DNA from: Opeltia flavorubescens
Taxonomy: Eukaryota > Ascomycota > Lecanoromycetes > Teloschistales > Teloschistaceae
NCBI GenBank assembly: GCA_000442125.1
Contig: KE546972.1
Span: 1,634,022-1,698,021, forward strand
Length of the DNA: 64,000 nt
Reading direction: 5' to 3'
Part shown: in pieces, positions 1 to 64,000 of the stretch
How positions within the stretch are numbered: the stretch's first letter is position 1
How the letters are laid out: each line of letters begins with the position of its first letter
Program-made: the position numbers and the translations under genes
Notes under the pieces: model-generated
Told to the model about the DNA's origin: nothing
The model's database searches: none
The model's input: only the letters and a program-made list of their open reading frames with translations

Positions 1-1977
1 AGTTCCTCTTCGACATCATCACCCATAGGTGAATTTCCATCACTACTGTATTTAAAAGATCCCGCTATAGTGGAGACCATGAAGACAATCGTCATGAAGG
101 GGAGGAAAGCGAACATTCTCCCCAAAACGAACAGCTTTATCTCTATCCTCTTTCCAGATCTTCGATTCGAATTCAACACAGCGAGGCATGCTAGGGATCT
201 ATATACCAAGCGTACACGAGTATCCACTAGGCTTAGCAGTCTTCTAACTCTATACCAGCCTTTGAACATTGTGCAAGTGTTCAAAGTATCAGAACCCGTA
301 GGTTCGACCTGAGATCCACAAATCCAAGCCATGCCCTCGTCCTTGTGAATACGCATGAGCCCCACACTGCGCCATTTCAGAGCGGACTTTATGACCGAAG
401 AGAAGCGCTTCCACCCAGGATACCTTCTGGACGGACGCCCAAGGAAAGCTCCAAAAACGAGAAGTCATATACGGCCCGATGCACAGGCCTCGAAACACGT
501 TTCCCATCCATAACCAGCCGAGGGACGTATATCGTAGAGAGGAAAGCCACGGAACAGAACGCCACCGGCTGGTCCCACGGTCCAATCACCCGTACTTGGC
601 TGATAATGGCGCCGGAGAATCAACATCGCAGCCGCATTCTAGTTGTACATATACGCCACTAACTGAGAAAATGCTCAGCCATGCTTGAACTTCCGCCGTG
701 AAGTTAAATCACGTTAGTTTCTCCTAATGGTTCTTTTTGGTACCGACCCAGGAATGGAAAAGCGCGAATACAAAGTCAGTCCATTTCCATAGTTTCATCT
801 TTTGTTTCCCTGGATCGCTGAGACTGGGGACCTGGGTCTCGACATTCCTAGACTTGGGGTGACTATCAGGATGAATGAATAAGAAAATAGGAATACTGTG
901 TCGGAAACACAAGGTATGAATATCAATACACATGAGGTCCTCGTTGTTCATTCCCTTTGTTGTAAATGCTTCTTCGGTGTTTCAGTCTTGCCAGCTGCTC
1001 GCACTTTTCTTATCTGATATATACCTTGGAAAAGTTTAGCGTCACGGAGATTCTTCGGCTCTTTGTGACTGACGCTAAACGCTTTCTAGACTTTACCCAG
1101 CCGAAAGTGTGACGGATGGGCAGAATCGTGGCTTGATTGAACCAATGGTAAAGAAACGGTTTTTCCTCTGTACGGTGCATGTTTGTGCAGCCATGGTACC
1201 GTGGACACGTGATATAGTGTCTTCCAATGGAAAGAAAGAAGCGAAGGAGACTCAAGAACTCCTCCTTTTGCGTACGAGACTGCGTTTTCAGTCCTTGATT
1301 GCTATTCATTATAGAGAGGCTGACATGCAAGCAAGAAGAGATTACCTACTTTATATCATTTCGCAGTTGCTGTTTATATATATACTCAAGCAATCTTTTC
1401 ATTGAAATGTCACATCAAATTTTATGCTGTCGAGCCATGGTTTGGAGGCAGCCATGTACGCAAGGTCAGGATATTCTAAAAAGACTCCGATATACATATC
1501 GGTAGTAGAAAAGATCTCACCTCCTTCCCAAGGACGAGTCAACCCTCGGACTCTAATCTTCTGCCTCAATGCTAAAAACATATACTTCAGCTCTGATGCT
1601 GATTCTTGTGCATTTCAGTCTTCTCTAGGTGTTGCGACTCACTTGTCGGACCGTAAAGAATATTCCCCACCGTGCGATGGTGAGATATTGGTCATTGGCC
1701 TGTTCTCTTTCTTCTTTTTTCCCTCAACTTATTATTCAAACCATTGATCTCGATACTTAGGGAGTTAATCAAGAGGTATTCTTATTTTACTTTCCATATC
1801 TATCAAAGTATACCTAGCCAACCCTACGATAATTGCGGTTTTCTTGTTTCAATTATACTTGTGTTGAAGTTTAGGCGCTGATGTCTCATGCCCTTCAGTC
1901 TTTCGTCGCTCGGTAGCAGAGCGACAAGTTGTGCTTTTGATGACTCTAATGGTGGAAGCTAAATAGCCTTAGTAGGG
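1..1977. other. Left flank of the giant element, no supported gene
   Basis: Base composition is ordinary for the host and CA/TG dinucleotides are common, so this stretch was not hit by RIP. Several short open frames occur on both strands, but they overlap each other, lack recognisable domains and show no consistent coding bias. I see one hairpin (listed separately) and no tRNA or other RNA gene. The last bases are the left target-site duplication of the large insertion. Confidence 0.6.
1034..1080. repeat. Perfect 11-bp inverted repeat (hairpin)
   Basis: GTTTAGCGTCA at 1034-1044 is exactly reverse-complemented by TGACGCTAAAC at 1070-1080, with a 25-base loop. It could be the palindromic remnant of a small transposon or a chance hairpin. 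No gene next to it gives it an obvious terminator or regulatory role. Confidence 0.5.
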
Positions 1978-1982
1978 CTGAG
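1978..1982. repeat. Left target-site duplication (CTGAG)
   Basis: CTGAG directly precedes the first base of the left terminal inverted repeat and occurs again at 25980-25984 directly after the right one. The pair marks the insertion site of the 24 kb element. Confidence 0.75.
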
Positions 1983-2146
1983 TATAGTCGCCCAGGTATA
2001 CTAGATTGCTATAACTATTTTCCTTTTTTATTTCGCTAAAATAAATTTTAAAAATTTAATTTTTATATACGCCCGACGCTTTATATCTATATTTTAATTC
2101 TATTCTATTATAATTTCGCTATAATTTTATTACGATTTTATAATAG
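1983..2146 (+). repeat. Left terminal inverted repeat
   Basis: This arm aligns with the reverse complement of 25828-25979 nearly throughout, with transitions at scattered positions and one short indel. Shared landmarks in order are GTCGCCCAGG, TTTCGCTAAAA, ACGCCCGA and TTTCGCTATAAT. The repeated TTTCGCT words inside each arm resemble subterminal transposase-binding repeats; that role is inference. Confidence 0.85.
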
Positions 2147-3046
2147 TTTTTATTATATTAAATCTATAAAACTTTTTTATAATTAAATATATCGCGATAT
2201 TCTTTTATATTTTAAAATTTTATTTATTTAATATTTATAAAATTCTAAAAACTATTTAATATAATATTTTTTAAATTCTATTATATTATATAAATATATA
2301 TTAATATTAATTTATAATTTTATTAATTTTTATTATAATCTATTTTTTATATCTATTTTTTAATTAAATTTATATCTATAAAATTTTATTTAAATTTTAT
2401 TTATAAATCTATTCTATATATATAAAAAAAACTCGATTAATAAAAAAATATTAAAAATAAACGGCTATAATTTAAAAAATTAAATTTAAAATTTATATCT
2501 TTAAACCGCGTAATTAAAGAAAATTTAAAATTTATTTTTATATTTATTTAATTTATTTATTAAAATAAATTAGTTAAATTTATATTAAATATAATATTTA
2601 TAAAATTATTATACTCTAGTTTAATTTTAATTAATATATATTAAATTATTTTTAAAAAATATTAACGCCCTAATTATATATAATAATACTCGCGTAAAAT
2701 TTATATATATTAATTAACGAATATTAAAAACCGAAACCGTTAATAATAAATATTCTAATATAAAAATTTTTATATTATATATACTATTAGATATAAAAGA
2801 TAATAAAGTTTCGAAAAAAAAAATAAAGTTTTTTATTTATTTAAATATATTTAATTTATTATTTAAACTATATTTATTATAATAATTAATAGTTTATAAA
2901 TTTAATTATTAAAATATATTAAATTAAATATATAAACTCGCGAAATATATATTTATAACTAGATATATATTAAAATTTTCTAGATAATTAAAACGATAAA
3001 TTTTTATATTATTATTTTTAATAAATTTATTAATATACTTTATATA

Positions 3047-3410
3047 ATTCGGAATAAATAATAAATTTATATATTATTATCGCCGGCGAGATAATCTAAA
3101 TAAAAAATAAAAGGTTAAAAGCGAAAAAAAATATAGATTTTTTATATTTTAAAAGGATTTATATTAAATAAAATATATAATATAAAAAATAATATTTATA
3201 AATAATATTAACGGAGTTATTATAAATATTCGAATATTCGAATTAAAATATTAAAACGAGTTTTTTCCTAATAAAGATTTTAAAAAAAATTAAAAATTTT
3301 TAAAATAATTTTAAATTTATAATAAATAATATATATATAAATATATATATAATTGAACCTCTATAATAGAATTAAAAAAATATAACGAATTTATAGCGAA
3401 AAAATAGTAA
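3047..3410 (+). repeat. Internal segment A, copy 1
   Basis: This stretch begins with ATTCGGAATAAATAATAAAT and continues through a AAAAGGTTAAAAGCGAAAAA-like word to a TATAGCGAAAA word. The same order and spacing recur at 13459-13805, with differences of the kind RIP makes. The two are diverged copies of one older sequence. What it encoded cannot be told. Confidence 0.5.
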
Positions 3411-3803
3411 AATAATATTATAATTATAAAAAATAGTTAAAATAAAATTTAAAAATTATATAATAGTTTATAATTATATTATTATATAATATTATTATTA
3501 TTAAAAATCTTTAATATATATATAAAAAAAATTACTATCGATTTAAAAACTTTTTATAATTATATTTTTTTTTTATATATAAAGCGCTTTATTTATACGC
3601 TTTATATTTTTAATAAATTTTAATTAAAATAGGTTAAATATTAATTTTTTACCGCCGGATATAAATTTTAAAATTTAAAATTATTATATTTTATAAAACT
3701 AATTAAACTATTATTATATTAATTAAAATTTTAAATATTATATTTAATTTATAAATTAATATTTATTAAAAGTTTTTAGTTTTTTACTAGTTTAATATTT
3801 GTA

Positions 3804-4310
3804 TTTATCGGAATAGATTGAATTGAACCGGATTTTAGCCTAATTAAATCTAATCTAAACCTAATTTATTATTAATAGATTAGATCGGGTTTTTTATAGA
3901 TTAGATTAGATTTTTTACGGGTTAACCTAAAAACCTACTACTAGTAAAAATAAGCTATAAATAGTAGTAAATTTTTTAAAAATAATTTTTAACTAATTTT
4001 AAAAAAGATTATTATAATTATTACTATAATTTTTTTTTCTAAAAAATATTTTTTAGCTAAAATTAATTTATTAAATAATACTAGAATTTATATTAAAATT
4101 AAAACTATTTAATACTAATTATTAATAGTTAATTTACTACTATTTTTAGTTTATTTTTACTAGTAATAGGTTTTTAAATTAAATTTAACCTAATCCGCGA
4201 AAAATCCAATCTATATAAGTTTTAAAAAATCGTTAAAAACCTAACCCAACCCGACCTATTCGCGGGTTAGGTCGGGTTAGATATAGATTTCCCCAATCTA
4301 TTCCGACGAG
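3804..4310 (+). mobile_element. MITE copy 1 (507 bp, TA target duplication)
   Basis: The ends are inverted repeats. The right end reads CTATTCCGACGAG, and the left end is the same sequence inverted but blurred by RIP. TA lies immediately outside both ends (3802-3803 and 4311-4312), as for Tc1/mariner-type MITEs. A second copy in the same orientation is at 22905-23410 and agrees along its length. The right part holds a subterminal hairpin, AACCCGACCTA at 4248-4258 against TAGGTCGGGTT at 4268-4278. It is non-coding and was presumably mobilised by a transposase encoded elsewhere. It inserted into the giant element. Confidence 0.8.
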
Positions 4311-7300
4311 TAAATACTCGCGGTAATAAAAAATAATAAAAGATTTAAAATAAATAGCGGATTTTAATTAATAATCGCAGCCGGAATTATTAATAAATAA
4401 TAGCTACTATTATATAGATTAGAAAAAGGGTTTTAAAAAAAATTTAAAAAAAAAAAAAGTTTTATAAAAAAAACCGGCTTTTAAAATATTTTATTAATAA
4501 ATTTAAATTAAAAATTTAACTTTTATTTTTTAAATAAAAAATAATAATTTAAATTTTAAAATTTAAAGAAAATATTAAAATATAAATATATATAAAAATA
4601 GATTATAAAAGAATTTAATAATAGCGGCGGACTTTTAATTATAAAACGAAATTATTTTTAAAATAATAATAATAGTATTAAAATAATATTAAAAGGTAAA
4701 TTATTATATATTAAATTTATTAGTTTAATCCGCGATTATATAATAAAATATTTCTATTTAAATTTAAATTTAATAAAACTTTCTAGATTAATAAACCTAC
4801 CGCGAGTATTTTATAAATATAACTTTTAGAAACCTTTAAAATCTATAGATTAAAAACAAAAATTTTCTAGTTCCGATTCTATAAAATATCTAGAATTTAT
4901 AAATAATTATATAACGTTTTATCTAATTTAAAGTATAATAATATCTATTTCCGATTACTTTTAAAAAAGAAAAAACCCGAACTCGTTTTATTAATTATTT
5001 AAAAAATATTAATAATATTTTAATTTATTTATACTAGCGGCTATTTTATATTAAAAATTACTAAAAAATAAATATAGGGGATTATATAAAAAAAAAAAAA
5101 AATAAATTATTCTATTAGTTATATAAAAGAATAAAAAAAAAATAATTAAATAATAAAATACTAGTAAATATTTATAATTAAATTCATTAAATAGTTTATA
5201 CTCTAGATTATTATATAGAAAAAAATCGCCGTATTTAGTTTTATTTAAGAAATTAAACCTTAAATTATTAATTTAACTAGAATAATAATAGCTTTTTATT
5301 TTTTTAATTTCTAAAACTTTTAAATATTTTTTTATTCTTAAAATTTTAGTAATATTATAGTTATTTCTATAATAAAAATCGATAATTTTTATAAAAAAAA
5401 TCTCGAAGTTACTAATATTATAGATAATACTAGCGATATAAATAGATAAAAAGTTTATTTTATATTTAATAGCTATATTAAAGTTAATTTTATTATTAAA
5501 AATTTATTTAGCCTAATTTAAAAACTAATAAAATTTAGGTTTATATTCGCGTAGAATTTTGATAGTTTTAATAATAAATAAATAAATATATAAAAGTCGG
5601 ATTATATATAAATAAACAGTTTTTTTTTCTTTTATTATATAATCTATAAAATTTATATTTACTAGATATTATAAATCGTTAATATTTAAACGCGGGAGTT
5701 ATATATTTATAATAATCCGATATAAAATTAAATAAATATTTAAAATAGTATAAATAAAGTAGCTTATTAACTATTATTTAGTTTAATACTAAAAAGTTTA
5801 ATTTAAAAATTAGTTAAAAAAAAAATATTAAAAAAAAATAATTATTTTTTATATTTAAAATTTATTAAAATTTAAATTTTTATTTTTTTATTATTAATAA
5901 TCCGATATTATTATATTTATTTATTCGCCGGATTTTTATAATATTAAATATATTTAAATAAATAATAACAATAATATTATAATAAAATACTATATTTTAT
6001 TATTAATAATATAAAGTTAAATTAAAAATAACGCTAATATTATAATAAAATACCGTTTTCTATTTTAAAATTTTTATAAAATCGCTAGATACTAGTTTTT
6101 TTATCGTTTAAATACTTTTAATAGGCTCGGTCGGGTTATAGAATATATTATAAATAATATAAATAAAACTAGTCTAGTTATTAATTATAAATTAAAAGTT
6201 TTACTTTAAAAAAAATAAAATATTTTTTAAATTTAATATAAATAAAAAATATTTTATTATATATAAAATTATATTATAATTAAAAAATTATAAAAATTTA
6301 AAAGCTATAATATTAATAAATAATAATATAAATATAAAATTTTTTTTTATAATTTAATAAATCTGTAATAAAAAATTAATAAAAAATTTTTTAAAAAATA
6401 ATTAGTTATATAATAAACGAGATTATTACTAAAAGTATAATTATTTAATAATTAGCTAAACTTTTATTTTTTTTTTTTTATACTTTTTATTTTTTTATTT
6501 CTATTTATTTATTCAACCTTTTTTTTTCTTTTATTATATTAACTATTATATTATTATTAGTTTATATTTTTATTTTATTATATTAAATAATTTTCTTACT
6601 ATAAATTAGAATATTATTATTAAAATTAAACTTTTAGAAATAATTATACGGTTAATAACGGTTTACTAGTATTATTAATATAAAATATAGAAAAAATAAA
6701 AAAAAAGCTTTTAAAAAAAGCTATTTAAAATTTAATATTAAAGAAAAATATTATATTAAAAAAAAAATAGTCCAGTTAAAAAAAAAAAAAAAAAAATAGT
6801 ATTAAAGTATTATATTAATAAAAAATCGAGTTTTTTAAATTTTATTAAAGCTTTTAATAATATTAATAAAATTTTTTAAAATAAAAGAATATAGCGAATT
6901 ATAGAATAATATAAAAAAAATTTAATATAAAAAAACTAATTAATATATTAATACCTATTTATTCGATTAATATAGGTTTTCCGATCTAATTATATTAATA
7001 ATAAGAATAGATATTTATTATTCTATAATATATATTAAAATCTAATTACTAGTTTAATAACCAGCTTAATAAAAATTTTAAATTATTTTTAATATATACA
7101 ATTTTCTTTAAATATATTAAATAATATTATATTAATATTAAAATAAAATATTATTTATTAAAATATTATAAAAAATATTATTAATAAAATAAAAAATATC
7201 GATAATAATACTATAATAAATAAAGAAAATTAATTATATATAATTTATATTTTTTAAATATAAAGAATAGCTAGCGGGAATTCGATATTATTATAAAATC

Positions 7301-8902
7301 GTTTAATTTAATAAATAACCTTTTTTTTAGTTTTATTAATATAATATTCTAGCTATTATAACTTTACCGCTTTTATAAATTAATTTAATCGAGGCAGGTA
7401 GCTATAAATACTATAAATAGTTATATATATAACGGGTTATTATAAACGGTCTATCCTACTATTAATAAAATAGATAGGAAACTCCGTAGAAATTTTTTAA
7501 ATAATAAAATACTAGTAAAATTACTTTAAAAACTAGTATATTAATAAAATTAATTTTAATAATAAAATATTTATAAAGTTTTTATATACTAGTTTATTTA
7601 TAAATATACTTTTAAATTTTATAATTTATAAAATTTTAAATAATTATATATATTAAATATATTATATTTATCTAATATATAAATATATATTATATCCTAT
7701 AATAAAAATAATATAAAATATTTTTATTTTAACCGCGTTTTAACTATATTTTCGATTTAATTCCGCTAATATTCTTTAGATTTTTCTAGAATAACTAGAA
7801 AATTTAAAATCTATATACGAGCCTAATATATATAAAGTTTAATTTATAGAGATAAATTTTTTTTTTTAAGTATAGTATTTAATTAAACGGTTGAATTATT
7901 AATTATATTATTTATTTATAGCGGTTTTAAATCTTTAAATTAAATTATACTATTTTTCTTTTATTTTTATTTATTTTATACTCTATAGTCTATTATTTTA
8001 TTTTAGGATTCCGTATTATTATCTATTTTCGCGCTTTTATACCGTATATTATTACCTTTTAATAAATAAAGTTATTTTTTAAAAAAATTTTTACTTAAAA
8101 ATCTTTATTTATTTTTATTTCGATATATTTTTTTATTAAAAACTTATAAATATTTATAATTAAACTAGATTTCTAATATTTTTTTAAAGGCTGCTTTATA
8201 TATTTAAATATAACTTTAATTTTAATATTTATTAATATAGTTATAATTATTTTTAAATTTTTCCGGTTTATTTTTTTCTTTAATTCGTTTTTTTTAATCC
8301 CTTTTAGAACTAGAATAATCGTATTAAAAATCGTTTAAAAATCTATAATTCTACTATTAATAAAAAAAATAAAAATAGTAGATAGTTTAACCTATAGTAT
8401 AGTAGTTAGTTAAAGGATTCCGGTTTTATAATTTTATAAATTAAGTCGAATATAATCGCTTTTTTTAAATCGACCTCTATTTTATTTTATTAAATACTAT
8501 ATTAGATAATCCTTTTATTAATTTTAATAATAGAATAAATTTTTTATATTCTTTAATAAAAAAATTTATTTTTAAAAAAAATTTTAATTTAAAAATTTTT
8601 ACCGATCTTTGTTTTATTATATTAGTAAACTTTTTATATTAAATATAATTTAAAAAATTAGTAATCGAATAATTAGATTTGATAAAAATTAGTAATTATT
8701 TTTTAATTAATATTTAATAGAGTACTAAAATTTTTTTATATTATACCTATCCGTATTTTCGATTAGATTTTTTTTTTAGTTATAAACTAAAGGTTTTTAT
8801 ATTAAAAATTATTTAAAAAACCTAAACTATATAGTTTCTAAATAGAAAATTCTATCCGTATTTTTATTATTACCTACTTATCTAAATAATAATAAAAATA
8901 TC

Positions 8903-9061
8903 GAATTTATAGAAAATAATTTATTTTTATTAAATCTATTAAAAGTAAATATAAACTTAATTAAAAAAAGATTAGAATTTATAAAAAATAGTTTATTTTT
9001 ATTAGATTTATTAAAAGTAGGTATAGACTCGATTAAAAAAAAATTAGAATTTATAATTAAA
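8903..9061 (+). repeat. Tandem repeat, 72-bp period, about 2.2 copies
   Basis: Units begin with GAATTTATA at 8903, 8975 and 9047, and their interiors match apart from RIP-type differences. The period is a multiple of three, so it could descend from a repeated 24-residue protein motif, but no frame is open. It lies within the fossil element. Confidence 0.65.
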
Positions 9062-9611
9062 AAATTTAATTGTATTAATAAATATTTTAATAAATATAAA
9101 AACGAATTTATATCGTATTTTTATAGTCTAGTAGTAAAATTTTTATATATAAACCCGGAATACCCGGGTTTAAACTCTAATAGAAATATTTATACTAAAT
9201 ATTATTTAAAAAAACTTAAATAATATTTAAATTAATATAAATATCTTTTTTTTTATTTAAAATTCTATTATTATTATTATTATTAATAAAGCTACCGTTT
9301 TCTATATAAATAAATATCGAGTAGTAAAAAATAAATATCGTATATAGCTCGAGAATAATAAGCTTGCTTAGATTTATAACTATTACTAGAATAATTATAT
9401 AAAAATAGGTAAATTAATAAAAAAAATTAAATTATTAATAGATATTTAAACGTTTAATTTATTTCGATATACGCGATAAATTTATCGATTTTATCTATTT
9501 TAATTATACTAGCTATATTAATTTTAATATACTTTTATTTATAATAATTTCGTTATTATACTTTTTATAGCGTATAATTACTATATAACCGTATATATAT
9601 ATTATATCGAA

Positions 9612-10275
9612 ATTAATTAGTATAGTTTTTTTTAATTTTTAATATATACTCTAACTATTTATTTTTTTAAATCTATTACTCTATTAATTTATATTATAAT
9701 TTAATATTTATTTATATTTTTTAACCCGGTTTAAAATTATTAAATTAGTTTTATTAATATATTTAAATATTTTTTAATTTTAGTATCTCCAGCGGTTTAA
9801 ACCTCTATTTATCTATTAAAAAATTCTTTCCGTTAGTTTCGTTTAGATTATTAAAGAATATAAAGATTTTATTTTTTTGCTAAAAGAAAAAACGATTATT
9901 ATCGAATATAATAAAAAATAATTATTTAAAGAAAAATATACTAATTATATAGCTAAAACTTTAATAATCGATAATTATAATAATAAAAAAACGAAAATTT
10001 TAAAAACTATAAAGTTTTAGTTTAAAGTAAAAGATTAATATAAATATTTTATTAACGATTTTATTTATAATAGTATAATAATAAAAAATAATATTATATT
10101 TATATTTTATAATTTTATTTTTTTAAAATATTACTACTTTATATTAATAAACTTCTAGCTAGTTTTTTTAATAATAGTTCAGATATAACTATATAATAAA
10201 TAAACTTTAAATAAATCTTTTATTTTATATTAAAAAAACAGTTTTTGTATTAAATACTATTTAAGAAACTGGTAA
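9612..10275 (+). repeat. Internal segment B, copy 1
   Basis: A run of shared words in the same order links this stretch to 14420-15190. These include TTAATTTATATTATAATTTA, a GGTTTAAA word followed by a TTATTTATTTAT-like stretch, and a final TTAAATACTATTTAAGAAAC-like word. The copies have diverged by RIP-type changes and indels. The ancestral content is unknown. Confidence 0.5.
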
Positions 10276-12936
10276 TTAAAAAACCGGGCTTTATTAATAC
10301 AATAATAGCGTATATAATAATTAATTTAATAATAAATAATAGCTTTTTTTTATTTTATATTCCGCTAAAAAAAATTTAAATACTTTTATTATAATTTAAA
10401 TATAGGCTTCTTTAAATAATATTTAATTCTAGTTTATTATATATATTTATAATTAAAAAAAAATAATATAGAAATAAATTAAAATAAAATTATATTAAAA
10501 TATTATAACTACTAGATTATAGAAAATAATTAATAATAAATCGATAATATAATTATATATTACTCTAATCTAATAAATATTAAATTTTCGATCGAAATAA
10601 AATCTATAATCGCTAATATTTTACTATATATTAGATAAATTTTCGATATAATTTCGAATACTATTTATAATTTATTTAGTCTAATCGACTATTTAAAATT
10701 TTTATAAATTTAAAATTTTTAAAATAAATTTATAGCTAGTTAATAAGAATTAATTAATAAAAAAAAACTATTTTAAATATTCTATTATTTTACCTAACTT
10801 TATTAATATTTTAAAATCTAAAAGAATTTTATTAATCCCCTAGATCCCTATTTATTAAATAGTATCTATTTTATTTACCCGCTATTAATCCCGCTATTAA
10901 TCCGTTTCGGGTTTTTATAATAAAAAAAAAAGTTATAATTAAATATATATAAAATATAAAATTATAGAATCTAATATTAATTAATTATTTTATAATATTA
11001 GTTTTAATTATAAAATATAAAATTATATTAAATCCTATAACTATTAATTTTAAACGCCTTCTAATTTATTTAAAAATTTAAATAAAAATAAACGGCCGTT
11101 ATATATATACTCGTAGATAATATTTTAAAAGCCGAGATAATATTATTTATAAAATTTTATATATTCTAATTTTAAAATCAACGGTAAATATATAAAATTA
11201 AAATCTAGTATTATAAGCTAGTTAATATACTAATCTAATATTAACTAAAAAAAATAATTATTTAAATTTGAATAATATATTTAAATAATTTTTTTATATT
11301 TTAATAAAATAAATTTACTAAACTTTTATATATTTTATTATAATTTTTCGAATTTATTATTAGAAAATAAATAAATTTAATTTTTAATAAATTTTAAAAA
11401 ATAATAATATAATTTCTATAAATATTTAAATACTATATTTAAACGATACTTTTATATTTTTATTCGATATATATTCTATAATTTCCGAAATTTTTTAATC
11501 TTGGAGTAAATAATAATTAAATAAATAGTTAAAAAAATAATTTAATCTTTTAAATAGTTATTATTAAAAAAACCTTTTTTTTAAAAAAATCGGAAATAAA
11601 TCTATATAATATAAATATTATATAATAACTAGGTATTTCGAAAATATTATATCTATTAGTAGAATTTATAGATATCTATAAATTTATTCTATTATTTTTC
11701 TACTTTTATATTTATAATACTAGAACCGTATTTATAATAATCTAGAAATTATATACTAGAATCTATTAATTAGCGTAGTTAATAATATATTTATACTATT
11801 AATCTAATTTTACTTCCGCGGTCTATCCGAATTATATAAAAAATAAATTCTAAAAATTAAATATAATTAAAGTACTATTAAAGAATACTAATTTAAATAT
11901 AAACCGTATATTTAATATAAATCTATAATAAATAACGGAAATATTTATTAACGATAGTATAAATCTCGATTCTATAATTTTTAAACTTATTATATCTATT
12001 AAAAGATTATATAATATTAAACCTAGATAAAACGAATTTTTTTTCTTTTATTAAACTTTTTTATTATATTATTCTATATATTCCGGTATAAAAAGCCGAT
12101 ACTATTAATAAAGCCTATTTTTATAATAGATTAGCGGTAAAAATAAAATACCTATTATTAAAAAACTATATTTATATATTTAATAATTTATTATATAAAA
12201 GTAATCGAATAATTTATTTCTTTTATAACTTTATATAATATTTTTTTTAAATTTTTTTTATAGTAACTCGGATATTTGTAAGTCTATTATATTTTATTTT
12301 TTTATCGAAATCGTTTTTTAAAATAAACCTAAATTTAGATAATACTATATAAAAATTTTATAGGATATTAGCTAGCTTTCTTTATTTAGAATATAAAATA
12401 TTATTTTATTATTAAAATAAATATAAAAGTAGAAAAATATTATATATTATACTAGATCGTCCGAATTTTTAATTTTTAAAAGTTTATATATATTTTATTA
12501 CTTTAAACGCTAGCTAAAAATATATTTAAAAATATAAATAAAAAATCGATTATTAAAAAACTATTAAATATTATTTATTTTTATACTATCCCGGATATAA
12601 TCGATAATATATTTTCGATATTTATTAAAATCTAATATTAAACGCGGTATAATAAAAAAAATATCGGTAATATTAAATTAAATAAATATAAAAAAAAATT
12701 AAATAAAAGAAATTATAAAAATATAATAAAAAACTCTTTTTAAATTTTTTTAGAATATATTATAATTATTATATTAGGACTAGTAATCGGACTAGTTTTT
12801 TATTTTAAAAATTCGAATTTATTTATACAATAGTCCTAATTAATATAAAATAGTAATATAGTAAAATAAAATCGCTTATTTAAATCTTTTAATAATAGTT
12901 AAAACTAAAGTTAAAACTATAAAATAATTTTAAAAA

Positions 12937-13250
12937 GCTACTACTAGCTTTAAAAATAATTAAAAATATAGATAAAAACCGAGTAAATATTAACGGGGGA
13001 GTATTATTTAAAAAAAAGAAATTATAGATATATAAAAAAAACTACTACTAGTTTTAAAGATAAATAAAAACGTAAATAAAAATTAAGTAAATATTAATAG
13101 GGAAGTATTATTTAAAAAAAAGAAATTATAGATAATTAAAAAAAGCTATTACTAATTTTAAAAATAAATAAAAATATAGATAAAAGCCGAGTAAATATTA
13201 ATAAAAGAATATAATTTAAAAAAAAAAAATTATAATTATTTAAAAAAAAT
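12937..13250 (+). repeat. Tandem repeat, 104-bp period, three copies
   Basis: Units start with GCTACTACTAG-like words at 12937, 13041 and 13145. Each holds the same sequence of words (GAGTAAATATTAA, then AGTATTATTTAAAAAAAAGA). The period is not a multiple of three. It is a minisatellite-like array inside the fossil element. Confidence 0.7.
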
Positions 13251-13458
13251 TAGAGAAAATATTATACTAATAAAAATCGGAACTAGTTAAAAAACTAGAT
13301 ATTTATAAATATTATAAAATATTTTTAACGTTATATTATTAATAATTAGAAAAAATTTTAACTAGCGAATTCCTTTTATATATTAAGGACTTTAGAGTAA
13401 TAAAAATAGGAATTTATATTTTATCGAATTTTAAAGTTTAATATTAGTATTATATTAA

Positions 13459-13805
13459 ATTCGGAATAAATAATAAATATATAAACTATTATTAATTACT
13501 AGACCTTAAGTATTAAAAATAAAAAAGGTTGAAAGTAAAAAAAAATATTAGTATCGCGCGAGATAAATAATAATAAAGGCGATATTTATATAAAATTAAT
13601 ATAGTTAATAATAAATTTAAAAAAATATTAATTAAATATTTTAAATTTAATTTATTAATATACGCGTTTTATTAAAACTAGTTTTAAAAGTTTTTATATC
13701 TTTTCTAATTAAATAAATAAATTATATAATTAATATATTTAATATAGATATATATATAATTAAACTTTTATAAAAAATTAATAAATCTATAGCGAAAATA
13801 TACCG
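13459..13805 (+). repeat. Internal segment A, copy 2
   Basis: This is the counterpart of 3047-3410. It starts with ATTCGGAATAAATAATAAAT and ends near ATAGCGAAAATA. In this copy segment B follows within about 0.6 kb, whereas in the first copy A and B are about 6 kb apart, so something may have inserted between them. Confidence 0.5.
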
Positions 13806-14419
13806 AAAATTTAACGAAATTTCGTTATAAATATAAAGGGACTACTAGTTATTATAAATTTAAAAATTTTTATAAAATTTTTTTTTTTATATATTATTAT
13901 CTTTATTAAAAATAAATTAAAATTAATATTCGAATTCTATAATTATTTTAAAATATTATAAAGGAGAATAATTTAAATATTATACTATATATATATACTA
14001 AACAGCGAATTAACTAAATATTTAACTTAAATTTAATATTTAATTTAATATAGTATAACTTTTTTTAAATTTTAAAAAAAATATAAAATATATATTAAAC
14101 CTATATCGAATAAAATTACTATATTAATATAATAATTATACCTTTTAGCGTTTTAATAAATATATATTTATTTAATAAATCTATAATAATATTTTATAAT
14201 ATATTCCCTTCTAGTATTTCTATTATATACTATTTAAATATTTTTTTTTATTTTTTTATAATAAATAGAATTAGAATAAAAATATATTTCTCCGCGGTTT
14301 TAAAAACTATTATAATTTATAAGCACGGCGTTATATATATAACCGGCCTGAGAATAATAAAACTAGTAAACTTTTTAATAATAAAAATAAAAGTAGTATA
14401 AATAATATATTTATACTTT

Positions 14420-15190
14420 TTAATATAGCTTTTTTTAGTTTTTAATAAATACTTTAATTATTAATTTTTATAGATTTATTATACTATTAATTTATATTAT
14501 AATTTATTTTCTACTCGCGTTTTTTATTTAAGTCTATATTTATTAAAGCGGTTTCGAATATATATAAAAAAATCTAGTAGTTTAAAAGTATTTAATAGGT
14601 TTAAATTCTTATTTATTTATTAATAAATAGTTTTTATTTATATAATTTAGATTGGTTTAATAATTAAATAATATATAAATATTCTAGCTTCGTTAAAAAA
14701 ACGAGTAACTATTATTAATAGTAAAAAAGACGAATTATTTAAAAAAGAGCGTATTAGCGGTAAAGCTAATACTATTTATAATATTAATAAAAAAAAAGTA
14801 GAAACTTTAAATATTTTAATTTAACTAAAATAATCGGTAATAATATTTTATTAGTAGCGGTATAATAATAAAAAATAATATTATTTTTAAAATTAATAGC
14901 TTTATTATTTTTATATATTTTAAGCGCCTTTATAGATTTTAGAAAAAAAATAGTATTTTTATTTATTTTTTCTTATTATTTTCTATAAATATCGTTTCGA
15001 AATTTTCCGCGCTTTTTTATATTAATAAATTTCTAGTTAACTATATAAACGGTAATAAAATAAATTAGTAATAATATTTTATCGACTATTTTTTTTATAC
15101 CGGTATAATAATAGGTTTTAAACTAATTTTTTATTTTTTATTAAATTAAAAGGAAGATCTTTATATTAAATATTATTTAAAAAACTAGCG
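14420..15190 (+). repeat. Internal segment B, copy 2
   Basis: This is the diverged counterpart of 9612-10275 with the same order of shared words. Its right end runs into the foldback duplication at 15096-15319. Confidence 0.5.
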
Positions 15191-15319
15191 TTTATAAAAA
15201 ATTAGTTTAAAACCTATTATTATACCGGTATAATAATAGGTTTTAAACTAATTTTTTATTTTTTATTAAATTAAAAGGAAGATCTTTATATTAAATATTA
15301 TTTAAAAAACTAGCGTTTA
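15096..15319 (+). repeat. Identical 125-bp-offset duplication joined by a perfect palindrome
   Basis: The sequence from 15096 to about 15194 is repeated without any difference 125 bases further on. At the junction a perfect 62-bp palindrome is centred on CCGG (arms 15196-15226 and 15227-15257), because the first 31 bases of the unit also appear inverted just before the second copy. Identity of the copies inside RIP-saturated DNA means the duplication happened after RIP, by a replication template switch, or is an assembly or read artefact. Confidence 0.85.
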
Positions 15320-18300
15320 AATAATCGAATATTATAATTATAATAATAATATAAAAACTAGATTATAATATTAATTTATATTAAAGGATTATTATTAGTT
15401 TAAACTATAAAAATATATTAATAAAAATAGGATTAAGATATATTTTAAATATAGTTCGATATTTTACTAGAATATAAATTAGGTTTAATACTAAATAAAA
15501 ATAAAATTTTACTGATTTTAATAGTAATAATATTTAAATAAACGTATAAATTTTATTTAAAATCGAAATTTTATATTTTAATATAATTTTATAATTAAAA
15601 TAATTATATTTTAAAAAATAAATTTTATTTTACTATTATACTAGATCGAATTTCTATTTATTAAATTATTATAATATTTCGAAAACTATTTAAATTATTT
15701 ATTAAAATTCCGTTATAATATTAAATACCGTTTATATTATATACTAAACTTTGGTTATATTATTAAAAATACTAGTTAATTAAATATTAAAACGCCGAAT
15801 TAAAACTTTTATTTTATCGAAAATATTTTTATTTATATTATTAGTACGGCGTATTTTATCTAGAATTCGGCGGATATTAATATAAACTTTTAAAGGAATC
15901 TTTAAAACTCGATTAATTAATAGAAATAAATTATAAATAAAAAAATATATAGCTCGATATTATTTCGTATTATAATACCGCCTAATATATTATATATATA
16001 TTTCTAATATCGCGGTTTTCTAATAATAAATAATATTATTAAAACAATTATAATAGCTTTATTTATTTATAAAATTAAAATTTTTTTAAAAATATTAATT
16101 ATAATAAATATAGGAGTTTATTATAATAATAAAATAAAATTAGAAAAGATTAAAAAGATATTAAAATAGAATTATAAAAATCGAATATTTTTATAATATT
16201 AATATTAAAGATTAATCTTTTCTATTATTTATTTTAATAGGATATATTATAATTTAACNGCGTTTTTACTTTAATTTTTCTATATAATTATATAATTTAT
16301 AGGTTTATCCGGAAATTTTAATCTAATATTAAATATAAACTATTATATTTTTTTAAAAACGAATAATTATAATATTATAAAAATTACTTAAATTAAAAAT
16401 TTTATATTAATATATAAACTAGAAATTTATTAATTATCCTTTTAAATTTTTAATATATATTTTTTATTTTTTAATCTATTTTATATTCCGATTTTAAATA
16501 TTAATACTTTTTTTAAAATAGCGAATAATATTTTTAAAGAAGTAGAAACCTTTAATATTTTTTTTTTTAATATTTTATCTAGGATAAAATCTTATTTATA
16601 GGCGTTAAAAAATTTAGAAAAAATTATAATAATAAATTTTAAAAGATAAAATAATAAATTAACGCCTTTAAATTTATTTTATAAAAAATTCTATTATTTA
16701 AAAATTATCGAGGTTATAAATTTTATATTAAAATAAAAAATTAATTAAAAATTATTAATAGAAATATTAAAAGAATTTAATATTAAAAAAAAAAAAATTA
16801 ATATTTTTTATTATTTAAACTTCTTATAAAATTTATAAAAAGATAAAATAAATATAATTAGAATATTTATTAATATTAAATATAATTTTTTATTATAAAT
16901 TAAATATATTATTATTTTTATTTCTATATTTAATATTTATTATATATTACTACTTTTTAATATATTTATTTTATATTTTTATATATACTTTTAAACGAAT
17001 ACGGAAAAATTTAATATAAAATACTAAATAATATTAAATTAAAAAAAATTAATCTTTTAAAAATAAAATTAAAAGTAAAAAAATATATATATTATATCGG
17101 CTTAATTAAATAAACTATAGTTATAGTTATAATAAAAGATAAAAATTTCTTTTTATTAGCTATATTTAATCTAATATCTTTTATTTAAATAAATAAATTC
17201 CAAACGTTTATCTAAATAATTAAACGATTCTAATATATTTTTTTATTTAAAATAGCCTTATATTTATTTATTATACTTTAACCCGTTTTTTTAAATAAGT
17301 TATTATATTTAATATTACCGGTTTAAATAGATTTAAAAAACTAAAATTTTTAATAATAATTATTATAAAAATAAAAACGGTATAATAAATTTTATAAACT
17401 TTTATAACTATTTAAATCGGCCGAAAAAAAATTATATATAGTAAAACGTACTACTATTATTTTTTTTACTTATTATATTAACTATAATCGATTATATTCT
17501 ATTTTTATTTATAAATTCCTTTTTCGATATTTATTTATTTATAGAATATTTTAAATTTTTTTTTTATTAATAATTCCTTTTAATATTAAATATTAATTTA
17601 TTTTATTTATTTTTTCTTTTATTTAAATATTTATACGAACTTTTTCGCTTTAATTATATCTATAAAAAATTAAATAATATTTATATTTATTAAAGATTTT
17701 ATAATATTATAGAAATCTAAAATATAGAATAATATTTTAAAATTTTAATAATAATAGCTTTAGAACGGCCTATAAAATTTATTAATAGAATTTATAAATA
17801 TAAAAGGATATAAAATCCGAATCTTTAAAAATTATAAAAAAATTTAATTACCTATTAAAATTATAATTCGAAAAATATTAATATTATAATCTTTAAATAA
17901 ATAATTAGATATTTATTTAAATAGCGTTTTATTATTTCTAATAAAGATTTATACTAACTTTATATAGATTTCTCGAAAGTATTTTTATTAATTTTTATAA
18001 ATTTCTATTTTTTTTTCTATTATTACTATATTTTTTAATTAATTATCGCTTTAATAATAAAGCTTTTTATTTATTTTTAACTTTTATTAAAAATTTTTAT
18101 CAATTTTTAATTAATTTTAAATTATTTTTTTAATAATTTATTATATTTTTTTATTTATTTCCTTTTAAATTATATATTATTCGATAACTAGTAAATAATA
18201 TAAAAATTATATAGATTATAATTATTACCCGGGATATAATATATATAATCCTACTTTTAATTCTTTTTTTAATTTTTAATAAAAAATTATCTATTTTAAT

Positions 18301-21300
18301 ATATTTCTCTATTCCGGTTTTTTTTATTTCAATTCTTTTTATTTTTAAATTATTTTTATATTAATCCTTTTTTAATTTTTTTAAACGAATTTTTATTAAA
18401 ATTAACCTTTTTTGCCGCGTTTTAAACCGCGTTTTAATATATATAGCTCGAACGCGAAAATTTATTAAAAGACGTTTATAGTAAAAAACCTAGCTTTTTT
18501 TAAAAATTTAAAAATAATACTATCTATTTTTACTATTAATTAGAATAATAATCTTTTATTTAAACCTATTAAAATAAAAAATACTAAAATAATAGTTAAA
18601 GATAAATATAATTTAAATATATATTTTATAATCGTTTAATACTATTATAATAACTAAAATATTTCTATTATCGATTATTATAAACTTAAAATTAACTATA
18701 TAACTTTTATTTTTATTTTTTATTTTATTTTTTCCTTTAATTTTACCTATCTAGTATTAATAGCTATTAGAACTATTTTTTCTAAAATTTTAAAAATATA
18801 CTATTACGAATATCGAAGTTTTTATTATTAATATAATTATCGACCGATATAAATATATAAAAGCCTTTTTTAAAAAATTAGAAAATATAAAATAGAATCG
18901 CTAATTTATTACTAGAGCCTTTAATATTAAAATAAAAATATAAAAATTAGAAATAATAATAAATTTAATAATATATAAAATTATATAATTAAATCGTTTA
19001 TTATTATATTTTAGGAATATTAAAAGCTAGTTAAAGAAAAAAAAAAAATATATACTTATTATATAGTATAATATTTATCTAGAAAAAATAAAATCGAGAG
19101 ATTTTAATTTAAATAATAAAATTAAAATTAAATTAAAAAAAAAATAATAATTAAATAAAAGTTTAAAATAGAATTTAAATCTATTAAAAAGGAATTTATA
19201 ATAGAATTTAAATATAGATCCGGCGCTAGAATTAAGCGTATACTAAAAAAAAAAATTAAGATAAAACCTAAAATTAAAAGGGATTTAATAAAGAAAACAA
19301 CCTTCGATATTATAAAAAATTAGGGTAAGAAAAAGGTATTATAGCCTAGTATAAAATAAGAAAAGTATATAATAAGCGAACTAAACCCGATTAAAGCCGA
19401 GAAACGATAATAATCGATATTATCGCGTAAAAGTACTATAAGTCTCCTTTTTTTTAATAAAATTTTATTATTTTATTAAAAAATATTACTATTTTTTTAA
19501 TATATTAAAAATATTTTTAATTATAACCCGTCCATATTTTTATTTACGGATCTAATTATTATATAATAGGATTTATTTTAACTCGACGAAATTAAAGATT
19601 AATATTTTCTTTAAAAATAACTAGAGCTAGTTTCTAATATATATAAAAAATAAACCTTTTTTTAATAATATATAAAATAATATACTAATTAAAAAATTTT
19701 TTTTTTCTAGTTTTTATATAGTCGATAATATCTAATTAAAATTCTAAAAAAATAAAATTACTATATTTAATTAATCGACTGGTTAATTAAATAATAATTT
19801 AAATAACCGTTTAATTAATTATTTAACCTATTAATAGACTAGTTTAAAAAAATCTTTATACTAAAAAATAAATATAAAAGGTTTTAAATAAAATAATTAT
19901 AGTTTTTAATATAATTAGTAATAACTTTAATAGAAAAAATTAAAGGAAAAAATTTATATAAAAATTCTATTTATTTATTCTATTTAATAGATATAATTAA
20001 TTAAATTTATTTTGTTAATAAAATCTATAATTCGACAAAGTTTATTTTAAAAAAATAATAAAATCTTTTAATATAAAGTAATAAAAAAATAGTAATCTAT
20101 AATCGGAGTAATATTATAGTAAAAATATAGCGAAAATATAATAAAAACTCGGTTAAATAATATAATAGATTTTTAGATATAATTTTATCTAGATTTTTAA
20201 AATAGATTTTTTAATACTAATTATTTTAATTAAGTATAAAGTTAAAATTAATATATTAATATATAAATCTAAAATATTATAATTTAATTTAAATTATAAA
20301 ATTATAATTATTATTAAATCTTTAATTTTTTAATATTTTAATAAATTTTTTTTTTAATATCGAATAAATAAAATCCGTTTTATTATTAATATAATATTTT
20401 ATTTTTATAATTTTTAACTTCGACTATTAATTTATAATTAGCTAGAATTTTACTTTTATTTAAAGTATTACTTTTATTTAAAATAGATTAATTAATAGAA
20501 AAAAGTTTTATTTTAATATTTTTATATATAAACTAGCGGATTTCTATATAATATTCTTTTTCTATTTTTAAAGTTTTTTTTTTATCTTCCTCTACTATTA
20601 TATAAGCTTTTTCTTTTTTTTCGCGATAGCGGCGTTTTTTTTCCTCCCTTTTATAATAAATAGTAATCTCGTTATTTTAAAAAATAATAAGCTTTATATT
20701 CCGCTCCGCGGTAATTAAAACCTTTTCTACCGTTTTATTCGCTATTATTTATCTATTATTTTTTATAATAATAGTTTATTATTTATTTTTTATTTTTATT
20801 TATATATTTTATTTAATCCTTTATTATTTCTTTATTTATATTTATATAATATATAATATTTATATTTTTAATTAATAATTAGCTTTCTTTTTATAAGTTT
20901 AAATTTTAGTTTTAATAATACAAAATATTATATAATTAAACCTTTATTACTATTTAATCGAAATAGAAAAGATTAAATAATATATATTTTTAGGACTTTT
21001 TTTCTTTATTATTTTTCCTTTTTACTTTAGTATTAATATTAGTACTACTAGTTTTAATAATTGTATTATTAAATTTACTAATCGATTTTAGAAATCGAGT
21101 TCTTTTAATAAATATTTATAAACGAGTACTTTTAATAAATAAACTAGAAATAGTATTAAAAATCGTAAAAATAAAATTTATAGTATTTATAAAGTTTTAA
21201 ATTTAATAAATTATATTAAAAAAAATTAAATAATTTTATAATTAAATAAAAAAACGGTTTAAAACTAGCTTAAAAATAGTTTATAAATAATTTTAAATAT

Positions 21301-22904
21301 AAAAAAAAAAGAATTAAAAAAAAAAAAAAATATAATAAAAAAAAAATATTATTAAAAACTACTAAATTCTATAATTATATTTTTAAATTTTCGTTTTTAA
21401 AACTATTTATATATTAATATCGAGTAAAATTAAATAATTTTTAATTTATTCTAGAGTATATAATTAGCTATATAATTTTATTAAATTATAGATTAATATT
21501 ATTTATATTTAATATAGAATTCTATTATAAAATCGCGTTTTAAATTAATATATATAAAATTTTATAAAAATACCCGCGTTAAATAAATTATAAAAATTTT
21601 AAATTTTTTTTAAAATTTTATAATATACGGCTATTTTATTTTATAAATTATATTTTAAACAAATAATATTATTTATAAACTTTATAGTATTAAATTTAAA
21701 TATTCGAATATATATTAAATTATATATTTTAGTTAAATATTAATTAAGCTATAATCTATATAAAAGCGGATAAATATTTTAATATTATTTAATAATAAAT
21801 TTTTTTTTTAATACTTTTTTTTATTATTATACTTTTTTTTATTTAAATATAAATAGAAAATTTTTAAAACTAGTAATTAAAATAAAATTTAAATTAATCG
21901 AATTATTTATAAAAAATAGATTTTTTTTTATTTAAATCTAGTATTCGGAATTTTTTTATTTTTTTATAAAGCTTTTAGATTTTATTTAATAATTTACCTA
22001 CTACTATTTATTATTCCACTTCCTATTATTTATTATTAATTTTTAGCTTTATAATATAAAGTTCTATAATATTTTAATATATTTTTTTTATTTATTCCGT
22101 TTTATATTATATTTTATATAATAATATTTAAACCTTTTATTTATATATTAATCAAGTATATTAAATATTTTATAGAAATATTACTATTATTTAATATTTA
22201 TATCTATAAATATACTAATTTTAAATTATTATTTTTTAAATTATTATAATCGCGTATACTAATTTTAATTTATTATTTTTTAAACTTTTATAATCGTTTT
22301 CTACTATAATATTTTAAAGGAAAAAACGGAGTAAAAAAAGAATAATATTACTATCGCTAGTATTAAATATACTCGAATTACTTTAAATAATATTTAATAT
22401 AATAATATTTATTAAAAATCGAACTCGGGCTTTATATATTAATATATATATATTTTACTATTCGATTATAGGGGCTATTATACTATTTTAACTATTATTA
22501 TTATATATTAATTACTCGAACTAGAATTATATATTTAATAATATAATTATTATAAAAAATATAATTTAGTTTAAAACTATTATAAAATATAATCGATAAT
22601 AATAATATAAATAAAAATAATAGATATAACGCGGATCTATATCTATATATTATATTCTAGCTAATATTATTTTATTAATATAGCTATATAATTTAATAAT
22701 TTAATTTTTTAAATAACTTTTAATATAAAAGCGAATATTTTTTATTTAACGCGCCTAATTTCTATTTTTATTATCTATTATTTATAATAAACCTATTTCT
22801 ATAAAATAAAAATTAAATATATTATAATATATATAAATAGGAAATTCGAGCTTTTTAAATATTTTTTTTTAACCGATCGAATTTTTTTTATATATATAAA
22901 ACTA

Positions 22905-23410
22905 CTCGTCGGAATAGATTGGGTTAGATCGGGTTTTAACCTAGTTGAATTTAATTTAAACCTAACCTATTATTAACGGGTTAAATTAGATTTTTTATAG
23001 GTTAAATTAAATTTTTTACGGATTAATTTAAAAACCTACTATTAATAAAAATAAGCTATAAATAATAGTAAATTTTTTAAAAATAATTTTTAATTAATTT
23101 TAAAAAAAATTATTATAATTATTACTATAATTTTTTTTTTAAAAAATATTTTTTAACTAAAATTAATCTATTAAATAATACTAGAATTTATATTAGAATT
23201 AAAACTATTTAATATTAATTATTAATAATTAATTTACTATTATTTTTAACTTATTTTTACTAGTAGTAGGTTTTTAGATTAAATTTAATCTAACCCGCTA
23301 AAAATTTAATCTATATAAATTTTAAAAAATCGTTAAAAACTTAACCCAACCCGATTTATTCGCGGGTTAGGTCGGATTGAGTATAGGTTTTCCTAACCTA
23401 TTCCGACGAG
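22905..23410 (+). mobile_element. MITE copy 2 (506 bp, TA target duplication)
   Basis: The left end CTCGTCGGAATAG is inverted exactly at the right end (CTATTCCGACGAG, ending at 23410), and TA flanks both ends. Internal sequence matches the copy at 3804-4310 in the same orientation. This copy keeps its left terminal repeat better, so it defines the family ends. Confidence 0.85.
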
Positions 23411-25827
23411 TATATAAAACAGCGGCTTTAAATATTATAATTTAATTTAAAGCTATAATAGAATATTAATAATAATATTATTATAATTTTATTTAAATCT
23501 AGCGCGGTATAAATTAAAATTATTTTTATATATTTTATTATAGCTAATATATTTTTATTAATAACCGCGTGGTTTAATTTTTTAAATATTATTTAATATA
23601 TAAAATTTTCCTTTTTTCTTTAAAAGAAAAATAGAATATTATTATTAAAAAATAGATAAATAATTATTCTATCTATATTTTTATCTTTTTTTAATCAGCG
23701 ATCCGGTTAAAGAAAAAATATATAAATCGAAATTCGACTCTTTTACTAAAGAATTTACTATATATAATTTATTTTTATAAATATTTTAAATTCTATACCC
23801 GTTTCTAATTTTTAATTCTAAAATTTCAAATTCGTATTATTTAACTAAAATCGAGTAAAATTATAGTAGCTAATAAAAAAAATTAAAATATATATTCTTT
23901 TTTAATATTATATCTTTTTACGGTTTAAATTAATAAATAAATAAATATAATAAATATATTAATTTTAAAGCGAAGAATATATAATAAAAAAAAAATTTTA
24001 TTAAAATTATAGAAATATTTAAAATCGAACTTTTTTTTTAAAATTTTTTTTAATACCTAGTTTTAACTATATTTAAAGTATAACTCGCCTTTTACTAGAT
24101 CCGCGTAGCTATTATTAATTTTTAATATATCGATATTCGTTATAATAAAAATAACTCGTTTTTTTAAATAATTATTATTATTATTAAAATTAGCGAAATT
24201 TAAATAAATAGCTTTAATTAAACTATTTAAAGTATTTTTTAAAATTAATCTATATTTTTATAACGCCTTTTTAATATTAGATTTATTTATAATAAAAGTA
24301 CTAGTATAATCTATTTTTAATATCTTTTAAATAAATTCCTTTATTTTAAAACGGTCCTATATATTCGATAAAAAATTACAAAACTATATATCGATTATTA
24401 ACTATAAAATATAAATATTTTTTTAAAAAGGAAAATTTTATAAATATATTTATATTACTAAATTCGAGCCTATATTAAATTATATAGGTAAATATTAACG
24501 GAAATTATTATAAAATAAGTTATTTATTCTATAAATAGAATATTAAATTTAATTTCTATTAAATTATAAAAAATTTAGCTAATAATTATAAAATTATTTT
24601 TCCGCTATATTATCGATTTATTTTAAAAAATTAAATCGACTTTATAAAAGAATTCCGTTTTTATTATATTTTTTTTAACTTTATAAATATTATTAAATAT
24701 TAAATTTAATAAAATTTAAAATATATTATAAACGGTTTAATCGTTATTAAATAAAATCGATATAATATTAAAAAAAATAATAGTAAAAATAATTTTATTA
24801 CTTTTTATAAATAAACGGAGCTTAATTATAATAATATATTATATAAAAATTTTACTAGTATTATTATAATAATTTAAAAAAAAAAGATTAGAATTTATAT
24901 CTATATTATAAAAATACTTATTAAAAAATTCGTTAATAACCGTTTCTATAATAATTTTAATAGTAGCTCGTTAATTATAATTAAATTTAATTTATTTTAA
25001 TTCTATTATATTTAATACTACTATTAATTATTTTAAAAATAATTTATTATTTTTTTTATATAAGACGCTTTTTATTAAAAGCTAGTAATAATTTTATAAA
25101 TTTTACTAATATTAGCTTTATATTAATAATTTCGAAAAAATATAAATAGACTATACGGTTTAAAAAAGTAATATAACTAGCTATTTCTAAAACTATTATA
25201 GAAAAAAAATATTTTAATTTTAAAAAAAAAGAATTTAGAATTTATTTAAATATTTAATTAGTTTATTATTATATAATATAACACGTATTATAATATATAG
25301 TAATATTTTATAAAAATTAGATTATATTATATTTTTTATTTTTTATAATATAAATATACTCGGTTACTTTTAAAAAATTATCCTTTTATATAGAATATAA
25401 AAAAGTATATAAAGGGAATTAAATTTATTACTTTAAAAATTCTAATTTAATAATCTAATATTCGAATAATTAGACTAGAAATTTTTTATTATATAATTTT
25501 ATTATTAGTTAATATTAACTAGATTTATAAATAAATATAATATATATAATAAATATAGTATATAATAAATAAAAAATAAGTATAGTATATAATAGCTATC
25601 TACTATATAATAGAATAGAATTAAAATTTTATTATTAATAACTTTAAATAAATTTATTATTTTAGTTTAAAATTTATTATATATTATTATTTTTAATATA
25701 TTATAAAAATATAATTAAAATAAACTCTAAATTAATAATAGTAGATTTTATTATATAATTAAAAGTAAAAATAGCTTTAATATAATTTTAAAGATACCGA
25801 ATAATATTTAAATAATAATTATTATTT

Positions 25828-25979
25828 TATTATAAAATTATAATGAAATTATAGCGAAATAAAAATAAAATATAGGTATAAAATATCGGGCGTATATAGA
25901 AGTTAAATTTTTAAAATTTGTTTTAGCGAAATAAAAAAGGGAAATAGTTATAGTAATCTAGCACACCTGGGCGACCATA
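25828..25979 (-). repeat. Right terminal inverted repeat
   Basis: The reverse complement matches 1983-2146. The outermost part keeps its GC-rich core (GTCGCCCAGG), and composition returns to normal immediately outside it. Confidence 0.85.
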
Positions 25980-25984
25980 CTGAG
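25980..25984. repeat. Right target-site duplication (CTGAG)
   Basis: This is the direct copy of 1978-1982, adjoining the last base of the right inverted repeat. Confidence 0.75.
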
Positions 25985-26872
25985 TCGTTGTACTCGTACT
26001 CGCGATGAGACTAAATACGAATCCTTGTTTCACCCTGTCACGAACCGACCACCTCTCGAGCATTCTGCGGTAGATAATACGCCAGTTTTGCAAGTCAAAT
26101 GTCATTCAAGAAATTCTTGCCTAAATATGAAGCTCACAGCCAAGGGATTCAAGGTCATTGATGAACATTTCTTCCTTCTCATACCTTCTACTACGAAGTC
26201 TCGACTTGTACTCCGCAAGGCTTAACGACATGCATGTCACGTCATGATTTTGCGGGGAAATACACTTGCTCGAGCTACTGAGGGCCCGAGCCGCCAAGCG
26301 GTTTCATCTCATCTCCACACAACTTCCGTAGAAATTGACAAATTCCTCGGGCTTGCTATGAGCTCGATCCAGCCAATGGCTCTTATACTCTACCCGCTGA
26401 CTCAAAATTGAAGAAGAGTAAAGCAGTGCAGCGCCGGATAGTACCTCCAATATTCGACAAGATTTGGAGCTCAGGATAGTATCATTGACGATTCTTTCAC
26501 TGGCGACGGCAAAGCATTGCCGCCTTGGCATCTCTTGATTTTGTCCCTCACTAGTCGATCGACCAACCTCGATCCACGCATTGTCTGCGTGGGACGCTAG
26601 ATCTTGGCCTCCTGTAAAGAATCCCATCCACACCACCCTTGTACATTCACCTGAAAGGGATAGATGCCAAGGCAAAATACAGCAATCGTCGAAGTTCGGC
26701 TGAGAATGCCTTCAATTGCCCTTGGCGCCTACGTACCCTTCCAAGCTTCTGTTGTTCAAGACGCTATTATGGAGCTTCTCCCGCCGCATTTTGCTGAACT
26801 TCTCCTGTCACACCTTCATCTTCGTTTTGTATTCGTTTCGTTGTATATCTCGAGAGCAATTGCATCTTCAAG
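25985..26872. other. Right flank of the element and upstream region of the FAS1 gene
   Basis: Normal base composition returns within a few bases of the element. A 123-codon open frame runs on the minus strand (26304-26675), but it has no recognisable domain or splice partners and I do not call it. The 200-300 bases before 26873 should hold the promoter and 5' leader of the fasciclin gene. No specific promoter element is clear. Confidence 0.5.
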
Positions 26873-28245
26873 ATGTATTCACAGCTTTTTTCTATTGCGG
26901 CCTTGGCTGCCACAGCCTCTGCCCAGAATATGACTATGTCAAATTCGACATCCACCATGTCACTTGCTGACCTGCTTGGTTCAACTGATTCGTTGTCGAG
27001 CCTGGCAGCTGCTGTTATGGGTGTCCCAGGACTTGCAGAGACACTTGGTGCGGCTACCAATATCACAATTCTCGCACCTTCCAACGAGGCTTTCCAAACC
27101 TTCATGGAAACTCCTTCTGCCCGTGCCGTGGCCACCAATGACAGCACTGCTATCCAGGTATATTCGCCTTCCAATCTTTCGTAGCTGTTGTCTGATAATA
27201 ACGTTCGCCAGGCGTTACTGCAGTATCACATCATAAACGGTACCTATCCTGCGTCTGCCGTGATGGAGACCCCGGTTTTCTTACCGACAATGCTCAACAA
27301 TTCGGCATACGCGAATGTTACGGGCGGCCAGGTTGTCGAAGCTATGAAGCAGGGCGACAACGTTGTATTCTATTCGGGCTTTCTATCGAATGCAACTGTC
27401 ACTACTGCAGTACGTTCTCGATTTTGCAATATCACTGGGCTTGCCTAATTCATGAGAACAGGATCAGAATTTCACCGGAGGTGTCGTCCATATCATCGAC
27501 ACCGTCTTGACCGTGCCGCAAAATGTTTCCAGTACTGCAGTTGCGGCAGGCTTAAGTGGTATTGCTGGTGCCCTGACTCAAGCCAACCTTGTCGATGCTG
27601 TCGACTCCCTCAGCGACGTGACGATCTTCGCCCCCAACAATGAAGCATTCCAAGCAATTGGGTCCGCTCTGCCAAATCTGACCATGATGCAGCTGGCCGG
27701 TATCCTCCAGTATCATGGTACGTCTTAGGGCCGGTGATCTTTGAGCTTGGCGAAGGATTTGCTGCTAACCTGTACATGTAGTCATCAACGGGACCGTAGC
27801 CTACAGCTCTACCCTCGAGAATGGCACCACCGTCCCCGCCCTCAGCGGCGGTGATCTCACCATCACAATCTCAGACGGCGACGTCTTCGTTAACAGCGCC
27901 AAAGTGCTTATTCCTGACGTCTTGGTAGCGAATGGCGTCGTCCACGTTATCGATAACGTCCTTAACCCCAATAATACAATGGCTATGCCTGAGCCCACAG
28001 CACCAGTGCAGGCGCCAGCTTTCTCGGGCGCTAGCAGTGTAACGAGCTTGGGACTGACGTCCGGTATTCCGACACCTACATCGCCTCTGGGAGCGGGACC
28101 GACTATGGCAGCAGAGGAGCCTAGCTCCACCATGGCGGGCGGTGCGGCGACCACCGCAGCCGCGGGAGCAGCGAGCCCAATAAGGACGGGAGCGATGGGT
28201 GCGGCGGCATTGTTTGCTGGTGCGGGTGTGTGGATCAACGCCTAG
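26873..28245 (+). CDS. Fasciclin (FAS1) domain protein, GPI-anchored, secreted
   Basis: Four exons fit one frame: 26873-27157, 27212-27409, 27462-27717 and 27782-28245. Introns are 54, 52 and 64 bp, all GT-AG, and the product is about 400 residues. It starts with a signal peptide (MYSQLFSIAALAATASAQ). Two FAS1 domains follow, roughly residues 30-165 and 165-310. Each has the TNITILAPSNEAF or DVTIFAPNNEAF core, the LQYHI/LQYHV strand and a GGVVHIIDTVL or GVVHVIDNVL ending. The tail is rich in Ala, Ser, Thr and Gly and closes with a hydrophobic segment, as expected for GPI anchoring. FAS1 domains mediate adhesion, so a cell-wall adhesive role is likely. It is the first intact gene beside the giant element, and it shows no RIP damage. 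The family call is firm; the exact exon ends are by eye. Confidence 0.92.
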
Positions 28246-28793
28246 GAGAGAGGTAGGGGGAGGATGAGATTCGATGTGCGTGGTTTCATGTCTTAACTCT
28301 ATCTTTGTATACAATACTTAATACTTTCAGAAAATAAATAAAAAACATTGTTTAACAAAAAGTTAATGGACATGACTGAATAATTCGTCGTCTCCGGATC
28401 TTGATGCTTCTTCCTGATTTTGACAGGGGTTCGTTCTACCAATACGGTATAGTCCTGCTGATTAAGACGGGCGGAGATAGGGCGGATTTTGGAGCAGCGC
28501 CAGGTCCATTTTGGACGCAAATTCCGGACTTGCCGGCCCAACATGTCGGGATGACAGGGCGGAGAAGAAATCGGCCGCAGCTGAACCTTGGATCTGACTG
28601 AGGTGCACGATTGGGGAGGCGAATTTATAACGGGAGATAAAATGGACCAACCTGGAGCTTACACATTCGTAAGCTACAAAGAAGCTCGTTCTTATACAAA
28701 TCAGCAGTGACAGAGCACAGATTCAGCTTTGGCTTGATCTCAAATTCCACCAACGGTTCATTTTCTAGTTCATTTCATACCAGCCATCATACC

Positions 28794-30033
28794 ATGGCCC
28801 ACAAATACGACACGCAAACGACAGCTGAAGTAGTCGTCAAAGACTATTCAGCAGAAATAGCCAACAAAGTCATTTTGACAACAGGAGTCTCACCTGGTGG
28901 GCTAGGTGCATTCTTCAACCAACATATCGCTGCAGCTAAGCCTGCGCTTCTCATCCTCGCTGGCCGTAACCCTGCCAAGAACCAAGAAACAGCACAAGCA
29001 CTATCTAAAGAACATCCTGATCTCCAGACTCGTACCTTGCAGCTAGATCTGGAGTCACTCGCAAAGGTCCGTGAAGCGGCCGCCACTGTCAATGGCTGGT
29101 CTGACGTCCCACACATCGATGTCTTGGTGAACAACGCCGGCACCATGGCCTGCGAATACTCCAAGACCGCGGATGGCTTCGAACGTCAATTTGGTACCAA
29201 CCACGTGGGACCTTTTCTTTTCACAAACCTTATCATGTCTAAGATCTTGGCCTCGAAATCCCCCCGTATTGTGAATGTATCGAGTGATGGCCATCGCCTT
29301 TCTTCGATCCGATGGCCTGATATTGGATTCTCGGTTATTGTCCCCTGCCTCCTTCTAAACAGGCATACAGCCTTCGTTGCAGTACTAACAGAGCTCAGGA
29401 TGGAAAATTGTATAACAAATGGCGTGCCTATGGGCAGGCCAAGACCGCTAACATCCTGTTTACTGTGTCGCTGGCGACAATGTTGGGCTGCAGAGGCCTG
29501 ACAGCCATCTCACTTCATCCTGGCGTCATTGGCACCAACCTCGGCAATCATCTCGACTGGAATACCGACTTCGCAGAGATGCGTAAGCAAAGTACTCAGT
29601 GTATGCTGCTAGTAAACAAACACTGAAACATATAATGCATGTAGGTACCGTCGATCAAGAGCTCGGAAATTCCGAGGGCTGGTCCGAATTCGACTTCAAA
29701 ACTCCATCGCGTGGCGTCGCTACGCACATTGTCGCTGCTTTTGACCCAACACTAATTTGTATGAATCGATTTACTTTTTCCTACATAAATACCCTTATGG
29801 TCACAATCATGGCAGCCGCAACAATAGTTCATAGTTGCAGTCATCGCTAACAAAATTCAGACTCAAACGGATCTTACCTGCAAGACGGGCACATCGCCAA
29901 TCCTTACACAGAAACCATCAAGCCGTACGCCCTCGACAAGGTCGAGGCGGATAAGCTTTGGAAACTCAGTGAGAAGCTAGTAGCGCAAAAATTTGTTTAC
30001 AAAAAGGAATTCAAAAGGACCGCAGTATGGTAA
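28794..30033 (+). CDS. Short-chain dehydrogenase/reductase (SDR), retinol-dehydrogenase-like
   Basis: Four exons (28794-29333, 29399-29582, 29645-29758, 29861-30033) give about 336 residues. The start ATG at 28794 sits in a good context (ACCATGG). Classical SDR features are present: the Rossmann loop TGVSPGGLG near residue 24, NNAG in the middle, the NVSS strand, and the catalytic Tyr and Lys in YGQAK, with RWPD and YNKWRAYGQAK as in fungal WWOX/retinol dehydrogenase-like SDRs. The C-terminal part (LGNSEGW, then RGVATHIVAAFDP and GSYLQDG) is also typical. It should be a cytosolic NAD(P)-dependent oxidoreductase, substrate unknown. No signal peptide is visible. The gene has no metabolic cluster around it. 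Confidence 0.92.
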
Positions 30034-30857
30034 TACCAGAGTAAGTAACATCTAGTCCTTGATAGTAAGGATTAACCTCCGTTCTTTTGACTTTTGTGGA
30101 GGTTTCAGCTTCGAAGGAGGACAAGGTAGTTGTAACCCTCGACAAAGTCTCTAGGATTGATATGATGGCACTGTGACCACGTGAACAGGAAAGCTGACCA
30201 TCAACCCAAGGTCGTCCTTCATTGATCTGCGGGTCCGCGCCTACACTCCAATAAGCGCCTGCAAGATACACTACCTGGTAGCAAATCTCGATGATTTAGC
30301 GTGGGGGAAAAGAACGCCACATCCTCATCCTGCATTAGAGAGGATCAAAAGAAGGTTGACTTTGCGCTGTTTCGTTAACAAGGTTGTTCCGTACACTAAA
30401 ACAGGGGTTAGCCGAGGGTTTCCGATGAACCAGAGGTTCTGTACGCGATCAAATCAGAATGATGAGGTATCGAGAGCTCCCTGGAAATACCGGCACAGGT
30501 CTATGCCATTTACTACAATATATCTGGGATTGGATTATAGTTCTTTTTGTCAAGTGCGCCACGAGTTCCCCACTCAACCATTGTCTTTTTCTTCTGACAG
30601 AGCTTATCCTATGGATATACTCGGCCGCGCTTCGCGGTCAACATCTCTGCTGTCGCCTTTTTCCGATGTTTACACTTCAACATCCTCCTGCTGGTCGCGC
30701 TTTATGATGCGCTTGGCTCGCTTCATGGTCCATAGAAGGACTCTGCTAGCAGAAGACTGAGCTAGCTGAAAGCCTCAATATTGCCTTCCATACAAAAGCT
30801 CTGGCATTTTCGTCAATGTTGATTTGCGAAGAGCAGAGAGGCTTACTACTTCCATTC
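30034..30857. other. Intergenic, no supported gene
   Basis: Open frames of up to 134 codons overlap here on the plus strand, but none has a domain, signal peptide or splice structure that I recognise. The region includes the 3' end of the SDR gene and the upstream region of the secreted-protein gene. Confidence 0.5.
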
Positions 30858-31687
30858 ATGATGGCATTCTCTAGTGGTGATAATGCGCAAACGCTTCTCT
30901 TTGTCATCTTGAAATCTTCTTTACTTGTCGCTTTGCTTTCTCACCTTGTCAGCTCTGCGACAGTACCGTCCAGGCATCCTGATAGCAGGAATGATGAGAC
31001 TAACATGGGAGTGAACGATGTCGAATATCACTGCGCGAACGATCTGAGCTGGACAAAAGACCGATTCTTCAAGTTCCGATATGGAGATTGTTTTGGAGCT
31101 ATGTATTTCATGCTTCACCAGGAGAATGTACCCACACTTGGACCAGCCGTCAGCAAAGAATTCATCTCTCGCCGAGCAAGTCCGTCGAGGAGACATGGTG
31201 AACCTATCATGACTCCACGGAAATATACCATCGGTTCGTCCCATGTTCTACGTACAGCTCGTGTACCCCTGCATCTATCGTCGCTGGACTGATCTCTCCA
31301 TATAGATGATTGCACTATGGCTATCCTGCTACGTTCAGATATCCGGGAGGGAGATTTACCGGGAGAACAAGGACGCTCAACCATCCTCAGCGATGTTACT
31401 TCATATAAGGCAGTTTTCGCTGCCGCAGGTGCCACGTATGATTATTGTGGAAAGGGTCTCCATCTGCCAGGTTGGGCACAAATAGGTATGTTTCATGACA
31501 CCTTCATGATGAAACAGACACAAGTCTAGAGTCCTAATCCGGATGACTAACATTCGGAATCGTCAAAGGTGAAAATGGAGGGATGGCTGTTGCTTTCTGG
31601 ACAGCTGGATCAGATATGGACCGACGATACCAAAGTGTTAACAACATAATCCTTCCCAATATAACTCTTCCGACAGAAACCGCATAA
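30858..31687 (+). CDS. Small secreted cysteine-bearing protein (uncharacterised fungal family)
   Basis: Three exons (30858-31233, 31306-31485, 31569-31687) join in frame to about 224 residues, with introns of 72 and 83 bp. A long hydrophobic N-terminal stretch (FVILKSSLLVALLSHLVSSA) reads as a signal peptide. The mature part has four spaced cysteines in the contexts HCAND, GDCFGAM, DDCTMAI and YDYCGKG. A C-terminal segment GGMAVAFWTAGSDMD resembles conserved motifs of small secreted proteins common in ascomycetes. An upstream in-frame ATG at 30816 would place 14 residues before the signal, so 30858 is preferred. Function is unknown; an effector-like or cell-wall role is only a guess from secretion and size. 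Confidence 0.72.
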
Positions 31688-32495
31688 TCAAGTCCGATTG
31701 TTATATCAGAATGAATGTATTGCGATTTTCCGGAGTCATGGCCTAAATCTGCAGATTTTTCTTCCATTTCATTGCACTTTGAGCATTTATGACCGTCCAT
31801 TGCTACCCTTTGTCATCTTTCGCATATACTACCATCTTGGACAAATCTAAAAGACAGGAAGAACAAAATCAATGTCAATACCATCAATCTTTACTATATC
31901 ACCTCTTCAATCTATCAACCCGTCCGCTGAAGCATAAAATTGGCAAGGAGAAGTTGTCCGTGAAAGTGCCGCCGATAATTACAAATTCCAAGTTCTCATA
32001 CTCATAGCTCTTACCTGACAGCACGCGTGGATTATCAGAGATCTCACGCTGGGGACTCAACGCTGACCCGTGGACAGGAAACCGACGTCCATAGCGATTT
32101 TCATCGAAATGTCGATGACACCTGCAGCTTTCGGACCGGTTTGCAACATCTCCATCGCCAAGATATGGGGATTCAAGAGAATGTGACACACTTTCAGCCG
32201 TCAACGCGACTCGCGACAAAAAAATCTCCCGACTTCCGCTCCTTTCATTGCGCGGCTGTAGGAGAACCCCAGCCCATCCCACGAAATACATCCTCCCGAC
32301 AGGCTAACGTGTCCACAACTTTCACCTCAAAGTTAGAAACAGTCACACCAAAACAAGAATTCCCGCATATCAGATGTTTCAAAAGTCACGCAAGACGGGA
32401 TCCTCGGTCTTGGTCAGGTATAAGTCATGCGTGCAGCATTTGCATTACATCAAGGCAAAGCTTTAAAAGGCTAATAAGCGCATGCAGCATTTTTG
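31688..32495. other. Intergenic, no supported gene
   Basis: A 194-codon open frame on the plus strand (32027-32611) overlaps the following gene in another frame. It lacks any recognisable domain or biased codon use and is probably a chance frame. Nothing else stands out. Confidence 0.45.
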
Positions 32496-33197
32496 ATGAT
32501 GGTCCAGTTGCCTTTGCATTCGTTGCTGGCAGGGCTTTCCATGCTTCTCGCATGCGCCACATTGCCACTAGAGAATGCACTTCTCCCAAACCCAAGAAGT
32601 CTAGACCATAGTGATGAATCCAATCCACCACGTCAAAGCTTAGTCCACATCGACTCGCGTCATGAACCACAAATCCGGGACCTGAGCAACGCAAGACACG
32701 AGGCCCGAAGTCCACGATCCAGGAATCGCAACATCATAAGATATGACAACAACCATCAGCCCACCACATCCCTCTCCCCCCGCGGCCGCGGCGGCTCCAA
32801 CCCCCTCCCCACCACCCCCCACCGAACATCCTACGACCTAACCTCCCGCATCTTCACCTCCCTCTCCCACCTAACCCCCGCCCTCCTCGCCGCATCCTAC
32901 ATCGAAGACTTCCTCGACACCATCGCCCTCCGCATCGAAACCGGCCACTGGTCCTCCCCCTCCACCCATTACAAAACCTTCCGCATGTGGGACTTTGAAC
33001 TCTGGTTTTTTTGCAAGGAGTGTGTATTTGGGCTGGATTTTGTCATGGATTACGTGCTTGATATGAGGGGGTTTGTGGAGAGGGGGTTTACGGGGGTTTT
33101 TGAGGAGAGTTTGGTGGGTGTGATGGGGGGCGTGAAGGTGGTGGTTAGGGTGGGGTTTAGGGTGATGAGGGAGTTGGGGAGGGATGTTTTGACTTAG
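32496..33197 (+). CDS. Putative secreted protein, unknown function, single exon
   Basis: The frame opens with ATGATG at 32496 and gives about 233 residues. The N-terminus has a signal-peptide-like core (SLLAGLSMLLACATL). A polar region rich in Arg, Ser and Asn follows, then a better ordered part containing RIFTSLSHLTPALLAA and a Trp- and Phe-rich stretch (MWDFELWFFCKE). No family is recognised. The coding strand is strongly C-rich around 32760-32960 and becomes G-rich around 33040-33190, so third codon positions switch from C to G/T within one gene. The absence of stops across such skewed DNA on the plus strand favours coding, but a long antisense open frame also exists here, which lowers confidence. 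Confidence 0.5.
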   Translation: MMVQLPLHSLLAGLSMLLACATLPLENALLPNPRSLDHSDESNPPRQSLVHIDSRHEPQIRDLSNARHEARSPRSRNRNIIRYDNNHQPTTSLSPRGRGGSNPLPTTPHRTSYDLTSRIFTSLSHLTPALLAASYIEDFLDTIALRIETGHWSSPSTHYKTFRMWDFELWFFCKECVFGLDFVMDYVLDMRGFVERGFTGVFEESLVGVMGGVKVVVRVGFRVMRELGRDVLT

Positions 33198-33790
33198 TTG
33201 TGTAGGAGGGGGGGGGGGACAGGATGTACTTGAAGAGCTGTTGAAACAAAAACACAAAGAATAAACATTGTTTGCGTTATACGTTCAGTGTAATTGGGAA
33301 ATGGAGATTTTTTTGATGATGGGGGGTTTTCCCACGCTGCAACGGACTTTTGATTTCTTCCAATTTTTTAGGTCAATTTTCGTGAGGATTCTTTTCTGGG
33401 AGTTAGGAAGGGTTAAACCCCCGTTTCGTGTGGCGAGGATATGAAAATTCTCTCTCCTTTTCACGATTACTTTTCTCTTTTCGATGGCGATGATCTCTCT
33501 CTCTATCTTGACGTGTAGGAATTGGGAATGCTTGAACTTGGGCCGTTCTTAGTGGGTTTTTCTATTTTTTCTTCTCTTTTACTTTTCTGCTTTGCGATAA
33601 AAATGTTGGAATTCTCGTGATAGGGGATGGTGGAGGAAGGAAAGGATTGAAGTGGGGTGCTGGAGTTGGTATTCTTGCTTTCAAGTCATATCTATAATGC
33701 TTTGTGTTGGACGTTGCTTAGCGCCCTCTGGAAAGGTTATCTCTATCCTCTTTTATTCGGAGTAATTGTTTACAGGTGGGTTTTTCTTTT

Positions 33791-33810
33791 TCTCTCTCTC
33801 TCTCTCTCTC
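33791..33810 (+). repeat. TC dinucleotide microsatellite
   Basis: Ten TC units in a row lie within a longer pyrimidine tract. This is a simple sequence repeat with no gene attached. Confidence 0.9.
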
Positions 33811-36039
33811 TTTTCGTTTTGGCATCTAGCACCGCTTCTTCTAGCAGAATTTAATTTTGACATCTCCGAAAGTTTTCAATAATCAGTGTGGATTATAATA
33901 GAGGATATAGTACAATGTAGACTAGCCGCATATATCTTCAGGTGTTCAAATATTTGAGTATGAGAGTGTAGATGTGATAAGTCGAGACTGCTTTCTAATC
34001 TTCGCGATTAAGAACCCTTAAGTTATTCATACATATTTAAAAAGCTGTTGATCGCATACTAAAGTAGCCCCGCAATATAGTAAATATCGTTTCTTCATTC
34101 TTTATTGCTTTGAGCCTCTGATCCCTATAGATTCTCTTAAAAGTGTTCAAATCCACATCCCTCCCAGCAGTACTGGTGTCCACACCCTCGGCAAGGTTGC
34201 TCCAAAGGTGGTTGATCGCCGTCCGAAAAGACAATGGTGTAAGAGCCGCATCTGCAGCAGTAGAGTCTTCCGCAGGGCATCATCAAGTAAGACATAGTGT
34301 TTTGGACGTGACTCGGAGGGTGCAGGGGTATTGGTAGCAGGGTCTGGACAGTTTTTTTGGACAGATTTCAAGGTCTTGATGGTGTGTAGATCCGAAGTAA
34401 TACGTTTGATTTCTCGATTTGTTGGAGAGAATGTTGAAGGAGAAGTAAGTATATCAAGGTTCAGCTTTTAAGTCACGGCTGGGAAATTGACTCATAACTT
34501 GATTTCGTTTATGGATATAATTTATATCAGAGTTTCTCATTGTGCTTCACGCGCTTATGGGAGTCTTTTGGGAATAACGCCGCTCAATCATTCTTCTGTC
34601 TAACAGGCAACACCGATCGAAAGGAGATCAAGGAGGCCCATATGAGTATATAGTGTAGAGTGGTGAGCTATATACCAATGGTCATCCTCATCTGCTAGCC
34701 AAATTGGAAGACAACATCGTGGATACCTGTAACATTTGAACATGGTAGCCTTCCTATCGAATTGCTACTTCCTGCCCTCCAGCAAGATCCTCCACCTACT
34801 ACCCAGAAAGGTTTTTCGTAACACAATCCATGAATCGAATCTTTTGTCCAGATGCGTACCTCTTCTCTCCGTAGAGCAGTATTCGAAAGCGTGGAGTCAC
34901 GATACTGCAAATTACTATGCATCAATCAGGTCCCAAGTATCGGACCAGAAACCCTATGGGACCTTGAAATTTCGAAATTTAGTATCTGACAATGAAGTCA
35001 TGTCATCATGAGCAGTCTAGATAGACCGCTTCGTACTACAGACGATGATGCAGCAATACGTTAATTTCAGACAATGGTCGATACAATAACTGTCGACTAA
35101 TATTTGTTGAAAAGCAAAGCCTCGTGGAAAGCAACCGACGAATCCCGGTGGTGCCTCGTATGTCGACGCTTTGTCTTTGGCAATGACTAATATCTGAATA
35201 CCCGCGAACCGAACTCTGATTTACACGACTCAAGTAGTATTTGAATATCTAACTGGTCGAAGGCTCACCAACATCGCTGGCTTAGCGTCGATTTCCAGCA
35301 CGTTCCTTGAAAAAAGAAGAGGCTTTTGGAAAAATTTCTACTGCTAAAATCCTTTATCTGGGTTGCCGTCATCCAACTCGTCGTGGCCCATGTCTCAGCA
35401 GGTCCTTGGCCTGTCGTGCTGCGGACAATATTTGGAGACACAACAATACGCAATCTAAGGCTATTTCAATCATCGATAATCTTAGACTCTAGCGATTGGA
35501 TACTGGAAACTAATTGGTTTTCTAGCCAGCAATCTATTGGTATCATATTTCGAGCTATGCATTCGATGAAATTTTTATGGCCTCCGGTTCCTTTTCTATT
35601 ACAGCGACCTGAATGATATTTTATACATGTAGATATAACGAATTCAATACGTAACAAGGATTTAAATTATTATAATAATAGGCGTATTCACGCTTGACAT
35701 TTTATAATAAACAGTTGTTAATCGAAAATATATATTAATTAACTTTTATGTCATTTCTATCCCTATAAATTCTATTACTATAAATTACTAATTAATATAT
35801 ATACTATATTCCAACCATAATAAACATTACTATAAATTTTATAATCACGATTATATAGTATAAAAATCAATGATTTAAATACAATTAATTTTATAATTAA
35901 TAAAAAAATTTTCTTTTAATATTATACAATTAATAGGTTAATATTTACTATAGTATATAGAATTATACCTTTCAACCTTATTAAACCGTAAATAGGAAAT
36001 AATAAAGTTTTCTATCCGGGTCTAACCACCTTAATAAAG

Positions 36040-36103
36040 AGGTTACTTCTTCCGCAGAGAAACTAGAGTTACTTCTAGGCGCTTGCCTAGAAGGTCGTCG
36101 GCG
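36040..36103 (+). repeat. Dispersed repeat fragment, copy 1
   Basis: About 60 bases here match the reverse complement of 45270-45331 with a moderate number of differences and one indel. Shared words are CTTCCGC, GAGAA, CTTGCCTAGAAGGTCG and CGGC. This is a small piece of a dispersed element or of a repeated gene tail. The flanking sequences show no obvious match. Confidence 0.6.
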
Positions 36104-36508
36104 TAGCTTTATGCTTGTCCTAGCTTACCTGACTCAGCGCTCTGCTTTAAGAGAAAAGCTCTTGCTTTTGAAGCGACCAGGACCCTAGAATGCTAGGGAA
36201 GTAAAAGTGCGAGCGGGCAGGAAGAGTGCTTATTGATAGCCAGATATACGCTCGAATTTAGAGCGATTGCAATGAGGTGGAAGCAATAGGGAAGCAGCAT
36301 CGAGGAATTTGGCCCAGGGGGAGCGCTACCGCCATGCAAGCGCCGGTGGTTGATAACCAGAAATGCCACAGTCCCACAGGTAGATCGGTGAGTTCAGAGA
36401 TAGAGCATAGTATCAAATAGGCAAAGAAGGCTGATCAGAAACGAAACAAGGAGTGAGGAGAGACGAGAAAGCTATATTCAGTTTGTCGTGGTCACAGCCA
36501 ATTAACGG

Positions 36509-37942
36509 TCATTTATCTTCATTACCTTTCTTTCCTGCCCTTATTCCCAACTCCCTTTGTCCCTGCCTGCCGGCCCTGCCATCTCCCTCCACAAGAAAAA
36601 AGCTTGTCTCTCCACCCGCCCATACCTCCTGTACCTCTCCCACGTCCACACGCTGCCACTCCTCCGCCCATTCAACGGGCTCGTCATCCATAGCGTGGAA
36701 CTCCATTACACCTCTGCCGGTAGCTTTCATCTCTCGAACCTTCTCTCCGATACCCAACTGCCCCGCCTTTCCATCCCCTGCACTCCACACGATTCCCCCT
36801 TCCATAAGGACAAGGGCATGGGACTGCCCGAGCGCAAGGGAGACGATCCTCGAACCACCTCCCTTGTCTGCATCGAGCTCCCGCCCCTTTGGAAGTGTGA
36901 TCGATTGCGGTGCCCATGGCGAAGACAGTGAAGGGATTGTAGGGCTGGTTTTTGCAGAGGAAGAAGGGTCAAGGAGGTAGGCTTCGCCGTCAGTAGTTAC
37001 TAAGCCCGTAACTCGTCCGAGGGGATACGTCACTATCTTCGTTGCTTTTGCTGACAGAGGAATAAGCGTTGCGTCAAAGGTAGCCGGCTGCGACGGAGGT
37101 ATGAATGGGATATCGGAGAGAAGAGTGGCGAGGTCTGCTTCTTCCTCCTCAGCCTCTTGATCTTGCAGGCTCTTGGCGCTGCTGTCTTCCGCTACCATCT
37201 CCAAAGGCGCTTGGGATGGTTGTTGAGTGATTTTAATACCAGATGGAGTAAGCGCATATACCTCTCCTCCCTCCAACAGCACCATGAACCCCTCCAGGTT
37301 GCCTACAATCTCCACCAACTCGGTCTCAAATCTCACGGTGGACCCGTTTTCAATTTCCTCTCCACCTTCCAACCACTTCCAAAAAACCGCCCACGACGCA
37401 AACAGCTCTACTACTCTCGGCTAATGCATCGTCACAACGGCAACGCGAGCCGGGTGAAGCCCAGACGTAAGAAGCTTCACAAGTCTATCTTTCCGGCCGC
37501 CACTTCTTCGATACTTCCACACTCCATTGTTCTCCGGCACCAGCGCAAGCATGCCTCCGCCATTCAAGAGCGCAGCCGTCCCGCCTCTCCCACCGCGTAT
37601 CTCAAAGAGAGCTCTTACCCTTCCTGCCTCTACTTCTTCTCCTGCAACTACTTCGGTGTATCCTTGTCCTACTCCCTCCTGTTCCCCCAGTATTTTCATC
37701 TCCCCATCTACATCTAAGACCGTAGTTTTCTGCCCACTCGCCACAACATCGATGTTTCGGTCCGCGCTCGCGATCACAATAGGGGAAAGTAGCATGTTTG
37801 GGCAGTGAGTAACGGCGCCAGAGACGGACGTGTTGAAGGAATTGTGAATACAGGGGTTAGGGCGGCGAACGTGATACCTGTGACAAGCCGGGGGTGAGGC
37901 GAGTTGGGCAGATTCGTTGAGGCCGGCGGCGAAGAGACGCAT
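36509..37942 (-). CDS. RCC1-like (ATS1-type) beta-propeller protein
   Basis: Read from ATG at 37942, the product begins MRLFAAGLNESAQL, a typical opening of fungal RCC1/BLIP-II proteins. RCC1-like blades follow, for example VVASGQKTTVLDVDG, GTAALLNGGGMLALV, GFMVLLEGGEVYALT and, near the end, LALGQSHALVLMEGGIVWSAGDG and GQLGIGE. The length is about 457-477 residues, usual for the family. One in-frame TAG lies at 37421-37423. It is removed without changing frame if a 60-bp intron (37480 down to 37421, GTGAAG to ATTAG) is spliced. If that intron is not real, the gene is interrupted. RCC1-like proteins serve as scaffolds or exchange factors; the partner is unknown here. The C-terminal third is charged and low in complexity. 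Confidence 0.75.
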
Positions 37943-37944
37943 TG

Positions 37945-37969
37945 TTTTTTTTTTTTTTTTTTTTTTTTT
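37945..37969 (-). promoter_or_regulatory. 25-base poly(A) tract in the 5' leader of the RCC1-like gene
   Basis: On the coding (minus) strand, 25 consecutive A residues end two bases before the ATG at 37942. If transcribed, the mRNA would carry a poly(A) stretch at the start codon. Poly(A) leaders can bind poly(A)-binding protein and favour initiation in yeast and some viruses; whether that happens here is inference. Homopolymer length may also be a sequencing estimate. Confidence 0.5.
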
Positions 37970-38537
37970 GCGTGAGGAAGGCCGATGAGCAGGAAGGGGG
38001 GTAATGTCAATTGAACAAAGTGTCAAAGTTTATTTATCAGCGAAAAGTTGCAGAGAGAGAGAGCTAATATAGCAGGCTATGATGCAGCTGTTGATATTAG
38101 TATTGTGATGACGAATGCATACCATCACGAATGCCCTTGTCAGAGTTCTGGACGTATGCCTGCAGACAAATGGAGGGCGCAGCCCGTGTTTCATCTTCCC
38201 ACAAATCTTACAACGCACCGGTGCGGCGCGAATCTGCATAAACCAGTAATCTTGTCCTAACCAGAAATTCTATAAGAATTATCCGGGAAATTTTCGAAAC
38301 ATCTCGAAAGTGAAGACTAATGACCCACAAATACCACCAATAAATTGCCTCTACGGGTGTGCACTTATCTAAGTATACTAGTAGTCCGGGGCTGAAGGGT
38401 TTGCAAATGATATTAATCGCAAGATATAGTTACAGAGGAGCAACAGAGTCAGTCGCAGGCAAGGCTATCCTCCCCCTGCCCTGGGCCCCATCTCTCGATG
38501 TATCCTTCCTTTTCAGATCTCCAATGCCTGACAGACT
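37970..38537. other. Intergenic between two minus-strand genes
   Basis: This holds the upstream region of the RCC1-like gene and the 3' end of the next minus-strand gene. A short GAGA run lies near 38055. No gene or RNA is recognisable. Confidence 0.5.
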
Positions 38538-39806
38538 CTAAGGTGGTGCGTTGGGATTTCCAGGATTTTCGACTGGCGCTCCCAATGGTCCGCACCCCCA
38601 ATCCAAGAAAGACTCCCACATCGTCGCAATCTTTTTGACGGCGTCTGCCTCCGAGGTTCCCCACACAAAAGTCGGGGTTCCCGTCTGAGCTGATTTGCCG
38701 CTATCGTACTCGGCGGTTTTGATGAGTTGCTGGACGGCATGTTGCATGTAATTGATGCCATAGTTGGAAATGGAGCTGGCGAAGGTGTAAGCAAAAGTGG
38801 GGTTGTCGGCGCCCTTCCCAAATTCGGCGTTGACATGACTGGATGGGTAAAAAGCATGTCAGTGTGTTATCGTTTCTATTTTATATATTCTTGGACAGCA
38901 TGGATTGAAGATGACGAAAGGGCCTCACATCGAGACAGCAATAGGCACTAAGAGAAGAATGGACACTTACGCTCCCTTCTCAGGATCATAATCCCATCGC
39001 ACAATCCACTGCATGGGCGATGTCATCGTTTGCCCGTCAATTACGAGCTTCCCCAAAAGATTGGCAGTGCCCTTGAGACCAGTCACAAGGCTGTGTTTCG
39101 CAATACCGTCATGAGCAAGGCGGTTGGTAACGATCCCAGTTGCAGACTGAACAATGCTAGCCTTGGGCAGATTTCGCAGAGCCGACACCAACGGATTCGT
39201 ACCTAAAAATCGGAAGTAAGCTGTCAATACCACGAGGCTGCACAGGCTACTTACCTGGTATGTTCTTTTCTACCCGTTTCTGCCATTGATGTTGACTGGC
39301 CTTGAGCTCGCGCACGACGATGAAGCTGTCCTGGACCCCAAGATCTCGCTTACAGACCGGCTGTGATGATGTCGTCGGTGCTGCAGGGCATGACGATGGC
39401 GGAACAGTCGTGTAGCCGCAATCTGTCGTCACTACACCGTTTGTTGTAGATGTAAGCAGCGGCGCAGGCGATCCACCACAGTTGCAATAGTTGGCCTCGC
39501 AATCCTGTTCATCTGGTACGACTACGTATGCGCATCCTGGTACTCCCCAGCACCCCTAGAATATCAACGAGTTAGTTGACTCTCACACTTGAGAGAGAGG
39601 AAATCGGGCAAAGTGGACAATCGAAAATTTCATACAGGTATAGTGGTAACGCTTGTAGCTCCACATCTATCATCACGCTTTGATAGATTGTTACGTCGAA
39701 GAACCGGAGAAGGTGTGATTCCAGGTTCGGCAGCAGCTCGGCCATGACATGTCGTAGCAAGAGTGGAGAGCGCTATACAGATGATGGAGCAGACGGCAGT
39801 CCTCAT
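38538..39806 (-). CDS. Secreted protein with an N-terminal cysteine-rich domain, unknown function
   Basis: Four exons on the minus strand (39806-39636, 39555-39255, 39202-38971, 38838-38538) join in frame to about 334 residues. Introns are 80, 52 and 132 bp. The start has a clear signal peptide (VCSIICIALSTLATTC core). Residues 50-90 are cysteine-rich (GCWGVPGCAYV, then DCEANYCNCGG), possibly a small disulfide-bonded carbohydrate-binding-like fold, but I cannot name it. A Thr/Ser/Pro linker follows, with a KR site that a Kex2-type protease could cut. The C-terminal domain includes PMQWIVRWDYDPEKG, HVNAEFGKGADNPTFAYTF and WESFLDWGCGP, which looks well ordered and enzyme- or toxin-like. It has no catalytic motif I recognise. 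At the second intron a closer AG would give an intron of only 34 bp; the farther one was chosen. Confidence 0.72.
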
Positions 39807-40860
39807 GATAATTGGAGAATGAAACCTGTCGGCATGATCAAGTCACAAACCGGGCTCTTACAAGATATAGGAGTTCATTGACCGCAATCACGTCGGCTCA
39901 AATCCCGAAGCTATTGGTCTAAATTTCGAGGTCCGCAATAGTCATTATCGTCTGCAGTAGGCAAAAATTTGTGGAGGGTAGATGCAAAGCGCAAGTAAGC
40001 AGAGGCATACACACAAGTGGAACTGTGCCTTCATCCGTGTTACTCTTGGTTTCAGGCAACCAGAATGATGCATACTCCTTTGAGAGCAATTAGATGCAGT
40101 CATGCATGAGCAGGAACTGTGCCTCTATCTATTTTACTCTTGATTTCTGCGATGCTCATTTCTTACCTGGAGCTTTTGCAAGGCATCTCAAAATGGCTCC
40201 GGTACTCTGGACAAGGCTATTTTGACGCTAATGGATCATTCTCTTCCATTCATTGAGCAATCTGTGATGAGTAAGCTAAATTTTCAGGACACTCAACGAA
40301 GGATGGCGGTGATCCTTTCATGAAAAGAGTTTATACATGCTGGAATTATCAGATGTCACAAACTGCAGTGGCACATAGACGTTGGCTTCCGGCTAAAGAC
40401 GGAACATCTAGACACATTCAAGGTTATTCACGGATGGATGATACCTCATTTCCCTAGGGGTCGGCATTCGTATCTGCGAGCAATTGCTTTGCCACGATGG
40501 CCAGCTTACATTCAATTCCAATATTACTGCATTGTAGGTCACACGAGATGCATACGTTTCTGCTGCCTTGCAGTTCGCCAATTTGTTTCTTCTGCGGCTG
40601 TCCTGCAATTACCTCGCTCCCCAATCGAAAAGCCTCACTTGTGGTAATCTCGTTGTGGAGGAGCTGAGCTAGTGTTTCGTCATTCGTCCAGGAGAGATAT
40701 TATTACCCGTATTCTGGCATTCACTAATCATGATTGACAATTTTCGACGATAGTCCTTCCCCCAAGTGCCTTTTCACCCCTAACCAAGGCCTTAACATTG
40801 AAGCTCAGGTGGTTAATACCGTCACTCTACACCTAATTCTTTCTGATGAGAGTAATAGAC
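39807..40860. other. Divergent intergenic region between two secreted-protein genes
   Basis: The two neighbouring genes are transcribed away from each other, so this 1.05 kb should contain both promoters. Two phrases recur about 110 bases apart near 40020-40145 (GAACTGTGCCTTCATC-like and TTTTACTCTTG-like), a weak direct repeat. No gene is supported. Confidence 0.45.
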
Positions 40861-41884
40861 ATGAAGTCCTCACGCAGTCTCATACTCGCTCTTGCTTTCT
40901 TCTCTCCGTCCTTCGCCTCTGTCATCGAAATCACTGGATACGGCAGCCGCGAACCACCCAACCTCATCCTCCGCGACGATGGCTGCCCTAGTCGTGGCGA
41001 TTGCGACTGCACCGACTGGGGCGCTGATTGCGACGTGGTGGACTGGAGCTGGGCAACCTGCGACGCATTTCCAGACGCCTGCAAGACGCCCGTTCCTGCC
41101 GTGCCTGTCGAAGGACCGCTCCAGTGCGCACCAGGGAATCAAGACACATACAAATCGTGTTGGAACGATATCCATGCGAATCTAGTGGATGAATGTGCGT
41201 CTGCGATGGGAAACCAGCTGCCGGGTGGCAAGGTGAATAGCAGGAGCCCGAACATCACCCAGGTTCTGCGGGATGGTGGCAGTGGAGGCCACGGGGTGAC
41301 ATACAGTGAGTCGTTCCTTTTTGGTGTCATCTCCGTAGTAGATGAGAGTGAGAGGAGAAATTTTAGAGGATGCTTGACTGATCATGGTATACCATACAGT
41401 GATGAATATAGGATGGATCCCCGGCTGCGATTTGTATGATGAAATGGTGCCTGACAATCCCTTCAGTCATTCCGGAGCTGATGATAGGAACTACGTCGCA
41501 ATCATCAAGGACACATATCACAAGTGTAAGTGCTTCCCTAAACCCTATACATTCATTACCTGTATTTATTTGATGTTATTTGATACGTTTCTCGTTTTCC
41601 CTCGGTAGCACGACACTTTGGTGAGCAGCAAATAAGATTCTCTCTAGAATAATTCCTGAGCCCAAGTGTGTCATTTTACTTCATTCTTCTCCGATAGAAA
41701 AGGAAAGGACGCTCACAAACCTTCTGTTCGACACACAGGTACAGGTAATTCCGGACTCGGCGGTTATTCTGACGTTGGGTGTCTGCGGTATGGGTTTTAC
41801 CCAAATGACATCGATGGCGTCTTTGCTTCGCCACCACATCCAGAAAAGTTTTGGAATTCTTATCCAAACATTTGCGGGAAGTGA
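40861..41884 (+). CDS. Secreted cysteine-rich protein, unknown function
   Basis: Three exons (40861-41305, 41400-41525, 41739-41884) join in frame to about 238 residues. Introns are 94 and 213 bp; the first has a GTGAGT donor and a TTGACTGA branch region. The ATG at 40861 puts the signal peptide (SLILALAFFSPSFAS) directly at the N-terminus; an in-frame ATG at 40846 is also possible. The mature protein starts with a dense cysteine region (DGCPSRGDCDCTDWGADCD) and has further cysteines in TCDAFPDACK, QCAPG, SCWND and DECAS. Later segments include GWIPGCDLYDEM, GGYSDVGCLRYGFYP and a terminal PNICGK. The many cysteines suggest a disulfide-stabilised extracellular protein. The family is not recognised. 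Confidence 0.68.
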
Positions 41885-42735
41885 ACTAGAAGCTGTTGAG
41901 ATGGTTTGGGTAGAGGCAAATTGGCTTGTGAAGTAGCAATGGAAAGACTTAGGAACAATTGTATCGGCTAAGGAAGATAACAAGGATATCGTATAAGCAT
42001 CTCCCGTGACTCCACACAATTCAACGTCTCTAAAATTGATCTCCTGACGTAAGACGATATGACAATGTCAATACAGTTTGGCATGTCTTTTCCGAAGACA
42101 TTGAAAGGAAGAACAGGGTGGATGTCCAAACAGGTTTCGATACTCTGTAAATTGAGTTCAGCGTCCCTCTACGGTTCGAAATATGATACCAATACTTTGC
42201 TGGTTGGAAAAAATTTTGATTTTCCAGTATCAAATCGCTAAAACCTAGGATTATCGATATTTTAAACAGCAAAATGAGAAAATTCGATAGGCGTGAGTAA
42301 GACACAACGAATATTAAAGTGCTTAGTATACTAGAAATTGCAGAACAAGAGATCTGTCGTGATCGCGGCAAGATGAACATGGTGGTAGCTGTAAAATTCT
42401 CTGCATGGCTTTATTGGCTGACACTGGTGAAAGCTAATTATCCTATATTATTGCCGAGCTTCTTTGAAGGCGCCTTAAGTGCCGAGCTAAAAAAAGTAGA
42501 TCTCAAAGCAAGAAATCTCTCTTCTTTCTGCTAAGTATAGCCATCTGCAGACCCTATTCGCTACTCCTGTTGTATAAAGACCTGTGAGTACTAAGAAAGA
42601 TCGACGTGATCACAATTGATCACACAATACCCTACGACAAGACAGTAGCCTAACCTCATTGATCTTTATCGTTAGTAAGTTCAATTCACATCAAATTCGT
42701 CCCTTGAAGTTACTTAGTGCTTGACGAGACGAGAA

Positions 42736-43359
42736 ATGAGATCAGTCCTATTTATTGCCGGCTTCAGCCTTGTGTTTGGTGTTTCCTTGAGCGAATGTTC
42801 CGCCAATAGGGCCTGCGATAACCACGACAAGCAAGCATCAGTCTCTCCTCTCCTCACTCATTGTAGCTCTTTCTGAACTACCTGAGTTGCCCCAGGAATT
42901 AGTCCCACCCTCCTTCAGCTGTTTTCTCAGATCAAAGAATTGAGACCAAATGCGAAAGTCATCGTCCTCAGTTATGTTCAGTTCTGGCCAGTTGACGACT
43001 TCCCCAACGAATGCCCTACCGCGCCATTGCGACGACCCTCATCTGCTGAGAAAGACCTCATGAATCAACTTGTTGTGGAGATGAATGATGCGCTTTCTCA
43101 AGCGGCAAGTGAGAGCGGATATTAATACGTGGATGTGGACGAATCCTTCGAAGGTCATAGGTTGTGTCAACTCTCGCCTTGGATACAGGTTAAGTTCATT
43201 AAACGTCTCGTGTAAGGCGATGATGACGGTTTTCAAGATCCATATATCAATTTTGGTGTTTTCCATCCGAATGAAGAGGGCCAGAAACGGTATACGTCTC
43301 AGCTGGCAGCGGCAACAGACTGCGGAGCGGGCTTTAAGCTTACATCTTTCGAGCTATAA
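42736..43359 (+). pseudogene. Decayed secreted SGNH/GDSL-type lipase or esterase
   Basis: A signal-peptide-like start (MRSVLFIAGFSLVFG) is followed by pieces of an SGNH hydrolase in shifting frames. The middle segment reads LRPNAKVIVLSYVQFWP, as in fungal secreted GDSL esterases, then NQLVVEMNDALSQAA. The last segment reads DDDGFQDPYINFG, then FHPNEEGQKRYTSQL, which contains the family's block V His (Asp-x-x-His region). An in-frame TAA follows SESGY at about 43123. At least two frame changes separate the segments, and the region that should carry the block I GDS motif is missing. The segment order matches a secreted esterase, so this is a degraded host gene rather than a multi-exon gene. Confidence 0.65.
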
Positions 43360-44401
43360 TCACCCCATCCCTTTGTTCAGGACTGTTCGAGGTGCTTCCG
43401 AAGCCCAATGTTAGGAATGACTCAAATTCAATCAGTTTAGGCGCAGATCAGATTTCAACAAAGAATGTTGAGTAGAGGAGATGAAGCGCAGATAAGATAG
43501 TAAGACTGCTCGGTAATAACATCGAAGAATAGTCCTTTTGACAATTTTGAAAGCTCTTATGAAGCTCCCATGCACATATCAAGACAAAAATGACGTACGC
43601 CCATGTTCACATGACTATCTTACGCCACACCCAATGAATTTACTGCACTCTCGATTGCCCGAGAAAGAATCGGTTGCCAATCCAGGGAGAAGATTAGAAG
43701 ATGTAGCTCAAAGGTCTTCGTGTGGGATCATAAGATCATCAGCGTTTACGTAGCCGCTGAATCCTAATGCATCTATCTTGTATTATCTACTTTGCCAACT
43801 TTCTTCCAAAGATATATCCCTTTATTTAGATTTGTCGACTTCGAAGTTATCAGTACCGATACTGTCCAGTGTAAAGTAATTGCTACCAGAACGAATTGTG
43901 GAGACAAGCAAATACATAGGCGTCAAAGTAACATATAAGTTATGTCAGGACTGTTTACCAAAGATCTCAGTGCACTTCCCTTTCACCTGGTTTATAGTCC
44001 TAGTGATTGCCTCCTGATTTTGGCCCGTATGTCCACCGAGGATATGACGAAAGCAATCAAGAACGTGGCAGGAAGGCATGTTCTTTTCCAGGGTTCGTAT
44101 TTAGATGCTGGAAAGTAATACAATACCCTAATTGTGGTTCTGCGTCCCTGGACATTACCCAGAACCTGAAAACACATCGATTCTTCTTGGCGAATTAAAA
44201 ACCCATCTCTAAGTAGGAAAGAAACTGCCTCAAATTGAATCTTGATGCTTTAGTAGCACAAGCAACGGTATCATTGCTAGTCATCCAGATCAACCTCATT
44301 CATTGCGACTCAGTCACCTAATTCAAATGCAACGTAACCGATAAGGCCAATGTCGATCACGTCCTTGCCGAAATTACACCGCAGAAAAAAACTGGTACTG
44401 A

Positions 44402-44627
44402 CTAGCAAATCGCCCTAGTCTTCAACCCAAATCTCTTCTTTCAAGCCTTCTTCTATGCCGCCTGCACCTCCATCGTTTCTGACACCTTGAGCGACCTCCT
44501 CATGGCCGACAGAATTACTCCCGTCTTCTACTTGCACGAGCACGCTGATCTCCCCAGCGACACCGAAGCTCTTGCAGATGACCTGGTCCGCGCCTCCAAC
44601 GACCCAGAGCAAGATTCAATAGCCTAG
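44402..44627 (+). pseudogene. Possible coding fragment, unrecognised
   Basis: An open stretch ending at a TAG (44625-44627) encodes VFNPNLFFQAFFYAACTS followed by an acidic tail with HEHADLPSDTEALADD. A possible splice acceptor (ACTAG) precedes it. Its composition looks coding, but no upstream exon or family can be identified. It could be the last exon of a lost gene. Confidence 0.3.
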
Positions 44628-45250
44628 CCACTTGTCCATTCTACAATCGGCATTGTTGCTATATCTTCCAGCCAGCCTTGTCCCTTTTACATCAACCCCA
44701 ATGGTATATGTACTTGCTCCTTAGTGTACCAGAGTCGAGATGATGATGGGTGATGGAAGCAGGACCTGAGGTAAATCGGTTTCTCGATTACATTGCTACA
44801 CCGAAATAGCTTTTACTTAGGCGAATTACACTCCTCACAAGTTGACCAACAGAAAAAGATGGAATACCAAAGCAAGGACTGAAAAGAAATCAAACATTCC
44901 GTGAATGTATTATCCCCCGTCTCCTCCTTCGCAAACCAGTTGTATACTAGAATCATCATGCTGCAACACTCCCCAATTCTCTTCCCAATGGAATTATATC
45001 AACTTCTTCCAAGGGAAAAAACAAGACTGTAAAGAAGAAAATCGACCATTCACAGATCTACGCCCTCTATCTCCCAAATATCAGTCCAATATTAGAGAAC
45101 CCGAAAACAAGTGCTACTACTCGCACAAACCGCATTCCAAAACAGGAAATTTTGAATATAATTCCAGACTTCACTCAACCCCCGGCACTCAATCCATCGG
45201 CTTGAAGAGAATCTCATCTATAATAACGACCCAAACCAAGCTCCAAATCC

Positions 45251-46790
45251 TTAAAACCCCGACCTCACTGCCGGCGACCTTCTAGGCAAGTGCCTGGGGG
45301 AACTCTGGTTCTCCGCGGAAGAATCAACCTCCTTATCATTGTGGCCAAAATGGATGTACAGCTCCATTTTCCCCACATACGGTTTGACGAAGTCAGAAAA
45401 CGCAGCCAAAGATGATGGTATGGTAGGTATCAAATTTTGCCAGTCGTGCAGTATTGAACTTGAAAACCTGCGTTGATTGCTGGAGCATCTTCGTCCAGGT
45501 TTTGGATTACTATGCCGCATAGAAGCCATCGTGGAGGCTACGCCAATTCTGTTCATCATTGAGGAATCGCATTCAAGATGGGCAATAATTCACAGTAGTG
45601 GGACTCGCGTGGACAGAAAGGGGAACCCAAGCTAACCAGCATGAAGATTCGATCAATACTGTTGTAAAACGTTGGGCGGCTAATCCGCTGATTGCTGCAG
45701 AATACAAGACTTTCATGATTCAAAACCTCGTTACGCATTATATTCGCCACATCCATCGGCTGTGAGTCATCATTCAAGCCGCTGTGATAGAAGTGGAACC
45801 GAAAGTTCCATTGAATGCATAGCCATTGACCGCGAACGATATCGCTCCTCCTTCACTTTTATTTGTGCCCTGGAAGGTGAGATCGTCGATAACGTAGGCA
45901 AGAACATAAACCCGGCCCAGCGTTACAGTACCAACGGTGATAGTAAAGTACGAGAACGGCCCAGTAGTTGTGCTCCATAGGAGGAAACTCGTCTAGCTAT
46001 TTGGGATCAGGGCCGCTGCTAAAGGCAGAGTCCAGATAAGTGGGTAATAAATAGTAGTCAACTCTGGCATCTCTCCAGCATATTTGGTACTCGCAGTATT
46101 GCGGGTAAGCTTGAACCAGGTAAGCTTCTGGTCTTGTGGGTAAGTTGGAGCAGCTACCCGGCGGCAAAAACATTTGCGGGTCCTTGAATAGATATACCGA
46201 TCGCTGTAATACGATCTCCGATTATGGAGCCGGTTGGTACGAAAGACAAAGTCTTCTGCTTGCTGGTATCTGTGGACAATACTTTCTGATTCGCGACAAC
46301 CGGCGTGGTCGCACTGTTCAACACCACGAAGCTGTTGTTGAAACTCAACCCGAAAAGGGTCGATTGCCTTTTGATAGCTAGTAGATACTTGTAAGCCGTA
46401 TGTATATCTGGCATTGAGGTAATGAAGCGTGAAGGACTCGAAAATATCGACAACTTCGACCTCTGGATTCCACTCACAGCTTCAGAATTTTCCAAGCCTC
46501 TGTCCAACCTTCTTGCACCTTCATCTATAAGCTCGTGGGCGGATCGTTATGACGTACAGAACTGCCTGCATTCTTTAGCCGATTAATTAACCCAGACTCT
46601 ACAGCCACAAATGTCTCGCAGAAGGGATTGTCCACGCCTGCTTCACGGCAGCGTACCTCCAATCAGCCAGCTTTATCGGCAGGAGGGATGTCGACATTCT
46701 TCTGAATACGACCTAGAAAGCGGAAGCCGGGCGCAACAAGTCCAAGCACGGCCAGGATGAACGAGTCGACGTAAATCAGGTATGATCAAG
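45251..46790 (-). pseudogene. Decayed minus-strand gene, family not recognised
   Basis: Translation of the minus strand gives protein-like pieces in different frames with stops between them. Near 46760 is a membrane-like segment (DSFILAVLGLVAPGFR) followed by RIQKNVDIPPADK, and then GVDNPFCETFVAVESG. An open piece at 46507-46154 contains TLSFVPTGSIIGDRITAIG. Around 45960-45790 is FAVNGYAFNGTFGSTS, and near the end is LQQSTQVFKFNTARL. Together they suggest one former gene of about 450 residues, or one with introns I cannot place. The tail overlaps a short dispersed repeat (45270-45331). Confidence 0.4.
45270..45331 (-). repeat. Dispersed repeat fragment, copy 2 (inverted)
   Basis: The reverse complement matches 36040-36103; see that entry. 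The two copies are in opposite orientation about 9.2 kb apart. Confidence 0.6.
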
Positions 46791-48252
46791 CATCCGTAAA
46801 TACAGAGTCAACTACATGTCAGTTCTAATGCTATCAATAACTTGAGTTCTTATCATACACGATGCTGAAGAAAAAAAAAAGAAAGTTTTTATCTACCAAG
46901 CCACGTGTTTGAAATGATGGCAAATGGCACAGTCGCTAAATAGGCAAGGCATTGTTCACCCCCCGTGGCTGTTTGGTTGACCGAGTCCGACCCCAACCAG
47001 GAAGCACAGCATCACCAGCACACGATTTTGCATATATTATTTCCTTACCCAAGATCAACAACAGTCTTTTGCAGCAGCCCTATTTCAAAGATGACGCTTA
47101 CCCCAGGGCGCGCGGTCAAGCTATGAAAAATACAGCCCACCCGCTGCACCGATCCCTACATTCGGCTATCTAGAAAAGCGATAGAGATTTCTCTCATCTA
47201 TGACATGGGGGGAGTGTAACTGTATCTCCTCTGTCTGAGTCGCGTTCACGTTTTCTCAAATTCATATCTCGGACTTTTCTTTTGAGCATGGATAGAAGAT
47301 ACTTACTTGCTTCGGATGGGGAGAGATATTAGAGCGCTGATAAAAAGTGTATCCTCCTTATTCCTAGAGCGTGAAGAGAAAGTCTTTATAATGAGTGGCG
47401 GCAAGGTATGGAGAGACATGGTTGTAGAAATGTACTTTTTCGCAGAGTCTGCCTCTTAGAAAGGTTATAGTGACCGCCCGAGCTATAATCTTCTATATCC
47501 TGGTCGGACATGACGTTTCTCACCGATGCTCGATCGTTACAGTGACAAAAGCCACGACTTATGAGCCAAAGCCCAACGAGCATCATCAACCATGCAGAAG
47601 ATTTGTGCGATATATAAGTGCCGTGCGAAGAGACATATATATCTGCGAAAACTTACATTAGACGTGGACCTTGGTGTGGGGCGCAAGACTTTTAGCGGCC
47701 TGATATTTGTAATCTTTTTCGGCGGGTTTCTGCTCTATGCTGTACAAGAACGCTCGGAATGCTGGAATCTAGGGCTTTTAGGTGAAGGATCTTGATGGTT
47801 CTCGGTGCGTTTTGTTCATGTGGATTGTTTGGGAAATATGTCTATGGGTTGGTTGGAATTTTGTGACTTTTGTTATGGGGGATGTGTGTGGAGTTGAGGC
47901 AGTGGAGGGAGTGGTTGTGGCAATGGGGGACGATGTGGAGGTTTATTTGGTTGGTGGGAATTGCATCTCATACAATTTTGGAGATGTGCTATGTAAGTGA
48001 AGTGTCAAAAAATTGATAGAGGGAGTAGATAAGAACCAATGTTCAAGAGACACGCTTCGGGAAAGGTTGTGCGATTGATTGATTGATTGATGGTGGATGA
48101 TGATTATATAGCCGACGAGAAGCTCTCATCACCATCGATCATAGCACTATTCAGACCAGCCCGCAAAAAGTAAATAAATCACGAACTGTACAAATCCCAC
48201 ACCAAACCTAAACCCCTCACCGCATTTACCTCCACCATACCCCCATCCCAAA
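46791..48252. other. Intergenic, no supported gene
   Basis: Short open frames only. A run of five GATT units lies around 48075-48092. Bases 47780-48000 are G-rich on the plus strand and could be the 3' region of the minus-strand gene that follows. No RNA gene is recognisable. Confidence 0.45.
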
Positions 48253-49754
48253 TCAATCCTGATACCCATACGCAACAACCACATCCGGATCCGCCTGGTT
48301 GAAATCCGCCGCCGTACTCCCAGAACTGAACTCCTTATCATACTTGAAATACGCACACTGCCACTCATTCGTGCTCCTCCGGAAATGCAAATCTATGCTG
48401 TAGTAATCGAATGCGATTGCATCGTTTGCACATCTTTGTACTGCTTCGCAGACAGTGAGGGAGCAGTCGTAGGTTACCATGTTGTACCAGTAATCGCAGG
48501 CGCCGTAGGGACCGGTGAGGGAGGCGCTGCAGAGTGGGTCTTCATAGAAGCCTGTGCCGGTGTAGAATTGGGTGAATGTAGCGGTGCGGTCGATGGGAGA
48601 GTCGGGGTCGGAGTGGTCTGAGTAGGAGGCTGTGACGGAGGGGCAGGAGCGGGTGTCTGCTATTGTGGGGGGGACGTCGCAGACGGAGGATTGGGTGGGG
48701 GTGCTGGTGGCGGTGATGGTGATTGTGGTGGTGCGTGTTACTGGGGAGTTTTTGTCAGCGTGGCGTATTCAATATTTATGAAGACGGATGATTATGGAAT
48801 CTGCTTACTAGGAAGGAGGGTCGTTGTAACGGTGCTTGTGATTGTTGTCGTTGGCGTATCTGTTGAAGTCGACGTTGCCGTTAGGGTAGTGGTACTTGTG
48901 AATGTGGTTGGCGTTGAAGTGATTTTCGTCGCTGCATTAATCCTGAGCTCAGCGAACATGGTCGCAATAAAGTAGGGGGAGAGTGGAGTTTAGTCTGTCA
49001 AAAGGATATACATAGACTTGCACTTACACTTGCAGGACGTAGAAGTGCTGATGGTCTGGATGTAGATTTCGCGGACTGCACATGTTCTCGATTAGCTTTC
49101 TTATCATTGTTGATGTGTTTTGAGGATCACCAACAGCAATAGACCTTTTGGGGGAATCCGGGAGCACGGCGTTCGATGGCAGGGACGCCATGTGGATGTT
49201 CGAGAGCAGGCTCATTTGCTCGCTTGTCTTTTGGCGCAGCGTTGATAGCGACCGTGGTTGTCGCGGAGGCTGTCACGGAGACGGTCGATTGGGCCGCTGT
49301 AGCTGTGACTGTAGCAGTTCTTGTTTGGGTCGGCGCGGTAATCTATTAGTCGCGGAATGAGCATGAGTGTTGTGCGAGAGGTAATCGACGAGTTATTCAT
49401 ATTTGAGACGGACCGTTATGATAGAGGTAGTGTACGTAGCCGTCGTTACTCTCGGAATGGGTAAAATTGGAACGGTTACGAAGCACGTTGAGATAGTGAC
49501 CGTCTGTGTCGGGGCAGTCAGCCAAAAAACAACGGAATACATGTACGGTTTGACGAAATGGATTTCACTCAGTAACTTACCGATGTCTTCGTAGTAGTCC
49601 CAGTGACCGTTTCTAGCGTCGTTGGCACTGGTGAAACTACCTTGGTGCCATACGACGTCTGGCAGAAATCGAATGTACTAGTGGTTGTTGCACATTGACC
49701 AAGTATGGATAGGGCCAACAAGCTTCCGAGGGTAGTTAATACACCGAACTTCAT
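48253..49754 (-). CDS. Secreted Thr-rich cell-surface protein with multiple short exons
   Basis: On the minus strand ATG at 49754 starts a signal peptide (LGSLLALSILGQCA) in exon 1 (49754-49581). Exon 2 is 49503-49414 and exon 3 begins at 49350. Each codes for Thr/Ser/Val-rich repeats (TQTVTISTCFVTVP, TTATYTTSIIT, TRTATVTATAAQSTVSVTA). Exon 3 ends in a basic stretch with KR and RR sites (KDKRANEP, IERRAPGFPQK). The exon around 49090-49030 and the start of the next are uncertain. A further Thr-rich exon ends at 48809 (TSTVTTTLLP), and the last exon is 48740-48253. That exon carries a Cys- and Tyr-rich domain (FTQFYTGTGFYEDPLC, GACDYWYNMVTYDCSL, WQCAYFKYDKEF) ending at VVVAYGYQD. The layout suits an O-glycosylated wall protein with a C-terminal globular domain. 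The intron after exon 2 has an unusual GTCCGT donor. Confidence 0.65.
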
Positions 49755-50828
49755 CTTCAATCTTCTATCTTTCTGATCGACCGTGATTGGGGATTTTTCC
49801 AGACCAAATTCGAGTCGATCCAGGGAATGCCATCGTCTTTATTCGATCAGAATATTGAAAGCTAAGGAATATAGCGCGGTCCTCTTCCGCTGCTAACATC
49901 GAGCATTTCGTTCCCCTTTCACGTTTAGGTGCTACAGGGGAGGCAGATTGTATCCATCTACCGGGGTAGAATGTACTATGGGATGGGATCGCTCATGAGA
50001 TTATGGATGGACCGTGCGCATTGACCGTGCGCATAGAAATATGTTGCGGAAAGTTTTAGTCGTTCCGTGGTAGGTGAGATGAAAATCCCGCGTATTCATC
50101 GTTTCTGGTCCACGAGCCTGTGCACCGCATAGCAAACGCCAGCATCAGCCACGAGATCCATGTGCCCGACACGTATTACACAGCCGCATGAAGAAGTCAT
50201 TCATTGCTCGAACCACCATTATGACTGTACTGAAGATGGTGGAAACAACCTGGAAGATCTCTGTCAGGCCTAGATCATCGGGCTGCAACGTGGGTAGGCC
50301 AGGAACGGCTTGCAAGTTACGTGTGGGGCGTAATTAAGCATGCCTCGAATCTCGTGGGCATAGCACTAAGGTGATATTCCCCGATACGCTATGTCTTTTT
50401 CAGAAGTGGGGAATCCTCAATGCGGTATGTGGGGAGAAATCGATAGTGGCCGATCTTTGATGTACCGAGGCAGCGCCGAAACAAATGTTTCTCCCTCATC
50501 TGTCGTCGCAAGCCAGAGACAATAGGACAAGATTGTGGTCGAACATGGATCATAATAGAGGGAATACCCTGGACTGTTTGCGTCGAAGAAGAGAAAGAGA
50601 ATCCGCAACGCCAAGAAGCATAGGAAAAGGGTTAATCGATAAATACAGGTCTATGCACAAACCCTGATTAAGAGCGCGCCAAGACTTCAGAGACACGTGA
50701 CCGAGCAATGACTTCCAGATTTGCTCGCTAGGAATTTGAGGGAAATGCTTCTCTTCTTTCCATGACCTTCAAGTCACCGACATTGGTTACAGCGATATCA
50801 GAAGACATGCGGAATTTTAAAGAAATGA
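49755..50828. other. Intergenic, no supported gene
   Basis: This should contain the promoter of the Thr-rich protein gene. A 14-base phrase (GACCGTGCGCAT) occurs twice in tandem near 50010-50035. No open frame shows a domain. Confidence 0.45.
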
Positions 50829-51830
50829 CTAACTACTTGACGTATCTGTAGTTTCAGGTAATTCATCCTGCTTCGGCGGTAATGGTTTGGTCCTGATAGC
50901 GCCTCTTGCAATCACGACACCTTCGTCGTAGATAATCACGTTCATTTCCGCATACCTCCTCTCCCGGATTATGACTGTCGCAAGTTGCGCCAGCATATTG
51001 ATCATGTCCCCACCAGTGGTCATATAATAATGAGGTGCTGCTGGGTGCGAGGTCCAAATCGTTCTCACTTCCACCGTGACAGCCACAAGAGATTGATGGT
51101 ACACACCTAAAGGTTCCTTATTACGGCTGGCAAGACTTAGCATGAGATAAACAATCATTATAATGGTATCCCTTCTGTCCATGGCTTTGTCGAGGTATTC
51201 CACCCTCGCATCAAGTTTCTCGCCCGTTGCCAGGGCTGTTTGATTTCCCGAGCCATTTCGTTCAAAGGATATTTGGGTTTGATTGACCTCGGTTATTGCT
51301 CTGGCAGCGACAGCTGTCGTTGGAGGCACAATTGGTGGTAATATCGAGTCAGACCAGAAAATGGCAGTCCCCACCTTCACACTCTGGTAGTAGCCATAGT
51401 ATACGGCCAACTCATACCGTTGACGAACAAGCATATCTTTAATACCCCCATTGATGAGAAACATAGCCCAGCGCACTTTTATATAAGTCTTGCTCGTCCT
51501 CCCTTCTCCAATCACCGATACGTAAACACCGGGGTAGTCGGGATGCGTCCATTTTTCATCACTGCTGACCATTGAGTCGATGTCACGCAGCGCCAGATTC
51601 TGCATCGCAGTCACGCAAGCCATCATGATTGGCAGTNCTGGTATCGCAGGTAGGTGATAAGCTGCCACATATTCGAAATCCTTGTTTGGCAGATCCGGCA
51701 GCGCTGAAAGACCAGCATTTTCAACACTAGAATTGGAACGTGGTGCTCGTGCGGCAATAGGTAAATGAAAAGCTGCACAGAAGCAGGACCCCGAGAGAAC
51801 TAAAACGTAAATGAGGAGGAAATTGCGCAT
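50829..51830 (-). CDS. Secreted protein, single exon, unknown function
   Basis: ATG at 51830 opens an uninterrupted 333-residue frame. The N-terminus is a clear signal peptide (FLLIYVLVLSGSCFCAA). The mature protein has no dense cysteine pattern. It contains several hydrophobic ordered segments (PGVYVSVIGEGRTSKTYIKV, WAMFLINGG, DRRDTIIMIVYLMLSLAS, YYMTTGGDMINMLAQLATVI) and N-glycosylation-type sites (NQT, NGS). It ends in a polar Pro/Thr/Ser tail. The size and the length of the frame on a non-skewed sequence make it a real gene. One ambiguous base (N) at 51637 leaves residue 65 unknown. No family is recognised. Confidence 0.75.
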   Translation of the reverse strand: MRNFLLIYVLVLSGSCFCAAFHLPIAARAPRSNSSVENAGLSALPDLPNKDFEYVAAYHLPAIPXLPIMMACVTAMQNLALRDIDSMVSSDEKWTHPDYPGVYVSVIGEGRTSKTYIKVRWAMFLINGGIKDMLVRQRYELAVYYGYYQSVKVGTAIFWSDSILPPIVPPTTAVAARAITEVNQTQISFERNGSGNQTALATGEKLDARVEYLDKAMDRRDTIIMIVYLMLSLASRNKEPLGVYHQSLVAVTVEVRTIWTSHPAAPHYYMTTGGDMINMLAQLATVIIRERRYAEMNVIIYDEGVVIARGAIRTKPLPPKQDELPETTDTSSS

Positions 51831-53196
51831 CGTGATATCAGGAATTCGAGAGACCTCAAGGAAAATTGGCGAAGGAAAATTTTCGAAGAATTCGAATCTA
51901 TGCTGTTATCAATAAACATCCGAAAATCCTGATCTCATGTTACATCCTTGCGACATGCGGGATATGCACTACAGCCGCGCCGGGTATCAGGTGCTAGTAT
52001 CGCATTGTAGGCTTAACACTCTCATAGGGATTATATCGTGATGTCACAGCCCGACCGAGTGTATTGATATGCGTATGGTATGGCTTCACATCGCCTCGAA
52101 AGTCAAAATAGACAATATGACAAGTCAGCTTTGCAGGGGTATGATGGGGTTTTGTTCAAACTGTTTCCCGAAATAGTCAAAGCAGCTACGCGCCTTACAG
52201 GCGAAATATTACATCCGCTTCCGAAGAAACGGCGGTCAGTGACGATCGTCTGGCATTTAATTCGACAACTTCGCGATACACTGACTGAAGAGCTTTCGAA
52301 CATCTCAATCGTGATAATGGCATGAGAATGTTAGGTGCTTCAATGTCGATCCAAGGAATCTTAGGCTCTGGCTTGCAACAGTCATCGCCAATGACCTTCG
52401 CTTACCTCGGATCCCGTGATACGAAACACTGACTGCAATGTTAGCAACGTCCGGGAACTGTCATTAGGTAGCTCTTTGTAGTATCCCTCTTCAGGTTCAG
52501 TCTGGAGGGACGTTGTCTAGACCGAGGTACGATAACCAGCACCTATACCAGTATCTGATGGGAGGGCATTCCATTGAAAATACCAGAAGTAGTGGTTTGA
52601 GGGAACATTGGTAGAACATCCCGATAGGTGTAATTGGGTTCATGGATGAGCGTTCTGGTGTTCTGTGACCGAAGGACTCTAGCTCCAGAGGCTTCGGCAG
52701 AGAGGGTGTGAGGGGCTAGGGCTTCTGACGCTTATGTAATGATGCCAAGAAATCGCAAGGCTGAACTACAATTTGCCGTCTCATATACTGTTGTGTTCAT
52801 CGGTGAAATCGTATGAAGTTTTGTCAATGCGACACCGCGGGACGATTTCAATCATCGGACAGGTCATGTCCTTCGTATTGATTTCAGCTTTTTTCTTTTA
52901 GAGAAGTTTTAACCGCAGTATGTGATCTTGTGCCGCTATATATGCAGGCACCTCCGATGGGGCGTTAGGCTGCATTGGCTGCGCCCAACCAGATAACCCT
53001 CTTAATGGCCGTGAGAGCACTCCTCTATTCGTGTGAGGGAAACACAAGAGCCGTAAATCGTATCTTGAAATATTCGTTGCTGATCTACCTGATTTTCGTT
53101 GTAAGCCTTTCTCATGGTAACAATACCTTTCGAAACCCACGATAGCAACTGAGACCCTTGCCGCAACTCAATCGGCAGCCTCGCGTGCTCAACGTC
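51831..53196. other. Intergenic, with one weak small frame
   Basis: An 81-codon frame from ATG at 52080 to 52325 codes for a basic, moderately ordered peptide (for example VWHLIRQLRDTLTEEL), but nothing supports expression. The stretch should hold the promoters of two divergent genes, the secreted protein to the left and the NDT80-like gene to the right. Confidence 0.4.
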
Positions 53197-56100
53197 ATGT
53201 TTCATAGCCCGTCTGGACTTCGAGCCGCCGATATTGAAGACTATGACGAGCATACGAACACTCATTGGGGGCCTATCTACTCATCCAGTAGCTTTGGAAG
53301 GAGAGAGTATCACGACTCGCAATCTATGCCTCCGAATGATACAAAAGACTTGGATTTGCACCAACAGCCCGCATCTCAACGGAATAATTCACTTGTGCCA
53401 TTCGATCCCATTAATTTTCAGCACGAAATTCAGTCTGAAGATAGGACTTCTATACAGCCTATGATTGAGGTTGCAATCTTGAATGGGTTCTTCAAAGCGG
53501 ATGGAGACTGGACCTGTTATCGGCGGAACTACTTCTCTGTCGATTTCTCTTTCCGTCTCGAGGGAGATTCTCTCCATACGTATCACATCAGGGATTCCGA
53601 TAACCGTGATATGAAGGCTATCTCGCGCTTTCATCTGGCTTTATCCGCTACTACTGATTCTGGGAAACCGATCGACTTAACTTCTCACAGTGCAAAGAGA
53701 GACAAAGGTTTTTCGCGAGTATCAGAGAACCCTCTCACGTTTTCGAAAGCAATTGATCCATTATCTCCTGTGAATGAATGGACAGCTTCCTTCGAACGGA
53801 TGCAATTCAAAAATGCTACCGCTAATAACGGCAGGCGAAGAAATGCGCAACAGCATTTCTTCCTGGTCGTGACACTATTCTGTGAGACTGGCGGAAAGGA
53901 AAAACCTTTAATTCCCGTTGCCTCGAGGAAATCTGCTCCGCTTGTTGTACGAGGACGATCTCCCGGTCATTACTCAGATTATAGATGGGGAAGCAATGTT
54001 GAAACGGCCCCGCCCAAGCTCGATCTTCCTATACGGACAGATACCATATTTGATCAATCCACTTCTGGATTCCATCTAGGCTCAAAGTCAGGTGAGTTCA
54101 AATTACCTGGCCCACAGATGGCTAGCGAGGAATCGTCAAGAGAGGAGCGACCAGAACCAGTGACAGCAACAACTACTATTAGCGACAATTCATCAGTCTC
54201 AAGCGTGCAATCATCTAGATCCAGAATGTCTTCCAAATCATCCATTTCTTCGCAAGACGAAACGCCTCGTCGACTTGTGGATATCCTCTTATTGGATCGA
54301 GGATTCAAAGCCCTGTGCACAGACGGCTTCCGCTGTGTTGATCCTAATCGGTTTGAGAGAAATTTGCGACGGCTTCTTCGGATCTTCGTTAGGAACTTCA
54401 GGGCAAGACTACCTTCCCGATCTCGACTCATCCTTAGGTATTACAAGCACGAGCGTGCAGTGAACATAGCCAGCGCTCTGCGTACAATGTTTGCAACTGA
54501 TGGTTTAGAGAAAGGGTTTTTGCTACAGCTGAAAGATGAGAAAATAGACAAGGAAAAGCTAATCGATCGATATCTTGATGACAACATAGCTAATCACAGT
54601 AAAATCGATACTTTGGATACTGGCGAACCGGCAGACCTTGATGGTAGCGCAAACCCTTCAATTTTCAACCGGACGATGAACCTTTTCACTGGTATCAACA
54701 AACCGGATCACATTCCAACCACCGTTCACCATTTCAATTCAGAGCTACTTAAGACGATGCAACAGGACGTGGACTCGATCCCCAGTGGCTCAGAGCAGTC
54801 GCCAGCAGAGGAGGACGACGACGACGATGAGGACGAAGCATTGGCACCTTCTCAGATCCAGAATTTGATATTCGAAAGTGATGCTTGGGAAGAAGCACGC
54901 GAGGGCCTCATGGGTTTCCTTGTTCCAATCTTGACGTCGATGCAACAAGACGAATATCGTCACAACGTTTACTATTCTGACTTGAATGAGGCTTTAGATT
55001 ATCGACGATCACTTCCTGCTAAAAATTCGCTAATGGAAGTGCTTCTTTATTGCCAGGCGGCTTGCCGTGCTCTTCTTGATGAGCGTATGTTGCATGAAAG
55101 CCACGATATGAGCCGCGGCTAATGGCGTGTATAGCTCTACTTTCACATTTTATCCTTCGCAAATCAGCAGCGGAACTACAATCCTTCAAAAACTCACTTC
55201 TTCATGTTGAGGTACCTGTACGAGATGATCTCATCTGCCACAAGCGCGTTGGGCAAGAATTGCTGTCATTGGTGACCGAGGAAATAACAAGATTACATGC
55301 TATGCGATGTAGCATGATGAATATATACATAAGATGTCTTCAGGATCGGTACCAACAGTCGTCAGGCCCCAAAAAGGTATTCCGCTGTGTCGCTTTAAAC
55401 CTTCCAGCCCTGACCAGATCTAGCCATGTAAAAACATGATTCTACCTTTTCAAATTATTGTCAAGAAACCCGGGTCAGAAGTCCAGGATATACGTTTAGA
55501 ACTTGAGATATCTACGAAGCAGCATAACGAGACTTCCAGAGACCTTTCAGAAATCCGTTCTCTGACCAAGCAGCTCCCTAGTCAAAGACTCAATGAAATT
55601 GCTGGGTGGGTGGGTCCTGATTCGTCCTCGTGGACGAGTGGATTCCGGCAATCCATCAAGTCGTTATGGCTTCCATCCTACGAAGCTTGCCAATCATGGG
55701 GAAAACTTGAGATAATGAATGTTCGAGCTCTTGTAATCGATACGAGAGTAGGCCTGTTGGTGAAACGGTGGCGAGAACTTGGAAGACGTGCTCCAACCCC
55801 TGGTTATAAGCGAATTGAGTGGCTGTGTGTGAGTGATGTCAATTTTTTGGAGTTTTTTAAATTCACACTCACTTCACCTAGGACTGTAGTGAAAAGCTAT
55901 GGGGCGACTTCCAGATCCAAGATGCAGAAGCTGTCGAAAGTTTTACTAGATGGCTAGAACACCCGGACCAGCAACCTTATCATCCTTCAGCAAGTCATAA
56001 TCCCTCACAGCTCAATGCAAGTTCAGCTACATCAACCCTAGGTCATCAGCAGGCTCATACACGTACCGATTCGCAAGCAGCGAACAATGCCCCTATAGCG

Positions 56101-56920
56101 AGCACTGCTACTACTCCAAAGCCCCTATCCCTACCAAGACAACCAACAGAACGATACTTGGAGCTTTGCATTAATACGGGGGAATATGACATCAGCCTTG
56201 CTGAAATCCATATCAATACGCCCGAGACGTCGATCACAAGCGATGGGCAGCTCTTCGAAGAGATCAGGAAACGATACCAAAAGTGTCGAGGCATTCTTCG
56301 AAACCATAAATGGTCACTCTTCAAGCCAATCGACGTCCATTTCGTCAGGGTAAGCCCTCTCTCCATCAAAACCTTGCGAAACCCTGCGCACAGTACGAAT
56401 CTAATACCATGATCCGTAGTTCTGCCTCGAGGACGGCGACGTTGGCATCCTGCAAAGTCCACTGTCGCTACCTACCGAAGATGCTGTCCTCCACTCTCGA
56501 TCTTGGGAATTCTGCCCCTGTCCCTGCCCTCTGAAGGAACCTCCGCCTATCCCTACTAACGTATTCCTTCATCTTTTCAACTCTACCAGAACCCACCCGC
56601 GCTCCACGTGGCTAAATCGTCTCCCCAAGAAACTTCATCACAGCATCTACCAACGGAATGGAGGTCCGCATGTGGGATGGCAGGCTATGGGCTGGGGCGT
56701 CCATATCATTGAAGGTCCGAATGTGAAAGCGATATTTCTATTACAAGTGCTTTTGGTTGTGATTAGCTTGGCTGGAGCTATTGTCTGGGCTGTTTTGAAG
56801 GGAGACGTGCAAGGTGGGTTTGGCATTGCGGGGTTTGTGGTTGCGGCTACGGGTGTGCTGGTTTGGACTGGTGTGGGATATGGTATTGGGCAGCAGCAGG
56901 AGCGGTTTGTGAGGATGTAA
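53197..56920 (+). CDS. NDT80/VIB-1-like DNA-binding domain joined to a membrane-ended fungal protein
   Basis: The first exon (53197-55084) is one open frame. Residues about 88-261 are an NDT80/PhoG domain of the VIB-1 type: DGDWTCYRRNYFSVDFSF, SFERMQFKNATANNGRRR, then SAPLVVRGRSPGHYSD. A Ser-rich linker leads straight into a different family: DILLLDRGFKALCTDGF, then DPNRFERNLRRLLRIF, and an acidic run near residue 540. A GTATGT intron (55085-55134) continues the frame. Later exons are about 55470-55828 (left end uncertain), 55882-56349 and 56420-56920. They carry RIEWLCDCSEKLWGDF, YLELCINTGEYDISL, STWLNRLPKKLHHSI and GWGVHIIEGPNVKA, then two membrane segments near 56723-56797 and 56820-56890. 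The total is roughly 1,150 residues. An ATG at 54118 in good context could instead start the second part as its own gene. VIB-1 controls allorecognition, death and secretion genes in Neurospora; the function here is unknown. Confidence 0.7.
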
Positions 56921-57784
56921 TACCATGGAACAAGTGACGGAAAAGTACAGATAAAAGGTGAGTACGACAGCAAGGACCAGTGTAAGGAAGACGAATGCTA
57001 TCTCAGCTTCAAAGATTCAATGCGGACATTTTTCTCACGACTAATTCAATAATTCAAATCTAACGAAGTCTTCAAAATTCCATCAACGGTATCAGCTCTG
57101 CTGCGAAGGTCGATTTTTCTACCTCGGCTTCTCGAACAGCATATCAGGCTCAATTCTTGCGCAGCGATTTCGGATATCGGCATCGAATAGACTACTATCG
57201 AGAACTGAGAGACTGATAACTCACCTCTCGCGACATGACCATCCGTGTGGAACTTGATCTTATCCAAGTTTGCTCGATTAATCTTTCCACCACAAAAATG
57301 GACTAGACTTAACTCCAAGACTACAGTCTTGGTAAGCGCTCAAGCGTGTATGTAGCGGTGTCTGTAATGATATTTACCTCGAAAGTAATCAAGATAATTA
57401 AAGAGGATTTTTCTAGATTTTCCCAGGAAATACTATAGGGAACGATGTCACACGTCTTCTGTACAGCTACAATCTCAATGTCTTCGATGAACGCTGTCTT
57501 TACTATTCATCTCTTATTCCTGATCGTTTGTGTAGAGCTAAAGGCAAACACGAAATTTTACCGGCTCTCTTCCAATGTTTCCACATGATACGTCTCGTTG
57601 TTCATCTGACCTTCAACTTAATTCATGAATCGAGTTGCAGTCTTTAACCTAGACAAATAATGGAATTCAGTCTTTTTTCTTTCAATTTTATGATCTTTGC
57701 TTCTGAAAGTCTCTCGTCTTAGGAAGAAATTCGCTCCGCTGCTCCTCATCATTCCCCACAACTTTCTTTCTTGAATCATATAAG
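56921..57784. other. Intergenic, no supported gene
   Basis: Short frames on the minus strand have no domain or signal. The final part is the leader of the following gene. Confidence 0.5.
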
Positions 57785-58856
57785 ATGTCCGCAGATACCA
57801 TTCGGTGGTCTGCTGCTAGCTGGCGTATTCTTACCATAGTCCTAACGGTCATAAGCTCGGTGTTACTATTCTCAATCCTTCTTCAGCCCCTCAACCCAAA
57901 GCCCGTAGATCCTCATGTTCTCAACCATGCACGGCACATCTCAACCAACTATCCACGTGCACCTATCCAAGGGGAAGCAGAGTACGAGGCTGCAATCTGC
58001 AAAGGCGATCAACTATGGTTAAAAATCGAAGACGCATTCGCCGGTCACGTACCTCCTGGCCCACAATTCACAGAAGATGACTTCAAAGATGGTTGGAGCG
58101 ACGGAGTCAAAGCCGACGTTAAAGAAATACCGGGGACATGGCATGATGCATTCTCGAGCTTCGCCCACAACCGGGCGCCTCGGGAGGATGAAACACAGGT
58201 TTTCCGCGCGGTGCAGGATAAAGCTTTCCGGTCTAGCACTGGAAGATTAGTGAGGGTGAGTTCACTAATAACTCCAAATCCTTGACAAATGAGCGGGAGT
58301 CTTCCTTGAAAAATCCTTTGCTCACTAATGTCATTGTAAGACTCCAACAGGGGCGAAATATGTTCTGCAATACTGCCCCGAGTGGTCCGCCATGCTGGCT
58401 ATAAGCGTCACAAGCCCGACTGCGCGCCTCACAGCTCCATTTGATAGGGTATATCCGGATATACCGACACCAGGAGAAATACCATCCCTGATACCGCCCT
58501 TGAATCGCCTATCTGATATGTCATGGTACTACTATCGTGAAGCTGGTATCACACACCTGGCGCAGATCCGGTATATAGGCCACGATAGCATCAGTAATAA
58601 AGAGACCAATACGGTTATCGAATACTTGTTCCTCAGGGGTTTCGGGACTGATCAACCGGATCTGAATTGGCCTGGATTGGTGTATAACGTCACGAGTGAT
58701 GAGGGGAAGGCGCTACTCGCTACACCTAATAGTTTGGCGGTGGCGTGGATGATGGTTGATCATGCTGCTGTTTTTGGCCGGCGGCTTCCGAGGGTTCATC
58801 TCTTCGTTGGGGATTTCGGCTTTCCTAATATGCTTTGGGACTTGGCGCCAGTGTAG
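57785..58856 (+). CDS. Membrane-anchored protein of an uncharacterised fungal family, paralogue A
   Basis: Two exons (57785-58255 and 58341-58856) give about 328 residues. The intron is 85 bp, GTGAG to TGTAAG. The acceptor at 58340 was chosen because it restores ACT CCA ACA, coding TPT, exactly as in the paralogue at 61129-62210; the next AG breaks the frame. Residues about 13-33 form a single N-terminal hydrophobic segment (ILTIVLTVISSVLLFSILL), probably a signal anchor. Conserved blocks are ICKGDQLWLKIEDAFAG, WHDAFSSFAHNRAPR, PPLNRLSDMSWYY, LNWPGLVYNVTSDEGKALLA, TPNSLAVAWMMVDHAA and RVHLFVG. The last four occur in a widespread, uncharacterised ascomycete family. It faces its paralogue (convergent), with another gene between them. 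Confidence 0.82.
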
Positions 58857-59963
58857 CGAAAATAGTCGAGTTTTCGTAGCGGGATGGAGAAGTTTTTGGG
58901 AATGTGGGATATGCTATCAGCGTGCAGCAATGCAGGACAATTTTCTTATTCCTGAAGCTCGATTGTAGTATAGTAGCCTGCTCTCCTGCTCTTCATCGAC
59001 TGACGATCAAGGATGTAGCAACGGTTCCGCGAGAGTTCGCTATGCGGCTAATCGATCTCGAGTAAATACTTTCAAACTTGCTTACAATTAGTTCGGGAAC
59101 TATATCAGGAATTGATACCAGTCAGTAGGACAGCAAGAATCCGTCTGCAGCAATCGCTGAGTACAGAGGCTTACACTAACACGGGGCTCCATACTTGAAG
59201 GGTGAGAGACACGCCGAGGCTAAATATCGAATAAATGGCCCGGCCAATGCTGCGGACATTCCGGATAAAGCACCAGTTACAAAATTCTCGTCATCCATCC
59301 GAAATGTACATTTATAGCACGGATTGATGACTCTGTAAGATGCAAGGCTTATTGGATGGATGATGATATTATTATAGCTGTGTGCATTTTAAATACTTCA
59401 ATGAAAAATCTTTATCAGTATTGGGTCTGAACTGCATGAAAGCAGCCTATAAGCCATCCCGTACTACAACACCCGCGCTGAAAGTGAATGATGTATTCCG
59501 AAAAGCATACAGTGATCTCTGAATAATCTACGCCATTCAGTGTGCTCTTCAGTGTGCTCTCAAAAGAGGGTGCGCTGAGCGTCCATGAAGATGAATGTGT
59601 GTGACACGTCGGCCAGGATCTGACGCCAATCCAAGCAATCACCCCATCGTTGTGCAGCATGCGACGGCATCTTCATGCGCTTGGGAATTATTGCCTGTCT
59701 TGATGTCCAACTTGATCCAATCATAGCCGGTTGATAGCCGCTTTGTTGACGGGATCATGTGGAGTTGCGGCGTAGTGCATGAACAAGGTTTCAGAGCAAA
59801 GGAGTTAAGGCGGGGAAGACATTCCATAGCGAACCTATACCGAGGAATTTCTTTCGTTTCAATTCTCATCCTTTCTCTACCAACAGATCATTAGGATTGT
59901 CACATAACATTATGAAATGCAGCGTATGACGATCCTTCAACGCCGAATTTGCTGATCTTTGCC
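58857..59963. other. Intergenic, no supported gene
   Basis: Only short frames are present. A possible missing first exon of the membrane protein at 59964 could lie here, because that protein lacks a signal peptide in the visible model. A small direct repeat (CAGTGTGCTCT) occurs twice near 59537-59560. Confidence 0.45.
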
Positions 59964-60662
59964 ATGGAAGTCTCTACTTTGTTCTCGATAAGAACCTCTA
60001 CCTCGTTCCTCTCGGAAATATCTACACTTCCAGGGATAAATGGAGATTTGACGGTCCTAACAATCAGGACCAAGGTACAGATCGTTACTACAAATGGAGA
60101 CTTGAGCCACTCAACAATCACAGCCACAACACAGGCCGTTACCATTCCAGTAACAACAGTCACAAGGGCCCCGGGACTTACCTTGAATCCACTGTCACTG
60201 CCGGGACAGCCATCGTCGGTTTTACCCATCTCATCTTCGCCAGGAACAATGACTTTTGTTCCTACACCCAGCCCGACACCCGCAACTTTGACTACATCCT
60301 CATCTGCATCTTCACCCACATCTTCAGAGCCATCAACATCGTCATCTTCAGCGAGAAAGATCGGCCTAGGGCTTGGCTTGGGGCTAGGCATACCTCTCCT
60401 TTTACTGATAGCGATCCTTCTCTTCTTCCTTATTCGTTACCGCCACCGGAGGCGCCGAAAAGTACAGGCAGACGCAGGATACGGAGCTGGTGACGCTGTA
60501 CCAGACAATACTACAGAAAAGAGAGGTATAGTCGATGCTCAGGATGGAAGCAAGGTGGACCGCGGCAGGCTATCAATACCAGAGCTACATGAGGAGTATA
60601 TCCAACCTTACACGCGAGAGTTGCCGGGAACACCGACGTCGAGGAGGAGTGAACTGCCGTGA
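59964..60662 (+). CDS. Ser/Thr-rich single-pass membrane protein
   Basis: From ATG at 59964 the frame gives about 232 residues. The first 130 are rich in Thr, Ser and Pro with a loosely repeated TLPGINGDL / TTNGDLSHS motif, suggesting an O-glycosylated outer part. Residues about 133-158 are a Gly/Leu membrane segment (IGLGLGLGLGIPLLLLIAIL), immediately followed by a basic stop-transfer run (RYRHRRRRK). The cytoplasmic tail ends with IPELHEEYIQPY and PGTPTSRRSELP. This layout is that of fungal wall-stress-sensor-like (Mid2/Wsc-type) proteins, but no such domain is recognised. No signal peptide is seen, so the true start may be in an upstream exon. A related copy lies at 62680-63324. Confidence 0.62.
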   Translation: MEVSTLFSIRTSTSFLSEISTLPGINGDLTVLTIRTKVQIVTTNGDLSHSTITATTQAVTIPVTTVTRAPGLTLNPLSLPGQPSSVLPISSSPGTMTFVPTPSPTPATLTTSSSASSPTSSEPSTSSSSARKIGLGLGLGLGIPLLLLIAILLFFLIRYRHRRRRKVQADAGYGAGDAVPDNTTEKRGIVDAQDGSKVDRGRLSIPELHEEYIQPYTRELPGTPTSRRSELP

Positions 60663-61128
60663 TGGTTGTGGTACTATCAGACTTCGGGGGTAAGGTCTTC
60701 GAGGCACAACGGATACGGGGATGAAATCCCTGTGGATTGATCCGCTTGCTATTGCTGTTTGCAATAGATACTTACACAGACGTCCAGGCAGCCCAGCATC
60801 GTCCTTCGAATACTTCGGTGAAAACTACCACGCTACTAGCGCGCTGCTTCGTAACGCTCTCATTCTGGAAAGATACATGGAACTGGTCTTATCTTCAGAT
60901 CGAGCCACCATCATTAGGAAGACAATAAGCAAACCGTGGGAGGCAGAGTCAAGACAATGATTTTCGAATGGAATAACGCAGTGGTATCATGCATTCGAGA
61001 AACCGTATTCCGGATCGATAAACAGCTTCAGAAATGGTATCTCAACGCCCGTAAGCTATTCAATAATCACGAAATGTGCAATGTGAAGAGCTCATGGTGA
61101 TTTGTCGGAATTCCTTATGTACAACACT
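60663..61128. other. Convergent intergenic region, no supported gene
   Basis: This lies between the 3' end of the plus-strand membrane protein and the 3' end of the minus-strand paralogue. It contains a 79-codon frame (60721-60960) without features. Confidence 0.45.
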
Positions 61129-62210
61129 TCATGCAGGCGCCAGATCCCAAAGCATACACGGCTGTCCCATATTCCCAAGAAAGATATGGACACGAGGCCT
61201 CCTTCTCCTAAGAACCGCAGCATGATCAATCATCATCCACGCCACAGATAAACTATTCGGAGTCGCTAATAACGCTTTTCCCTCGTTACTAGTAACGTTG
61301 TACACCAGTCCTGGCCAATCTAGAATCGGATCTCGACGTCCGTATTTTGAAATAATCAAATAGTCGAAAATACTCTGCGTGTTATCGTTGACAATCCATT
61401 CATGCCCGATGTAGCGAATCGCTCCTGCGTTTCCGTTTTTCGCTATCCAGTACCAGAGCATGTCTGAGAGGCGGTTTAAGGGCGGGATTAGGTCTGTGAA
61501 ATCTTGAGGAGGCTGCATTGTTGGGTAGACTTTATCTCGGGTGTCGTTTAGTCGGTTGCTGGGGCTTGTCGCTAGTATGACTAGGAGAGCGGACCAGTCT
61601 GGAGCGTAGTTTAGGTAGTAGAGTCCTTTTGTTGGAGTCTGAAAAGTCAGTCATTCGATGCTAGGAAGAGTTGCGACGCACGTACTTGGACTAATGCTCC
61701 CGTCTCGATCCGAAAAGATTTATCCTGTATTGCATTAAGGGTGCGGATCTCGTCGCTTCGGGGAACGCGGTTTTGGGCGAAGCTTTTGAAGGCGTCTTTC
61801 CAGTGGTCTTTTATATTTGAAGGGCTGGTTTTTGGGGCGTCGGTCCAGCCGTTGGCGAAATCTTGGTCTGTGAATTGGTGGCCTTGGGAAGGGATACGGC
61901 CGGCGAAGGCGTCTTCGACTCTTTGCCAGAGTGTTGCACCTTTACAGACTGCGTAACTATAGCTCATTACCAGGACCGGATCGGCTCGGGGTTGGATGCT
62001 TGGGACGTTGTCGTGTGATATCTGGTGGCTTGAGTTGTATGACGTATCATGAATTTCTGATGGATGCTGGCTTGGGGTGATAGAACCGACATCCTTGCTC
62101 GGGAATGGCTGTAGCAGGTTCCAGAACAGCGGCGCTGAGCTCAAGACTGCGAGGATGGTGCCGATGGTACGCCAGCTGAGCGTTGGCCGGCGTGATGAAT
62201 TTGCAAACAT
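61129..62210 (-). CDS. Membrane-anchored protein of an uncharacterised fungal family, paralogue B
   Basis: Exon 1 runs 62210-61686 and exon 2 61638-61129, with a 47-bp GTACGT intron at the same position as in the gene at 57785. The product is about 344 residues. Residues about 12-31 form an N-terminal hydrophobic anchor (IGTILAVLSSAPLFWNLL). The spacer after it is longer and Ser/His-rich compared with paralogue A. The conserved blocks recur: VCKGATLWQRVEDAFAG, WKDAFKSFAQNRVPR, IPPLNRLSDMLWYW, LDWPGLVYNVTSNEGKALLA, TPNSLSVAWMMIDHAA and the shared ending MLWDLAPA. The C-terminal third is much closer to paralogue A than the N-terminal part, so it is under stronger constraint. The function is unknown. 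Confidence 0.82.
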
Positions 62211-62679
62211 AATAGACTTTCCGGAACCTGCGAATGTAAACTCTGCAGCGAGATAACCAAAGACTCTGAACGTGGTTGAAAAGGCAAGTTTGCCACCTAG
62301 ATCTTTGACGAAATTTCAAGATTCGACGAGACTAATCATTCTGTAGAACAAACGGGTGAAAATTATATGAAATTATGGATTCGAAAACGCCAACATCGAG
62401 TACATCTTTCAGCGTGCAATCGGACGACGAAAAACCAAAGAATAACTTGTGAAAAGATTATAAGATGTTTGCAATATTCTTGACCTGAGGTCTGGCGACG
62501 ATATCAAGTAAATTAAGTACAACCAACGAGGCGCTCCATCAGTGAAGACTTCCAATCCAGCCCGTAGCAGATATATCAATTACCTCTGGCCTATTATATC
62601 AAGGATTTTTGCATTTCAAGCTTGTGGGTCGGCTCTACATGCTTTTCCAGGTGTTGGATGAGCTGTCATCCCAACAATT

Positions 62680-63324
62680 TAGACTCACCTCTACATTATC
62701 CTTCTCTTCCAAGATCTTCATTCACGAAAGCTCCAGTCATACTGTCTTCATCTCGACGATCTCGATCAGTAGCTACATAAACGAGCCCACGTCTGGGCAT
62801 GGATTTTAATACGCTGTTGTTGCTCATGATCACAAGCCGTCTTCTGATCGACACCAAAAGACACTATCGATAATCTTGCTTTTGCGATCTTGGAAGAATG
62901 GCAAATTCGGTGTCTCCCGACCATCAATTAAAGCCAATCACCTTCATTCTCTGCTACTCCAACAGCATCAACACCCATCTCTCGGTCAATTTCGTACCAA
63001 ACCCCATCCTTATCCTTCACCCAATCCGGGGCGTCACCATCAACCACCCAGTCGGCTCCGCCGTCCGTCTCATTCAGCCCACCCATTACAACAAGAATTG
63101 TTATTGGAGTTGGCCTTGGTCTCGGAATTCCCTTACTTCTACTTACGACTGGTATTTTGCTTCATGTCTTTCGGCGTTATAATTTTCTCCATACCAGAGC
63201 TTGTGGTGACGGGAATGATCTGCATCCAGAGCTTGATATTAAGGAGAGATTCGCAGAACTGCATGATGAAGATCTGAAAGAGCCACCTGGGAGGTCCACG
63301 CGGAAAGGATCGGAGATACTATGA
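62680..63324 (+). pseudogene. Partial or decayed copy of the Ser/Thr-rich membrane protein
   Basis: From about 62934 to the TGA at 63322-63324 one frame gives a Ser/Thr/Pro-rich stretch, then IVIGVGLGLGIPLLLLTTGI, a basic RRYNF turn and a tail with ERFAELHDEDLKEPPG. This matches the membrane segment and tail plan of the protein at 59964-60662. Upstream, around 62680-62800, a separate frame reads STLSFSSKIFIHESSSH and VFISTISISSYIN, resembling that protein's N-terminal repeats. The two parts are not in one frame and are separated by stops. Either an intron joins them (an AG lies at 62932-62933) or the gene has decayed. Confidence 0.45.
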
Positions 63325-64000
63325 TCAAGCGATGTTAGTATTAAGCTTGCTCTATTTAATGAGAAAAAAATGGCCCATGTAATCCTGGGGCAAATGAGGT
63401 ACAATACTCGCAGGAAAGTTGCTTTTGGAACTAGGCGGAGAAGCGAAGTGGATGCAATTATTCGATGAAAGAATAGATCTTTTTCTAGCAAGGGAAATCT
63501 AGCATTTTCTCTAATCCGCGACTGTTGAGTTTACCGGGATTGGCCGAACGTCCGCCGATTTTCGACTTTGAAACCTCTAGAATCCCAGCTTGTGAACATA
63601 AAGATATTCCCTTCGTCCCATGGACTAAATCTCGACCATGTGTATTCCAACCTGTTCTTTGCCTTGGCTGTTTATTCGATAGATCTTAACTCGTCTCAGT
63701 TAGGCCGACATGAATATTCAATGCGTCTGGCTCATCAAAATGTCGTAAATATAGCTATTGTTTCGGGAAAAGATTGCAATCGCGCTTTGATTCGGAAGGG
63801 TTTAGGTTGCATACCTGTGCCACGCAGGGCTTAGTGCGTGTCGGCATCATCTTTTGATAATTCTACGTTGCGCTAACACTTTGTCTCTCCGCACCTCAGC
63901 CTCGTCAAACATCAGATCTTTTGCTCATTTCCTGATACCTTTCCGAAAGTTTACTACTCTGGCAGACAACTTCGTGCAGACTTATGTTGGGGCAACTGGG
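63325..64000. other. Window end, no supported gene
   Basis: One 88-codon frame (63568-63834) has no recognisable features. Nothing else is supported. Confidence 0.45.

What the first reader, a model, noticed from the sequence alone, without database searches (positions are those of the whole stretch)
1978..25984. A single 24 kb transposon-like unit defined by terminal inverted repeats and a 5-bp target duplication
The AT-rich block is usually dismissed as generic silenced DNA, yet its two borders are inverted copies of each other for about 150-165 bp. They begin TATRGTCGCCCAGG, and CTGAG flanks both ends, so the whole block entered as one element. Size, long TIRs and a 5-bp duplication do not match common fungal families such as Tc1/mariner, hAT or MULE. 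They are closer to a Maverick/Polinton-like or otherwise unclassified giant DNA transposon. It is a broken fossil, so family assignment rests on its ends.
Basis: partly seen in the sequence, partly recalled or inferred. Interest (0 to 1): 0.88.

Follow-up and report, generated by a model that had tools for sequence, protein, structure and literature searches.

The report
Giant fungal IS3EU transposon, RIP-killed
The AT-rich 24 kb block is one very large cut-and-paste transposon, one of six full-length copies in this fungal genome, and although mutation has wrecked it almost completely, its transposase gene can still be recognised and shows which family it belongs to.

Summary
Window 1983-25979 is one transposon: 166-bp terminal inverted repeats (TIRs), TATRGTCGCC..., and a CTGAG target-site duplication (TSD). 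The genome holds six such elements, colinear over a 22.6-kb core; five are longer and carry insertions. The same ends bound 12 MITEs of 639-680 bp. TSDs are 5-7 bp, exact in 16 of 19 elements against 0 of 342 mismatched flank pairs.

All six are saturated with RIP (GC 12-15%). RIP-aware scoring finds remains of an rva_4 (PF24764) DDE transposase in 6 of 6, 174-254 bits against noise up to 39. Plain translated search puts the gene at window 11449-12021. Reference proteins of that family weakly match bacterial IS3/IS481 transposase models, and the termini fit IS3EU. It is therefore most likely a giant IS3EU element, not a Maverick/Polinton.

It also carries a broken Helitron helicase gene, split to opposite ends by an inversion older than the amplification. 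About 19 kb of payload remains unread.

The parts
1978..1982 (.). left copy of 5-bp target-site duplication CTGAG
25980..25984 (.). right copy of target-site duplication CTGAG
1983..2148 (+). left terminal inverted repeat, 166 bp, starts TATAGTCGCCCAGG
25814..25979 (-). right terminal inverted repeat, 166 bp, starts (reading inward) TATGGTCGCCCAGG
11314..12650 (-). RIP-destroyed IS3EU-type (PF24764 rva_4) DDE transposase gene; aligned blocks 12183-12650, 11622-12122, 11314-11601; a short intron near 11600 is inferred
   Evidence: standard translated search hits 11449-12021 (C8:1645470-1646042, E 9e-9)
23943..25034 (-). PIF1 part of a Helitron RepHel gene, cut off at both sides, no Rep signal
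   Evidence: Pfam PF05970 in copies E2, E3, E6 and E5, not in the two frames of this copy tried; this copy 47 bits against 25-26; joint score 101 bits; homology with the RepHel loci
2820..3025 (+). C-terminal piece of the same Helitron helicase gene, displaced to the left end by an inversion (breakpoints near 2606 and 23943)
3808..4313 (.). insertion of ~0.5 kb, absent at this place from E2-E5 (E6 lacks the region), repeated at 22901-23411 (96% in R/Y code), with internal inverted repeats
22901..23411 (.). second copy of the ~0.5 kb insertion
12932..13249 (.). 104-bp tandem array, 3.1 copies, just upstream of the transposase gene
   Evidence: repeats at the corresponding place in E2, E3, E4, E5

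Best explanation
A giant (22.6-kb core) cut-and-paste DNA transposon of the IS3EU superfamily. SHOWN: long TIRs, TSDs of 5-7 bp, six full-length copies, remains of a DDE transposase gene of the IS3-like rva_4 family inside all six (E6 lacks its last part), 12 MITEs with the same ends, saturation by C-to-T type mutation, later nested retrotransposons, and a Helitron helicase gene whose two parts lie at opposite ends in all six. INFERRED: the transposase bound the conserved end (TATGGTCGCCCAGGTGTGCCAGATTGCCATAACT), excised the element and joined it to staggered target cuts about 6 bp apart (5-7), giving the variable TSD. It moved the MITEs in trans. An ancestor that already carried inverted Helitron DNA spread as near-identical copies; the host's repeat-induced point mutation then killed them all.
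For: Six convergent TIR pairs and colinear copies differing almost only by transitions: 11.3-13.2% transitions against 0.45-0.67% transversions for E2, E4, E5 versus E3. TSD statistics. Fungal-type rva_4 profile on six copies jointly: 193 + 122 + 75 bits in colinear blocks against 20-28 for 12 permuted and 1 reversed profiles. Each copy alone 174-254 bits in 6 of 6; permuted up to 30; two nested retrotransposon stretches 22; other fetched loci up to 39. Columns taken as catalytic: first D reads AAT in 6 of 6 (compatible with D under RIP), second D still GAT/GAC in 5 of 6, E still GAA in 5 of 6, spacing D-58-D-40-E (that these are the catalytic residues is inferred from the motif). Plain translated search of the 34.4-Mb genome: P0143 gives one hit, inside this window's element; P0176 gives two significant hits, inside E2 and E5, and one at E 0.7 elsewhere. 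NCBIfam: IS3-family model matches 9 of 10 rva_4 proteins and IS481 6 of 10, all below the curated cut-offs. Termini TATGG..CCATA agree with IS3EU 'TAYGG..CCRTA' and 'TA..TA' (PMC12730594, PMC10045372, passages read).
Against: TSD length varies 5-7, while IS3EU is described as usually 6. That PF24764 is the IS3EU family is inferred from its weak IS3/IS481 similarity, not from a named IS3EU reference protein, which I did not have; for the 3 proteins of the animal-type list IS481 scores better than IS3. The animal-type rva_4 profile gave only 33.5 bits, near its controls. Codon-usage scoring picks the transposase frame as best in only 1 of its 3 blocks. No transposase tree was made. No empty site and no relative in another fungus could be examined. 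One of 12 MITEs (L042) has no TSD. That the transposase belongs to a nested element is not fully excluded.
Confidence: 0.9

Rival explanations
1. Maverick/Polinton-like element: protein-primed PolB, retroviral-type integrase, capsid genes.
For: Size 22.6-36 kb, long TIRs, TSDs near 6 bp.
Against: The integrase present is the IS3-like rva_4 type. PF03175 gives no match in the elements, though that test is weak on RIPped DNA. Start TATGG rather than the Polinton start (recalled).
Confidence: 0.03
2. The TIR element is non-autonomous: the transposase belongs to a smaller IS3EU element nested in its ancestor, and another source moved the ends.
For: The transposase lies in the middle, far from both ends; the interior shows other composite events (Helitron pieces, inversion).
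Against: All six copies hold the gene; the outer ends themselves have IS3EU-type termini; two rva_4 proteins searched against the genome find significant matches only inside giant copies.
Confidence: 0.07
3. A giant Helitron or Helitron-mobilised block.
For: Helitron-type PIF1 in the copies; two other loci have PIF1 in a longer RepHel gene followed by interior DNA shared with the giant.
Against: Helitrons have no TIRs and make no TSDs (recalled); in the giant the helicase is cut in two and no Rep is seen.
Confidence: 0.02
4. Coincidental AT-rich repeat borders of a RIPped region.
For: AT-rich RIPped DNA gives many weak inverted repeats (927 pairs).
Against: Six pairs with TSDs, 22.6-kb colinear core, 0 of 342 control TSDs.
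Confidence: 0.001

Closest known systems
IS3EU superfamily (with GingerRoot), including fungal TET+ IS3EU families (PMC12730594, PMC10045372: passages read)
   Same: TA..TA termini (TAYGG..CCRTA in the Pucciniales families described), long TIR, TSD around 6 bp, IS3-like DDE transposase
   Different: 22.6-kb core; TSD 5-7 bp in one family; no alpha-kinase motif found (a single typed motif, weak test); TET/JBP not tested; carries inverted Helitron DNA
Styx of Zymoseptoria (PMC10853768: passages read)
   Same: IS3EU-type DDE transposon in an ascomycete, RIP-affected, 6-bp TSD, solo ends
   Different: Styx is about 7.9 kb with 36-bp TIRs; this is about three times larger with 166-bp TIRs and MITEs
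Maverick/Polinton
   Same: size, long TIRs, TSD near 6 bp
   Different: IS3-like rva_4 integrase; no sign of PolB by a weak test
Helitron (RepHel)
   Same: fragments of the PIF1 helicase gene
   Different: no Rep signal, gene split, element has TIRs and TSDs

Membership tests
IS3EU | IS3-like DDD/E transposase | tested here: met
   the step from PF24764 to IS3 is a weak model match
IS3EU | TA..TA termini; TAYGG..CCRTA in described fungal families | tested here: met
   MITE ends TATGG..CCATA; definition from PMC12730594 and PMC10045372 passages
IS3EU | TIRs longer than 30 bp | tested here: met
   166 bp
IS3EU | TSD usually 6 bp | tested here: inconclusive
   of 19: 6 bp in 8 (two with one mismatch), 5 bp in 6, 7 bp in 4, none in 1
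IS3EU | transposase groups with IS3EU in a tree | not tested
   no named IS3EU proteins at hand; the RIPped gene was not mended
Maverick/Polinton | protein-primed family B DNA polymerase | tested here: inconclusive
   no match inside the elements, low power on RIPped DNA
Maverick/Polinton | Polinton-type integrase | not tested
   no Polinton integrase reference used; the rva_4 match makes it unlikely
Helitron | contiguous Rep-helicase protein | tested here: not met
   no Rep signal in the giants; helicase split
Helitron | no TIRs, no TSD | tested here: not met
   TIRs and TSDs present; the criterion is recalled
Starship | DUF3435 tyrosine recombinase at one end | tested here: inconclusive
   no match in the genome, but no control genome rang
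KDZ (Kyakuja-Dileera-Zisupton) | KDZ transposase | tested here: inconclusive
   no match, no control rang
KDZ (Kyakuja-Dileera-Zisupton) | Kyakuja: 7-bp TSD, CA..TG ends, no TIRs; Zisupton: 8-bp TSD | tested here: not met
   TATGG ends with TIRs, TSD 5-7 bp, 7 bp in 4 of 19; features from PMC12730594 passages

The most novel reading that the evidence does not exclude
IS3EU transposons in ascomycetes can grow into giant cargo carriers: this lineage took up about 20 kb including part of a Helitron, inverted it inside its own ends, and still spread to at least six sites, so IS3EU would be a further class of giant fungal mobile element besides Starships, with payload genes hidden by RIP.
Probability: 0.35. 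Interest if true: 0.65.

Novelty: new variant of a known kind. Interest (0 to 1): 0.55.

Why it matters
Very AT-rich blocks in fungal genomes are usually written off as unreadable. Here one proves to be a defined giant transposon whose superfamily can be told from its transposase, because RIP keeps purine/pyrimidine identity and leaves enough codon information for likelihood scoring against known proteins. The same approach should work on other RIP-dead elements. It suggests that IS3EU elements can approach the size of small Starships (their size range is recalled), and it supplies a MITE family with the same ends.

Tried and rejected
Pfam scan of three RIPped frames with X at stops: nothing. 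Reading stops as Q/W, six frames of whole E2 gave PIF1 and two hits far below cut-off, UBA_NBR1_C and KORA, taken as chance; one 3.8-kb E5 piece gave nothing; the transposase was missed by that route. I first took PIF1 for the element's own helicase; searches show it is a broken Helitron gene, so that reading was dropped. A single RIPped helicase query found one protein, a plant RepHel. An animal-type rva_4 profile gave only 33.5 bits, near its controls of 22-29, and nothing on single copies; the fungal-type profile settled it. Ab initio gene finding: R/Y dicodons gave the lead to PIF1 but host codon usage picked the right frame in only 2 of 4 known blocks. PF24764 searched as a family in the genome gave nothing. 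Alpha-kinase, carried by fungal TET+ IS3EU elements, was not seen with one motif (16 bits against 16-22) and PF02816 gave nothing with no control ringing. TIR 29-mer in viral and prokaryotic contigs: none. rva_4 alignment in viral contigs: none confirmed. In the C16 locus 2 of 4 further sampled stretches match the giant (core 5.1-5.5 and 7.3-7.7 kb), one matches a nested-retrotransposon sequence, and the one at the expected transposase place matches nothing; in C8 retrotransposon sequence lies at that place. Left unresolved.
Full report
WHAT WAS CLAIMED AND WHAT IS THERE. The inverted borders are real: 166-bp TIRs at 1983-2148 and 25814-25979, flanked by CTGAG on both sides. The window is C8:1634022-1698021 of a 34.4-Mb genome in 23 contigs. 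From ORF lists alone no gene is obviously interrupted at the site.

SIX COPIES. Searching the genome with the left TIR gives 14 hits: 12 form six convergent pairs, 2 are partial. Bounds: E1 (window, 23,997 bp), E2 C6:257577-281608, E3 C14:690983-713618 (22,636 bp, without large insertion), E4 C2:838553-870353, E5 C10:191479-227044, E6 C8:407026-431609. Differences from E3 are mostly transitions (11.2-13.2% across the five), with transversions 0.45-0.67% for E2, E4, E5, 1.1% for E6 and 3.6% for E1. RIP indices are extreme: TpA/ApT 1.16-1.20, (CpA+TpG)/(ApC+GpT) 0.06-0.11. In purine/pyrimidine code, which RIP does not change, E2-E5 are 98.1-99.7% identical over their shared core blocks outside the nested insertions, except one 4.6-kb block at 96.5-97.0% in E5. 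Size differences come largely from nested insertions: a 9.2-kb element with 301-bp direct terminal repeats in E4 and a relative of it in E6, which scans as a retrotransposon (two RNase H matches above cut-off, one Tf2-type match below it; E6 also lacks core 1616-8909), two 6.4-kb repeats in E5, two ~0.5-kb repeats in E1, small ones in E2.

SMALL RELATIVES AND TSDs. A 24-base pattern of the end with up to 3 mismatches has 42 matches against 1 for the pattern read backwards: 12 giant ends, 24 ends of 12 elements of 639-680 bp (GC 39-44%), 2 of one 3.5-kb element, 4 single ends. TSDs (19 elements with two ends): exact in 16 (5 bp in 6, 6 bp in 6, 7 bp in 4), two giants 6 bp with one C/T difference, one MITE none; 0 of 342 mismatched flank pairs match over 5 bp or more. 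The variable length is unusual: the passages I read give usually 6 bp for IS3EU.

TRANSPOSASE. Ordinary domain scans fail on DNA of 12-15% GC: X at stops found nothing in three frames, stops read as Q/W found only a PIF1 helicase above cut-off. I therefore scored profiles by the probability of the observed bases given an original codon under C>T and G>A mutation, on single copies and on six copies jointly. Singly, 6 of 6 copies score 174-254 bits in the main block (permuted maximum 30.3; two nested retrotransposon stretches 22; 24 kb of host flank 31; six other fetched loci up to 39). Of conserved columns (at least 85% one residue), 9 of 9, 46-50 of 52-54 and 12 of 13 are compatible in the three blocks (E6 lacks the third). 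The D, D, E columns taken as catalytic read AAT in 6 of 6, GAT/GAC in 5 of 6 and GAA in 5 of 6. A plain translated search with single proteins agrees: P0143 has one match in the whole genome, C8:1645470-1646042 = window 11449-12021, E 9e-9; P0176 has two significant matches, in E2 and E5, and one at E 0.7 elsewhere. Of 10 rva_4 proteins (7 of the fungal-type list, 3 of the animal-type list) NCBIfam's IS3 model matches 9 and IS481 6, all below the curated cut-offs; IS481 is the better one for the 3 animal-type proteins and for P0198; one protein also touches IS21 and ISNCY. Pfam gives rva_4 in 10 of 10 scanned (5 of them the same as) and an N-terminal Clr5 domain in 6 of 10.

HELITRON PIECES. 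About 1 kb inside the right TIR lies PIF1 of Helitron type (PF05970 in 3 of 7 frames tried, E2, E3, E6, best E 7e-16; in E5 by plain family search; 101 bits jointly, controls 24-28). On single copies the own-genome Helitron PIF1 stands above its three shuffles in E1, E2, E3, E6, only slightly in E4 (39 against up to 35), and not in E5. No Rep signal. Two other loci, C8:1162201-1166500 and C16:860801-865100, carry PIF1 with upstream RepHel sequence: Rep-only scans give 26-41 bits, above three permutations in 3 of 4 cases, the C8 scan with the own Helitron not; the Rep nuclease domain itself lies outside what was read. There the helicase continues without break into its C-terminal part (53-55 bits against 14-22). 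Six of six giants match these loci in two separate blocks: the PIF1 part near the right end on the minus strand, stopping at E3 21694, and sequence from core position 624 near the left end on the plus strand; in 1 of 12 comparisons (C16 with E1) the alignment runs 500 bp past that stop at background-like identity. The C-terminal helicase piece is found at the left end (25.4 bits against 12-17 for 12 permutations) and not at the right (13 bits). An inversion of about 20 kb of the interior before amplification explains this; the gene was thus broken before RIP. In C16 the shared interior continues to at least core 7692.

MECHANISM. Shown: ends, TSDs, transposase remains, copies, MITEs, RIP, nested inserts. 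Inferred: cut-and-paste by the IS3EU transposase with a 5-7 bp stagger, trans-mobilisation of MITEs, rapid spread followed by RIP. The MITEs are unRIPped, perhaps because they are short and diverged (inference).

COMPARISON. Kojima 2025 (PMC12730594; abstract, outline and passages) gives Pucciniales TET+ IS3EU families 6-bp TSDs and TAYGG..CCRTA ends, and places TET/JBP between transposase and alpha-kinase genes. Kojima 2023 (PMC10045372; passages) gives TA..TA and usually 6 bp. Styx (PMC10853768; passages) is 7.9 kb. The giant-transposon review (PMC6431247; passages) has no occurrence of a word starting IS3. In the searches run (capped listings with starts of abstracts) I saw no IS3EU of this size, but Repbase was not searched, so novelty of size is not proven.

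LIMITS. Host species, empty site, other fungi and about 19 kb of the core are not examined. That PF24764 equals IS3EU is inferred.

Noticed in passing
L027, L028, L031, L032, L034, L037-L043: Twelve 639-680 bp MITEs with internal inverted repeats, GC 39-44%, not RIPped, sharing the giant's terminal ~34 bp.
   Followed up: yes
L029:4736: Single end followed within about 60 bp by its own inverted copy: a tiny foldback.
   Followed up: no
L030:2138-5659: 3.5-kb element with the same ends and TSD TTCGG, GC 20%; one end is MITE-like (about 87% in R/Y code), the rest unidentified.
   Followed up: partly
L046/L051 (C8:1040401-1045200): Helitron RepHel gene in an open frame (1669 aa; the part fetched holds a run of N) in a genome with many RIPped PIF1 copies.
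   Followed up: partly
C8:1162201-1166500, C16:860801-865100: RIPped RepHel loci joined to DNA shared with the giant's left interior; their full extent and ends are unknown.
   Followed up: partly
window 12932-13249: 104-bp tandem array just upstream of the dead transposase gene, with repeats at the corresponding place in E2-E5; possibly regulatory.
   Followed up: no
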